Shown in pieces: positions 1 through 64,000 of a stretch of 64,000 nucleotides of DNA (within the stretch, counting starts at the first letter, position 1; each line of letters begins with the position of its first letter). The notes beneath the pieces were generated by a model. That model was given only the letters and a program-made list of their open reading frames with translations, did not search any database and was not told where the DNA came from. The position numbers and the translations under genes were made by a program. The DNA is from Athripsodes cinereus (lineage: Eukaryota > Arthropoda > Insecta > Trichoptera > Leptoceridae): the NCBI GenBank assembly GCA_947579605.1, contig OX388325.1, forward strand, positions 7,559,572 to 7,623,571. Reading direction: 5' to 3'.

Positions 1-636
1 GTAAAAAGCATGTATATCACCCCCATAAGCGACAGACGTCCTGATAAGGTTAAGTGATACGTGGACATATTTGAAGATGAATGACAACGGAAAAAAGGAA
101 GTCACGATGATTTTAGCAAGAGGAGAGAATAGATTACGAAAGTGCTGACATAATAATAACAACCTAGCTTAACCACGTGTATGAAAATATCAAGGACAAC
201 TCCGTGTTGGGTAAGAGAAATCGGCGTGCAAACTTGAAGAACTGCATTAATTTAGGCCTTTAGGGGAAGCAAAAATTATCCGTAATGATAAATTGGCGTC
301 CCGTCCTTTCTGTTTACCCCACAATGGATGTGGCATGAGGAGATAAAAAATCATAGTTGGCAACTTCTTAGAAACTTTAGTAAGATTTTTTACTAGTCGA
401 ATACTGATCAACGACGCTTGTTTTATGGTGTGAAAATATCCATACACAAATAATAGTAATAATAATAAAGACCCCAGTTGTTTGAGTGACAGATAAGTGC
501 TAACTCTTTTGTTTTAAATTAGGTACCTACTGTGAACAAAACATATTAGGTACCACAGGCTGTGAAAAAAATATTGTCCCGTAGAGTCCCCGGCTAAGAA
601 TAATAATTCTCTCTAACTTTTTCACTTTGAATGATC
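1..636. other. Intergenic, AT-rich; weak LINE-tail remnant
   Basis: No gene is supported. Around 193-240 the + strand resembles the C-terminal tail of the decayed non-LTR family better preserved at 60185-60430 (+) and 61460-61745 (-): a block reading like KDxxVLGKRNRRAN. The rest is unassigned. Confidence 0.3.
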
Positions 637-1096
637 ATTGCTTCAACACATTGCTTTACTTTTAATGATCATCCAGAGTGTCAGGGTCGAAGCTGTTCAT
701 CGAAAGTGAACACGACTATTCACACTTGTTCATCCTATGCTTTCACTGCCATGTCAATGCTCACGGTCATGTCGTCTGTAGTTTGACGTATTTTTGCAAA
801 TAAAAAGTTGAAAAATAGCACTTATTAAAAATTAAGACAAATTAATATTATTCTCGACAGCATGATAATTTGGTATAATTATGATTCTGACATTCAATAC
901 AAATTCATGGACAACAAGACAAATAATAAGATAAAAATTGTTTATATTCGTTTCAGTGAAAGGACCTATCATCAAAATTATGTCGGGTAGTAATCGCTTT
1001 CATCCGTCATCGCTAGTGATCACTTCTGATGAAACACCTGTTCACACCTTTTTATTTTGGACGATCATCCAAAGTGAACAAATGTGAACGCTCCTG
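637..1096. mobile_element. Harbinger-like MITE family A, copy 1 (degenerate)
   Basis: The sequence is alignable end to end with the copies at 7342-7814 and 32349-32821: an internal block GTTCATCGAAAGTGAACACG and a terminal block GTGAACAAATGTGAACG. It is more diverged and about 13 bp shorter than the other two, and its left terminus and target duplication are blurred. Confidence 0.7.
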
Positions 1097-1796
1097 AAGT
1101 TTTCCAATGTCCCGTAAATAACGTTAGATTATATACGACGTAAAATATCACCATCGTTAACATTATGCAGTAATGATGAGATGTGTGGTAATCCATTCTT
1201 GATGTAATACATATTTTCATGAAACGAAAAGGATGATCTATAATAATTGGATTGTGAACTTGTCTGATGTTTCCTTAAGAGACATTCTTAATATAATTGT
1301 CTGATTTCGTTGTTTTTGTTGATATGAATGATGTAGGTGTATATTATATAATATGTATTTATGTGTGTATGTACTGCTGGTGAATTTTACTCATCCTCTA
1401 TTTTGATCTATTCTATTTTAATATTTAAGTTTTAGATTTAGTTTATAGGTTTGATATTTTATTTTAATTTTATTTCACATTCACATACGGCGCAAGCCTT
1501 TTACATGTTCAAATACAAGGCAGACTACAAAAAAGAAAAATATACACAATACAAGTTCACACATATACACGTCATTGAGTTTAGAAATACAAAAAGAGTC
1601 AAGAATTATCAAAAATAGTCAATAAATTAATACACAATTGTAGATTATGAACCATTAAACAGTTAAGACAATAAAACAAATTCAAATATCCAAAATTTAA
1701 CATCAGCAATAAAATGTAAAAATCAATAAAAAATATGTTTTGATATAGGTATGTCATTTTATGTGAAAGTGCATCATTTGAGGTGTTAATCAGGGT
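1097..1796. other. AT-rich intergenic, nothing recognised
   Basis: No coding signal, terminal repeats or tandem structure was recognised. The open frame on the minus strand over the right end has no domain-like composition. Confidence 0.4.
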
Positions 1797-1955
1797 AAGC
1801 GAAGGAAGGCCGACCAAAAGACACCTATATAGAACAACTGAAGAAGGACATGAACTGTGGCACATACGTAGAACTATGAGACTCACTGAAAATAGGGACG
1901 AATGGAGAAGAAAATCCAAACTCGTTGCAGACCAATCTAATGGATGATAACTCAT
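1797..1955 (+). mobile_element. Non-LTR retrotransposon 3' coding remnant
   Basis: The + strand reads as a decayed LINE C-terminus (RPKDTYIEQLKKDMNCGTYV) with internal stops. The same block occurs at 28620-28790 (RPKDTYVDHVRKDMNCDTYV). It is 5'-truncated and not functional. Confidence 0.5.
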
Positions 1956-2110
1956 TATATATAAGTGAAAGTCAAATTGTCAAAACTGAGACCTAATGTG
2001 TTATGTTTATATAACAATATTAGTGGGTAAAAGGGCGCCAGAAGATCATATTGTCTAGGTATTAAACAGATAGCATTTTGTCCTTTTACTGAGTCTAGGT
2101 GCCCTCCGAA

Positions 2111-2388
2111 TAGACCATTAAAGGTCACGTGGTCTTGTCTATGGATTTGCTTTTGCTTGGGGGGCAAACAGTCAGATTGCGCAAATCATCCTTGTTGGAT
2201 ATTATGCCATAAGAGAAAAAAAAAGAAAGTCAGACGACAAAATAATAACAAAATCGACACTGACAGTTTTTTTGATTATTAGGTATTCTTTAGACGTTCC
2301 ACCTAATGTTACACCGTAATCGTCTGTTGTGTTGGGATGCCTGATACCCCTCAATGATTTTTCTGTGACGTCATCCTTTAATGGTCTA
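2111..2388. mobile_element. TIR element family B, copy 1 (278 bp)
   Basis: Terminal inverted repeats are TAGACCATTAAAGG at both ends (left start 2111, right end 2388). It is an internally deleted relative of the 417-bp copy at 15418-15834, sharing the left about 170 bp and the right about 40 bp. A TA target duplication is possible if the first TA belongs to the target. Superfamily not decided. Confidence 0.78.
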
Positions 2389-2749
2389 TTCCATTATGTT
2401 ATTGAGAGCCAAGAACTCTTGTAACTAGTAGTGGCTATCTATAGTAGGTGTATTAATTACATTTTCAAGGTAATGTGTATATTTTTACTCCGATTGACGG
2501 AGACAGAATGCTTTTTTTAACAATGATGTGTTTTTTTAAAACAATGAGATTAATCTATATAATATATAAATTTGATAGGTAAACAGTAATGCTTGACGTT
2601 ATGAAACAGTGTGTCAAGCAATAACCTCAACACCAAATTATAATACTATATTTTACTTTTATATTTTGTCTATTAATTTGCCTACTTCATCAGCTGTATA
2701 TATACATTTGCACCTTTTTGTCTTCTTCAACTACATAATATGTACATAT
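2389..2749. other. AT-rich intergenic, nothing recognised
   Basis: Only low-complexity AT-rich DNA is seen. The 74-aa + frame here lacks any codon-use or domain support. Confidence 0.35.
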
Positions 2750-2999
2750 CGTGGGTTCAATACTAGAAATAGTAGAACTAGACAACTCAAATTTGATCGT
2801 TTTGAATTAAATATTTCCGATGTTTGCCTTTAATGATTTGAGTGATTTCTAGTAATAATTATGAATTGAGAGGCTTCCTTATACTATAATCAAAGTGTTT
2901 CAATAACGTATATAATATTAATTACTATCCTTCTGGGTGTAATACCATTACCTCAAAACTATTGATTTTGAGTTGTCTATTTCTAGTATTGAACCCACG
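2750..2999. repeat. Inverted repeat, 250 bp
   Basis: Left arm CGTGGGTTCAATACTAGAAA (from 2750) recurs reverse-complemented ending at 2999. A further pair GACAACTCAAA is interrupted on the left by a short insertion. It lies directly left of the pogo-like element and may be a MITE remnant. Confidence 0.6.
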
Positions 3000-3047
3000 T
3001 TATACATATATCCTCCCATTTTATCAATATAATATTTTTCTATTATA

Positions 3048-3602
3048 CAGTGAAACCTCTATCTATCGTTCCTCGAATAATCGTTTTCCCTTATTTATCG
3101 TTATTTTTTACAGTACCAAATCAGTTTCATACAAAATACGTAAAAATATATCGCATCCATCGTTTCTCTATATGATTTTATCGCATTGACCGTTTAAATT
3201 ACACAAAAAAACGTAAATATGTATAAAAACATTGGAGAGCGAGCGAGAAAGAAAGAACGATTTGTTAATTCTGTCGGCTGTCTTTTATGCTGATACGTCA
3301 GTAGGTACAATAAAAAAGCAAATATGACGATGAAAGATTACATACAGTATTAAGTATAATTTTGGTCTCCATGGAGCTTTCTTTTTTATCTTGTTACTAT
3401 ATTTTTTATTTCAACAAATTGATTTATAACTTTTGAAACATGTATCATTTTTATAAAACCTATAAACCTACTCGTATGTACATATTAAACATTAAAATAC
3501 ATATAAATGTGATTTCTTCTATACTCCCGCATTCATTGTTTTCCCGCATCCATAGTTTATTTCAATAGGTCCCTTCAAAAACGATAGATAGAGGTTTCAC
3601 TG
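3048..3602. mobile_element. pogo/Tigger-like MITE, 555 bp, TA duplication
   Basis: Perfect 23-bp terminal inverted repeats begin CAGTGAAACCTCTATCTATC, flanked by TA at 3046-3047 and 3603-3604. CAGTG termini with a TA target are typical of pogo/Tigger members of Tc1/mariner. There is no transposase frame, so it is non-autonomous. Confidence 0.87.
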
Positions 3603-3635
3603 TACTTGTATTTGTGTTTATATACATACATCCTC

Positions 3636-3925
3636 TTCCCCTTGTCCCAGTTAGGTCGGGGGCCCATTGCGCCAAAGAACCTCATCCAGAGATCCCTGTC
3701 CACCGCTGCTACCAGGACCTCTGTCCACTCCAAACCAAGTCTTTCAACATACGAGTTCGACACCTACCCTTGCCAGCTTCTTCTAGGTCGGCCCATCGGT
3801 CTTCTGCCTTCTCCCACAGCCTCCAAAGATCTAAGTGGTAGTCTCTCTTCCGGCATGCGGAGCACGTGACCCAGCCATCGCAACTGCGACCTATCTATAT
3901 GCAGGAGTACTGATTCCACCTTGAG
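3636..3925 (-). mobile_element. Non-LTR retrotransposon 3' remnant
   Basis: The minus strand reads like a LINE tail (VDRDLWMRFFGAMGPRPNWD, preceded by LGLEWTEVLVAA), a C-terminal signature of RTE-like insect elements. It is frameshifted and abuts the pogo-like element. Confidence 0.6.
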
Positions 3926-4177
3926 TGTGTATACGTACTTTTTATTTTTATTTTATTTCCTTGTACTCAACTATTTGAAATTAATTGGTAGTATGTAATA
4001 TCTGTTTTTTGTATATTGTTTTCTTTATCAAGTATCCATTATTTCACTTGATTGTTTTGTTTTTATTGTAAGCCAACGTTTGTCGTGTAAACAAAATAAT
4101 GATGTTTTATATTTAAGAACAGCTGTGCAGGTTATTTTTTAACACATTAAGGTATTGCCAAGGGCGTACCTGCAGCC

Positions 4178-4297
4178 CTAGACAAATTGCATTAGGCGTT
4201 CGATTACGACCTTTTCGACAATGTACCATTGCATTGCATTAAATGCACATTGTCGAAGAGTTCGTTCGTAGTTGATCGCCAAATGCAATTTGTCTAG
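4178..4297. repeat. Foldback hairpin element, 120 bp
   Basis: Arms CTAGACAAATTGCATTAGGC (left) and its near-complement (right, ending 4297) pair with few mismatches and continue inward through TTCGACAATGT. No target duplication was resolved. Confidence 0.7.
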
Positions 4298-4834
4298 ATG
4301 AGCTAGGTACAACTGTTTATGTCAACGATTTTTTTTGTCGATGAATTATTATTATTGTGGAAGAATTTTAGAGCTTCCAAATAATTTATTGGTCCGCAGA
4401 GATGTTTAGTTTAAAATAGTAATGATAGAATTAATTAACAATTATTTTACTTTATTTGCATCGGGTCTAACTCTTTTTTATTTTATTATATTTTGCATAC
4501 GTTTTTTTTTTATTTTCAAAAATGCAATTTGCAATATAGTTGTATAACACCATCATTATTATGCTTATAATAAAATTATTATTGTAGTTAAGCTCCATAG
4601 GCGGAACTATTATTTTACTAGAACAAGACAAGATCATGCTTTCGTTATGATTTTTTTCCCACTTAATGAGAGGGGTCGGAAGGGATGATGGTTTTACTGA
4701 GAATGTTTAATGATAGCTTGTCAGAAAGAGGACTGTTGTTTCATTCACAAGGTTTCCGATGATCTGGAGGCCTCTCTTTTGCATTTTTACAATACGCTAC
4801 CGTCCATAATTATGACAGCAGTAATATTAGAGCG

Positions 4835-4925
4835 CTAGGAATGTTGTGGGGAGGGCTTACTCAATGACACTCTAAATGGAGGAGGCTGGTTTCTGGAGTG
4901 TAGACACTATGCCTCCGAGAAGAGA
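4835..4925 (+). mobile_element. Short LINE-tail fragment
   Basis: The + strand contains the block GAATGTTGTGG ... AATGGAGGAGGCTGGTTTCT, the DNA behind the peptide EWRRLVSALC seen in better-preserved tails at 60000-60110, 60535-60640 (+) and 34625-34730 (-). Confidence 0.45.
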
Positions 4926-4984
4926 AAATAATGATATCGATAAGATTAACGTCCCTTAATTTTTTGCTCTTATCTTTCACAGAA

Positions 4985-5430
4985 GCAGCTTCTTCTACAA
5001 CCGATCGGTGATAATCACACATTCGGGGCTTATTGTAGAACGGATTGTGGACATGGGTTGTCCGCAGGACTCGGTTTTAGGACCGTTTCTGTGGAATATC
5101 ATGTTTGATGATCTGTTAAAACTGGTTGTACAAATTTTACATTTGCAGATGATGCGCTTCTCTTGCTGTCAGGCAGCACGAGAGCCGCCTTCGAAAGTAA
5201 ATTTAAGCTCGTGATCGAGCGTATCTTGGCATGGGGCAGAGTGAACAGCCTTCTTTTCTCACAGAGCTCTTGCTCTTCCCCAGCTGTGTGGTTAAAGGGC
5301 TTGCTTAAAAGGAACAGGAACCCGATTTTGCGGATGAGCGGACCACCTGTTAGGATGGTTGACGAAGTCCGTTATCTTGATGTTATTCTAGACAGAGTTC
5401 TTTCCTTTATTCCACATGTGGCAGGAGTGA
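4985..5430 (+). pseudogene. R1-like reverse transcriptase fragment, frameshifted
   Basis: The frame from 5008 reads GCPQDSVLGPFLWNIMFDDL, the R1-clade reverse-transcriptase motif just before the FADD box. A frameshift near 5150 moves the homology to the frame from 5163 (LLSGSTRAAFESKFKLVIER, AWGRVNSLLF, RMVDEVRYLDVILDRVLSF). R1 elements normally insert in 28S rDNA, so a dispersed dead fragment here is a relic of a related clade. Both ends are missing. Confidence 0.78.
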
Positions 5431-5814
5431 TCATTTTTGTTTTTTTTTCTTTGTCTAGCTTTTTTTGCCTTGGTCAAAAACTGTTATGCTCTCAGTGCAT
5501 GGTGACATTTCCAAGATAGTAATAATAATATAATAGTAAAGAGTTTAAAACAAACGTTGGTATATGAATTTTTGCGGTGCTTTTTTGCAAATATGGAAAG
5601 CACACCTCTGGTAAGGTACGTAAAACTACCTATTTTTTAGTTTTCATTATACATAGCTATGGCTGATTAATTACGATTTGTCGAGCATTCATTATTTTTT
5701 GTTGTTGTTGTTACTTATTGTTAATTATTGGATTCTCACGATAATTAGGTGTAACAGTTCTAGGTAATTATATCTATACCATCACGGCATATCCCACAAG
5801 TGAGGTAGGTACCT

Positions 5815-6065
5815 AATTCATTACGATTTACAAAAATAATGAGTTTTCTTATGATTGTTTGAATTTAGAATTTAATTTGTTATAAATGAATGACATTTGA
5901 TATAAAAGTTTGTATTTGGAATGATATGTCATAGATTAATTTGTATACATGTTAAGCTATCATTGTATATCCATTTGTAAGTTAAATGAGTTATCAAATA
6001 TTTCACACACAATCAATTGCTATATTATCTAAATCTGAGATGGAATTGTATGTATTTTCGTCAAA
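5815..6065 (+). repeat. Dispersed copy of the zinc-finger gene upstream region
   Basis: This block aligns with the DNA just upstream of the zinc-finger exon (about 11300-11960): shared strings include GGAATGATATGTCATAGATT and TATCCATTTGTAAGTTAAAT. It lacks the satellite expansion seen at 11349-11722 and ends where the exon acceptor would be. It may be a partial duplication or a dispersed repeat. Confidence 0.6.
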
Positions 6066-6070
6066 TTATT

Positions 6071-6539
6071 TAAGTAATACCTACTTTTGAAAATAAAATT
6101 TATTACATATTTAGATAACTAAAATGCACACAATATTAATAAGTAATACTGTTAGGTAACTACTTGATTAATTTATTAAAATTAAAATACAACGTGAAGA
6201 TTTTTACTGGGGGGGGACATCCAATGAATTTGCCACGGGCTTCAGATGATATAGTTACGCCACTGTCCAAGGCAAAGATTCCGCAATCAATAATAACAGT
6301 TTAACAATAATAACAGTTTATTAAACACAATATCATTTTACAATAATCGAACAATAACACAATACATTTATTTTCCTAATACAATTACTCCCCAAAATTG
6401 AGCGTAGCTCGTGCTTTGGGGAGAAAAACAAATGAATAATTTGAATATTTGAGTAACTAATATCAATATAACACCAAATTAGAAAAATATTGAAGTGTAA
6501 TTTGACATTTATATTGGTAGTAATATTTATTCTATCTAT
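6071..6539. other. AT-rich intergenic
   Basis: No gene is seen. A short hairpin CTCCCCAAA ... TTTGGGGAG lies near 6389-6422. Otherwise nothing is recognised. Confidence 0.35.
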
Positions 6540-7130
6540 CTATACCCTCACACCGCACTCTAAGCGGGGTAGGCAGAGAGAACGGAACGCCATATAGATC
6601 TGTCCATACATGCTTCAAATTCATCTCCACTACATTCATGCAATCTCTCATGCACGCACATCGATTTCTCTTACTCAACAAACGGTCGTCCCTAATAATT
6701 TGATCTACGTGATCAAGCCATGTAGTTCTCGGACATCGGCATACCCCTTCATTCAGACAAGTATATCCTCTTTGTCATCCATTCGTTCCACATGTCCAAA
6801 CTATCGTTAGGTATTTATTTACACGCATTCCATCCACAACGCATTATCCTCATTCCTTGTTCAACGTTTTACCAACTATTCTCCTCAGCGATCGCATCTC
6901 TACCTACAGCATTTATTCCAATATCGTCCCTCTTCAACCATGTCCAAGTTCCGCATGCATACATGAGTGTCTGTATCAGAATGGTAAAAAGCATCAACAT
7001 TTTTGCCATGCTCGACACATTGCCATTGCTGAAAATATGTGCCATTGCTGAAAATATGTCAAAGTGCACCGTTCCTCCTAGCACCGAACACTTTTCTTCT
7101 TTCGGAATTCCATCCCTCGCAAACACTTAT
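6540..7130 (-). mobile_element. Decayed non-LTR retrotransposon 3' region
   Basis: The minus strand carries fragments of a LINE C-terminus (IQTLMYACGTWTWLKRDDIG then GINAVGRDAIAEENSW) and an end rich in GGGGTAGGCAGAGAGAACGG. The same arrangement occurs at 61460-61745, and parts at 33430-33620 (-), 60185-60430 (+) and 19040-19200 (+). Multiple stops and shifts are present. Confidence 0.65.
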
Positions 7131-7341
7131 ATACCTATACCTATTTATCAAGTAATGCATTGGACGACTGTTGTGGTGTTTAACATCAAAAAAACATTGA
7201 GAGGAAAAAGTATAAGTAAAAAACTCACATTTAATTTTTTTTTTTTTTTAAATATATTTATTTTATTCATAAATACACAGTATACATTGATATTACATTA
7301 ATAAAACAATATAACACACAGTAAAAATGCTCCCTCCATAA

Positions 7342-7814
7342 AGTAGCATTCACATTGCTTCACTTTGGATGATCATCCAGAGTGTCAGGGTCAAACCTGT
7401 TCATCGAAAGTGAACACGTCTGTTCACATTTGTTCATCCTATGCTTTCACTGCCATGTCAACACTCTCAGACATGTTGTATGTAGTTTGACGTATTTTCG
7501 TATAAAAATAATTAAACAAATTCAAAAACGAAAAATAACACTTAAAATAAATTAATATAGCTCTCGACTGCATAATAATTTTGTATATGATTCTGACATT
7601 CAATACAAATTCATAGAGAATAAAACAAATAATAAGATGAAACTTGTTTATGGTCGTTTCAGTGAAAGGACCTTTCATCAAAATTATGACGAGTGGTAAT
7701 CGCTTTCCTCCGTCATCGCTAGTGATCACTAGCGATGAAACGGCCGTTCACACTTGTTCATCTTGGAGGATCATCCGGAGTGATCACTGAAAGTGAACGT
7801 ATGTGAACGACCCT
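7342..7814. mobile_element. Harbinger-like MITE family A, copy 2 (473 bp)
   Basis: Imperfect terminal inverted repeats AGTAGCATTCAC / AGGGTCGTTCAC are flanked by TAA at 7339-7341 and 7815-7817. A 3-bp TWA duplication is characteristic of PIF/Harbinger. The same 473-bp length and TAA duplication recur at 32349-32821. The 96-aa frame inside is a by-product of repeat identity. Confidence 0.9.
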
Positions 7815-8889
7815 TAAAAGCAACTAAATGCTTGTGCGGAGGGTCGGATATACCTACCTTTATAATTATTTCGTTACTAGTTGTGCCATCTATTGAATCT
7901 TAATTTATGTCTTTCATTTCGTCCAATGGGTGGCGTTATATTCTTGCCATTTATTAAAAACAATGAAAAATTTATAGAATAAAGAGTTTGTTGTAATATA
8001 TTATTATATACAATTTTGCGAATAAATAGTGATGTATTATTATAAATAAATAAATTATATGGATAAAATGGCAATATGTTTCCCATACTACTTAATGACA
8101 AAATAGAATTGTGACATTTTTCACATTTGGCAACATTAGTTTTAAAAATAGAATGATGCGCGCGCTTCCAATATTCGATGATAGAGAGTGAAACGAAAAA
8201 TATTTGTAATATTTTTTTTTTGTCTAATCGATGTAATGTTATGAACCGTTTCAATAATTTGTAAGTTCTTCTTTTTAGTTCACTGCTCTTAGGAACACAG
8301 GGTGAAAACAAGCCTCTTTAATTCAGCGATGAGTTTTACCAATCATCTTGCTCGAATATCTTATTTTTGTGACGGTCTTCTCGTCAAATCTACGAATTTT
8401 TATCTAAGATTTTAGGTATTAGGTACTTTAAAAAATATTATTTAGCACATCCGATGAAATGTGAAACATTTCGAATTCCTTTATCAAATTGTGAAAGCTG
8501 GGACCTAAAAGAAAGAGTCCTTACTTTTGAAAAATCGACCAGAAGTACCAAATTCGGGAATTCAGCTTTTTTTGGAAATCAACAAACTTTTTTCCTAAAT
8601 CTATGTACTTTTTTAGTCTGATCGACGCCTTTTTCAAAATCCAAGTTGCCAACACCGACGGTGTGTACTATCTAGTGGCAACATAAAGATGTAATATTAT
8701 TTATTTTATATATTCATTATTTATATTCTAATTTCTATGCTGCATTGCGAGTGGCGAAGGAAAACATTGCATCAAAAAACGTTTTTCACTACAATATGTA
8801 GATTTATTTAAAAAAAAACACACCTTTATTAGTTATCCGTTGAATCAAGTCGATGAATTAGTACTAACTGGTTACTTGAATAATACGTT
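7815..8889. other. Intergenic; one 144-aa minus frame without support
   Basis: A minus-strand frame at 7877-8311 is open for 144 codons, but its composition is AT-driven, it shows no domain, and no splice or poly(A) context was found. I do not call it a gene. Confidence 0.35.
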
Positions 8890-8990
8890 ATGATAATAAT
8901 AATAATCCTTATTGCACAAAAAAAAGCGTACTCGTACAATAGGTTATAAAAAACATGAAAACATTACTACTGAACAACTTATTTTATGTA
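8890..8990 (-). mobile_element. LINE 3' terminus with trinucleotide tail
   Basis: On the minus strand a TTTTTTTTGTGCAATAAGGA-like end runs into (TTA)n at about 8890-8905. This is the usual 3' end form of insect RTE/Jockey-like elements. Only the terminus is recognisable. Confidence 0.4.
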
Positions 8991-9079
8991 ACGGGTCAGT
9001 TTATATCGGTATTTTCCAACTAACCCATTAAACAAAAATAAAATAATAAATAAATAAAAATAATCGATATTTGATATCC

Positions 9080-9312
9080 GAAGATGCGCGTTGCACTCTC
9101 TAGCCGTTATATTAATTTGACATTTGACTTCTGTGGGAGGGCGGACGTGAATTTAATGAAAAACTTCTCTATTTATTTACGGAAAATACGAAGATTTTTA
9201 ACATAAATTATAAAGTATATGAAACAAAAACAGTTTATATATGTTAATGTTATCATACCGTGCACCGTGAACGATTGTTTAATATATAAATATACAAGAA
9301 AATCGATCCGGA
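9080..9312 (+). other. Possible non-coding first exon of the zinc-finger gene
   Basis: A locally GC-richer stretch (GTGGGAGGGCGGACGTG near 9134) leads to a good donor context CCGGAGG|GTAAGA near 9312. The zinc-finger coding exon further right starts at a splice acceptor and needs an upstream exon. The link is inference; transcript data are required. Confidence 0.25.
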
Positions 9313-9686
9313 GGGTAAGATTATTTTCCCAACATAGTATGACATATTTTCCTAGTGTATTTCTTACAAAATCACTGAAATAATAAAAGTCAGTTGTTTG
9401 TTAAACTACCGAGAGACTAATAACATCAATATATTCATTAATAATAGTAATAGCAATGAGGGCTGCTTCCCATTCTACTCAATATTGTCTTATTATTATT
9501 ATTGATGTTTATTATACTAGATAGTAGAATATTACTAGTAGAAGTAGTAGGACTCATTTACTTATCTGTTTTATGTAAATTATGAGATTGTTGGGTGTAG
9601 TGTTGATCAATGGGGAGCAGGTAAATAGAAGGGACAGACAAAATCCTGTGTGACCACCAGTTGAAAACAATGGGTACAGTAGGCAA

Positions 9687-10052
9687 GGTTGCCAGATTGT
9701 GTTGCCAAAATTACCTTACTTCGGTGAAAAAAATACCGTACAATTACCGTACACATCGGAAATACAACAGTACCTTTTCAAAATGTAACGGGTATTTCTA
9801 CCCCCCATCGCCAAATTTTCGAAATTTAATGGTATAGACATTTGGAATATTTCAAAAACTCCTCGGTTTTTTTAATGAATATTTTCTCACACAGTACCTT
9901 TTTTTTTACAATGTAACGGGTATTTGTACCGATGATTGTTTATGTCAATACCGGATACTTGTTTGTCGTACGGTAATTTGTTAAAATTATTACCGTACGG
10001 GGAGTGAAATTACCGTACTAAAACGGTAATTACCGTACGTCTGGCAACGCTG
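9687..10052. mobile_element. Foldback element with ATTACCGTAC arrays and 11-bp target duplication
   Basis: The ends GGTTGCCAGA and TCTGGCAACGCT are inverted, and both arms are built from repeated ATTACCGTAC motifs. It is flanked by ACAGTAGGCAA at 9676-9686 and again at 10053-10063. The family recurs at 62245-62590. The middle shares strings (AAAAACTCCTCGG, GGTATTTCTACC) with the hAT MITE at 43121-43663. Superfamily unassigned. Confidence 0.82.
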
Positions 10053-10293
10053 ACAGTAGGCAAAAATATTTCTATTTTACGGATTGTTAAAATGGTTAAA
10101 ACAGTCACTAGTAAAATATACAAACAGATCGCCATCCATTCGTTAAGTGTCAATATACTGACGGATATTATGCTCCTCATTTATAATATTGGCCCTAAGT
10201 CTATCTATCTTTATAATAACATGGTTACAGTAACATAACATACAGAGACACAATAATTATCTTTATAATCAATAAATGTTTATACACCATAAA

Positions 10294-10857
10294 TGAATCA
10301 GTCATTTGAAAAACCCCATAAGTCAGCTTTTTACCAGATATGACTATTTTTTTTATTTGGGTCCTTTTTCTTGAAACGCACGTTATTTCATTTAGAAACC
10401 ACGTAATTTTTACCTATTTAATACAAATTGAGCTGATTACCTTGGCCAGTCAATAGAGAAACAACACAAGTCAGTGACTTATATTGTTACTACACTAAAT
10501 GCATTCATGTCGATTCACAGCTGACACTTAACGTCAACCACTAACGTGGGTGAAATGATGAAAATTAGTGATTTTTTAATGTTTAATAAATAATCTGGGA
10601 TAAAAATGTTGATTTTTGTTCCCTGAAATGGTGTTCATTTGAGAAACAACATATGTCAAAGGTTTTTAATTAACAAATTAATATACAAATTAATTATTTT
10701 AACATAAAATAAAGGTTTATAATAACAAAATACACTGTACATTTTGATTTGAGTAAGGTATCAACATTTCATTCAAAATTTTATAACAAACAGTTTTTTG
10801 TGATTTCTGAAAAGTTTATATTGACTGACTTATGGGGTTTCTCAAATAATCGATTCA
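10294..10857. mobile_element. TIR element, 564 bp
   Basis: Terminal inverted repeats of about 35 bp contain AAACCCCATAAGTCAG at both ends (TGAATC outermost). Shorter related motifs (GAGAAACAAC) occur inside. There is no transposase frame. It lies between the possible first exon and the coding exon of the zinc-finger gene. Confidence 0.8.
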
Positions 10858-11348
10858 AATGTTTTTTGTTTTTATTTCAGAATCTTCATATCTAGTCGTG
10901 TTTCGGAGTGATTCCAAGAAGTGCCATCATCTCTAGTCGAAATTATATCCTATATTGACTTATTCAACTCTAACAATATAAGCATTTACCAAAATTTTTT
11001 GTACAAGATCAAGATTTGTAACAAAGCTTAATCTTCTTTACTGTCATTCCCTCAGTGTTGAGGATCGCGACCATCATTCTCATAATTATGTGTAAATAAA
11101 ATATTTCCAGTAACCCCGATCCTCAGTCTTTCGTAGTTTTGTGTTGCGTCCTTCAAGTGGTTACTCCATCATTTAATAAATCTATATAAAAAGGAAATTA
11201 AATTTATGAGCCATAAAAATTGCCATTGCATAAAATATATATACATAAAATAAACTGTAGTATGTTAGTTTGTATATAGAATGAATTTTCTCATAATAAT
11301 TTGAATTCATTACAATTTACAAAAAGAATGAGTTTTCCTATGACTGAT

Positions 11349-11722
11349 TGAATTTAGAATTTAATTCATTTGATTTAATTCAATAATTTAACTGTTTGAA
11401 TTTAGAATTTCATTCATTTCATTTAATTAATTTAATTCAATAATTCAACTGTTTGTTTGACTGTTTGAATTTAGAATTTAATTAATTTAATTCAATAATT
11501 CAACTGTTTGTTTGACTGTTTGAATTTAGAATTTAATTCATTTGATTTAATTCAATAATTTAACTGTTTGAATTTAGAATTTCATTCATTTCATTTAATT
11601 AATTTAATTCAATAATTCAACTGTTTGTTTGACTGTTTGAATTTAGAATTTAATTAATTTAATTCAATAATTCAACTGTTTGAATTTAGAATTTAATTAA
11701 TTTAATTTAAATTCAACTGTTT
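11349..11722. repeat. Higher-order satellite, 172-bp unit made of 48+69+55 bp
   Basis: Every subunit starts TGAATTTAGAATTT. Subunit starts are 11349, 11397, 11466, 11521, 11569, 11638 and 11681, giving lengths 48, 69, 55, 48, 69, 43 and a partial. Two near-identical 172-bp blocks are thus visible, the second shortened by 12 bp. Unexpanded DNA is seen at 5815-6065. Confidence 0.92.
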
Positions 11723-12018
11723 TGATCCATACAGAATAAATAAAATAGAAAAAATAAAAAAATAAAATTTGTTATATGAATGCGTTTTGATACAATCATT
11801 TGTATTTGGAATGATATGTCATAGATTAATTTATTGTATTAAGAACGATTTGCCATAATTTAATTTATGTACATGTTAAACTATCATAGTATATCCATTT
11901 GTAAGTTAAATGAGTTATCAAATATTTCACACACAATTAATTGCTTTATTTGACCTGAGATAGAGTTGTATATATTTTAATTTTCTTTTTAATAGATTTG
12001 TTCAATAGAACATTCATA

Positions 12019-13896
12019 ATGGTTACGAAAAATGAAAAAATGAATGATTTTAATTCTCTTCAAAATGCACAACATAATAAAGATTTTTCTATTGATGATA
12101 TAAAAATGGAGCCAATTGACGATGAATATTTGGACAAAAATGGCAAAATTGTGGGACCGTGTGTTGAAAATATCGAATTGAATCTCAATATTAATATGGA
12201 TGTATCTAACATTGATGATAAAATAGTAGAAAATATGGATGATTCTGGATGTATCGATGAAAATAACGAACAGTATTCAAATATTATCAAAACAGAAATA
12301 CAAGACGATCATTTTGATTCAGAGCATGCTATCTCCGATGAACCAATTGTAGATTCAAATGGTTTTGCGCAGTTTGAAGACAACGGAATGAATTATGTAA
12401 ATCAAGAAAATAATGTCCAAATGGATTTTGTTGAGAATGATATGACAAAATTAACTAGTAAAGATAATGCGATGATTAATGAAGTTATACCTGTTAAAAA
12501 GAAACGAAAAAAACAGACTCGATCAAAGGTTTATAATTGTGAATTTTGTACGTATAATACAATACATTTGACAAGCATGAATGCTCATCGTAGAACACAT
12601 ACGGGAGAGCGGCCTTATTCTTGTCATCTATGTCCGTACACGTGCAAACAGTCTGGAACATTGAGAGCTCACGTACAGACGCACACTGCAGAGAAACCAT
12701 TCAGCTGCAATTTGTGTTCATACGTCGGCGCTAGAAAATATGATTTGACAAAACACATGCGGACGCATTCTACCGTACGTCCATACGCGTGTGATTTATG
12801 CGATTATACATGTAAATATGTCACTAATTTGAAATCGCATCGTTATTCTCATTTAGGTATCAAAAATTATAAATGCGATTTGTGTCCTTTTACATGTGTA
12901 CAATCGTCAACGTTAAAAACGCACAAAAAAACACATTTGACCGTTAAAGATTACAAATGCGATCGCTGCAGTTATTCTTGCATTCTAGAATCTAGTTTAC
13001 GTTCTCATCAGATGACCCACGATAATATTAAACCGTTTGTTTGTAGCGTATGCCCTTTTTCATCCACGCGTTCTAGTGATTTGAAGAAACACGAAAAGAC
13101 GCATTTTCAAGAGAAAGCGTTTAAATGTGACGAATGTGATTACGCAACACATTATTCGTCAAATTTAAAAACACATCGTTTGCGCCATTCTCAGATTCGA
13201 CCGTACAAATGTACGTTTTGTCCTTATTCAAGCGTTCATTCGTCTACGTTGAAATCCCATATTAAAACACATACTCAAGAAAAGAATTTCTTTTGCGATC
13301 AGTGCACGTATTGTACAAACGATCACACTTCATTAAAAATACACAAGAAAGTCCATACAGGGATTAAAGATATGAAATGTGATATTTGCTCCTTTACATG
13401 TTGTCGTAAATCAAGTTTGAAGCTGCACAAACGTATTCATTCTCCTGATAAACCGTACAAGTGTAACGTGTGTCCTTATTCCGCAAAACGATTGTCCGAT
13501 TTAAAGAAACATCAAACGAGACACGTAACCCAAATAGTTCCTATCGAAGTTGAGACTGTGAAACAACAAAACGCTGATACCGATTCAAGTAAACAACTAG
13601 TCAAAAATAATTCAGAGAATACAGAATCTGGTGAAAATCTAGTCAATACCGATACCAGTAAACCAGACGATACAGAATCAGAGAGTGTGTTAAATACAAA
13701 CTCTGAAAAATCTCCTATTATTAGCGATGAATCACCACGTAATGATAAGAAAATTACTAAACTTGGAGAAGATGTGAATGATGAAGAATTATCGTTAAAT
13801 GGAGACGAAACGAGTGCAAGTAATTTGGAAGATTTTAATGATAAAAATATAAATTCTGCTAGCGTAAAGGGTAATATAAAAAAAGCTATTGCTTAA
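12019..13896 (+). CDS. Twelve-finger C2H2 zinc-finger protein, probable transcription factor
   Basis: About 625 aa if started at the ATG at 12019; the frame stays open upstream to a splice acceptor (TTTTTAATAG, ends 11995), so an additional N-terminal exon is possible. Residues 1-165 are acidic and end in a basic patch (KKKRKKQTR), a likely nuclear-localisation signal. Twelve tandem C2H2 fingers follow (first C of finger 1 encoded near 12540, last finger near 13460-13530), mostly of the form YxCxxCxY...H3-4H with short linkers. The C-terminal about 120 residues are acidic and Ser/Thr/Asn-rich. Finger spacing and the aromatic residue after the second Cys resemble REST-like and lineage-specific insect zinc-finger families. 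Nuclear DNA binding is expected from the family; the target is unknown. A poly(A) signal AATAAA lies at 13943, inside a transposon terminus. No orthologue symbol is claimed. Confidence 0.9.
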   Translation: MVTKNEKMNDFNSLQNAQHNKDFSIDDIKMEPIDDEYLDKNGKIVGPCVENIELNLNINMDVSNIDDKIVENMDDSGCIDENNEQYSNIIKTEIQDDHFDSEHAISDEPIVDSNGFAQFEDNGMNYVNQENNVQMDFVENDMTKLTSKDNAMINEVIPVKKKRKKQTRSKVYNCEFCTYNTIHLTSMNAHRRTHTGERPYSCHLCPYTCKQSGTLRAHVQTHTAEKPFSCNLCSYVGARKYDLTKHMRTHSTVRPYACDLCDYTCKYVTNLKSHRYSHLGIKNYKCDLCPFTCVQSSTLKTHKKTHLTVKDYKCDRCSYSCILESSLRSHQMTHDNIKPFVCSVCPFSSTRSSDLKKHEKTHFQEKAFKCDECDYATHYSSNLKTHRLRHSQIRPYKCTFCPYSSVHSSTLKSHIKTHTQEKNFFCDQCTYCTNDHTSLKIHKKVHTGIKDMKCDICSFTCCRKSSLKLHKRIHSPDKPYKCNVCPYSAKRLSDLKKHQTRHVTQIVPIEVETVKQQNADTDSSKQLVKNNSENTESGENLVNTDTSKPDDTESESVLNTNSEKSPIISDESPRNDKKITKLGEDVNDEELSLNGDETSASNLEDFNDKNINSASVKGNIKKAIA

Positions 13897-13932
13897 ATTA
13901 TTTTATTTTGTGAAATTTTGTGCCATGTAAAT

Positions 13933-14662
13933 GAATAATGGAAATAAAATAGGGGCTAAGCGCCAAACGATTTTTTTTTTTTAATACCGTCGATTCCACT
14001 TGATTAGCACACATCGGGTCTTGAGCATTTTGTCCCAATTAAGCGGCTGTCCCAATTAAGTGAATTTCACTTTTTTTTTTTAAATTCATTTATTTGGTTG
14101 TGGCAACTAAGACCATACACACATAAAACTAAACAATGCATATTTTTTCAATATATTTATTTTATTAACTCTTGGAAACTGTAAATTACATAAAGGTAAT
14201 ATAAATTATCATATAAATTACAAATATGTAATACTTATAAACTTTTCAGAAAAAAAAATCCTAATTAAAATAAAAAATAGGGTAGGTACATACAATTTAA
14301 TTCAATGCAAAAATTTGAATTCTTTGTACATATTTTTTCTTGAGAATATGTGTAACATAATAAATATGTGCTGTGATCTTAAATTTACTGTCCCAATTAA
14401 GCATTATAAATTTACTATTGGTTTCATGGTTTGGTTTCTGTTCTTTGAGATTTGTCCCAAATAAGCGGCTGTCCCAATTAAGCGGAATCGATTGTAATGT
14501 GTGGCACTTACCGCCTAACAGATTTTTCGATGGATCTAAGAGACGAAAACAGATAGGCATGACACTTTATACTTTTTTTGGGCATTGGCTTTGGCACATA
14601 CAACCAATTAATGAAAAAAAAAAATCGCTTGGCGCTTAGCCCGTATTTTATTCCCAGTATTC
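13933..14662. mobile_element. TIR element abutting the zinc-finger stop codon
   Basis: Inverted termini of about 45 bp (AATAAAATA[G/C]GGGCTAAGCG followed by CCAA and a T-run) run from 13933 and end at 14662. Subterminal repeats TGTCCCAATTAAGCGGC occur on both sides. It starts 37 bp after the stop codon, so the only nearby AATAAA (13943) lies in its left terminus. Superfamily uncertain; TGTCCCAATTAAG motifs resemble pogo-like MITEs. Confidence 0.77.
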
Positions 14663-14707
14663 AAATATCTTTTAAATAGTCATTGTTAGTTTAGGTGATG
14701 TTTAATA

Positions 14708-15130
14708 CCAACTAACTGAACGTAAAAAACATGCAAGCCGTCCTCTTCATGTCAATAAAATTTAAAGACATTCTGGATGAATGGCATATCTCAACGCTGA
14801 TTTGAAGATGTTAAATGTCTTGTTTGTAATGTTTTACAAAAATCTGCCTCTTACAGGACACCAGAAACATTACAGAAAGGAGTGATTGCCAGAGACTCCA
14901 CATAAAATGAGTAAAACTCATTCTGTGAATTTTGTCTTTCACGGAGTCCTCGGCAAAATAGATCATCCACTCTTATCTGTGAGTATTCTCAGAATGCCAC
15001 AAATAATATTTCTTTTAACATAAAATTAAATTCAGAAATATTCTTAAGTTTTATTAGCACAGAGAGGACGACATGAATGTTTTTTACATGCAGTTAGTTT
15101 GTTGGCTACTCTACTGTAGGAAATGCAGTA
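14708..15130. repeat. Inverted-repeat element of family C
   Basis: The left part (ACCAACTAACTG ... TAAAAAACATGC ... CGTCCTCT) is the reverse complement of the right part (AGAGGACG ... ATGTTTTTTACATGCAGTTA). The right arm belongs to a dispersed family (GGCA..GAGAGGACRGCTT...GCCGTGATGG) also at 32005-32130, 44250-44335 and 63712-63830. Confidence 0.55.
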
Positions 15131-15417
15131 ATGGTATAAATGTATGAATGATTTTTTGTTGTTGTACTCGATACTTCTAATTTACAGAAAAAATGCCTTG
15201 TCATTCTGTTATTAATTCATTAGGAAAATTATCAGAAAAAGAACTCAGTTGTACTAAAATAACATTTTAAATTGAGGTGGCAACTAGGAAAAAGATCCAC
15301 GAGTCTTTTTTCGGAGAATGCAGAAATGTATTCTCCCGAGTCTTTTCATTGAGAAATCTTGATTCATTACACTAAAATATCGCTTTTTTTATTTTGTTGG
15401 AATTTCAGTGTTAATTA

Positions 15418-15834
15418 TAGACCATTAAAGGTCACGTGGTCTTGTCTATGGATTTGCTTTTGTTTGGAGGGCAAACCGTCAGATTGCGCAAATCATCCTT
15501 GTAGGATGTTATGCCATAAGAGAAAAAAAGAAAGTTCGACGACAAAATGATAACAAAAACGACACTGACAGTTTTTTTATTATTAGGTATTCTTTAGGCG
15601 TTCCACCCAATATTCAGTGATTTAGCAATACTGACAGTTGGAAGGATAATACCTACATGACAACGCTCTTCTTTGAAATAATTTACTATCTGAGATAGCA
15701 TATTGTGTTATAGTACTTTATCTCTTTTTCACCATAGTTAGAACTGTGCAGTTAGAAAGAGATACCACCTTTTTGTTTTTGTTCCGTTCTTGTCCTCCAA
15801 ACATTTTTCTGTGACGTCATCCTTTCATGGTCTA
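15418..15834. mobile_element. TIR element family B, copy 2 (417 bp)
   Basis: It has TAGACCATTAAAGG at the left end and its complement (one mismatch) ending at 15834. This is the longer member of the family whose deleted form is at 2111-2388. It contains no transposase frame. Confidence 0.82.
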
Positions 15835-16330
15835 TTGCAAATGTTTTTACTGTGTTAAAATTTGTATTTTGTCTGTGTACTTATTTATTTAAATTAAGAA
15901 TATTAATTTTAGATTAACTGCTCTCATATATAATATAAAAAATATTGAAGCAGATACAATATTGAAAACTATAATAAAATAGTATTTCTCAACCTGGGGT
16001 TCTTTTTTATATGACAAACCATTTAGACACTGATCAATTGACACAGATAAAACAAAATTTATGTTTAACATGTTACCAAAAAGGGCATAATGAGGTTTAT
16101 TATAACACTGTTATTTTTATATATCAACTTGGTCAAAAATCAACAAAGTCCAGACCCTCCGACATACAGAAGTATAAACATAAAATATGTAGCAAATATT
16201 TAAAGTTATACCTATAAATATTGATGTGTGTAAAAATTGTTTTATATCTGTATAACAAATGAACATTGTAGTGAATAAAATAATATATTACCCAATATAA
16301 TTTGATGTTTTTCATTAAAGAACCCAGATT

Positions 16331-16510
16331 CTTTAGGTTAATACCTATTTCATTAAATAACCCAGTTTCTTTAGGTATCTCTTATAAAATAACCTATTTT
16401 CTTTAGGTATCTCTTATAAAATAACCTAGTTTCTTTAGGTATCTCTTATAAAAATAGCCCAGTTACTTTAGGTACGTCTTTTATTAAATAACCCAGTTTT
16501 TTTTATTTAG
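16331..16510. repeat. Minisatellite, about 32-bp unit
   Basis: CTTTAGGT recurs at 16331, 16369, 16401, 16433 and 16466, followed by a degenerate sixth unit. The unit reads TCTTATAAAATAACCTAGTT plus CTTTAGGT. Copies in the centre are nearly identical. Confidence 0.87.
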
Positions 16511-16539
16511 GTTAAATCATCTAAATTCAATTGCCTTTT

Positions 16540-16750
16540 AACACTTTTGCACACAGGACAAAAACCAGCCTCCTCCATACAGCAAGGTTACTCTTGACAC
16601 AATCTAAATCTTAGTCGTACGATGCGCGAAATAACCACAGTCAAAAACATGTGCATACCAATCTTACGGTAGTGCAGTATTGTTGATTATAGTCCCTGCG
16701 CGCATCGTAGGATTAAGAACAAGACAAGATTAAGATTGAGCCAAGAACCC
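16540..16750. repeat. LINE-tail scrap and imperfect inverted repeat
   Basis: At 16545-16580 the minus strand matches the LINE tail GGAGGAGGCTGGTTTTTGTC. From about 16590 to 16745 an imperfect inverted repeat pairs CGTACGATGCGCG with CGCGCATCGTAGG and the flanking CAATCTAAATCTTA-like arms. Confidence 0.4.
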
Positions 16751-16894
16751 AGCTGGGCATATTTGCGCCGATTGAGTCGCTTCTTTTCACTAGCACTCCG
16801 ATGTTATCATAGAAATGATGTAAGATGCTCTTTTTAGCAACTATCATTAGATTTTCTCAGTAAAATATGATCCGGACAGGCTCATCACCTCACT

Positions 16895-17135
16895 ACCTTA
16901 ATGCAGAACTAGCCTAAGTGTTTTTGGGTGATTTTCCAAAGGAGCAGTTTAAAGCTTTGGTTTTGTAATAAAGAAAAAAATATTTCAAATATCTAATGCG
17001 AAATTTGACAAACATTATTATTTAGGAATCTAATAACTCTCATTCATTAAATTATTTCGAATCTATTATTATCATTTCTTAATACTTAACTCAGTTTGAC
17101 CAAAATTTTAACTTAGGCTAGTTCTGCATTAAGGT
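16895..17135. mobile_element. MITE, 241 bp, 25-bp TIRs
   Basis: ACCTTAATGCAGAACTAGCC (continuing TAAGT) forms perfect inverted termini from 16895 and to 17135. No target duplication was resolved and no coding capacity is present. Confidence 0.77.
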
Positions 17136-17734
17136 GGCGTCCTCTTCTACTGTATTACAGACACTACAGATTGCTGGATCCTCGGAAACAAATAAATAAA
17201 TAAAAAACAATAAAATATTTATTTTATAATCAATCAACAACAATGACAAATAGAAAAATACAGCAAAATATTATAAAAATAAATTTTAATTAAAATATTA
17301 TTGTATAAAAAATATATTCTTAAAGCGTATGATGATCTGACAACAATAACATTTTCTATGTATGTATATAATTGACATATTTAATGGACAAGTAGTAACG
17401 GGAAACCATCCCTTTCATTATTGGACGATAAACAACAATTTTTCAACCCTAAATTCAGAATAATTTTATTCAATCAAGGAAAAATATAACAAAAATCTGG
17501 TTAATATATTGAGTAAGTCAGGGAACAAAATGTTTTAATAAAATACACAAAAGTATCAATGATGACAAAAGTATTCAAAAATAGACTGCATTCATTTGGA
17601 AATATAAATTTAAATTATGAAATAAAATAAATAATTATAATTACAATTCTACGGATTGCTAAAATATTTTTATAATACGGTTGCTGGTAAAATTTGCAAA
17701 CAGATCGCCATCCGTTAGTTAAGTGTCAATGTAA

Positions 17735-18228
17735 GGGCTGATCTTATAAACATCCGTTAGTTACATAACCGACTAAATATACCGAAAAAAGAAACAATCG
17801 GTAACTTTTGCATCTTATAAACGTCCGTTAGCCATATTTCGGCAAAAATCTGTAGGTTAGTATACCGACTGTTTTGGGAACGGTTTTGACACTTAAACCG
17901 TCGGTTTATGTCATTTTTTTGTTCGCTAAAGAAAAGGTTATTTCTCTTAAAATATACAGTGTATTTGTGATGCCTCACTACTCATAAGAGATATTGTTCT
18001 TGAATTTAAACAAAAAAATATATTTTTCAAACGTGATTATGCAATGCTGCGAGGTTAAACTTCAATAATGCGTGTGTATTTGACCGTTGCTATGCATAGA
18101 AAAACAATAAATCATAGCAATACCTTTTATAAGACACCCGTCGGTTTGTTTGGCTTACAAACTGCCATTCGTCAGCAACTTACCAAAATGCTAACGGATA
18201 TTTGATAAAATGTTTATAAGATCGGCCC
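17735..18228. mobile_element. Harbinger-like MITE, 494 bp, TAA duplication
   Basis: Termini GGGCTGATCTTATAAACAT / GGGCCGATCTTATAAACAT are inverted and flanked by TAA at 17732-17734 and 18229-18231. Extra CCGTTAG motifs are repeated inside both arms. It lies just downstream of the HSD17B8 stop codon. A GGG terminus with a TWA target is typical of PIF/Harbinger. Confidence 0.87.
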
Positions 18229-18380
18229 TAAATAAACCTTGAATGAAAAAGTTACTGAATTCTTCTCCGCATTAACTTTACAGTTAAATACATCTTATTT
18301 TAAGTAGTTTTTCTTCATATTTACAAAAAATAATGCAGTGATGGCAAGATTAGAAAAATAAACATCCATTTTACATATTT

Positions 18381-21300
18381 TTAATTGGAAAAACCTCCTG
18401 TAACCTCTACAGAAGCTCCTGTTACAAAGGAACTCTTTTCTGAAGATAAAAATGTCACAACCTCCGCTACTTCTGCAAATATAAAAAAGAATATATTAAT
18501 TTATTATTAAAATATGTATGAAGAAGGTCGAAAGCGGAAAAAATTATTAAATTATGATATATTAATTGTGTCGGTGCACACGTATTAGAATTCCATAATT
18601 ATGTAATTTGAAACAAGTGTTTATTTCTACTATAGATAAGTCGAAAGACGTCTCTTTCGGAATCAATAATCTATAGTAGAAAGAAACACTTGTTTCAAAT
18701 TACATAATTAAATTATGAGTTGAGTTGCAGAACATAGTGAGGACAGGAGTAATTAAATGCAACTGTTGTAATTAAACCTTTTATTTACGACAGTTACAAT
18801 ACGGTAATGCGAGGACTCGACTTATAAACACATTATAAACTCCACACTATCATCTCAAACAACTGCAAGCTCTCAACTAGCTTGGCTATCATTCGTACAA
18901 TTCCTAGGCACCCTGTTATTCTCCATCTTTTTCACACAATTATTATCATACATCTTTCTTTCTCTTACACACTCGACTTTATCATATGTCACTTTCACAC
19001 ACACATAACCTTTTCTAACATTGAAATATGTACGTCATGCTGTAGAAATCGCTGAGAAGAATGGTTGGTAAAACGCTGCGAGATAGAATGAGGATATTAC
19101 ACGAATGACCAGAACTGAGAGGAGTGTTGTGAACTGAATGCATGTAAATAAGGTGCGATAGTTTGGACATGTCGAGGAAATGGATGAAGAAGAGGAATGA
19201 TAGGTGTATTTATTTCAAAGATGGGATGTGAAAAATGCAGATTTTCACACTTTTTTTGTATAAGTAGTCTAAATATAGTTACCGTTAGTTTTGCCAACTC
19301 TTTTTAATGGTGTATTGCTGGCGATCATTTCTCTCACTTTCTCTGGAACCGTTTGAATCATTGGAGAATCAATGAATCCAGGAAGGACTGCATTAACTCT
19401 GGAACAAAATCCTGAATGAGTTTATTTCGTGAAAATTTGAAAGTTCATTTATTTCCTCAAATAGGCACCACTACCTACATGTTCAATTATATACAAATCA
19501 ATTAAATTATAGATATACAAGAATTATATACAAATCAATTAAATTATAGATATACAAGAATTATATAGAAACAAAATAAATTATAGATAGGTATACAAGA
19601 ATTATATACAAATCAATTAAATTATAGATATACAAGAATTATAAACTTTGTCGATTCACTAAGCTAAAATATATGTCGAGGCAGGGAGATTTGCATTAGA
19701 CAAAATAAAAAAACCCAAATTCTCGTGTCACGGTGTTTGTTATCATACTCCTCCAAAACGGCTGGACCAATTTTGATGAAATTTTGTGTGCTTATCGGGT
19801 AGGTCTGAGAATAGGCCAACATTTATTTTTCATACCCCTAAAAGTTAAGGGTGGTCCACTCCGAATTTTTATTTTTTGGACAATTTTTTTTTTATGGTAA
19901 TGCATTAAAAAATACATCTTCTTCTCTACGTGTCTTGTCGGGTCCCCCCGATGTTAAAGACCACTAGGAAGAAATCCTTCCTGTTCCAGACAGCACGAAA
20001 CAGCTCCTCCACACCTCTCATCCCGGTCCACTCCTGAATGTTCTGGAGCCAAGACAGCCCCCTTCTTACAACCCCTCTACGGCCCTCAATCTTCCCTTCT
20101 ATGATTAGTTTTAGGATGGCATATTTTTCTCCTCTCATTATGTGACCATATTAAGAAGTTTTACGGAGCTTGATTGTCGTGAACAATTCTCTATGAGCAT
20201 TTGCTCTACGTAATACTTCAACGTTACTTGTTATGTCAGTCCAAGATATTCTCAACATTCTTCGGTGGATCCACATTTCAAACACCTCCAAGCGGTTAAT
20301 GGTATTAACTTTGAGGGTCCATGCCTCGACACCATAAAGTAGAACTGACCACACATAACATTTTTAATCATTCTTTGTCTATGTTTCAAATTTATATTAT
20401 CGTTACAAAGAAGACTCTTCATCCTATTAAAAGATACATGAGCTGCTTCTATTCTGCATTAAATTTCTATTAAAAAATACATACAGTCCTAAATTTTCAT
20501 CCTTCTACCATCAACCCTTATTTTTTAATAGCGATATTAGTAATTCAATCATTTTCAACTCTGGTATGAATATAATTAAAAGCGTCAAAACTCCTTAAGG
20601 AAGTTCACATATGTATGTATATCATATACAACATACCTACCTAGTTAATACCTATTCAAATACATAGGTTGACTATGGATGAAAGTGATCAACTGGAATG
20701 ATTAATCTGGAGTGGTTCAAAATATGTTTGTAGTAGTTACCTTATGTTATATTGTCCTAATTCCTTTGCTGCAGATCTTGTCATGCCTTCAACACCCGCC
20801 TTGCTTCCGGAATAATTGACCTGACCTAAAAAAACAAGAATTATTACGTAATTAGAAAGGGATTTTTCTAGTTGAATTCCATGAATGTCATGAAGTCCCA
20901 AAAAAGATGATACAATATTTATTTTATAATTATTTTCATAAATGTCTGATACATTCTGTTTGATGTCGATACAATAAAATAATTAATTGTGTATGCACGG
21001 TTGGTGTCCCAAACCTTACACAGATACAAACTGTAGAAAGAGATACGATACTGCGACTGGAATATGTGTACAGAATTACAGATCATTTTGCGAGTTATAT
21101 TTAGTCACCACAATTGTATTTGGTTGCATGGGCATATTCCCTACTCTGGCAATAATGAAATGTGCTGTGAACGGATTTGTTTAGAAAAAACATGCTTTCC
21201 ACTGAGAATCCCTTAATAGCTTTTGTTTTTATGTTTTTGTTTTCCATTGTCTGTTGTTATGTCGGTGGCTTAGAGCACAGATGTTGTAAGAACAATTTTT

Positions 21301-24300
21301 GGTAAATCGAGATACGAAGTACACAAAAAAGTATTACCTCAAACATTATTGTGCACGAATATGATAAGTTGTAAGTAATAAATCAGTGAATATGATAATG
21401 TATTAATTAAGTCTTCAAATTCATAAACAAAGCAATAGTTAAAGTTTCAAAATGCTCCCCTGTAAAATCCCTCTGTGGCACTTACAACATCCGTACTCTA
21501 AGCCATCGATATGTTGATTGTTTTTGTTCCAAGTATGTTTTGTATTGCAATTGTACTAAAAAGGCTGTTCTGGCCGTATATTCTGTTAATAAATAAAAAC
21601 TAGCATTCTAAAATTTAATGCTCTACCACTGGCCAGAGATGTCATCAGCGTCACTGACGTAACTAACTTTTAACTTGGTAACGATATTGCGTTCGTTATT
21701 TTGAGTTTGAGGTAGAGTCTCGGCCTTATTAACAAGGGGTATGAGGTTCGATCCCAGGTGCCGGCAAACTCCCCTTTCATGACACAAGCTTTCAGCTTAC
21801 TGTGAAAGGTGTATAAGGTTGTATTTGGGTTTATAACAAAACCCAGATATATCTTCTTTTTTTTTAAAAAAATATCAAATTCTAACATAGTAATTCGATA
21901 GATTTATTTTACAAACCTAAATTCCCAATTTTTCCCACAATGCTGGCGATGTTTACAATGGATCCATTGGGAACTTCTGCATCCACCATAGCCTTGGAAA
22001 ATGTTTGCATCACTAAAAAGGTTCCCTACAAGAAAATGTATTTAAATTAAACCTCCGAGGAGTGTACAAGGAAACTAAGAAACGTGTTCAATTATTTTGT
22101 TTTTGTAGATGTTTTAACAAAAGATTAGTCAGTATCGCTTGTCAATGGTAAAGGTTTACCAAAATCGAGCGCGATTTAAATAATCAAGTAACAGAAGTGC
22201 ATTGTGGAATACTAAAAACATTCAAAATGTCTCGAAACTGTTACATAGTTAATCCATTGAAAATAAATGATATTAGTAGAAACTTTATTTATCAAATACT
22301 TTAAGATTCACTCTGATGACATCGTCAAAGTCAACTTCAGACAGTTTGAGAAGCCAATTATCTCTGGTTATTCCTGCCGAGTTGACTACAATTGTCGGGG
22401 GTCTTCTGTATTTACGAAGCACCTCCTCCAGAGTACATTTCACGGAGGCAGCGTGATCAACATCCAGACATAAAGATGTGTGGTCTAAAAAAAATATATT
22501 TGATTGAAGAACATTGTTCCCAAATAAAACTTAATATATGTACAATTCTTTCGGCCAGTTTCATAAAAAAATTTCATTTTACGACATTTATTTTCACGAC
22601 ACTAAATTTTAACTTTACTTTAACTTCCACATGTTTCGTGAAAAATAAAATTGGAGTGCGAAATCTTAAAATTCAACTTATAAATACATTTATACATAAA
22701 CAACATACGTAAATGATTACTAACACATACTTCAGTAATGAGTATGCTACACATCCCACACAATGCAACAGTCAATCACAGTGATGCTGCTCGGTTGCAA
22801 ATACAACCACGTGTTCTGTAATACACATTATCTGTAACTGTGTGCGTAGCGGTGCTAGGGCACTTTTAAAAAAATTCAAGTCAACCATGCATTTTTGTAA
22901 ATATTGTATACGACATTTAGTGCTCCTAAGTTTCTAAATTTAGAGTTAGTTCAAGACCGAGCGTTGTTACTGGGTATTGTGTATAGATACTGCTCATGTT
23001 GAATGGTATTTATTTATTTATTTATTTATTTATTGATACATCAACGGCCAACAGGCCTTTTAAAAGTAAGGTTGGCACAATACAAAACATAACAATAATA
23101 AACTTTTCTTAACTATACAAATTAGTTTAGACATAAATATTATCGAAAAGATGGTAACAAAATAAAAAAAAAACCCTATCAAATAAAAAAACAGTAAAAT
23201 TGGTGTGAGCAAGTGTAAGTATACACAATAACATAACAAATCAAAAATAAAAATATTAATCATTTAAAACATTTCAATTAGGTATCACAAATAAATAGGT
23301 AGGTACAGTAAAATAAAACAAAATAAATCACATAATAGTAGTATGTATAACCAAGCAGTATCATAGTATGCGTAAACATCAATCAATCAATACTCCCGAA
23401 CTTGCAACAATAATCGAAAAACAAATACACACAAACACCAACACTCCGCTCAAAATTCAACAACCATGCACAATAGATTCCAATAATGCGGAAGAAGATA
23501 TTAAATTATTACATGAGTATCAATGGCATTAAAAAATGTTGTGAATATTAAAACATTACCCATACCAACACATAACCACACATACATACATAACAAATTA
23601 CAAATTGAATAAATAAAAAAAATAGCTTATGAAATAGTACACATAAAAAATGTAAAAAAATCAACCAGATTTAAAATGTATATACCTATACGATAGTCTC
23701 ATTCAAAACAGGATAATATCCCCTTTTAAATATATGGACATAATTTCAAACTACTTATGATTAAGGAAAATAAATAGATAACGACACTACATTTATTTAA
23801 ATATATAAAAAAAGACATTATTCCCTACATCAATATTAATCCAAAAAAAAAAAAAAAAAAACGACAGTTTAATATTAAATAAAAAAATAAAATAAAATTA
23901 TCGCCAATAAATATCAACAATATCAATCCAAATAAAAACCAACAATTTAATATAAAATAAAATAAATTAAATCAAAAATAAAATTAAATCAAAATTATCG
24001 CTAATAAATGCTATATAAAAACAAAATAAAATAAATTGTAGGCAACAAATGTCAACAATATCAATCCAAACAAAAATCAATAATTTAATATAAAATAAAA
24101 CAAATAGAATAAAATAAATTATCGCTTATAAATGTTTACACTATCAAAGACAGTTTATGGATTGAACATGGTCTTAATTATATTCTTGAAATTAGTAAAA
24201 TTAATATTGAACATATCAATATCACTTAAAAATTTATTTCCTAGGCAGTGTAAGCGGGGAATCACTGTATTTCTCACATAGTTGGCGGAATAGTTATCAT

Positions 24301-27300
24301 AGTAAAGTAGTTCCCTACTCCTAGTACTACGTCCAGGTACCCGGTACCTTATTAAACAACACAAATCAGGGACGTCAAAGCAATTATTCACAATTCTATA
24401 CAAAAAAATTAAGTCATTCATAATTCTCCTATCCGCTAAGCTCTCTAGATGTAGACGTGATTGCAATTGTGCATAGTTTAATTCATCTCTTGGGATACAC
24501 AGTTTATAATTAATGAATCTCAAAAATTTGCGCTGCACACGATCAATATTATTGATATGAACATTATAACCAGGCGACCAGATGGGAGTACAGTATTCCA
24601 AGTGACTACGGACCAGAGAAGTATACAAAAGGGATATGGCGTGTATGTTTTGAAAATCACAAACCGTTCGAAGTACAAATCCCAGTGATCGCATTGCCCT
24701 TCCAGTCATCTCAACAATATGATTTACAAAGGATAACCTTTCATCAAATAGAACTCCCAAATCATGAATTTCCGTCACTCTAGTAAGTCGCACACCCTCC
24801 ATAGAATAATCAAATTCTACAAATTTCTTTGTTCTACCGAATCGAATGTACTGACATTTTTGAACATTAAGGTATAAATTATTTTTATGACACCAAGAAG
24901 TAATCATATTAAGATTATCTTGAACGACATTACAGTCTTGAATAGTTTCAATTTTTTTAAATAATTTTATGTCATCGGCAAATAGTAAGAATTCGATATT
25001 TTTTAGTTCGGGTATAATGTCGTTAATGAATATCAAGAACAAAATTGGCCCAAGATGGCTCCCCTGAGGCAATCCTGAAGTTGCTGCAAAATTATAAGAA
25101 CAGATATTGTTTATTTTTACACGCAACATGCGACCAGATAAGTAGCTACTGAACCACTCTAATAGTGGATTCGTTACTCCAAGCATCAAAAGTTTCCTCA
25201 GCAATACACTGTGAGACACCTTATCAAACGCTTTACAAAAGTCTAAATATATGGCATCGACCTGACCTCCCATAGCAAGACAATTAGCAATATAATCCTC
25301 GTAGATAGTCAAATTTGTTAAAGTTGATCTGCCTGCCATAAAACCATGTTGCTGGGGTTCGATCACAAGGGAAATAGATGGTAAAATTATGTCAAGAACA
25401 AGTGATTCAAAAATTTTAGCAAGTGTCGATTGCAAACATATCGGTCTATAGTTACAAATATCATTCTTATCGCCCTTTTTAAAAATGGGAGTGATGTTAC
25501 CCATTTTCCATGTATTAGGGAAATAACCCATTTCAAGCGATTTATTGAAAATGAATGTCAGTGGTACAATCAATGCTTCAACGCATTTCTTAATAAATAT
25601 GGGAGGTACGTTATCAGGGCCTGCAGCCTTTCTAATATCAAGTTTTAATATCTTAGATCTAACGCTATCTACATGAATATAACATTTAGATAAATTCATA
25701 CATTTATCATAAAACACAGTTGGATTGTCTACATCGGTGTTGCTTACCTCAAATACATCGCTGAATCTATCTGCAAATAAATTAACAATTTTTTGCATGT
25801 CATCTGCTCGTACATGTTCTAAGTACATCTCCGCAGGGTAACCAGAATCATTTTTGCCCAATGTATTACGGAATTTCCACAGACTTCTTGCATCGGTAGT
25901 AATGGTTTCAGCGTTTTTGATGTGCTCTTGGTAGCATTTAGACTTCAGAACTTTGCATCTGGTCCTCAACTCAGAAAATCTGTTGTAGTACTTCGCCTCA
26001 TGAGTTTCCTTATAGTTTCTATGGACCACCTTCTTTTCCGATATCAGTTTTCTCAATTCCGGAGAAAACCATTTCGGAAATGTGCTGCATTTGTACTCTT
26101 CATACGGTACGTATTGATTGATTGTATCATAGAGGATACCATATAGAACAGCAAGAACAAATTCCATATTGTCGTTATTTAAAAATGTCCAATCTGCATT
26201 AAAAAGGAAGTCCACAGCCCCACCATAGTCACCTTTATTAAAATTATGTGCAAAGGTACGTTCATTTCTTGATATGTTTGAATTTAAATTTATACTAAGC
26301 TTCAGCGGTGGGTGGTAGGTATCAACAATTGAAAGTTCCTCATCTGATCGTTCCACACTCGTTAATTCACAGTTCGAGAATACCAGATCAAGCAATCGAC
26401 CCTGAGAGTTATAAATGAAGTTATATTGAGTAAAATTCAAAAAATTCATAGTTTCCAAAAGAACCGTCGCTCCATCCTGGTTACTTCCATTTATATGGGT
26501 TTCATCTGTGTCCGGAGACCATATCACTCCTGGTAGGTTGAAATCACCAAATAACCAGAATTTTGCCTGAGGGTATTTTGAATTCAAGTTTTCTAACTCT
26601 TCACAGTAACGTTCGTATATATCTAATGGGGAAGATGGAGGAATGTAAACGGCTCCAATAACAATTTTCACTAAGTTTAATTTGATGACCACACAGACCT
26701 GCTCGATGCTGTTATAAGTAGTTTTAATCAAGGAAGATGCAAGATTTTTCTTTACTGCTATGAGCACCCCACCACCTCTTGACTTGTCACTTGTTCGATT
26801 ACTTCGATCCATTCTATAGACATTGTACGTTTCAAATCCCAACTCTGAATTGTTGATTGAGCTATCTAGCCAAGTTTCTGTGAGAATAAGTATTGAGTGA
26901 TTCAGTAACGGTATATTTTGACGTAAGGATGATAATTTTGTATTATTGTTACATTTCTGTGTGCTAGGTCTAGATCAGAGGTTCCCATTTTTTTTTCTCA
27001 TAGACCACTTTCAAAATTTTACTGGTTCCAGTGGACCCCCTGCATTTCTACCAGGAAAGTAAATTTACAAAGGAAGTGTAAAAATATTTCAAAGTAATTT
27101 AACCTTCATCTCCAGCTGCAGGTGCTACAGAAGTTTTGATGGTTTCCTGACAGGATGATAAGTTCTTGTCAGCTCCTACCACTATAGCGCCTTCTCTCGA
27201 TAGCACCTGACACACAGCACGGCCAATACCAGACCCAGCACCTATAAAAAAAAAACAGATATAAGCAAGATATATTCTGCACAAATAGTAACATACATTT

Positions 27301-28123
27301 TATAATAAATTGAGATGGAGAGATCGTCCTCAACCAATGATTGTTTATGATGAAATTGAATTTGACTCAAATGCCCCAATACGTTTTACCATTTTTTTTT
27401 TAGTAGTTAAACTATGTATTTATGACATTGATTTATATAAGTACATTGAAATACACTCCACACACCCAAATATCTCAGGAGTCAAGGACTCCTATTTATC
27501 TGCAAACATTTTTCGTGCTCACTGGTGGGCCACAGTGAGCAGCCTAAATGACCAGCTGGCCACATCCGCCTCATGGGAACCTTTTAAACTACCTACTGTA
27601 AGCTTTCAATATCTCCTCAAGGAAGAGATGACTAGTACACATGTTTTTATTAAAATAAAAATTGAAACCAAAAAGCACACATAGGAATAAAACATATTAT
27701 TTAAATTAGGTAAAAAAAAAATAAAACAGAAATACGATGTCCAGACACTTTTGGAGATCCAAAACCATGAGCCCAGGGGTCATCGATACCAGAGTAGTGT
27801 GAAAACTATTCTCCCTCCCAAAAGGGACATCCCAACCAATACTAATTTCCATCAAGGCGTCCACCATGGATTTGGCGCGACTTTATAATTGTATTTAATG
27901 TGTATTATATGATAAAAAAAAAGGAGACAAAAGTCTCAGATTTTCAATTGAGATCCTGATCCTCCCACTGCCGAGCCACTCCACCCTCACGATACGGGGA
28001 TATTGCTCACTGCAAACGTGTATTTTGGTATAATTTTAAACTAGAAATTAAAATGAAAAAATACTTAACCTAACCTGTCACAAAGGCCAATTTCCCAGCG
28101 ACGATTCCATTTGATCGAAGCAT
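18381..28123 (-). CDS. HSD17B8: HSD17B8-like short-chain dehydrogenase/reductase, seven exons
   Basis: I assembled it from GT-AG junctions: exons 28123-28075, 27241-27104, 22484-22300, 22025-21917, 20825-20741, 19398-19283 and 18472-18381; 774 nt, 257 aa plus stop, all phases consistent. Visible SDR features: cofactor motif T16-G17-x3-G21-I22-G23, acidic D70 after beta-3, N97-S98-A99-G100 (NNAG variant), N122, and catalytic S152, Y165-x3-K169; ends in the VTGASVEVTGG region. ITRD and VLPGFIDSPM blocks match 17-beta-HSD type 8 (human protein 261 aa) better than CBR4. In the family, HSD17B8 pairs with CBR4 as the NAD(H)-dependent 3-ketoacyl-ACP reductase of mitochondrial fatty-acid synthesis and oxidises estradiol-type steroids; whether the insect enzyme does the latter is unknown. 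Intron 2 (4.6 kb) holds a LINE. All residues are intact, so the gene is expected to be functional. Confidence 0.94.
18597..18709. repeat. Long hairpin, 113 bp, about 42-bp arms
   Basis: AATTATGTAATTTGAAACAA ... CTACTATAGAT pairs with ATCTATAGTAG ... TTGTTTCAAATTACATAATT around a loop with AAGACGTCTCTTTC. It sits in intron 6 of HSD17B8. A half copy is at 63540-63590, and the loop motif recurs in a small hairpin near 31279-31306. Confidence 0.87.
19040..19200 (+). mobile_element. Decayed LINE C-terminal fragment
   Basis: The + strand reads like RRMVGKTLRDRMR ... RSVVN ... VRRFGHVEEMDEE with stops, as in the tail at 60185-60300. It is intronic in HSD17B8. Confidence 0.5.
19486..19648. repeat. 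Minisatellite, 37-bp unit
   Basis: Units beginning ATTATATACAAATCAATTAA start at 19486, 19523, 19560 (variant), 19601 and a partial at 19638. The third unit is diverged and 41 bp long. It lies in intron 5 of HSD17B8. Confidence 0.88.
19925..20360 (-). pseudogene. RTE-like reverse transcriptase C-terminal remnant
   Basis: Two minus frames read MLYGVEAWTL-type then RRMLRISWTDITSNVEVLRR, and KLIIEGKIEGRRGVVRRGLS followed by WLQNIQEWTGM. This is the C-terminal signature of RTE-clade insect retrotransposons. A frame change near 20145 and 5' truncation make it dead. It is intronic in HSD17B8. Confidence 0.77.
20585..20735 (+). repeat. Dispersed repeat D, copy 1
   Basis: It matches 33720-33870 in reverse complement (TTCACATATGTATGTATATC, TTAATACCTATTCAAATA and the GGAATGATTAATCTG block). 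It ends a few bases from the donor of HSD17B8 exon 5. Confidence 0.65.
21263..21508. mobile_element. TIR element family E, copy 1 (246 bp)
   Basis: Inverted ends CGGTGGCTTAGAGCACAG / CGATGGCTTAGAGTACGG each continue into ATGTTGTAAG. The second copy is at 45498-45745 (248 bp). No coding capacity is present. Confidence 0.77.
21695..21880 (+). mobile_element. tRNA-derived SINE
   Basis: The head has a box-B match (GGTTCGATCCC at about 21751) preceded by a D-arm-like AGAGTCTCGGCC. The body CCGGCAAACTCCCCTTTCAT and a 3' hairpin TTTGGGTTTATAACAAAACC recur at 34180-34310 (+) and 60783-60885 (-). The A-box is poor, so this copy is probably inactive. Confidence 0.65.
22085..22255 (+). mobile_element. 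Penelope-like element terminal fragment
   Basis: It aligns with the 3' tail of the element at 45843-47005 (TGTTTTTGTAGATGTTTTAA, GTCAATGGTAAAGGTTTACC, ATCAAGTAAC) and then continues into the reverse complement of that element's left end (TGTTACATAGTTAATCC). It lies in intron 3 of HSD17B8. Confidence 0.62.
22990..26975 (-). mobile_element. Non-LTR retrotransposon (CR1/Jockey group), 5'-truncated
   Basis: It is inserted in intron 2 of HSD17B8 in the same orientation. Its 3' end is a (TAAA)n-type tail at 22990-23035. An unusually long AT-rich 3' UTR of about 1.1 kb precedes the tail. The coding frame runs from about 26970 to 24155. The 5' boundary meets a piece of another repeat at about 26976. 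Confidence 0.87.
24155..26842 (-). CDS. LINE ORF2: endonuclease-reverse transcriptase (intact frame)
   Basis: The frame is open for 895 codons and extends upstream without a start to about 26970 (reading LNHSILILTETWLDSSINNS), so the true N-terminus is lost. Residues 1-215 are an apurinic-type endonuclease/phosphatase domain (WLFGDFNLPGVIW; RLLDLVFSN). Residues 400-680 are the reverse transcriptase: AAGPDNVPP, NYRPICLQSTLAK, DFCKAFDKVSH, SGLPQGSHLGP and the catalytic FADD near residue 620. A Cys/His-poor C-terminal thumb region follows. No internal stops are seen, so insertion is recent. The product copies its own RNA by target-primed reverse transcription; this copy lacks its 5' end and is probably immobile. 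CR1/Jockey assignment is by motif, not tree. Confidence 0.9.
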   Translation of the reverse strand: MGFETYNVYRMDRSNRTSDKSRGGGVLIAVKKNLASSLIKTTYNSIEQVCVVIKLNLVKIVIGAVYIPPSSPLDIYERYCEELENLNSKYPQAKFWLFGDFNLPGVIWSPDTDETHINGSNQDGATVLLETMNFLNFTQYNFIYNSQGRLLDLVFSNCELTSVERSDEELSIVDTYHPPLKLSINLNSNISRNERTFAHNFNKGDYGGAVDFLFNADWTFLNNDNMEFVLAVLYGILYDTINQYVPYEEYKCSTFPKWFSPELRKLISEKKVVHRNYKETHEAKYYNRFSELRTRCKVLKSKCYQEHIKNAETITTDARSLWKFRNTLGKNDSGYPAEMYLEHVRADDMQKIVNLFADRFSDVFEVSNTDVDNPTVFYDKCMNLSKCYIHVDSVRSKILKLDIRKAAGPDNVPPIFIKKCVEALIVPLTFIFNKSLEMGYFPNTWKMGNITPIFKKGDKNDICNYRPICLQSTLAKIFESLVLDIILPSISLVIEPQQHGFMAGRSTLTNLTIYEDYIANCLAMGGQVDAIYLDFCKAFDKVSHSVLLRKLLMLGVTNPLLEWFSSYLSGRMLRVKINNICSYNFAATSGLPQGSHLGPILFLIFINDIIPELKNIEFLLFADDIKLFKKIETIQDCNVVQDNLNMITSWCHKNNLYLNVQKCQYIRFGRTKKFVEFDYSMEGVRLTRVTEIHDLGVLFDERLSFVNHIVEMTGRAMRSLGFVLRTVCDFQNIHAISLLYTSLVRSHLEYCTPIWSPGYNVHINNIDRVQRKFLRFINYKLCIPRDELNYAQLQSRLHLESLADRRIMNDLIFLYRIVNNCFDVPDLCCLIRYRVPGRSTRSRELLYYDNYSANYVRNTVIPRLHCLGNKFLSDIDMFNINFTNFKNIIKTMFNP
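27290..28070. other. HSD17B8 intron 1
   Basis: No coding exon is seen here. Repeat-derived strings occur (CCTCAACCAATGATTGTTTA at 27330, also at 44200). A 124-aa + frame is judged spurious. Confidence 0.45.
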
Positions 28124-28389
28124 GGCGTATTTAAATAATTATTTTTAGGAATTTTGAATTACAATTTTATATTTTAAGTAACTGTTTTCATGTTTTTATA
28201 TAAAAATATATTTGACATTTCTTATCAAAACATGACATCAAAAGGACTTTGACCTGTAGACATGGATACAGTGTAAACGATTCGTATCATTGAATGAAAT
28301 CTGGTTCATGACTCACCAAGGCCCAAGTATGTACCTACCCAATATTTTTCCGAAGGAGCCAACAACATAGAATTTTTTTATATACGTGG

Positions 28390-28790
28390 ACCATCGGCAA
28401 TAGTGAAAGCGGATGGTTGGCGGCCTTCGAGATGTGGTGCTACAGATGCATGGTGTAGATCAATTTTCGGAATTTTCAATTGGTCGGAACATGTCGAAAA
28501 CGAAGAGGTGTTGATTAGGATAGGCGAAAGTGGGCAACTCCTTAAAAAAATAGCCCAACAACGAACAAACTGCTTTGGCCACATCATCAGGTACCTGGGC
28601 AAAACCAAAGGCAGAAATGGAAGAAGCCGGCCGAAAGATACCTATGTAGATCACGTGAGGAAGGACATGAACTGTGACACATACGTAGAATTAAGAATTA
28701 AAGAGACTAGCAGAAAATAATGAGGAATGGAGAAATTAATCCAAACTCGTTGTAAACCAGCCCAGTGGAGTGGATAGTAGCTAACTCATA
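28390..28790 (+). mobile_element. RTE-like retrotransposon C-terminal remnant
   Basis: The + frame has DAWCRSIFGIFNWSEHVENE, then LLKKIAQQRTNCFGHIIRYL and RPKDTYVDHVRKDMN, a decayed but ordered LINE C-terminus followed by a 3' UTR ending in a CT-rich microsatellite at 28802-28815. Stops disrupt it. Confidence 0.65.
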
Positions 28791-28815
28791 GACAAACTAC
28801 ATTCTCTCTCTCTCT

Positions 28816-29725
28816 TTCGTTATTAAACGTTATTGTAGATCAATTTTAGAACCACCTTTTACTAAGTCTAACTTTTAGAGGGAGGACAGCTCGTTTTCTT
28901 TTTTATATTCGTAATATTTTATAATGCTTAAGACGACTGGCAGTCTATTGCTTAAGACAGAAAGACTTGGAGATCTATTTGTTTCGTAGGCAAAGGTCCT
29001 GCAAGGGTTGTTCGGCCATCGGAAGTAAGTAAGTACATAGTAATATTTTTTTGATCATTTTTAATGAACCATGTTATCAAATTTTTATTCATCTCTATCG
29101 GATCGGAATGAATTTAAATTTTGCTCTTAAGACTTATAAATCGCGAAATGCTGGTTTTTTATGGTTTTTTACATTTTTTAAATCGTTTTAAATAATGTTA
29201 CATATTCACGGAAAAAATATATGTTATAGATCAATTCTTTATCTATTGAATGGTAATGTTTTGAGTTTGGGTATTTAAAAATTCATGATAGTATTACCAG
29301 AAAGAAAATAATCAAGTTTGATTTTTCCGTTTAATTTAATTAAAATAATTTGATGTTAATTAAATGAATAATACGTAAAAAAAATTATAACTGAGTGTAA
29401 TTGCGCCGTCCTTATCATCGTGGTTACTTTTATTATTATAGAAATTTAATTACATATTATTATATGTCCTGAAACACTCAAATATTTTTTTGGGATGGCA
29501 GCTCTAAAGTGGCGTGATTTTTTATTATCTGATGATAATTGAATAATGTAGATGTGTATGTATTTTAAACTAAACAAACTATTTTTATCGATTCGTCCAT
29601 GACATCATCTCGAGTCATTCAGCAAACAGAGCAGAGGTAATAATAAAAATATTATGAATCATTGAATTTTTTAAATGTTGCTATTCAAAGAAAATTACGA
29701 CAAAATATTTTTTAATATACCTTCT
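28816..29725. other. AT-rich intergenic, nothing recognised
   Basis: No terminal repeats, tandem arrays or coding signal were recognised upstream of HSD17B8 in this stretch. Confidence 0.35.
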
Positions 29726-29729
29726 TCTT

Positions 29730-30040
29730 CTTTCTGTGCCACGTCAGGTCCCCCCGACGTTGGCGATCACTCCGGCGAAAACCTCCCTCTCCTTTGCTGC
29801 TCTGAACAGGTCATCCACTGTCCGGATTCCGGTCCACTCTCTAATGTTGCGCAGCCAGGATATCTGCTTTCTGCCAACTCCCCGTCTTCCCTCTATCTTG
29901 CCCTCCAATATAAGGCGGAGGAGACGGTACTTCTCTCCACGCAGCACGTGACCCAAATATGAGACCTTCCTCACTTTGATAATCGACAACAGCTCTCTCC
30001 TGGCTCCGGGCTCTCCTAAGTACTTCGATGTTCATGTTAC
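29730..30040 (-). pseudogene. RTE-like C-terminal remnant, frameshifted
   Basis: The minus frame reads VSYLGHVLRGEKYRLLRLIL, EGKIEGRRGVGRKQISWLRN and IREWTGIRTVDDLFRAAKER, a clear RTE-type C-terminus. The upstream part (NIEVLRRARSQERAVVDYQ) is in another frame. It is the best-preserved of three related copies (also 19925-20360 and 30420-30760). Confidence 0.8.
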
Positions 30041-30419
30041 TGACTTTTCGGTCGGTAAATATACCTACCTATCAAAATAAGTTTGTATGGATTGAAACAC
30101 ATATGTTGTATACCTACTTATATTTTTTTAATTAGTAGGTATGTATATTAATAAAAACAATTTTCTCCAGTCTATAGAACAACGCTAAAGACAAAATCCA
30201 CGTCCACACTACTCGATTTACTCAGTGAAAGGAATGAAAGGATTTTCTTTCATGTCACTTTCAAAGTGGAAAGGGGCACGAGTGCCGAAGAAAAAAAATA
30301 GACATCGTTATACAGTAGGTAGGTATATTGAGTTTGATTTTCAAGGGGGTGGGGCTACAAGGGTGTCCTTGTACTTTCCCCGTCATGGAACTTTTGCCAA
30401 AAACTAGTTTTTATATTGT

Positions 30420-30760
30420 TTTTACAGTGCCATGTCAGATCCCCTGACGTCGGCTATCACCCTGACGTAAGTTTCTCTGTCCTGTACTAGCTGGAACAGC
30501 TCTTCTACCCTTTGAGTTCCGGTTCACTCTCTGACGTTTCTCAGCCAGGACATCTGCTGCCTTCCTACACCGCGACTGCCCTCAATTTTTCCCTTCAAGA
30601 TGAATTGGAGCAAACCATATTTCTCATTTCGCAGTACGTGTCCCAAATATGCCATTCTCCTCATCCTTACACCGGACAATCACAATATCTATATCTTTCT
30701 GTTCCAGTCCTCCGCAACACCTCATTGTTGGTGACCAAATCAGTCCATGGGATCAGCAAC
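30420..30760 (-). mobile_element. RTE-like C-terminal remnant, heavily decayed
   Basis: It is co-linear with 29730-30040 at DNA level (GTCAGATCCCCTGACGTCGG start; CAGCCAGGACATCTGCTGCC) but full of stops on the minus strand. Confidence 0.65.
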
Positions 30761-30764
30761 ATTT

Positions 30765-32000
30765 TGCAATTTTCATATACCTACCTAGAGTTTACTAATA
30801 AGAAAATTATTGCGATTAAAATATATCGAATAAATATACAAATTATGGCAATTATGAGATAAAAGTATGCAAAAAAAAGGATTGCTAATACAAACAAAAT
30901 CCTATCAATGGTACATTCCAATAAAATCACTTCAGAGCGAGAGGTAACATAAGACGTTGTAAAAGAGTGAGTGATAACAGTACATTATTTTTTATTTTCA
31001 AGTTCAAATTTTCTTTACGCTCATCTCATTCGTTCAAACGAGTTTTGTATATTTATCTCGTTTTGTTTAACTAAACAGTATGAGTTTGAATATAAATTTA
31101 CTTCGCGCTCAAATAGTGACACTGAAAGTTTGACGACTTTATTGATAAAAAATATTGGCGTTATACTTAACAAAACTGTGCACTAATTGACCAAACTCAA
31201 ACAAAAATATTCCTTGCAGATGGGACAATAAGATTTATATTTCTATGATAAAATAAAACGGAAATTGTGGGAGGCAATATATTAGAAAGACGTCTCTTTC
31301 TAACATATTACCATTACATAAAAGTAATAGCAATCATATTAGGTTTATATAGTACTGAACTATGTGTTAGAAGGAGACAACGCCCTAACACATAATCTCT
31401 TAGGTTTTCCTAAAGAAGTGCGGTCTTTTTTTATTATCTGTAATGTATTTAGATAATAGCGTAGCGAAGGTGTGAGAGCTTCAGCTTTGTACGCCGGGTG
31501 GGTGTGGAAAATTTAAAAGTTTTGAACTTTTGTTTTACTTTTTTAATAAGTAAAGTGTGAGTGAATCAACTTTATATGTGAGTTTTATATATTTCTATAA
31601 TTTATACATCATTATTAATCAACTAAGAAATAAATATGAAGTGAAATATTTCAGGGAATAATAACCTTGGTAGATAAGGTGAATTCCCCGAATTTGATAA
31701 TGAATATATTTTTTTTTTCACAATATAAAAAACTATAAATTTATATTGGCTAATCTGGGTAAATATAGTTGCAAACATGATTGCCTAAGGACACTTCTAG
31801 AAAGATATTTAGGAATTTCTCCAGGTTATATTACTTATTAAAGTGTCGATAAGCGGCGAAATTGCGCAATATTTATTTTTAGACATTTCCGTGAAGTCCC
31901 CGAAAAGAAAAGATGCCTCGCACTATTTTCCGTTAGTTTTCAAATGATATACTGTTAAAGGCAGATATCTCATTGAAGACATTTAGCATCTTCAGTTCAG
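30765..32000. other. Intergenic
   Basis: No gene is seen. Two short hairpins are noted: one around AAGACGTCTCTTTC near 31279-31306, and ATGTGTTAG ... CTAACACAT near 31360-31392. The remainder is AT-rich. Confidence 0.35.
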
Positions 32001-32004
32001 CAGT

Positions 32005-32130
32005 AATGAGGTATTCTGCCACCCATCCTGAATCTCTTACCTTTATTGGCACAGAGAAGACGTCTTGCATGTTAATAACGTACAGTTAATCCTCTGGCTA
32101 CCTCACTTGAGGAAAGTGCCGTGATGGTAT
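32005..32130 (+). repeat. Dispersed repeat family C copy
   Basis: It shares the order TGAGGTATTCTGCCACCCAT, TTATTGGCACAGAGAAGACG and GTGCCGTGATGGTATGGATG with 63712-63830, and its right half with 44250-44335 and 15045-15130. The middle contains a small hairpin (CCTCACTTGAGG here, CCCACTTGTGGG elsewhere). Confidence 0.6.
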
Positions 32131-32348
32131 GGATGGATGAATGAATTTTATAAACAAAAGACGTTTGTTTATCCCGAATAAAATTCAGTAATGAAAAATC
32201 TCAAAATAACAAAGAAATAAATATACCTACTTACTACATTCTATAGAAATAATATATTGAAACATATAAATAATGATTAGATAAAATGATGAAACCAGTG
32301 ATAGATTAAATAATGAAATTTCATCATCTTCCATTTAGTTATTGCTAA

Positions 32349-32821
32349 AGTAGCATTCACATTGCTTCACTTTGGATGATCATCCAGAGTGTCAGGGTCA
32401 AACCTGTTCATCGAAAGTGAACACGTCTGTTCACATTTGTTCATCCTATGCTTTCACTTCCATGTCAACACTCTCAGTCATGTTGTATGTAATTTGACGT
32501 ATTTTCGTACAAAAATAATTAAACAAATTCAAAAATGAAAAATAAAACGTAAAATAAATTAATATAGCTCTCGACTGCATAATAATTTTGTACATGATTC
32601 TGACATTCAATACAAATTCATAGAGAATAAAACAAATAATAAGATAAAACTTGCTTATGGTCGTTTCAGTGAAAGGACCTTTAATCAAAATTATGACAAG
32701 TGGTAATCTCTTTCCTCCGTCATCGCTAGTGATCACTATTAATGAAACGCCTGTTCACACCTTTTCATCTTGGAGGATCATCCAGAGTGATCACTGAAAG
32801 TGAACAAATGTGAACGCCCCT
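32349..32821. mobile_element. Harbinger-like MITE family A, copy 3 (473 bp)
   Basis: Ends AGTAGCATTCACATTGCTTC / AGGGGCGTTCACATTTGTTC are flanked by TAA at 32346-32348 and 32822-32824. It is nearly identical to the 7342-7814 copy, with the same length. Confidence 0.92.
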
Positions 32822-32835
32822 TAAGTTATTAATAT

Positions 32836-33274
32836 TAGAGATGCAACGAATAGTATAATTGCCGAATACCGAATACTATGCAAGATCATTAATTTGTGGA
32901 ATAACCAAATATTCGGGTAAAATAATGGTGAGAGCGTGCGGTACTCCCGACTGCGCATCTTCGTGTAGGTACATCATAGACATATTATGTACTAGACTTG
33001 CAGCGCGGTGCATTTTTTCAAAATTTTTGTGTTCCAACATTAGTAATAATATTATGTTGTTTCACTCCATATGAATTAATTTATTAGATGTTTGAGGATT
33101 AATAATTATGCATCTGCAGCTGACAATGAAACAGCAACAATCTATTAGTTCCTTCCAGTTTTACATTTAAACTATTCGGCAGAATACCGAATAATAGACT
33201 AAATATTCGGTATTCGACCGAATAGTTAAAATGTTACCGAATAGGCAGAATACCGAATATTCGTTGCATCTCTA
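32836..33274. mobile_element. hAT-type MITE, 439 bp
   Basis: Inverted ends TAGAGATGCAACGAATA with arrays of ACCGAATA motifs are flanked by 8-bp ATTAATAT (32828-32835) and ATAAATAT (33275-33282), which differ by one base. An 8-bp duplication is the hAT hallmark. It starts 14 bp after the Harbinger-like MITE. Confidence 0.85.
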
Positions 33275-33429
33275 ATAAATATGAATTTCCACGGAGGCCT
33301 ATACATTAAACTTTATCATTTTTATTGCGTTAATCCATGTAACTTGTAACTTATTCTCTTAATATTCTTATCACAACCACTTGCATAATAAATAGAAATC
33401 CCCAGACTTCTGCACTATCTGGGTGGTCG

Positions 33430-33620
33430 ATGGGTCCTTCAACCTTATCCCGCAACATTTTACCTACCATTGTCTGCAGCAATCGCATCTCTATAGCATT
33501 TATACCCACTTTCGTCCCTCTTCAAACGTGTTCAAGCTTCGCTTGCGTACATAAGTGTTTATTACAGAATAGTATTGTGCACCAGCATTTTTTGTCATGT
33601 TCGACACATTGCCATGTCTA
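33430..33620 (-). mobile_element. Decayed LINE C-terminal fragment
   Basis: It is co-linear with 6850-7020 (CGCATCTCTA, TTTATACCCACTTTCGTCCC, AGTGTTTATTACAGAATAGT). The minus strand is coding in origin and stops are present. Confidence 0.6.
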
Positions 33621-33719
33621 ACCATCGGTCTAAGTTTGGGACTAGCTTGGTGTGAATTGTCTATACATATTATATTAATAATAAAAAAGTCCATTAAAAT
33701 ATGAATAACAAATATAGAC

Positions 33720-33870
33720 AAACATATGTTTGAACTACTACAGATTAATCATTCCAACTGATCACACACATCCATATTCAACCTATTTGAATAGGTATTA
33801 ACTAGGTGTATGTTGTATATGATACACATACATATGTGAACTTCCTTTAGGAGTGCACAACACAGAGTTT
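33720..33870 (-). repeat. Dispersed repeat D, copy 2
   Basis: It is the reverse complement of 20585-20735, with TATGATACACATACATATGT and AACCTATTTGAATAGGTATT diagnostic. Confidence 0.62.
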
Positions 33871-34179
33871 CGACGCTTATGAATCGACTTTAGGCTTGGT
33901 TAAGAGTACTCTTTAAACCTAGGTAACATTCCCAATTCCTCTGTGTCATGCTTATCACATGACTTGAAATTTTTGAAAGTTGTATGTATGTTACAACTCA
34001 ATATTTTTCCATTCTTGAAATCAAGTTTTATACGATTTCATACAATTTTTGTGCTTTCAAACTGGAAAGACATCTGTTGCAGTTCAATGGAAACAACATC
34101 GGAAGCATCCATCTTTATACAAGCTCTAATGCATAGAGGGAAGAATTTAATATTATTTTAGAAACTCTTTCCAACATTT

Positions 34180-34310
34180 GGCAAACTCCCCTTTCACGAC
34201 ACAAGCTTTTAGTAGCTTACTGTATAAGCTGTATACTTACTGTATAAGTAAGGTGTATAAGGTAGTATTTGGGTTTATAACAAACAAAACCCAGATATAT
34301 CTTTTTTAAA
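34180..34310 (+). mobile_element. SINE fragment
   Basis: It has the body and 3' hairpin of the SINE at 21695-21880 (GGCAAACTCCCCTTTCACGA; TTTGGGTTTATAACA). It lacks the tRNA head and carries a local duplication of CTTACTGTATAAG. Confidence 0.6.
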
Positions 34311-34624
34311 AAAAAAAATCAATCCATTTTTCGCAGATAATCATCTTTGAATACATAAAAGTTTCTATTTTCCACCGCTATCCTCAGGAAAATCAATTTT
34401 AAAAAACTTGGAGAAACCACAGGTTTTTATTTAAAATTTTCTATTAAGGCAGATTGCACAATTGGTTACAATTTCAAGGTATTATATTATCTGAACAAAC
34501 TGTCATTTGAATGCAAACTCACTTTGCTCCACACTGTTCGAGATATAAAATCTCTTTGATCCATAATTATTTGCTTTTTTTTTAAATATATTTGGTTTAC
34601 TGATTAACAATCTTCATCATCTCA

Positions 34625-34960
34625 CCCTTCAACATTCCTCGCGGTAACACAGGGCAGAAATCGGCCTTCTCCATTTAGAACGTCTCTGTGCCAATTGAAT
34701 CACCTCTTTCCACAACATTTGCAACATTCTGATTTCACTTTCATAGGGACGATGTATTGTGAAAGAGGGACACCCGGACCGTTGGAACTCTTGTGGATGA
34801 AAAAACAGTGCTCTTTTTGGCCAACTATCTCTGGACATTCTCCAGGACCGTTGTCTCTTTTATATTACAAAGACTACAGTTCTTTGCTGAGTCTGCTAGG
34901 GAACAGTATTGTTTGTGATGTGCTAATATTGTCTAACATCCTTCTAAGTCACTATTTTCC
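34625..34960 (-). mobile_element. LINE-tail remnant
   Basis: The minus strand reads QMLWKEVIQLAQRRSKWRRP then ISALCYREEC, the tail type also at 60000-60110 and 60535-60640. Further left-over RT C-terminal sequence extends to about 34960. Confidence 0.58.
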
Positions 34961-35012
34961 AAACTTAGTATCTTACGCACTTGAACCTTGATTAGGTATC
35001 AAGACTCTAAGC

Positions 35013-35413
35013 CAGTGGTTCTAAACCTGGGTTCGATCGAACCCCAGGGGTTCGGTGAGTCAGTCTTGGGGGTTCGGTGAAAATCATTTTAAAGGCAAGA
35101 TAGTTTTGCGAGTTGGAAAAAAAAATACTCCGATAATTCCTTCAAACCACCATCACAAGTTTGAAAAACAATGTTGCCAGTTTATTCTAACAATCCAAAT
35201 ATTACATCTATCAACACCTATTATTACATCTGGCAACACTAAACTTTAATGTTTTGATTTTATTTTTTTTTTCATTTTGTACACTTATATATAAATATTT
35301 ACCATGTTTTGAATTTGTAAAAATCCATTTTTATTTTTCAAATTAGGAGGGGTTCGGTGAATGCATATGTAACTGGTGGCGTTCAGTACCCCCAAAAAGG
35401 TTAAGAACCACTG
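35013..35413. mobile_element. hAT-type MITE, 401 bp
   Basis: Inverted ends CAGTGGTTCTAAACCT / CAGTGGTTCTTAACCT are flanked by the perfect 8-bp duplication CTCTAAGC (35005-35012 and 35414-35421). CAGTGGTTCT is a classic hAT (Charlie-like) terminus. Confidence 0.92.
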
Positions 35414-35539
35414 CTCTAAGCCATATAGAAGGATTGGGATTATACAGGCATTGAAGAGTTAAATATAAATAATAATTATAATATAAGTATTATAGAAACA
35501 ACATTTTCAAAACATATCCTACTAAAGTATATAATCTGG

Positions 35540-35802
35540 AGGAATTAATTTTGACAGAAAAAGCTAAGATGATTTTTAAATTAAGAAATGAACTTACTAA
35601 AACTAATACTGATATTGTGACAGCCGGTGCGATACATAATTACCAAACAAGACAGAGAGAACATATCAGAATGGACTATCCTAGAACCAATAGAGCGAGA
35701 TGCAGTTGTGTGAGCACTGCATCACTGATATATAATTCACTCCCAGCGAGCCTTAATGTCTTTAAGAGGGAATTGAAGAAGTTTGTGATTAGTGAAATTT
35801 AA
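35540..35802 (+). pseudogene. LINE C-terminal fragment (CR1/Jockey group)
   Basis: The frame ending at 35802 reads AGAIHNYQTRQREHIRMDYP ... STASLIYNSLPASLNVFKRE LKK, the usual C-terminus of CR1/Jockey reverse transcriptases (YxTR ... LYNxLP ... FKRxLK). It is 5'-truncated. Confidence 0.68.
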
Positions 35803-36152
35803 TTTGAGTTTTTAATTAGTATAATTGTTATAATACTGTTTATTATTACGTAATAATATTAATAATTAGTATAATACTGTTCGTGGTCCATTATTTGGAC
35901 CTGTAGGACATGCAAACTTGGTGGCCACAAGGAAACTGCTTTTGCACCAACATTTTTGGTGTGTGGCCACTGAATCTAGAGTGCTCCTTCGGGGCAGAAT
36001 TCCTTGCTTTAATGCGACATTAAATCCTGTTTGTGCATGTGTGTCGTTATGGAGAAACATGTCTCCAGGTAAGGCACGAGGTATGTGGCGGGCGCTGCCC
36101 TTTTTAAAAAAAAGTTGTATAATTTAATTAAAATAAGTGATCAAAGTATACC

Positions 36153-36453
36153 TATTGTATACTGGGTCAAGTATAACAATATTAGGTTCTTTTTGAATAA
36201 CGACACGTATTCTTATATTTACACAATATATTCAATAAATAATTCCTATTATAATTTGTCGAAAACAATTTGTCAAAACACGCAGCCTAACAGTGCAAGT
36301 CAAGGTTCTATCAATTAATGAGCGTCGTTCTCAATAGGTGGCTAACCTATATAGGCAGTAGCGTATTGCTACTCAGTCATTATCACTGTTTACCTTGTAA
36401 ACAAGGTCCAAGGTTCAACTCACCGGTGCAGTGTACAAAGTCCGTACACTACA
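36153..36453 (-). repeat. 3' LTR
   Basis: Identical to the other LTR except for one A/T difference near its left end (TATTGTATAC versus TATTGTTTAC). Confidence 0.93.
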
Positions 36454-36750
36454 CTCTCCCCTCACAATCTTGAAAACCTTATTATTCTACTTATTCCAAT
36501 CTTTATACAATTCCAATGCGAGTGACTGTGTTCTCTACGTATTTCAAGACTCTATACATATAAAACAAAACATTACAAATACACGCAGACATGTTCTTCC
36601 TTCCGTCCAGGGCCACCAGATGAAGTCTTCCACCAGCCTAAGTCCCGGGTCTCAGCTGTCCCCGCCAATGGCTTCCAATCTGACCTGAAAAATTCAGAAC
36701 CGGTGAGAGCTTTGCCTTCAAACAGGGGGAGGGGACCTAAACTCCTACTA

Positions 36751-38138
36751 TTAATCAGAGGGACTGTCATCCCAATGCACAGATCTCACATCTATCCGAT
36801 CCATATGTCTTTTCCAGAGCTGATCAGTACCTTTGATTCTAATAAGAAAAGTTCTATTTCCTAATATCTTTTCAATTTTACCTAAAACCATCTTTTCACT
36901 CCTGAGATCTTTGACAAGTACTGATGTACCCAAATTAAATTCCTTTTTCCTCCCCGAGACAAACTTCGAGCCCCTGGAACTATCTTTACAAGTTTCCCTA
37001 TTTACATACCTTTCCTCATATCTATACCTATTTAAACATTTACATCCATTGTTATTCCGCTTTTTCACTAAATTCTTAACTATATTCTCAATGTCTATAT
37101 TAAAATTAACCCAATAAAAATAACTTCTAACAAATGATTTCATTTTCCCAATAACTGAATAATTTTTACACAAATAATTTATCACAATACCTTTAACTGA
37201 TTCCGGAATAACAATTCTATCTCTGTAGAATAAATAATCCTTGTACACAGTCAAATGTTCCCTCACATTAAACAACTTCGCAATAGATTCATTTAACTGT
37301 CTTTTGCACGGCCAATTATTTTTTCCCACATATTTAACAACTTTTTCCAATGTATAATCACTTTTACTTCTCTCCAAAATTAATTTCGAATTAAAACTAT
37401 TATTTTTATTTACAAAATCTAATTTTTGTTGTTTCACATTACACGCAAGCGATGCGTTCGCACTGAAATTCGGAATATTTTCAATGGGCTTACATGCAAC
37501 AATATTGTTTAATTCACTGCCTTCCGTGCTATGTACTTTGTACCCTATATTATACCTACGCATAAAATCTGTACCCAATATTATTTTATTCCCGCTCTCT
37601 GTTACAACAAATTTAATATTTTTTTCCATTCCATTATGATTTATTTTACAATGTTTAATACCTAACACATTCAAACTGTGCCCGCTATACGTAGATAAAT
37701 TAATTTCATCACACTTCTCTATTATATTATTTTCGTTGAATATTTCTTGCAATTTTTGAATAGATATACAGCTAATATTCGCTCCCGAATCTAAAATACA
37801 TTCAACATTTTTATTCTCAATTCTTACATTTAATTTTATAAAATCGTTTTCGGTGTCTTGCGAATTATAAATACCTTGTATCTTATAACAATTTTCACTC
37901 AAATGCCCTTTAGATCTACATTTTCTACAAAAAAATTCTCTATTAAATTTACATTCACTTTTATAGTGATTTCCCTTACAAATAAAACATGAAACATTTT
38001 TATTATGCTTATACCTACTCGTATTTACATTTGAATTTAACCTTGAAAATTTTGACGGTCGATTATTTTTCTTATAATCTGTATCTGTACTACTTGAACT
38101 ACTGAAACTATTATTGTTTCGCCTGGAAATCTGGCTAT
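36751..38138 (-). CDS. Zinc-knuckle, protease and integrase-terminal fusion of the LTR element
   Basis: The frame is open from the A8 run at 38138-38145 to the stop at 36751. In order: an Asn/Ser-rich linker; two CCHC zinc knuckles (CFICKGNHYKSEC and CRKCRSKGHLSENC); an aspartic protease with the active-site triad ILDSGANISC and IILGTDFMRR; then an abrupt jump to an integrase-N-terminal-like block (LTVYKDYLFYRDRIVIPE ... YFYWVNF), with its zinc-binding His/Cys mostly lost; then a C-terminal integrase-tail-like domain (GTSVLVKDLR ... LWKRHMDRI). RT, RNase H and the DDE core are absent, so this copy cannot replicate alone. The stop matches the usual end of pol just before the 3' LTR. Confidence 0.82.
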
Positions 38139-38687
38139 TTTTTTTAAATTTTCTTCCTCTTTTTCTATTTTTCTCTCTAGTATGTGCTCATAACTAGAAG
38201 CCAAAGCAACTGCTTCGTTCAAAGATACTTTATCTTTATCACATTTTAAAAATAACTGTTGTTTAATCTCTTTATTTCTAATTCCGATTATAAACAAATC
38301 TTTTATATTACTTTCTAATCTAGTACCAAATTCACAATTTATACTTAATTCTCTTAATCTTAAGGCAAAATCTTTAACATTTTCCGAATGACCTTGAGTA
38401 GCCTTGAAAAAAATTTCACGCGATTCAAATACACTTTTTTCCTCTTTAAAATAACCATTCAATATCTGAATCAACTCTTTATAAGACTGTTTTTCCACAG
38501 AAGCTGGAAAACACAGATCAGACAGTAGCTTGAAACTGCCTTGGGACAACGATGTTATGAAGAAAGCACGCTTCTTCACATCAGTCCAACTTTCATCATT
38601 TAATAGCAAGGCGTTCTCCCACCTTGTTCTGTAAGAAGGCCAACTCATTGTCTTGTGACAAAACGGCTCTAAACTTCTCGAAGTCAT
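38037..38687 (-). CDS. Gag (capsid) of the LTR element
   Basis: 216 codons from the ATG at 38687. The block WENALLLNDESWTDVKKRAF, then FKLLSDLC and SYKELIQILNGYF, matches Ty3/gypsy-type gag capsid helices. The frame should continue into the zinc knuckles but is in the wrong register after an A8 run (38138-38145), and ends about 100 nt later. Either a -1 slip at the run joins the products or a one-base indel broke gag. Confidence 0.8.
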   Translation of the reverse strand: MTSRSLEPFCHKTMSWPSYRTRWENALLLNDESWTDVKKRAFFITSLSQGSFKLLSDLCFPASVEKQSYKELIQILNGYFKEEKSVFESREIFFKATQGHSENVKDFALRLRELSINCEFGTRLESNIKDLFIIGIRNKEIKQQLFLKCDKDKVSLNEAVALASSYEHILERKIEKEEENLKKIARFPGETIIVSVVQVVQIQIIRKIIDRQNFQG

Positions 38688-38859
38688 TTCGGAAATTCAC
38701 AGGCAAAAACAACTATGAATAAAAAAGACTTAACTTATGAGAGACTCCTCCAATCGCCCCGGTCTTCTGGATTTCCTTGCAACTGCAATGGACTCCGCCT
38801 GGCTGACTAGCAAGACTCTCCTCTCCTGGCTTCCTGGATCCACCAACTGGCTCCGCCTG

Positions 38860-39060
38860 GATGCTGGGTGACTCCTGTCTCCCTATGTTGCCTGCACCTT
38901 GCCTCGAACTGGCTCCTGAGACTTCCTGTCTCCCTGCTGCTACCTGCAACTTTGCCCAACTGGCTTCTGAGACTCCTGTCTCTCTGCTGCTACCTGCAAC
39001 TGCTGGCTTATCTGGCTTTGGAGACTCCTGCCTCCTTTCTACTCCTGTAGACTGCCTTTC
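38860..39060. repeat. Degenerate tandem repeat in the LTR-element leader, about 60 bp
   Basis: GACTCCTGTCTC / CTGCTGCTACCTGCAACT / AACTGGCTYCTGAG motifs recur four times between gag and the 5' LTR. Composition (GC-rich, C/T-strand bias) is unlike the surrounding DNA. Confidence 0.75.
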
Positions 39061-39160
39061 ACTCTTTATTTCCGCGTACTGCCGACAATAACTTTCGGCG
39101 CGGAAAAAAAAACTATTGTTGCGTGTTTACGACAATTTTGAACTACCGAACTGCGCCACG

Positions 39161-39461
39161 TATTGTTTACTGGGTCAAGTATAACAATATTAGGTTCTTT
39201 TTGAATAACGACACGTATTCTTATATTTACACAATATATTCAATAAATAATTCCTATTATAATTTGTCGAAAACAATTTGTCAAAACACGCAGCCTAACA
39301 GTGCAAGTCAAGGTTCTATCAATTAATGAGCGTCGTTCTCAATAGGTGGCTAACCTATATAGGCAGTAGCGTATTGCTACTCAGTCATTATCACTGTTTA
39401 CCTTGTAAACAAGGTCCAAGGTTCAACTCACCGGTGCAGTGTACAAAGTCCGTACACTACA
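39161..39461 (-). repeat. 5' LTR
   Basis: Right-hand LTR, upstream in the element's own orientation. It lies about 280 bp upstream of the NB-ARC-ankyrin coding start and points away from it. Confidence 0.93.
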
Positions 39462-39741
39462 ATACCGATTTAGGGCACTGAAGCTTGACCCCTCATACCA
39501 GGAGAAATTCTGATTGGGGCAATGCATATGGCTTATTATTATATATATGTACCTATTTATTATCTTTAATAATATTATAGACAGAAATAGAAATGTGCAC
39601 TACTGTTTTCTCAGTTTCAATGTTCTTGGATGGATGAGAGGTGGGGAAAGGATGCAGGCAAACCCCTCAATTGTTTATTTAATTTAATTAAATGTTTTTG
39701 CTTTCAGGTTTGTGAAGTTATTGTAGCATCACATTATCAAA

Positions 39742-42700
39742 ATGGGGGAAGATCAACGGAAAATTATTTTGCAACAAGCGAATATGTTTACAGAGTTATT
39801 TATCAGTCGTTTTGAGTCGCAATATAATCACATGTCAGATATCACTCAAGGAAAAGCAAAATTAAAGAAACCTGCAATACAAACAGTAGCCGAGCGTACT
39901 TTAAACGCACTTTGTCTTGATTTTCCTATTCCCGTTGGATCTTTACTAGGAAAGGCATACGATACACATATCAAAAAAGTGATGAAAAAAACAGTCAAAT
40001 TGTTTCCACATAATATACAAAATATTCGCAGCCAACTGTGCAAGTTTGCTTTTCACGTGTTCAGATGTTACGAGTCATTGCTGGCAAATATCGATTATGA
40101 TGATGATGATCCAAATACTTATCCTGCCATCACCGATAAATATAACAAAATCATTGATGTTGCCATTGATAAAATATTTTCATATTTTGTATCCAACAGG
40201 TCTAAAATTAGAACCAATGATAAAACTTCATATACAAGTCATTTTATGAAAGCATTCTTTTCTGCAACTCTTAATAAATTGTTCCCATCGGAAACTTTGT
40301 CCACAGTTAACAACGTGGGTATTGTTATGATTGATAAATCAAATAACCAATTGAGACACTTTAGACCAGAGAAAATTGCAAATATCGAACATTACCGTTT
40401 ACTTAATGAAGAAGAGATATTAAATTACGATAAAAGTGATTATACAGAAATGTGTGATAAGTTAAATGATATTCTGGATATTGTTTACTTGGAGAAATTG
40501 AACGTAGACAACAATTGTAAATATTGTTTGAAAGATTACCCAATTGCTTCATTTGAAAAGAAATACTTAAATAAAAAAACATCAAACACAGATTGTGAGG
40601 ATAGTTACAGTTTTCATCCATTTGATCTCCCAGATGGGACAAATTTATACATAAAAAGGAAGAAACCTGTGGATGAAGTTCTGAAAATATTAAAGAAAGA
40701 CTATATTGCTGTTGTTTATGGTCTAAAAGGATGCGGAAAGACAGAACTAGCCATAGATATTGGTAATTATATGATGAAATATCATAAAGTCATATGGATT
40801 GATGGCACATCTCATATTTCTACAGCACGTTCTTTCAAACGTCTTTATGAGCAAACATTTGAAAAGGATATGGAAGAGGAAGAAGCGATGGAAAATATTG
40901 AGAATATTGCTGCTGAAATATATGCCAAATACAGTAAAACTCCCAAGATTTTGATAATAAATAATGTGGAGTCTAAATTATTTGCTAAAAAAATACTCCC
41001 CAAGCAAAGGAAGTGCGACAAGTGGAATATATTAATAACCACATCTAACAAGGATTGGCATCTTCCCGATTTGCCTGTAACATTAATCCCATTGGATATG
41101 ATGGAGGCTGAAGAAGCTCAGCAATTATTTGTGAAAAATATTAACGTATTGATGGAGGATTTGGATGTTGAATATGAGAGTCCAGATAATGATAATGTTG
41201 TTATGAATGATATAGAGGAATTGGTAAACAGTATACCAAAGTATCCATTTGTTATTATAAACTCATCGTATTTCATCTTCCAAAAATCTAAAAACAAAGT
41301 AAATAACGATGTCAAAACAAACTACTATCAGGCCATGTCCAGTGAAATAAGAAACTTCAAAGAACAATTCTCTAAGGAGCAAAAAAGCATACTAACGTTT
41401 AGCATTGATGATGATCCAACATATGGAAAGAGTATATATGCCATGACAAAACTCATGATTGACAGGTTGAAGGCAGAGAGAGATTCTACTAGTGATGACA
41501 ACAAGAAAGCAGTCTCTCAGGTTGCACTGGACGTATTGAATATGATGACATATTTTGAACCACATAACATCCCTTTCTCCATGTTTAAACAATATTGTTA
41601 CAAACGTTGTGTTTTATCTTTACAAGTCGACTTCTTTTCTGATATTATAGATCTGCTGGAGAATCATTTGTTCATGAAACGAAGTACTACCTTCAAAAAT
41701 ATGGAAGAGCTCGTACAAATGGTTAACAAAAAATATTACCAAGAGGAATATGAGAAAACAAACCAACTTGAAGAATGTTTGAGGAATGCTTTAGACTGTT
41801 TGGTTTATTATGCCAATGAAATGGAGGAAGACAAGGGTATAAATAATATCTTAGCACATATAGCTTCAGTGTGGAAGTACGCATGCAAATATCGCAACAT
41901 TTGCAAAGTATACATCGTTGACAAGAGAGATAATGAAGAACTTAAGATATTACCGGGTACTACTTTCCTACACATCGTTGCCCAGTATTGTGACGTATCT
42001 GTCTTCAAGCAGATAGCTGCAAATATAAAACAACATGATTTAGAAATATTGCTTTCAAAGGAAAACTTTTCACACAGAACACCATTACATTGTGCTGCGG
42101 AGGGCGGAAAACTGGAAACTGTCGAACTGATTCTTAATAAACGTAAAAATCTTATTCAAATCATAAATAACAAAACCAGAACAAAGAAACAATGGACTCC
42201 ATTGCACTTGGCCGTTAAGGGAGGATACAAAGATATTGTGAAATATCTCATCATAGATAAGAAACATAACGTACAGTGTTATTCTAACTACGGTTTTACT
42301 CCTGTTCACTTGGCCGCCCTCAACGGTTTTGACGATATCTTGGAACTCTTATTGATCAATAATGGAAATGTTAATGATGTTACCAACTATACTTTCACAC
42401 CTTTACATTTTGCATGTCAGAAAAATCAACTTGAATGTGTTAAGGTGCTATTAGAGAAGAAAGCTGATTATAAAGCTTTGACAAAGTATAATAAAACCCC
42501 CCTGCATTTAGCCGCGTTTGAAGGTAATGATGACATCGTGCAAGCGCTGTTGACATCATGTTCGGATGATGATAAATTTGATATGGACGATTTCATTAAA
42601 ATGAAGGATAGAGATGGTTTCACAGCTGTACATTGGGCAGCATTCAAAAACTATCCAAGTATAGTAGAGATGTTGCTGCTGCTGTGTAAAGATTCAAAGG

Positions 42701-42921
42701 TGCAGGATGAAGTCACGACAGAGGGAAATACAGCGCTTCATCTCTCTTCAAAAGAGGGACATTTGCAAGTGATTGAAGTATTGAGGAAATATAAAGCAAA
42801 TGTTGCCATAAAGAATGTCAATAATGAAACTGCTGTTGATTTAGCTAAAAATGATAAAGTTAAAAAAGCATTGAAGGTTTCTATGTCTCTTTTGGAGAGT
42901 TTCCAGAACATGTTCAAATAA
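39742..42921 (+). CDS. P-loop (NB-ARC/STAND-like) ankyrin-repeat protein, 1059 aa
   Basis: The ATG (AAAATGG context) follows a splice acceptor (TTTTTGCTTTCAG, exon from 39708) and an in-frame stop at 39724, so the start is secure and the whole coding region is one exon. Residues 1-300: helical, unrecognised N-terminal domain with an acidic DDDD patch near 120. Residues 315-560: STAND-type NTPase with Walker A GLKGCGKT (327-334), Walker-B-like KILIINNVE (about 402; Asp pair replaced by Asn), a sensor-like WNILITTSN (about 429) and a degenerate GLPL-like IPKYPFVI. Residues 560-740: helical spacer. Residues 745-1045: nine ankyrin repeats. This is the architecture of NLR-like signalling ATPases; no TIR, CARD or death domain is visible. 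Substrate and role are unknown; innate-immune sensing is inference. The N-terminus differs from the neighbour at 48148-55878. Confidence 0.9.
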   Translation: MGEDQRKIILQQANMFTELFISRFESQYNHMSDITQGKAKLKKPAIQTVAERTLNALCLDFPIPVGSLLGKAYDTHIKKVMKKTVKLFPHNIQNIRSQLCKFAFHVFRCYESLLANIDYDDDDPNTYPAITDKYNKIIDVAIDKIFSYFVSNRSKIRTNDKTSYTSHFMKAFFSATLNKLFPSETLSTVNNVGIVMIDKSNNQLRHFRPEKIANIEHYRLLNEEEILNYDKSDYTEMCDKLNDILDIVYLEKLNVDNNCKYCLKDYPIASFEKKYLNKKTSNTDCEDSYSFHPFDLPDGTNLYIKRKKPVDEVLKILKKDYIAVVYGLKGCGKTELAIDIGNYMMKYHKVIWIDGTSHISTARSFKRLYEQTFEKDMEEEEAMENIENIAAEIYAKYSKTPKILIINNVESKLFAKKILPKQRKCDKWNILITTSNKDWHLPDLPVTLIPLDMMEAEEAQQLFVKNINVLMEDLDVEYESPDNDNVVMNDIEELVNSIPKYPFVIINSSYFIFQKSKNKVNNDVKTNYYQAMSSEIRNFKEQFSKEQKSILTFSIDDDPTYGKSIYAMTKLMIDRLKAERDSTSDDNKKAVSQVALDVLNMMTYFEPHNIPFSMFKQYCYKRCVLSLQVDFFSDIIDLLENHLFMKRSTTFKNMEELVQMVNKKYYQEEYEKTNQLEECLRNALDCLVYYANEMEEDKGINNILAHIASVWKYACKYRNICKVYIVDKRDNEELKILPGTTFLHIVAQYCDVSVFKQIAANIKQHDLEILLSKENFSHRTPLHCAAEGGKLETVELILNKRKNLIQIINNKTRTKKQWTPLHLAVKGGYKDIVKYLIIDKKHNVQCYSNYGFTPVHLAALNGFDDILELLLINNGNVNDVTNYTFTPLHFACQKNQLECVKVLLEKKADYKALTKYNKTPLHLAAFEGNDDIVQALLTSCSDDDKFDMDDFIKMKDRDGFTAVHWAAFKNYPSIVEMLLLLCKDSKVQDEVTTEGNTALHLSSKEGHLQVIEVLRKYKANVAIKNVNNETAVDLAKNDKVKKALKVSMSLLESFQNMFK

Positions 42922-43120
42922 GAGTTAATTTAACAATATCCATACGTATATAATATATTAGTACTTACACATATACCAGAAGGCTAATATTAATGTTCTC
43001 CAAATTTAGGTTCCGAAAATGGTATCACAACACATATTTATATTTCATTCCAATAATATTAATGTGCCATTGTTTCGCTCACAATTATTTTCATATTCTC
43101 TGCATTATATTAATCTAGAT

Positions 43121-43663
43121 CAGCGATGCACAAACCGTGGCCCTTGGTTGGTATATCTGTGGCCCGCCAGCGAATTATATATAATAGAAAAAAATCTCAA
43201 TACCAGTGATAATCGGATATTCAGTAAAAGTACCGGATACTGAGGAGTTTTTGAAATATTTCAAATTTCTATTCCTTCTATCTCCAAGTCGATCCTTCAA
43301 TGTCTATACCATGTTCACGTCTATACCATTTTGGAAATTCAGAGATGGGGGGGGAGTAGAAATTCAAACACGTAACATTTTAAGTATCTGGTATTGACAC
43401 AAACAATCGGTACAAATACCCGGTACATTGTATAAAAAGGTACTGCAAGAAAATATTCTTTAAGAAAACCGAGGAGTTTTTGAAATATTTCGAATTACTA
43501 TACCATTTTTAAAATTCGGTGAAGGGGGGGGGGGGGTAGAAATTTTAATGTGTGAGCATTTCTAGAAATCAAAACTTTTAGTTTTAATTTTCTTATAGCG
43601 GCCCATCCTTGGCTCATAATGTTCCCGAGTGGCCCCTGTTCCCTATAGGTCTGTGCATCCCTG
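43121..43663. mobile_element. hAT-type MITE, 543 bp
   Basis: Inverted ends CAGCGATGCACAAACC / CAGGGATGCACAGACC are flanked by a perfect 8-bp ATCTAGAT (43113-43120 and 43664-43671). The interior holds two diverged copies of a GAGGAGTTTTTGAAATATTT unit and G-runs. It is about 200 bp downstream of the ankyrin gene stop. Confidence 0.92.
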
Positions 43664-43996
43664 ATCTAGATCTACTATTATTAGTGCAATAAAAAAACAC
43701 ACTCAATGAAAATACTTTGAAGTATTTTTTTTAATTGTTGGTAGCCTTTGTTTCATTGTAATGAAAAGGTGCAATTCTAAAAAATTGACTATTGAAAACT
43801 GTGAATACGAATTAGAACTAACTATCATGACTCAACCATCTCCTCACACTTAGTTAGTACAACTAAACTATTTTATGATTCAGAATTGGCCATAGTGTAG
43901 CCATCTTTAGTAACATTGTGTTGTTACTGAAGACAACTACATTGTAGTTGAAAACGTTATAACGATTAAACAATTCCAAATTGCATTTTATTTAAA

Positions 43997-44087
43997 ATGC
44001 ATTATAAAAGATAATTATAAAATTAAAAACACTGTTTAGTGGAATTATACAGTGTTTTTAATTTTATAATTATCTTTTATAATGCAT
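43997..44087. repeat. Perfect 39-bp-arm hairpin
   Basis: ATGCATTATAAAAGATAATT ... AACACTGT is followed after a 13-base loop by its exact complement. It is not part of a recognised transposon. It could be a MITE core or an RNA hairpin source. Confidence 0.88.
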
Positions 44088-44249
44088 TTACACAAAGTTA
44101 GACTAGAAAACATAGAATATTAATTGACTATTGTTATATACCATACAAATATTAACATACTTTTTATTAATAACTGTTATATGAAGAGCAAATTTCCTCA
44201 ACCAATGATTTTTTAAGATTGATTGAGATGAAAAAAAAAAGATTTTATA

Positions 44250-44335
44250 TTGGCACGGAGAGGACAGCTTTCATGTTTCTTACACCCAGCTGGTCTGCTG
44301 GCTACCCCACTTGTGGGATATGCCGTGATGGTGTA
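44250..44335 (+). repeat. Dispersed repeat family C copy, with TAG microsatellite
   Basis: GGCACGGAGAGGACAGCTTT ... GCTACCCCACTTGTGGGATA ... GCCGTGATGG, then a (TAG)n run at 44335-44354. It interrupts another repeat whose halves flank it (CCTCAACCAATGATT and GATTGAGATGAAATTGGATT). Confidence 0.6.
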
Positions 44336-44359
44336 GTAGTAGTAGTAGTAGTAGATTGA

Positions 44360-45220
44360 GATGAAATTGGATTAGACCAAATAGTCCAAAGTCTTATTAA
44401 TAATGTTTTTGTTTTAAGTTTTTAGTTAAGCCTATGTATTAATATTTTTGTATCTTGTTGTTCGCTAAGCGCAAAGTAGATATTAATTATACTTATCTCG
44501 TCATGCCCAAAATTTATGTCGGACCTACAGAGTGTGTTGTGTAAGATGAACTGATGTTTTATAAATGTGGAGGAAGGGAAGGAAGTTTGTAAACATAGAT
44601 CAAATTTGACATTCCGTTCTCTCTGCCTACGACACTTGGGACATGGCTTGAGGGAATAGTATAGTATCAACAGATTTTACAAAAATCATTTTTTTACATA
44701 TTTAGTCATATTTTGTTATACATCACTTGTTTCATATTAACATCATGTCAATATAAACATTATAATGTAAAAAAGTGAAAAGTTTTGTATTTCTGTTATT
44801 ATGAATAGTAAAATTATGCTTGGCTCTGCTGTAAAATTACAATTTTGCAGATCTGACGTTACATTTTGGACATGACGATCTGTATGCTGGAAGGAAACTA
44901 CAATATGTCATAAGATGCTAACTTTCACTATAGCATCAAAGTTTTTTTTGTAACATAATTGACATATTACCATATGACATTTTACACTCTCACTCCAATA
45001 TTTTCATTTTTCGTGACTAATTTTCTAAATGATTTGATTTAACCAATTATATAATTGAAATAATTTGATTCCCCATTATATTTTGTTCTCTTCTTGCTTC
45101 AACTGTGTTGTGGATGGAAATTATGATTTGTTTTTATGTATAATATAACATGTAAAAGGTTCATGCCGTGGATGTATGTATAAGTAAAACAAATAAATAA
45201 TTACATATTTTCCTTCTCAC
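44360..45220. other. Intergenic, nothing recognised
   Basis: AT-rich DNA between the two ankyrin genes without terminal repeats or coding signal. The small minus frame at 44422-44670 has no support. Confidence 0.35.
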
Positions 45221-45223
45221 AAT

Positions 45224-45343
45224 ATTAATTATAAATAAAACAATTTTTCAGTATATCCACTGTGACTTTTTGTTGGACGGGAGCCAGCGTTCAAGAGCTT
45301 CTGTTCTCATCATCAGGAAAAAATTGTTTTATTTATAATTAAT
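45224..45343 (-). repeat. Hammerhead-like hairpin (degenerate)
   Basis: 26-bp arms ATTAATTATAAATAAAACAA... pair nearly perfectly around a loop whose minus strand has CTGATGA (45316-45310), an AGAAC/GCTCT stem and GAAC where a hammerhead needs GAAA. The layout copies the intact motif at 57188-57251, but core bases are lost, so activity is unlikely. Confidence 0.55.
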
Positions 45344-45497
45344 TTAACATGAACCGTCGGTTGAAAATATCAACTTTCTCACAATATGTTGTTCGTTAAC
45401 ACAAAATTAATGTTAAAGATGATTGTGAGTCATTGCTTTAATTTCTTTCAATACTTAAATGGCACCGAGTCAAAATAGTCTTGGACATAACTAGATT

Positions 45498-45745
45498 CGA
45501 TGGCTTAGAGCACAGATATTGTAAGTGCAGTTTGCATAGTTTTGAGATAATTGAAGTTGAAAGTTTGAGATGCCATATCATTTAGTACTAACCACACACA
45601 GTTTTTCTTAAATATCTCGTCAATGACACAGAGTTACGCAATAATATTCCTATGGAACATACTTCATATGATATAGATTCGTATGCGTATGATAACTCAT
45701 TTTCGGTAAAAACTGCACTTACAACAACTGTGCTCTAAGCCATCG
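45498..45745. mobile_element. TIR element family E, copy 2 (248 bp)
   Basis: CGATGGCTTAGAGCACAG at both ends, inverted, each followed by TTGTAAGTGCAGTTT. It matches the copy at 21263-21508. Confidence 0.8.
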
Positions 45746-45842
45746 TTATATGATTGTGCATATTTATGTAGTTTGCACTAAATTTTGAGCATATTATTTT
45801 AAAATTTGTAATATTAGCATTAATATCTTAAATATCAGTTAT

Positions 45843-47005
45843 TTTAGAAGGATTAACTATGTAACAGTTACGAGACATTTTGAATGTTTTTTAAATATTC
45901 TACAATGCACATCCGTTACTTGATTTTTTAATAGGCAGTAATAGACAGTTAAATTCTTTTTTAAACGTGCTCAATAATTTACACCACAATATTAAATTCA
46001 CATTGGAACATAACGATAATAATGAACTAAGTTTCTTAGATTTGAATCTATCTATATCTGATTCTAAATGTCAATTCAACGTTTATAGAAAACCTAGTCA
46101 TACAGATTGTGTAATTCCGGCAGACTCAGATCATCCGATTTCTCATAAACTAGCTTCTTTTCACTCGATGATAAATCGTGCAATAAAAGTTCCTCTTTCT
46201 CCTTCAAACTTTAAAAAAGAAATTGATTTAATTAAACAAATTGCGGTCAACAATAAGTACAGCTCAGATCTCATAGACAGACTAGTTCATAAAAAACAAA
46301 ATAATATCATGTATAAAAAATACATTTATTGCGGTGAAAATAATAAAATAAATGAAAGCATTAATGACAAACCATACAGAAAAATTCTTTTTGTGGGGGG
46401 GTTAACTTCTAAGATTACTGGCTCGTTACCGGACACTATTACTCCAGCATATTACACTAATAATAAATTATCTAATTTGTTAAATAATAAAGATCCCACA
46501 GAACCCTTGCAAAAAAATGGAGTGTACACACTTAAGTGTGATGACTGCGATGCTACATATATAGGTATGACCAAAAGAAATTTTAAAACTAGACTTAGAG
46601 AGCACGAACTTTGCCTTAAAAATAGTAATTATTCCGAGTTCGCGAATCATATAATTGAATTTGATCACAATTTCGTAAAAACAAATAGTTCCTTTAAATA
46701 TACAAATATTAATAATTATTTTAAACTATGTTCTTTGGAAACATTAGAAATTAATAAAGCTTTGAATTCAAACGTAAATATTGTAAATAAAGTAATAAAT
46801 CATTATAAATCACCTCTTCTCACAATGTTTACAATGCCTAATCCTTAACAGGTGCAGCTATTGTTTTCAATTATTTTGTTTTTGTAGATGTTTTAACAAA
46901 AATATTAGTCAGTATTATCTCGCTCGTCAATGGTAAAGGTTTACCGAAATCGATCGCGATTTTAAAAAATCAAGTAACGGATGTGCATTGTAGAATATTT
47001 AATAT
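45843..47005 (+). mobile_element. Penelope-like element, truncated, flanked by inverted repeats
   Basis: A partial ORF (45967-46848) is bracketed by an about 50-bp inverted repeat: ATTCTACAATGCACATCCGT on the left near 45898 and its complement on the right near 46980. Both flanks recur elsewhere (22085-22255, 57107-57550). Inverted or tandem terminal repeats are usual for Penelope-like elements. Confidence 0.82.
45967..46848 (+). CDS. Penelope-like RT C-terminus with GIY-YIG endonuclease
   Basis: 293 codons. The first 120 residues match the post-catalytic (thumb) part of Penelope-like reverse transcriptases: LSFLDLNLSI, FNVYRKPSHTDCVIPADSDH, SFHSMINRAI. The C-terminal half is the GIY-YIG endonuclease that defines canonical elements: GVYTLKCDDCDATYIGMTKR then FKTRLREHE (about residues 185-215), with CxxC and downstream His. 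The RT palm with YxDD is missing, so the copy is 5'-truncated. The ORF start is simply the first ATG; the true protein began upstream. Confidence 0.87.
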   Translation: MLNNLHHNIKFTLEHNDNNELSFLDLNLSISDSKCQFNVYRKPSHTDCVIPADSDHPISHKLASFHSMINRAIKVPLSPSNFKKEIDLIKQIAVNNKYSSDLIDRLVHKKQNNIMYKKYIYCGENNKINESINDKPYRKILFVGGLTSKITGSLPDTITPAYYTNNKLSNLLNNKDPTEPLQKNGVYTLKCDDCDATYIGMTKRNFKTRLREHELCLKNSNYSEFANHIIEFDHNFVKTNSSFKYTNINNYFKLCSLETLEINKALNSNVNIVNKVINHYKSPLLTMFTMPNP

Positions 47006-47120
47006 CTTAAGTTTATATTTTAATCTTGTCATACCTTTTGTATTGTTTTTCTATATTAAATTGCATGGAGTGTAGAGAAGTGAAATGTATTGATGTAAAT
47101 TGTATTAGTAAAGTATTTGT

Positions 47121-47392
47121 GAAGAAGAGGCCGAGACTCCTCGACATCTCCTAGCGGAATGCAATGCCGTGGTATTCACAAAAATCAAAGCCCTAGGTAA
47201 ACACTGGGTAGAAGTGGAGTCTCTCCACACCTTGGATCCCCTCAAGATCCTAGACTTCTTAAGACGTCTGGGACTTGAGGTTGCACTTTGACAGGCAACA
47301 CCGGGAAAACTGAGTAGGGGGAGTACAATAGATCTTATAGGTCGCGGTGCATATTTCACCCCAACTAATAAAATAAAATAAAATATTAGTGT
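47121..47392 (+). pseudogene. Non-LTR retrotransposon 3' end with tail
   Basis: The + frame to the stop at 47291 reads EEEAETPRHLLAECNAVVFT ... LDPLKILDFLRRLGLEVAL, the ET-x-H-x3-x-C Zn-like C-terminus common to I/R1/Jockey-type elements. A short 3' UTR and (AATAA)n tail end at about 47392. Confidence 0.75.
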
Positions 47393-47878
47393 AGTATTTA
47401 ATTTTGTTATTAAAAACACGCAGTAGCCGTTTATAGTTTAATAAATAAATAAATTAAATGTGGCGATGCATTGTTTTGAAAATTTTATTTTATGTATGGG
47501 ATAACACAATTCCTAGATATGTAAATATGCCATTAAAAAAGGGATAATGAGGACTTTGTTCATAAGTCACAGAGGCCATAAATAGACATAGTGTAGTTTC
47601 GCTCTGGCATCACATATTATAAATAATATTTAAGTTACCTATTCACTAAATACGCTTATTTATAAGAAATTATTACACATAATATAATAATATACACTGT
47701 CCTCCACAAACATGTGCCATTTATATCAATTTATTTTTATATACAAATAGAGAAAGGACTTTATTTAATAATTAAAAAAGTTTTGTATAAAATACAATAT
47801 ATTTTTAAACATATACAATATTATACTTTATGTAGTTTTTTTATGTCAATAAATAAATATATCAATGAATAATTATTT
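47393..47878. other. AT-rich spacer downstream of the NACHT gene
   Basis: Very AT-rich. It probably includes the 3' UTR of the NACHT-ankyrin gene (TTTATT at several points gives minus-strand AATAAA). No other feature. Confidence 0.35.
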
Positions 47879-47929
47879 TTATATGTCTATAAATATACAT
47901 ATATGTTTACAATAAAAAATATTTTCTAA

Positions 47930-48147
47930 CTTAATGAAATTTATTTTAAACCTTAATTTGTATCCCTTTTTATTAATAACATCTACACCTCCATTCTTCA
48001 TCAAGTACTCGACTATATCCTTATGACCATTCTCAGATGTCATGTGCAGTACAGTTGACAATTTCTATTTATGTGTAACACCTTCATTTCGCCCCGAGTA
48101 CTCAACTATCGCCTCATGACTATATTGGGCAGCTGTGTGTAATCCAG
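47930..48147 (-). pseudogene. Lost C-terminal ankyrin repeats of the NACHT gene
   Basis: Directly after the stop, another minus frame (shifted by one) continues the array: LTGLHTAAQYSHEAIVEY, then a stop (TAG near 48062), then LSTVLHMTSENGHKDIVEYL MKNGG. The open gene has therefore lost at least two repeats to one frameshift and one nonsense change, unless an unseen intron joins them. Confidence 0.75.
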
Positions 48148-51100
48148 TCAACAATCGTTATTCTTTTCATTTATTACGCCTCCACCATTCTGCAGTAAGT
48201 ACTCCACTATATCCTGATGACCATTATGGGAAGCAATACACAATGCAGTCATACCATTGTCATCTCTTTCATTGATAACAATTTTCGGTCCATTTTGCAG
48301 CAAGTACTCAATCACATTCTTATGTCCATTCGCAGCTGCCATATGTAGTGCAGTCGAACCGTCTTTATTCTTGTCATTTATTATAATTTTGACTTCATTT
48401 TGCAATAAGTACTCTACTACATCTCTATGACCATTACAGGCAGCTAAATGCAATAAAGTTTGACCATCATTATCTTTCTCAAATAATGCACCTTCAGATA
48501 CATGCTGCATTAAGTACCCAATTACATTCTTATGACCATTATGGGAGGCAATATGTAGTGCAGTTCGACCATCATTATCCTTATCACTGATCATTGTATT
48601 GTATCCATTATGCAGCAAGCACTCAACTATATCCTTGTGACCATTCCATGCAGCTAAGTGTAGTGCAGTATAACCATTGTAAGACTTTTCACCAACTGTG
48701 CCTTCTGTACTAATCTGTACCAAGTACTCGACAATATCTTTATAACCATTATAGGAAGCAAAATGTAATACAGTCCAACCATCATCATTCTTTTCATTTA
48801 TAATACTTTTGGGACCATTCTGCAACAGGTACTCCACTACATCCTTGTGACCATTACAAGCAGCTATTTGCAGCATTGTGTAACTATTATTATTTTTAAT
48901 TTCATTATCTAGCAAACATCTGATAACATCTATATCGCCATATTCAACAGCATTCTGTAACAAAGTAATCCTTTCATCTATGTTGTTAACATTATCATTC
49001 TGAGCATTTGTGACCATTGCGCTTTCACTGTGTAAATAATTTTCATCAATATCATCGTCAGCTCCACTTTCCTTCAAGTATTTAACTATATGTATTTGAC
49101 TCATATTAGCAGCGACATGTAACGCAGTGTAACCCTCATTATCTTTTTCATTAATAACACATTTAGCCCCGTTCTCAATCAAATACCTAACTGCATTTAT
49201 AACACCACTCTCTGCAGCCATGTGCAATGCAGTCTGCCCATAATTATCTTTTTTAACAATACCATTTTTGTCTCTTTCACATATTAGTTTAATGATATAA
49301 GGATCACCTCCACTGGCAGCATTCATTAATGGTGTGCGTCCCTTTTTATTAGGACAATATAAATACTTTGTTTTCTTTATTATCTGTTTTGCACAATATA
49401 TATCACTCACATAATGCAATAAAGTATTTCCATTCATATCTCTACAGTTTGCAATAGACTCCACTATGGTATCATCTAATGTGGGCTGAATGAATCTATA
49501 TATTGATTCAGTGATATTTCTTTCAAATAACTTAAATATGTATGTTATTAAATTGAAGACTTTGAGAATGTCTCTATCCTCAGTTACATCCTCAGGTGTA
49601 TAACCTAATGAATTAGTTATATTATATACTCCACCTCTGCTCAATACAGAGTGAATGACTTTCATGTCTCCTCTATGAGCAGCGTAATGTAACAAAGTAT
49701 TTCCTCTGTCATCACGAGCTCCCACTGCAGCCAGTGCAACATCCTCCTCTAAACTATTAAGGGTAGACATGATTGTACAGCTACTATTCCATTCATCACT
49801 TTGTATACAACTGAATATATCTTCTATAACTCTGATTACATCACATCGTGAACTGCATATATCAGCTGGTGTCTTGTTATCTTTATCTCGACAGTTGAAC
49901 ACTGCGCCATGTGTGAGCAGCTCACATATAATCTCTCTGTCTCCCTCCACAGCAGCGTAGTGCAGAGGAGTTTGTAAATTATCATCAGACACTTCCGTAC
50001 AGGCACCCTTCCTCAACAGAGACACCACTGTTTGGGAGTTCTTGTGAAGCACGGCCCAGTGTAAAGCTGTTCTTCCACACATGTCTCTAACATCAATGCA
50101 TTTGTAAGAGATATCAAATTCTTTGAGTTTATCTTTCCCAATTATTTTAAAGAAATTTGAAATAGTTTCAAATTGTTCTATAATATTATTGGCATTTGAT
50201 GTACTGCAGCATTCTGCTGGTGTTTCTTTCCTGTTATTGAGAATATTATATTTTGCAGATTGTTTTAACAACATATTTATATTTTTACAGTCACCGAGGC
50301 GTGTTGCGATATGTAGTGCAGTGTCTCCGGCATCATCTTGTGTAGATATTATATTCAGTGGCTTGCATCTTCTCACATTATCATATATATTCAGTATTGT
50401 AGATAGGGCATTAGTTTCATCAGTATCATTTACAATATTATCATCCTCATCATCAGAACTACTGTCATCATCTCTCTCATATCCCAAGTGAGCAGCCATG
50501 TGTATTAATGTTTGTGAAGTGGAGTCCTCTATATCCCAGACTTCAGAATTGATTGATAGTATATTCCTACAGTATGTTAGCGGAATAAGATGTTTGTATG
50601 AAGATTTATAGCGAGCACCATTTAAAAGTAACACAAGGGAAATATCTGATGGCTCCTTCAAACATTCCAGAGGTGTTCTACCATCACTGTTCAATATATT
50701 CACATTTGCTCCCAAAGATATAAGATGTCTGACAAGCACTTCACTATTCACTTCAACAGCTTTGTGTAAGAGAGTTTCTCCATTGGAGTCTTGTATGTTT
50801 ACAGACTCGCAGGATGCTCCGCAAATCTGTTCTAATTGACGGCAGTAGGAATCATTACAAATGGCAGATCCTAATCTTGCTTTACATTCCATTACTAAAT
50901 ACTGGATGCATGAGAAACTCTCATCAAGAAGATAAGTACCGAGTCTCTCACTGTGAAGTGCATAGTCTAAGACTGTCTTCCCCTGAGAATCACAAAGATT
51001 AACTTCACCCCCCCTGCTCACGAGATACTTCACAACATTCATCCTGCTACTCTGAGCTGCATAATGAAGTGCTGTCATCCCTTCACTGTCCCTGTGACTA

Positions 51101-54100
51101 ATACCAGTTCCGTTTTCACACAAGTATTTGACTACAGCCAACCTCCCACACTGAGCAGCGTACATGAGAGCAGTCTCAGCAGCAGTAACACTATCTCTGT
51201 GTTCTCTACAAATATATTTTACAATTTGCATACAAGACCTATCTGTTGCTAATTTCAGACAACTCATTATATCGTCCGATGTTATATTGTTATTCTTTAC
51301 TTTCAATATATATTTAAATGTTTCTAAATAATCACATTCAGCTGCTTTCTTCAGACTTTCTTGTAGATAATTAGTATTCACACTTTGTAGTCTCGAATCA
51401 TTCTTATGAAAAAATTTAAAAACTGTTGAACAATCCTCATCTTTCAAATTAATATCTCCTATGAGGTTTTTTAAATGTATATAGCTATCTGAATTTATGA
51501 CTTCCAATACATATTGCAGGTTTTCCTGTACACTTCTTCCTGTGATGAGAATGTAAGACAGTAGGATGAGTTCATTTTTGAGGCAAAATTCAATATAGTT
51601 TACAAAACACAATGAAACGATATTTTGCAAATATATTGGCAAATGACGTTGCAATAGCATCAACGGTAATATTGAATGTTTGACTAGATGAATATTTAGA
51701 AAATTTGATGTTAGACCAAGAATGGCGAGAAATAATTCTTTTTCCATCATTTTATTGAGTACATTGCAGTTGGCTCCAGAGTCTAATAAATAAATGCATA
51801 TCTCCCACGCTCCTTTACTTCCTGCATAGTACAGAGCTGTGCGTCCATATATATCTTCCCAATTGATCATCTTTAGTGATTCACATTCAATTTGTTCCTC
51901 ATTTCCACAAATATTTCTTACATTCCCCTTCACTACACTTTTATTTGTAAATATATTTCTCTCCATATATTTACAAATAAAATAAATGTCAATGTGTGAC
52001 TCAATTAATATTTTCATATCATACCAATAAAAATGTCTATTCAGTATCATCCAATGTAAAGGTGTCCTACCCAAAACATCACACAGAGTTCCATTCCAGT
52101 CAGCAAGTATCAGAGCGTTAATTTTATCTGTGTTTCCATATTGCGCAGCCATATGTAGGGCCGATCTACCCAGTACATCTTGTACATCTCTTGGTTCCTT
52201 GTATAACAACTTGTTAAATGACTGTAAATCCTTATTAAATATTGCCTTGTGTAATGGAAGTTCAGCAACCAACATATAATTCATAAACATTTTCAACATT
52301 TGATGTTCTTCTCTGATTTCCTCAGAATATAATTCAGATTTAATAACATCCAATGCCATTGTGTATTTAGTCTTATTGCTATTTTTCTTTTGTAAAGAGA
52401 TCAGTAAAAAATGTGCAGTGCAATATTCATAGAAAGTTCTATGAGGGAAATTTAACTCGTCACAGGGACCAAACACATTGGCCTGCAACAGACCTATCAG
52501 CAAATAATCTTCTTGATTCTCGGTTATCTCCTCTTCAATATCCCTTCCATGGCAACTGTAATAATTTGGAAATAAGTGACTGAAGGCGAACTCACTGTGG
52601 GTGCTTTGTTTTTGTTTCTTTATCTGGTTGCGTTGCTGGCTGGTTAATGAATCATTTCCTTTATCCTTAAAATATATTTCATATTTGGTTTCAATAAAAT
52701 TTTCATACAACATGTTCACATCTAAGTTTTTTTCAAAGAACTTGTCGATGTTATTATCTTTGATGTATGAAAAGGAAACTTCTGATATCATTCTTAGGTA
52801 CAAAGGTATTCCTATGAACTTAGTAGCGTCTCCCAATACACAGGACATTTTCTTTAGCAAATCTTCAGCAGTCCTGTACTCCACATTTTTATTTAAATAA
52901 TTTGCCCAGTGATTAATTAAGTACTTGCACTGATCATCTGATGATATTTCTTTGAGTTTCATAGATAAAACTGAATATTGGTCTTCTAGCGAAGGTGCAT
53001 AATGTTGTCGGGTGGCGAGATAGACGGTACAAGTTGTATCTTTCACTAAGATTTTAAGTAACTCTTTGGCCTTCTCCAGTAGCTCTGGTGGAATTTCATC
53101 CAGGCCATCTAAGATGAACAACAATATGTTGTCATTGGAAGAAATATCTTTTCTTAGATAATACCGTAACAATAATGTTGCAAGAACAGAAGTGTTTGTG
53201 TTAAGAAATTCAATATTAGATAAAAATTCTACAATATTTTCATTCTCAAAACTTTGCAAAGCTTTTGTGACCAACCCTTCCCTAAAGTTTATCCTGATAA
53301 TCCACTTGGATTCCTTCATTAGTTGAGTTATGTAGGTCAGATATGTGGACTTGCCCATCCCAGGATTGTCTGATATGATTACTAATGACGGAGAATCTGA
53401 TGAAGTCAATTCTATGGTTTGGTACTCACACTCACTCTGTCTCAATAGTTCCATGGACCCGTGGGACTGTATCCACTTCAGATCTTTATCATTGCACCAT
53501 TCCAGCAAGTGAACTGTATTGGCTTCTTTACAGCGCTCTTTAAACTCTCGCTCTCCTTCATCTCCTGTGCACATTATAATATTGTTTGTACATCTTTCTA
53601 ATTCATCCTCGGTACATCCATTAAAATGTTCTTTAAGTTTAATATTAAATGTTTCACAACTTGTTATATTTCTCACAACAACATATAACTTCTCACCCCT
53701 ACTTATTATTTCAGACATCTTCTTCATGTTAATCTTTACTATATTATTTACCTGCTGTAGTTCTCTTTGTATGAAATAAGTTGGATTGAATACTTGACGT
53801 ACATATACAGACTCCTCGTCTTTGATTTCAACACAGAATATTTTTTCGTCACAGTTTATTTTACATACATCTGTAAATTTCTCTTTCTTTTCATCAAATG
53901 TAATTGTCTTTACATTATTTACATCATCCACAGAGCTACATAGCCTCAGCAGATTATCTTTCTCACTTGCACTAACAGCAAACAGATATTGATTATTTTT
54001 TAGTATTTTATTGAACTGTTTCACGTCCAGTTTATAATGACAGACTGAGTACGCAGCATTTAAGTCATTCAGTCTCTGTGGAACTTCCCCAATTACAACT

Positions 54101-55878
54101 TCTTTTTTATTTGTTACATTATCTACTAACTCACTCAGCAACTCATTCTGATTTACTTCACATCCGCCACTTTCGTTGAACTCCTTGAACTTTGTTAACA
54201 AATCTATCAGAGACATTTTTACACCTTGAAACTTGATTATCTCTTTTGTAAGAACTTCAGATTGAAGTGAAATTTCATTTATAAATATATTTTCAGTAAT
54301 GTTATGTATGGTAGTATAATCATAAACAGATTCTAAAGCACTTCTTAAGTCTTCATTACACGTAATGTAAAAGTGCTTTGATTTTCCATGATCTTTCATA
54401 ATTTTACACAATTTATCTACCTGAATCCACTTCCCTGTACCGTATGATGTACACTTGAAGACTATTACTGACATTGAATCATCAGCATTCACAATATCAC
54501 ATAAAGACATTTTGTCTTTCACTTCTTCCACGTCGACGATATACAAGTTAGTTTCGTCATCTGAGTATGTTTGATACAGTTTTTTAATTATAATATTTGG
54601 ATCTCTCTGCACCATTATCTGTGCAACATCAACATTTTGATTATGCATTTGAGCTTTGAAGCTCTCAGTGGAAGTATTAGTGAAATTAATAGAGTAAAAT
54701 AATTCATTTAATTTCTTTTTCTGATACGAGGACGTCTCTTGCAGATAAATCTTAATCAATAAATTATGACAATCCTTCTTATTAAAACATTTAGCACTTT
54801 TCTCATTAAACCACTTGTCCATTTCATTGAATAGGTTATTAGCTACAGACTTTATGTTGCAGTGTATGAAGTAAGGATGTTCTCTCAATAGCCTAACTAT
54901 AACACTATCCATTGTATTGACATTTGGTTGATTTGTGGCTAAAATAAACAATTTCAGAAACTGCTTTAACCACTCTTCAGATATACGGGGTACATCTACA
55001 GGACTTTGCGTCATGACGCCCTCCACATATAATTTCATTCCTTGAATTTCTTTTTGAATGTTGGTTAACATTTTCTTTTGTTTTGTTAGCACTGAAAGAA
55101 CTTCCTTTCTGAATTGTGTTTGTATTGAGTCATTTTCACTAAACAGTCCCTCACCATTGACAAAATCATCCTTTATTCCTACAATACGGTATCTACTAGG
55201 ACATTCACATTCCTCTTCCAACTTGTACACAGTAACATATAAATGTGTCTCAATAATATTTAAATCAACATTTTCAGATAATTTGATGTTGGAACTTTTA
55301 TTGAAACCGTGAATGAAATTCCTCGCGAGACATCCAATATGATACTTGACAACATTATCGGATAATATTTTATAATGTTCATATTTGAGTCTATAGTAGG
55401 AGTCTAAGCAAGATATTCCCTGTAAGATAGAAGGTATTTCAGTGGAGGGGAGCTTCTCATGATGTTTCTTGAATGTCTCATTGACTTGACAGTTAGTGTA
55501 CAGTACTAAAGCTTGTATATTACTCTCACTGTGTTGGATGCTTGTCATATATGAATGAAAGTATTTAACCAAATTGAAATCTTTCTCTCCGGAAGATATC
55601 AGCATATTCTTGTTTATTGTTTTTTCATTTGCCAGCTTGTGCTTAAGTTGTATGAGTGTTTCGTATTTAACATCATTTATATCTTGTGAGACCACTACAT
55701 CGTCAAACTTGCCTGCTTCAGTTTGTTTGACTTCCGCCTTCAATTGAAAGTTTTGTGCATCATTGTCAGTAGCTCCTTGCACCAAGAGAGCCACCAGCAT
55801 CTTGATTGGATAGAATGCCCCTGCAGTACTGCCTGAGTCTCCTTTGGAATATCCCTGGAGTGATGCACTCTGATCCAT
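48148..55878 (-). CDS. NACHT-ankyrin protein with PD-(D/E)XK-like N-terminus, 2576 aa
   Basis: One uninterrupted coding exon; the ATG lies 16 nt after a splice acceptor (CTTATTTCAG, exon from 55894). Residues 15-81: SGSTAGAFYPIK, then E49, F58-D59-D60-V and I76-Q-L-K79-H-K, the E...D...QxK pattern of PD-(D/E)XK nucleases such as bacterial Cap4/DUF4297-type effectors. Residues 82-820: long helical/mixed region, unrecognised. Residues 825-1040: NACHT ATPase with Walker A NPGMGKST (K843), Walker B FILDGLDE (D924, D927, E928) and sensor VYLATRQ. About 1040-1200: winged-helix/helical part (FPHRTFYEYCTAHFL). About 1205-2576: at least 25 ankyrin repeats, the last eight nearly identical. By family logic an oligomerising sensor in the cytosol; ligand and nuclease activity are unproven. 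Bacterial (Wolbachia-like) contamination is unlikely given the intron and flanking insect repeats. Confidence 0.92.
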   Translation of the reverse strand: MDQSASLQGYSKGDSGSTAGAFYPIKMLVALLVQGATDNDAQNFQLKAEVKQTEAGKFDDVVVSQDINDVKYETLIQLKHKLANEKTINKNMLISSGEKDFNLVKYFHSYMTSIQHSESNIQALVLYTNCQVNETFKKHHEKLPSTEIPSILQGISCLDSYYRLKYEHYKILSDNVVKYHIGCLARNFIHGFNKSSNIKLSENVDLNIIETHLYVTVYKLEEECECPSRYRIVGIKDDFVNGEGLFSENDSIQTQFRKEVLSVLTKQKKMLTNIQKEIQGMKLYVEGVMTQSPVDVPRISEEWLKQFLKLFILATNQPNVNTMDSVIVRLLREHPYFIHCNIKSVANNLFNEMDKWFNEKSAKCFNKKDCHNLLIKIYLQETSSYQKKKLNELFYSINFTNTSTESFKAQMHNQNVDVAQIMVQRDPNIIIKKLYQTYSDDETNLYIVDVEEVKDKMSLCDIVNADDSMSVIVFKCTSYGTGKWIQVDKLCKIMKDHGKSKHFYITCNEDLRSALESVYDYTTIHNITENIFINEISLQSEVLTKEIIKFQGVKMSLIDLLTKFKEFNESGGCEVNQNELLSELVDNVTNKKEVVIGEVPQRLNDLNAAYSVCHYKLDVKQFNKILKNNQYLFAVSASEKDNLLRLCSSVDDVNNVKTITFDEKKEKFTDVCKINCDEKIFCVEIKDEESVYVRQVFNPTYFIQRELQQVNNIVKINMKKMSEIISRGEKLYVVVRNITSCETFNIKLKEHFNGCTEDELERCTNNIIMCTGDEGEREFKERCKEANTVHLLEWCNDKDLKWIQSHGSMELLRQSECEYQTIELTSSDSPSLVIISDNPGMGKSTYLTYITQLMKESKWIIRINFREGLVTKALQSFENENIVEFLSNIEFLNTNTSVLATLLLRYYLRKDISSNDNILLFILDGLDEIPPELLEKAKELLKILVKDTTCTVYLATRQHYAPSLEDQYSVLSMKLKEISSDDQCKYLINHWANYLNKNVEYRTAEDLLKKMSCVLGDATKFIGIPLYLRMISEVSFSYIKDNNIDKFFEKNLDVNMLYENFIETKYEIYFKDKGNDSLTSQQRNQIKKQKQSTHSEFAFSHLFPNYYSCHGRDIEEEITENQEDYLLIGLLQANVFGPCDELNFPHRTFYEYCTAHFLLISLQKKNSNKTKYTMALDVIKSELYSEEIREEHQMLKMFMNYMLVAELPLHKAIFNKDLQSFNKLLYKEPRDVQDVLGRSALHMAAQYGNTDKINALILADWNGTLCDVLGRTPLHWMILNRHFYWYDMKILIESHIDIYFICKYMERNIFTNKSVVKGNVRNICGNEEQIECESLKMINWEDIYGRTALYYAGSKGAWEICIYLLDSGANCNVLNKMMEKELFLAILGLTSNFLNIHLVKHSILPLMLLQRHLPIYLQNIVSLCFVNYIEFCLKNELILLSYILITGRSVQENLQYVLEVINSDSYIHLKNLIGDINLKDEDCSTVFKFFHKNDSRLQSVNTNYLQESLKKAAECDYLETFKYILKVKNNNITSDDIMSCLKLATDRSCMQIVKYICREHRDSVTAAETALMYAAQCGRLAVVKYLCENGTGISHRDSEGMTALHYAAQSSRMNVVKYLVSRGGEVNLCDSQGKTVLDYALHSERLGTYLLDESFSCIQYLVMECKARLGSAICNDSYCRQLEQICGASCESVNIQDSNGETLLHKAVEVNSEVLVRHLISLGANVNILNSDGRTPLECLKEPSDISLVLLLNGARYKSSYKHLIPLTYCRNILSINSEVWDIEDSTSQTLIHMAAHLGYERDDDSSSDDEDDNIVNDTDETNALSTILNIYDNVRRCKPLNIISTQDDAGDTALHIATRLGDCKNINMLLKQSAKYNILNNRKETPAECCSTSNANNIIEQFETISNFFKIIGKDKLKEFDISYKCIDVRDMCGRTALHWAVLHKNSQTVVSLLRKGACTEVSDDNLQTPLHYAAVEGDREIICELLTHGAVFNCRDKDNKTPADICSSRCDVIRVIEDIFSCIQSDEWNSSCTIMSTLNSLEEDVALAAVGARDDRGNTLLHYAAHRGDMKVIHSVLSRGGVYNITNSLGYTPEDVTEDRDILKVFNLITYIFKLFERNITESIYRFIQPTLDDTIVESIANCRDMNGNTLLHYVSDIYCAKQIIKKTKYLYCPNKKGRTPLMNAASGGDPYIIKLICERDKNGIVKKDNYGQTALHMAAESGVINAVRYLIENGAKCVINEKDNEGYTALHVAANMSQIHIVKYLKESGADDDIDENYLHSESAMVTNAQNDNVNNIDERITLLQNAVEYGDIDVIRCLLDNEIKNNNSYTMLQIAACNGHKDVVEYLLQNGPKSIINEKNDDGWTVLHFASYNGYKDIVEYLVQISTEGTVGEKSYNGYTALHLAAWNGHKDIVECLLHNGYNTMISDKDNDGRTALHIASHNGHKNVIGYLMQHVSEGALFEKDNDGQTLLHLAACNGHRDVVEYLLQNEVKIIINDKNKDGSTALHMAAANGHKNVIEYLLQNGPKIVINERDDNGMTALCIASHNGHQDIVEYLLQNGGGVINEKNNDC
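48150..48880. repeat. Homogenised ankyrin-coding tandem repeat, about 105-bp period
   Basis: Seven to eight units recur at about 105-bp spacing, each with TGACCATTA near 48220, 48323, 48426, 48530, 48635, 48743 and 48848. Encoded units read NGHKDVVEYLLQNGPK-INEK. DNA similarity is much higher than among the upstream repeats. Confidence 0.82.
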
Positions 55879-56002
55879 TGCTTTGGATGAGCTCCTGAAA
55901 TAAGATTTAATAATATTATTTATAAAAATATATTGAAATGTGAATCCATGATGACTGCATCACATTAATATTGTAGAAGTCTGCTGTTTACATAGTGGCC
56001 GT

Positions 56003-57076
56003 TAGGGAATGCAATCTCGACTCGAGATTGACGAATCGAGATCTCGTCTCAAAATTTGAATACGAGATTGAGTCATTCCAGATCTCGTCAAATAATTCGT
56101 CGAGATTTCGCAAAATCTCGATTAAATCGAGATTTGACTACTTTCTAAAAATATCTTATTATTTGTTCAAAAATTAATGTTAAATTGAACAAAAACTACC
56201 TACCTATGTGACTGTTATAATTTTGTAAATAAAACACAATAATAATTGAGAAAAATTTAAAAAAAAAAACAACTTTTATTAAAGAAATGGTAAGTGTTGA
56301 ATCTCCATTACATTCTCCAAATTTTAGTGCACTAAATATCTTAGCTTACTGAGTTTGCAAAGGCAGATATGCATTTACACTATACAAAGTCAGAAAGCTA
56401 CAACATTAAGTGCACTGAAATTTGTGGAATGTAATAGGCACATTAGAAGAGATATAACAAAAGAATTAAATATTATTGTTTTGTAAATAACTTCTCAGGA
56501 AGCATAGTGTGTTCAAGGTGTCATCAACTAAGCGGCACCTAATATCTGTAGCAATATATCCAGCGGCTGAGAAAGCCAGTTCAGCCTCCACGCTGGTTGG
56601 AACTACAGTAAGAAGGATGTTATATAAGAACTTCAAGTACAGCTGGCACTGGCACCGACGTCATCGTCTCCTGTTCCTGCTCCCACACTCACATTCAAAT
56701 GTTTGATGTCAATTTTATGTAGTGTATATTTCAGAAACTTTTGTACATTTACAAGTAGTAGCACTGCACAACTTGCATTTAGAAGTCAATCCATCCGCAG
56801 AATTTTGGAAGTAACGCTATACCGCCAATTTACTTGTAGTTACGTCCATACACACTTGGCTTGACATATTTCACTTGGTTAACTATCAGTCAGCGCGCTG
56901 TTGCGCATCGATGAACACGTACATTTTTCATGATAGCTCGATCTCGATCTCGATTGTGATCTCGATCGATTTAGTCGAGATCTCGAACGATATTTTAAAA
57001 ACGAGATTAAATCTCGAAAAATTACTCGAGATCTCGCAAGAATCGAGATCTCGCGAGATCGAGATTGTATTCCCTA
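56003..57076. mobile_element. hAT transposon, internally deleted, 1074 bp
   Basis: Inverted ends TAGGGAATGCAATCTCGA / TAGGGAATACAATCTCGA with dense GAGATCTCG motifs are flanked by the perfect 8-bp duplication GTGGCCGT (55995-56002 and 57077-57084). It retains only the 3' end of a transposase gene. It lies 125 bp upstream of the NACHT gene start exon, inside its presumed 5' intron or promoter. Confidence 0.93.
56466..56640 (-). pseudogene. hAT transposase C-terminal dimerisation fragment
   Basis: The minus frame ending TAA at 56466 reads LLTVVPTSVEAELAFSAAGY then IATDIRCRLVDDTLNTLCFL RSYLQ. This is the C-terminal dimerisation motif of hAT transposases (PxTS...ER/ELxFSxAG...Rx3L...LxFLx). The N-terminal BED and RNase-H-fold catalytic parts are deleted. 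Confidence 0.85.
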
Positions 57077-57106
57077 GTGGCCGTTCAAAATGTTAAAAAA
57101 AAAACA

Positions 57107-57550
57107 CTAATTTTGGAAGGATTAACTATGTAAAAACTACAAGATAATGTTTAATTTATCGACTGAATGTTCTTAGTTGAAGTTTGACTTTATTTATTTT
57201 TGCGAGCCGGCTTTCCAGAGCTCTCGCTCTCATCGTCAGGCAAAAGTAAAGTGAAGCTTCATTACAAGTTAAGTATGTGACAATCAGAAGAAAATAGGTA
57301 AAAATTAAAATATAAAGAAATGTGTTATTATAATGTATCGTCAACCATATTATTATAATTACTAGCCACTGTGGACGTATAAAAACTACGATATCTCGTA
57401 GTAAACTATCGTTTGTGAATTTAAAATTGTTTATAAAGAATGTACTTTCTGTTCTTTGACTCTAACAATTGACAGTTAATGGTGTAGGTATGCCGAAATC
57501 CATCGCATTTTTAAAAATCAAGGGTAAACATTTGAGAGAAGTCAACTTTT
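57107..57550 (+). mobile_element. Penelope-derived fragment carrying a hammerhead motif
   Basis: The left end GGAAGGATTAACTATGTAA matches the left end of the element at 45843. The right part (CAGTTAATGGTGTAGGTATG, CCGAAATCCATCGCATTTTT) matches its 3' tail. No coding part is left between them; the hammerhead at 57188-57251 lies there instead, on the minus strand. Confidence 0.6.
57188..57251 (-). ncRNA. Type I hammerhead self-cleaving ribozyme
   Basis: Read on the minus strand: core CTGACGA (57239-57233; CUGANGA consensus), stem II AGAGC/GCTCT closed by a GAGA tetraloop (57225-57222), GAAA (57215-57212), stem III GCC/GGC (57211-57206) and the cleavage triplet ending TC (57205-57204). Stem I pairs TTTTGC (57245-57240) with GCAAAA (57203-57198), one C/A mismatch, then ATTT/AAAT. 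All invariant core bases are present; a T/G wobble and one bulged G sit at the base of stem II. The loopless palindromic stem III implies activity as a dimer, as known for hammerheads of Penelope-like elements. Confidence 0.8.
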
Positions 57551-57551
57551 C

Positions 57552-58111
57552 AAAAAAAGAAATACTTAAGTATTAATTTTCTACTTATATTTACATAATT
57601 ATATAGTTTATCATCCAAGAAATGATATGATAATGAAATAATTGTCAATAAATGTGCTTTTGCATAGAAAATACCAGACTAACTTTAACCTAACCTACAA
57701 ATCGGTGAAACGTGAAAATTTTAAGTACTTGTGACATATTAATGCGTACGAAAAATGCAAATTATTAATTTTGTGCTTAATAAAACCACAAAATTCCACG
57801 GAATTGTTAATCTTCAGATAAAATACTACACATCTGAATAAAAATAATTGAAGTTTAGATGTGTTCACATAATTATTTTTTTTATGGTGGCTCATCCCTT
57901 TGGATGTTATGGCCATATTTTCATCATTCATATAAATCATCATATACCTATATATTTTAAGGGGAAAAAAAAAACAGAAAAAACATTCATACCAGAATCA
58001 TATTCTTTTGGACGGATTTAAATATAAGATCATTGACTTGTTGAGAATTCAGTCCAAGAAGGTAGACAATATTAATACGGTACTCAACGTTTATGAATTT
58101 AAAATATTGAT
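57552..58111. other. AT-rich intergenic, nothing recognised
   Basis: No coding signal, terminal repeats or tandem arrays were seen. Confidence 0.35.
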
Positions 58112-58483
58112 GGTTTAAAGCACAGAAGACACATGTCCACATTTGACAGTTTAGAGAAAACAGGGTTTGAAAGTTTGACATTCAAAATTAATTAACTAAT
58201 TTTAAATTAATTCAGAAGATGTCCTTGGTGGACATGTGCTTTTTAAGAATCAATTATGTCGATATTAATACATTCTCAAATATCTTATGTGAAATGTTAC
58301 ATCTGTGCACAAAAAAATGATTATTTAAGAATGTTTGGCATTTGGTTTTTGTTAAATATTTCGATAATGATATAAGTATTATTGGTAATTATGTAATCAG
58401 GACATAGACGACGTTGCAACCGATCTTGTACATATTAACTCATTTTACCTAAATAGTGGACATGTGTCTTTTGTGCTTTAACC
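58112..58483. mobile_element. TIR element, 372 bp
   Basis: Inverted ends GGTTTAAAGCACAGAAGACA / GGTTAAAGCACAAAAGACAC continue into CATGTCCAC. The terminus resembles family E (TTAGAGCACAG) and may be related. No coding capacity. Confidence 0.78.
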
Positions 58484-58914
58484 TGTCCGTGAGTGAATAA
58501 AGAAAAAGTAAAAGTGTATGGCAGAGTGAATTAATTCAACTTTCACTTTTTGAATATTTTTTTATTGCATGTTATAGAAAATAATCCCTAGAATAAATGT
58601 TTATAAGGAACCAACTCTCAAAAATTAATAATAACGGAGTTATATAACAAAAACATATTTGACGCGTCATGTCTGCTCCGGTATTGTCAACAATGGGTTC
58701 AACATAGGAATATTTATTATTATTAAAAATACTTATTTTCGTTTGTTTTTAACAAAAACTTATGTAGGTACTAAAAAATAATTAAACTGTCCAGAATTAG
58801 CACAAAAAGTAAAAAAAATCACAAAACACTCCATAAAATAACACCCATAGCGCACGAACGCACGCAGCAAAATGGTTTGCAACCGCGAGGGACGGTAGGT
58901 ATTTCAAGCGGCGG
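58484..58914. other. Intergenic
   Basis: No gene is seen. A small CpG-containing patch (GCGGCGGTCACGTGACA near 58908) lies at the right edge, next to the LINE fragment. Confidence 0.35.
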
Positions 58915-59544
58915 TCACGTGACATTTTGTATAGGCGATAAATAAGGTCTAAACACGCCTATTTTTGATTTTTTTCCTTGTGATTGGTAAAGTACATCCG
59001 ACAGATTGGACCAATGATGAAATTGACGAATTTGGCGGGAATACCAAAATATTACTAGATCAAACGCACCAGTGCGTGAGTACTCCAGATCCCATAATAT
59101 TTCTTGCACGCACCGGTGCGTTGGTACTCCTTTATAGGTTAAACCATTGATTATGTCCATGGTGTCCCTAATTGGACATCCTAGGATGCTATGGTCCGGT
59201 GTTTCCTCGTCCCAACCACACTCGCAATCGGGAGATTCAACAAGACCGATTCGGAACAAGTGTGAATCCAGGCGCATGTGGCCGAAACGAAGTCTAGAAA
59301 TACAGACAATGTGGTGTCTGAACAATTTTTTCTTGTGAAACCAAGGTCGAGATGGGATAGATAGCTGAACTTTTTTATAATGGGATCCTGTTGGGTTATT
59401 TTGCCAGGATAAATACCAATTTTTGAAGTTAATGCATTCCAATTCATTTAGAACATCACACTCGGGTAAAATGAAGTTATCAGGAGTTCTGCAGCGAATA
59501 GCGGCCTCCTTGGCTAACAGATCTGCTCTTTCATTCACATAAAC
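58915..59544 (-). pseudogene. Non-LTR retrotransposon C-terminus with RNase H end
   Basis: The minus frame opens inside the last RNase H motif (NERADLLAKEAAI), runs through a basic linker (FHKKKLFRHHIVCISRLRFG) to the CxC...DH...C knuckle (CECGWDEETPDHSILGC), and stops at 58915. RNase H plus this knuckle points to the I or related clades. An in-frame stop lies three codons upstream, so the copy is 5'-truncated; the remaining 207 codons are intact. Confidence 0.8.
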
Positions 59545-59999
59545 TTAATGAAAACCAAAAATTTAACTCATGAAACTATCACACAATGTTTTTTTCTATA
59601 TATTCTGTTACTTCTTATGTATCCATATTGAAAACTTAAACTTTTTTTTTTTATTCTCGTAAACAATACTGTTTCGTCTCTTAATAAGGCATTATCAATA
59701 CTAAACTAACAAAACAATATAATAAGTCATCAAACCTGGAGGTTTACCTCCATTGTCCCCCCTCTACCTCTACCACTGTATTTATTTATTTTATTCTTCA
59801 CTGTACATTGGTTACATTATTTCAAATCCATACACCACTCACAATAATAATAATTTACACCATAATGAGCCTTGGTCAAGTACCAGGACTCACAGCCATA
59901 TTGAGGGATTGGGATGATGCACGCATTGAACAAGCGACATTTTGTCCTGATGCTGAGTCCAGACACCTTCCAAACTTTGTTCATGTTATTGACAACGAC
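59545..59999. other. Intergenic with inverted duplicate
   Basis: 59640-59740 is the reverse complement of a split sequence found at 60125-60180 and 60440-60480 (GACTTATTATA ... TTTAGTATTGATAATG ... ACGAGAATAAAAA). No gene. Confidence 0.45.
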
Positions 60000-60110
60000 A
60001 TCAGAGCGCAAGGAATGTCGTGGAAAGAGGTGAGGTGACGCAATTGGCGCAGAGACACTCTGAATGGAGGAGGCTGGTTTCTGCCCTGTGCTCCCGAGAG
60101 GAGTGTTGAG
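60000..60110 (+). mobile_element. LINE-tail fragment
   Basis: Reads DIRAQGMSWKEV, then after a shift QLAQRRSEWRRLVSALCS-like. Same tail as 60535-60640. Confidence 0.58.
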
Positions 60111-60184
60111 GGCGATGAAGAAAGAAGACACCATAATGACTTATTATAATTATTGTATTGTTAGTTTAGTATTGATAATGTCTC

Positions 60185-60435
60185 AAAACGTTGCGAGATA
60201 GAGTGAAGAATGCGGATATCAGGAGAATGAGCGAATGTGAAAGGAGTGTTGTGGACAGATTGCGTGTAAACAAGTTTCGATGGTTTGGACATGTTGAGCA
60301 AATGCACGATGACGAAGAGGATGTATTTATCTGAAAGAGAGGGTGTGAGGAAGTGTGAACGTCTAAGAACCACATGGCTTGATCACGTGGATCAAATTCT
60401 TAAGGACGGCCGCGTGTTGAGTAAGAGAAATTGGT
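60185..60435 (+). mobile_element. Decayed LINE C-terminal fragment, nested
   Basis: The + strand has KTLRDRVKNADIRRMSECER, then RWFGHVEQMHDDEE and ERLRTTWLDHVDQILKDGRV LSKRN, with shifts. It interrupts the repeat described at 59640-59740, so it inserted later. Confidence 0.65.
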
Positions 60436-60534
60436 GTAAGAGACAAAACAATATCGTCTACGAGAATAAAAATAAAGTGTGTATTAAAAAAGTTTTTAAT
60501 TCATTATCATATAAGGTGCTCCAGACAGGACTTC

Positions 60535-60660
60535 AGAGCGCAAGGAATGTCGTGGGAAGAGGTGACGCAATTGGCACAGAGACGCTCTGAATGGAGGAGG
60601 CTGGTTTCTGCCCTGTGCTCCCGAGAGGAGCGTTGAGGGCGATGATGATGATGATGATGA
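60535..60660 (+). mobile_element. LINE-tail fragment with (GAT)n microsatellite
   Basis: Best copy of this tail: DFRAQGMSWEEVTQLAQRRS then EWRRLVSALCSREER after small shifts, ending in GATGATGATGATGATGATGA. Confidence 0.6.
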
Positions 60661-60782
60661 GACAGGACTTGAACCCGCAATGTAAAAATGTCATTGGTAA
60701 TACAACATTCATATTATGATAATGAAATCAGAGCTTCAAGATTTTGGGAAAAAAAAATTTTTTTTTTGAAAAAAGATATAAG

Positions 60783-60885
60783 TATCTGGGTTTTGTTATA
60801 AACCCAAATACAACCTTATAAACCTTTCACACTAAGCTAAAAGCTTGTGTCGTGACAGGGGAGTTTGCCGGCACCTGACTGTTGT
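60783..60885 (-). mobile_element. SINE fragment
   Basis: Reverse complement of the body and tail of the SINE at 21695-21880 (TCTGGGTTTTGTTATAAACC; GGGGAGTTTGCCGGCACC). The tRNA head is absent. Confidence 0.62.
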
Positions 60886-60889
60886 TGTT

Positions 60890-61458
60890 GCAGAATGACT
60901 GTGGGGAGGAGAAATCAGAATGGGATTACGTTTAAAAAAATGTAGTATAAGAGCCATATTAAAAGTTTTGTTAAGAATTACATGTTAGCAATAATGTTGA
61001 AAAAACTTGGAATTTGGACATACAAATATATGTATAAATTGTCAACCATTCTGATTACATCACTCAGGTGTAGAAAGTTGGAGAAGTTCTTGGTTTTTCA
61101 AAAAAAAAATTATAAAAATCTTCACATGTCATGTTTTTGAAGTTGTATTGAGTAAGAATTAAAGATTTAACTGACTACACACTAAGTCTATTCCTCTCTT
61201 TGCTCCACTAAGTATTAATCAGTGAAAAAACTCTCGCGAGTTTTATACAAAAATAAAACTTACAGAACCCGATGTTTAGCAAAAAGGAGGACTTACAGTA
61301 GGTAAGGGAGGACAAAACATAAAAAAGGAGGACATGTCCTCCTTTTGGATACCATCTGGCTACCCTACTCAAGAGTATCATGATAGAGTTGTGATAACAT
61401 AGAGATATTCTGGATGTGAGCAGTGCCCCATAGGTGAATAAAGAAAATTTTATAAATA
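60890..61458. other. Intergenic
   Basis: No gene is seen. A perfect palindrome AAAGGAGGACATGTCCTCCTTT is centred near 61337. Confidence 0.35.
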
Positions 61459-61459
61459 T

Positions 61460-61745
61460 ATCTATCTATCTATTCCCTCACGCCGTATCCCAAGTGGGGT
61501 AGGCAGAGAGAACGGAACGCCAATTACATCTGTCCTTACATACTTCTTTCGCCTCCTCCAGTCATACAATTTCTCATGCACGCACGTTGATTTCTCTTAC
61601 TCAAAACACGGCCGTCCTTGAGAATTTGATCTACAAGTTCAAGCCATGTAGTTCTCGGACGCCCGCACTTCCTCACACCCCTCCTTTCAGCCAAATATAT
61701 CCTCTTTGTCATTCTTTCCTCTTCCATTCGTTCCACATATAGCAA
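61460..61745 (-). mobile_element. Non-LTR retrotransposon C-terminal remnant
   Basis: The minus frame reads ERMEEERMTKRIYLAERRGV then RKCGRPRTTWLELVDQILKD and SKRNQRACMRNCM, the clearest copy of the tail family also at 6540-7130. The 3' end has GGGGTAGGCAGAGAGAACGG and a (TAGA)n run. Confidence 0.7.
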
Positions 61746-61776
61746 CTATATAATTATTGTCATACCTGATGGCTGC

Positions 61777-61850
61777 TTGATTAGTCTCTAAACTTCCTTC
61801 TGTGTCGTGAGATGTTTCTCCTTCTGCTCTGGTATCCATATTAGTGTGCT
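61777..61850 (-). CDS. Putative short coding exon
   Basis: On the minus strand ATGGATACCAGAGCAGAAGG opens a frame (MDTRAEGETSHDTEGSLETN QAAI) that ends in a good donor, CAG|GTATGA (near 61776). It could be a first coding exon; the next exon is not identified and the LINE remnant lies just downstream. Confidence 0.25.
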
Positions 61851-62025
61851 TTGATTGAAAATAAGAATAAATATGCAATTAATTAAAATGAGATATTATG
61901 ATTTGGTAAGTCATAGGATTAATATGCACACATGGCAAAAACTCTAAAAAAGCGGGCCAACAAAAAGGGCAAGACGGATTTTCTCATAATAATAGGTTAT
62001 GATGAATTACTTACTGACAGAATAT

Positions 62026-62240
62026 GTCACAGAGCGTGATGCAGTCACAGCTATGTTAAAAATAGTATTACGTACAAAATGATGGCCATAAACTATAATA
62101 GCCCCGGAATCCTCTACCTCAGTGCGTCTTGCAACTTTTAATATACTATTATTATACTCTTCTATGCTTGCAACGCACAGGAATTTTCTAAAATAACCCT
62201 CATTTATCATCCAAGACACGCGTCTGTGACTATAATCAGC
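62026..62240 (-). CDS. Putative internal exon, unknown protein
   Basis: The minus frame (WMINEGYFRKFLCVASIEEY, then VARRTEVEDSGAIIVYGHHF) is open and ends at a consensus donor GTCA|GTAAGT near 62026. Its upstream side runs into the foldback element at 62245. I do not recognise the protein; it may be a chance frame. Confidence 0.28.
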
Positions 62241-62244
62241 AGGG

Positions 62245-62590
62245 TTGCCAGATTGTGAATCCAAAATTACCGTACTTCTAGGGAAAAATTTCCGTACAAT
62301 TACCGTACATCACTAAAGTGCGCCTAGCCACTATCTTCTCGTGTTAAGAAGGCCTTTTCCCGAGTACAGTCGTTTTCGTCCCCGTCCCCCCGTGCTCTCA
62401 TGCTATGTACACGTGATAAACGTTCTTGACCTTGATGGATACAAAATAGGTCTAAATGATTTGTGTGCCAAATTACCATACATTTTCCTTCCATTAGTTT
62501 TGATTTGAAATTACCGTACTTTTGTCGTACGGTAATTTACTACCGTACGGGGAATGAAATTACCGTACATGTACGGTAATTCATGGCCAC
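62245..62590. mobile_element. Foldback element with ATTACCGTAC arrays, copy 2
   Basis: Starts GGTTGCCAGATTGTG as at 9687, with ATTACCGTAC motifs in both arms. The right end is degenerate (GGTAATTCATGGCCACAC) and no target duplication is visible. Confidence 0.7.
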
Positions 62591-62599
62591 ACTAAAGAT

Positions 62600-62987
62600 A
62601 TTGGCCTGCGTACTAAAACCATTTCCGGTTGCGAAAGATCGCAAGTGGTGCGGTGAAGTTTTGGTGCTTGACGGTTACTGTTGATCATGGTGCTGTAGTT
62701 TCAATTAGTTTATCTACTGTTTGTAGAATTTATACTTAATGAATCTACCTTATTTCGATCTTACCAGGTTATAGAGTGATCGTTTTTGTTTGGTGAACGT
62801 TAAAATTTAATTTATATGTAAAAACAAGTGTATTTAACATGAAAAAAGTGTTTGACGCTTCTCCGTATGAAATAATGGCGTGATTGTGTGTTACATTTTA
62901 TAGGTTGCGCGCATGTGATTTATGTACCTAATTAATGGGACAGCAAAGTGTAAAACTGACTATTATACTAATTCCGTGTTTTAAAAA
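62600..62987 (+). promoter_or_regulatory. Possible promoter and 5' UTR of a right-hand gene
   Basis: Locally GC-richer stretch (TTTCCGGTTGCGAAAGATCG; GTGGTGCGGTGAAG) upstream of the putative first coding exon at 62988. No TATA box or initiator can be assigned with confidence. Confidence 0.25.
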
Positions 62988-63074
62988 TGTCTGAAAGTAG
63001 TATTCGCAAGTTTACAGAGAGCTATCACAATCTTAAAGAATCTCAGTTAAACCTTTTGAAATGTTCTTCGAAAG
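62988..63074 (+). CDS. Putative first coding exon, gene continues right
   Basis: ATG at 62988 in AAAATGTCT context opens MSESSIRKFTESYHNLKESQ, then LNLLKCSSK, ending at a donor AAA|GTGAGA. Codon use is ordinary. Acceptors near 63168 and 63884 give rapid stops in phase 0, so the true second exon may lie beyond the window. Product unknown. Confidence 0.38.
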
Positions 63075-63079
63075 TGAGA

Positions 63080-63711
63080 GTTGATTATATAAATGTATTA
63101 TGGTGAAAATATTTAGTAATCTTGGATTTTCATACTTCATTGTGTACTTTCATTTTGAATTTCAGCATCAAGGATATTGTTAATGACTCAAGATTCGGTT
63201 ATTAACATGACATAACCTATATAAACAATCTGATGATGGCTTAGTCAAACAAATTTTTTTAACTGTTAGTAGTACACTGCGATAATAATTGAGACTACTG
63301 AAATATCCCTAGCTAATAACTTCAAATACTCCAGATGATCTCCTCCAAGAAGAGCCATCAACTTATACATGAAATAAAATAATCATCAATTTACATATGG
63401 CACAAAGTATAACTTGTTTGATTCGCGCATCATTCCAGTTCTTCCAAAAGGCATTCATGGTATCTACATATTAAGGTTCAAGAACATAAGAAATTTTGTT
63501 TTGAAAATATTTAAGAATATCATTTAGGAATATTAAGGAATCAATAATCAATAGTAGAAAGAAACACTTGTCTCAAATTACATAACAATACAACATGTTT
63601 AATTCTATGTATTTCCAGTCCTAAATAAGAGCGTAATGCTCTCTGTTTCGAAATAGATTATGGATGTAGAATTTTATATATTATAATAACATTTTACATC
63701 TTAAATTCAAC
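63080..63711. other. Intergenic or intron
   Basis: No coding signal. At 63540-63590 one arm of the hairpin at 18597-18709 recurs (GTAGAAAGAAACACTTGT). Confidence 0.35.
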
Positions 63712-63830
63712 AATGAGGTTTGCCACCCATTCTGAATGTTTTATTGTTGGCAGGGAGAGGACAGCTTGTGTGTTTATTACATGCTGCTGGTCTGCTGACT
63801 ACCCCACTTGTGGGATATGCCGTGATGGTA
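63712..63830 (+). repeat. Dispersed repeat family C copy
   Basis: TGAGGTTTGCCACCCATTCT ... GAGAGGACAGCTTG ... CTACCCCACTTGTGGGATAT ... GCCGTGATGG, as at 32005-32130. Confidence 0.62.
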
Positions 63831-64000
63831 TATATAGTAGAAGTATAATAACTTCGCACTTACATAACATTTTTTCTTTTTCAGGCAAGGCACCAGACAC
63901 CGAGTGTAATTATGGAGTAACATAACATTTAGACGAGTTGAAAAATATTATGCTTGGAGAAAAATAAAACTTATCCAAAACTAAAGCTTAGGCAAAATTA

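Follow-up and report, generated by a model that had tools for sequence, protein, structure and literature searches.

We describe a single open reading frame of 2576 amino acids (positions 48148..55878, minus strand) in a 64,000-nucleotide stretch of DNA, hereafter the window, that combines a nuclease-like head, a middle region, a NACHT domain and an ankyrin array. On balance, and by a cautious judgment, we favor the view that the product is an intracellular STAND receptor that carries its own PD-(D/E)XK effector and would cut nucleic acid when triggered by a ligand. The frame itself agrees with the original prediction: whereas about 208 stop codons would be expected by base composition over this length, none was found. 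The GC content at its three codon positions is 0.42, 0.30 and 0.32, in a window of approximately 33% GC. The predicted order of a nuclease-like effector, a NACHT switch and an ankyrin sensor also holds, according to PADLOC, Pfam and sequence alignments, whereas the nuclease activity, the ligand and the immune role included in the same prediction are what we infer.

Together with the frame, the NACHT motifs and the ankyrin array are the established features of the protein. The Walker A motif GMGKST (residues 840-845; 53344..53361, minus strand) and the Walker B motif FILDGLDE (residues 921-928; 53095..53118, minus strand), both of the NACHT type, are present as predicted within a P-loop domain (residues 832-990; 52909..53385, minus strand) that matches PF05729 in Pfam with an E-value of 2.6e-5 and 24.6 bits, under the curated cut-off of 26.7. 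Further on, YLATRQ at residue 953 presumably corresponds to the sensor-1 motif, and FPHRTFYEYCTAHFL at residue 1144 (residues 1144-1158; 52405..52449, minus strand) resembles the winged-helix motif of NACHT proteins. The presence of an ankyrin array is beyond doubt (PF12796, E-value of 1.9e-144 in the Pfam search with the whole protein). The array spans residues 1237-2573 (48160..52170, minus strand) and includes 20-21 recognizable repeats with degenerate stretches between them, fewer than the 'at least 25' initially claimed: the best single-repeat Pfam model detects 20 ankyrin stretches, and a profile constructed from the protein's own repeats detects 21 with a threshold of i-E<=1 and 20 with the stricter one of <=0.01, 14 of these being its seeds. 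By contrast with classical animal NLRs, in which the sensor consists of LRRs, the Pfam search with the full-length protein lists 13 families at E-values up to 10, and these include neither an LRR nor a death-fold domain. The middle region, about 600 residues in length (residues 221-819; 53422..55218, minus strand), has no match above the cut-off in Pfam, NCBIfam, PHROGs or PADLOC.

An additional exon upstream of the ATG is likely because a splice-acceptor-like sequence, TTATTTCAG (55895..55905, minus strand), is located 16 bases ahead of the ATG; AATAAA signals are present downstream of the stop codon. An animal host is suggested by this acceptor-like site, the mobile elements in the window and the base composition. 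The C-terminus of the protein looks shortened. Past the stop, in a different frame and with one additional stop, there are two extra ankyrin-like repeats (47945..48148, minus strand), so that either the array formerly ended further on or the assembly contains a local error.

A PD-(D/E)XK nuclease-like core was delineated at residues 14-135 (55474..55839, minus strand) from PADLOC matches, alignments and a structure model, and we consider this fold, with intact catalytic residues, to be supported but not proven. A quite unlikely alternative is that the similarity of the head to Cap4 is fortuitous and that the gene encodes a scaffold protein of the NACHT-ankyrin kind in an animal, the ANKRD50 and TANC proteins being comparable cases. 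Compatible with this possibility, nothing was found for residues 1-220 in Pfam, NCBIfam or PHROGs, and no Pfam family, the Cap4 nuclease PF14130 included, was matched at E-values up to 1. However, out of the 5027 PADLOC models, residues 1-140 match only two related PD-(D/E)XK effector models, namely, PDLC00741 (labeled 'Effector', endonuclease) and PDLC02005 (labeled 'SAVED_PDDEXK'), both of which, by our reading of the model names, represent Cap4-type CBASS effectors. The respective E-values are 2.9e-5 and 1.5e-4 for residues 1-140, 1.1e-4 and 4.9e-4 for residues 1-220, and 0.0031 and 0.012 for the whole protein, and in both alignments the N-terminus of the profile pairs with the N-terminus of the protein. 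These E-values appear to be somewhat generous because, in a control with 34 scrambled or reversed versions of residues 1-140, unrelated models were matched by two of 10 and at most two of 24 sequences; nevertheless, the real head (20.8 bits) scores over every control, the best of which reached 17.9 bits (E-value of 3.7e-4).

The scores of the head with our own HMMs barely exceed those of shuffled sequences, which counts in favor of a chance similarity. With an HMM of nine Cap4-like heads, residues 1-140 were outscored by 2 of 5000 shuffles, and the other frames of the window scored lower; with an HMM of 72 DUF4297-type proteins, 9 of 10000 shuffles outscored residues 1-220; and with an HMM derived from a mix of 62 sequences, 3 of 20000 shuffles outscored residues 1-140. 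The three models point the same way, at a level of about 1e-3 to 1e-4, a weak signal that is not sufficient with any one of them singly. Comparison of the 72-sequence DUF4297-type profile with residues 1-220 using hhalign yielded 2.5%, and a profile of the REase-STAND heads of the bacterial L001 group did not match the protein at E<=10. Structure prediction, which had been put forward as a test of the head, gave a divided answer. An alpha/beta core with its elements in order (alpha-beta-beta-beta-alpha-beta in the PD-(D/E)XK superfamily) appears in the model, which has middling confidence and was built with bacterial rows, and this would argue against chance; a Foldseek search, by contrast, returned no significant match and so favors it. 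When structures were re-aligned, LmuA and Cap4 chains were at the top of the list.

Another line of evidence comes from the candidate catalytic residues. We collected nine DUF4297-type plasmid genes, eight of which are annotated as DUF4297 or dsDNA nuclease, and 71 relatives from genome and viral contigs, 48 of which entered the larger alignment with the head. Across the head and the former eight, the sole invariant columns are G16, E49, D60, Q77 and K79. In the larger alignment, E49 (55732..55734, minus strand; candidate metal-binding acid), D60 (the candidate catalytic acid within D59-D60; 55699..55704, minus strand), the Q and K of Q77-L78-K79 (the QxK motif; 55642..55650, minus strand) and N129 are identical in all 48 bacterial rows and G16 in 45, whereas the D59 column contains D in 43 rows and E in five. 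The DDx and QxK motifs are separated by 15 residues in each of the 48 rows, as they are in the head. Thus, the proposed block of E49, D59/D60 and Q77-x-K79 is confirmed to the extent that E49, D60, Q77 and K79 coincide with columns that do not vary among 48 bacterial nucleases, and the E, D and (Q/E)xK residues of the PD-(D/E)XK superfamily are in register in the head. The assignment of E49 is less certain than those of D60 and K79 because the alignment between E49 and D60 requires a 7-residue insertion. When shuffled sequences were added to the bacterial alignment, 1 of 1000 matched all four catalytic columns, which counts against a chance similarity, and 13 of 1000 matched D, Q and K.

The same alignment bears on another alternative, namely, that the head does possess the PD-(D/E)XK fold but employs it for nucleic-acid binding or docking, so that the protein would be a sensor or scaffold that signals via partners. 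Loss of activity is known for some PD-(D/E)XK folds, and the head differs from the bacterial nucleases at 6 of the 11 near-invariant columns; the five matches are not unusual, given that as many or more were reached by 131 of 1000 shuffled sequences and by 4 of 54 fragments taken from elsewhere in this protein. However, the head retains all four of the catalytic residues together with the distance from DDx to QxK, for which there would be no reason in a silent domain, and we consider such a role unlikely.

We assign the protein to the STAND class, with a head that is PD-(D/E)XK-like and a presumed Avs-like mode of action. Avs, CBASS, the Pfam Cap4 family and LRR-bearing NLRs were set aside as classes for the gene, given the ankyrin sensor and the lack of SAVED, PF14130 and LRR. 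The Avs proteins (e.g., Avs3, 8dgc), in which ligand-driven assembly joins the nuclease heads, suggest a model for the protein described here; however, their sensors, which bind phage proteins, are TPR-like, in contrast to the ankyrin repeats, the unmatched middle region and the apparent animal host in the present case. The DUF4297 nucleases, CBASS Cap4 and Lamassu LmuA offer the closest comparison for the head, which keeps the catalytic E, D and QxK as well as the motif spacing of the DUF4297-type proteins. Cap4 is switched by cyclic nucleotides via SAVED, and LmuA is switched by LmuB; no SAVED domain was found in the Pfam listing for the whole protein, and no CD-NTase was detected above the cut-off in seven other ORFs scanned within the window.

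A Cap4-like head and a STAND P-loop also come together in one bacterial protein, L001, although the latter is nSTAND3 (E-value of 4.1e-10) rather than NACHT, and the Cap4_nuclease match (0.016) is below its cut-off. A tblastn search with the L001 head matched 15 plasmid records, that of L001 included, with three annotated as HEAT-repeat proteins. The heads of L005, L006, L007, L008, L009, L011 and L012, proteins of about 1300-1400 amino acids from proteobacterial plasmids, resemble that of L001, the member of this group covered by the full domain scan. None of these relatives was seen with ankyrin repeats, in contrast to the array described here; possibly, they comprise an Avs-like defense family. 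Among animals, SAMD9/SAMD9L are STAND-like proteins with a nuclease effector of their own, which, unlike the head described here, is a tRNA anticodon nuclease accompanied by other domains, according to the review PMC13245274. Arthropods are reported to lack SAMD9/SAMD9L (PMC13245274 and PMC5445408).

Under the preferred reading, in which receptor and effector reside in one protein, the ankyrin array would keep the protein off and bind the ligand, whereupon the NACHT module would exchange nucleotide and oligomerize. The oligomer would gather several N-terminal PD-(D/E)XK heads (E49, D60, Q77-x-K79), and these would cut nucleic acid, most likely DNA, in the manner of bacterial Avs, Cap4 and LmuA. 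The cleavage would be metal-dependent, and the role of the protein could be antiviral or anti-symbiont. More tentatively, and with less confidence than we place in the reading as such, an animal, probably an arthropod, may possess an autonomous Avs-like receptor that unites ankyrin sensing, NACHT assembly and Cap4-type DNA cutting in one polypeptide, with no adaptor, caspase or transcription involved. Drosophila, the model of this group, is not known to possess classical NLRs, and a protein of this kind would represent a directly testable cell-autonomous defense there; should the cutting activity be real, it would be an unusual immune receptor. Among the titles and abstract openings of the matches listed, in a collection with few subscription papers, none describes an animal protein in which NACHT and ankyrin repeats are joined to a Cap4-like nuclease. 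The eukaryotic STAND proteins characterized earlier act via recruited adaptors, the SAMD9/9L nuclease being a departure, as stated in the same review (PMC13245274). A nuclease-bearing arthropod NACHT-ankyrin protein would be the second departure, with a different nuclease, of the bacterial-defense type.

The combination of NACHT and ankyrin repeats is not new as a kind because NACHT homologs of a NACHT-ankyrin protein from prophage WO are present across the arthropods, Bombyx and Culex among them (PMC5062602). The shared part is the NACHT domain, the ankyrin repeats lie downstream of it in the phage homolog, and the pertinent passages of PMC5062602 name no nuclease head. The gene might come from traffic between arthropods and intracellular bacteria, the NACHT-ankyrin kind being common to arthropods and the Wolbachia phage WO, and its first use may have been in symbiont conflict or selfish transmission rather than antiviral defense. 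The arthropod-wide homologs (PMC5062602), the several mobile-element ORFs in the window and the single-exon frame would fit such an origin. However, none of 50,697 phage records gave a tblastn match to residues 221-1193 at E<=10, and a search with the NACHT region found no relative in the viral contigs, collections that need not contain the right prophage; we deem this scenario highly improbable.

Mobile-element ORFs surround both this gene and a second intronless STAND-ankyrin ORF of 1059 amino acids (39742-42921, plus strand; nSTAND6, E-value of 2e-7; NB-ARC, 8e-5). The latter contains 5-7 ankyrin repeats, an N-terminus of about 300 residues unmatched by any family tried and a weak OAS1_C match (E-value of 0.11, below the cut-off), and shows no close kinship with the 2576-residue protein outside the ankyrins. 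The mobile-element ORFs (24155-26842, 36751-38687 and 58915-59538, all on the minus strand) include a non-LTR reverse transcriptase with an endonuclease, as well as aspartic-protease and weak gag/integrase pieces; the short ORF at 58915-59538 has no Pfam match and is, presumably, LINE-like. A GIY-YIG ORF, which we take to be Penelope-like, is flanked by perfect inverted repeats of 41 bases, which are 1030 bases apart (45891-47002). A dispersed 98-base repeat (44238-44335 and 63735-63832; copies 85% alike) presumably resembles short repeats of Lepidoptera, a likeness that a text search did not confirm. The window also encodes a C2H2 zinc-finger protein of 632 amino acids with about ten fingers (11998-13896, plus strand).
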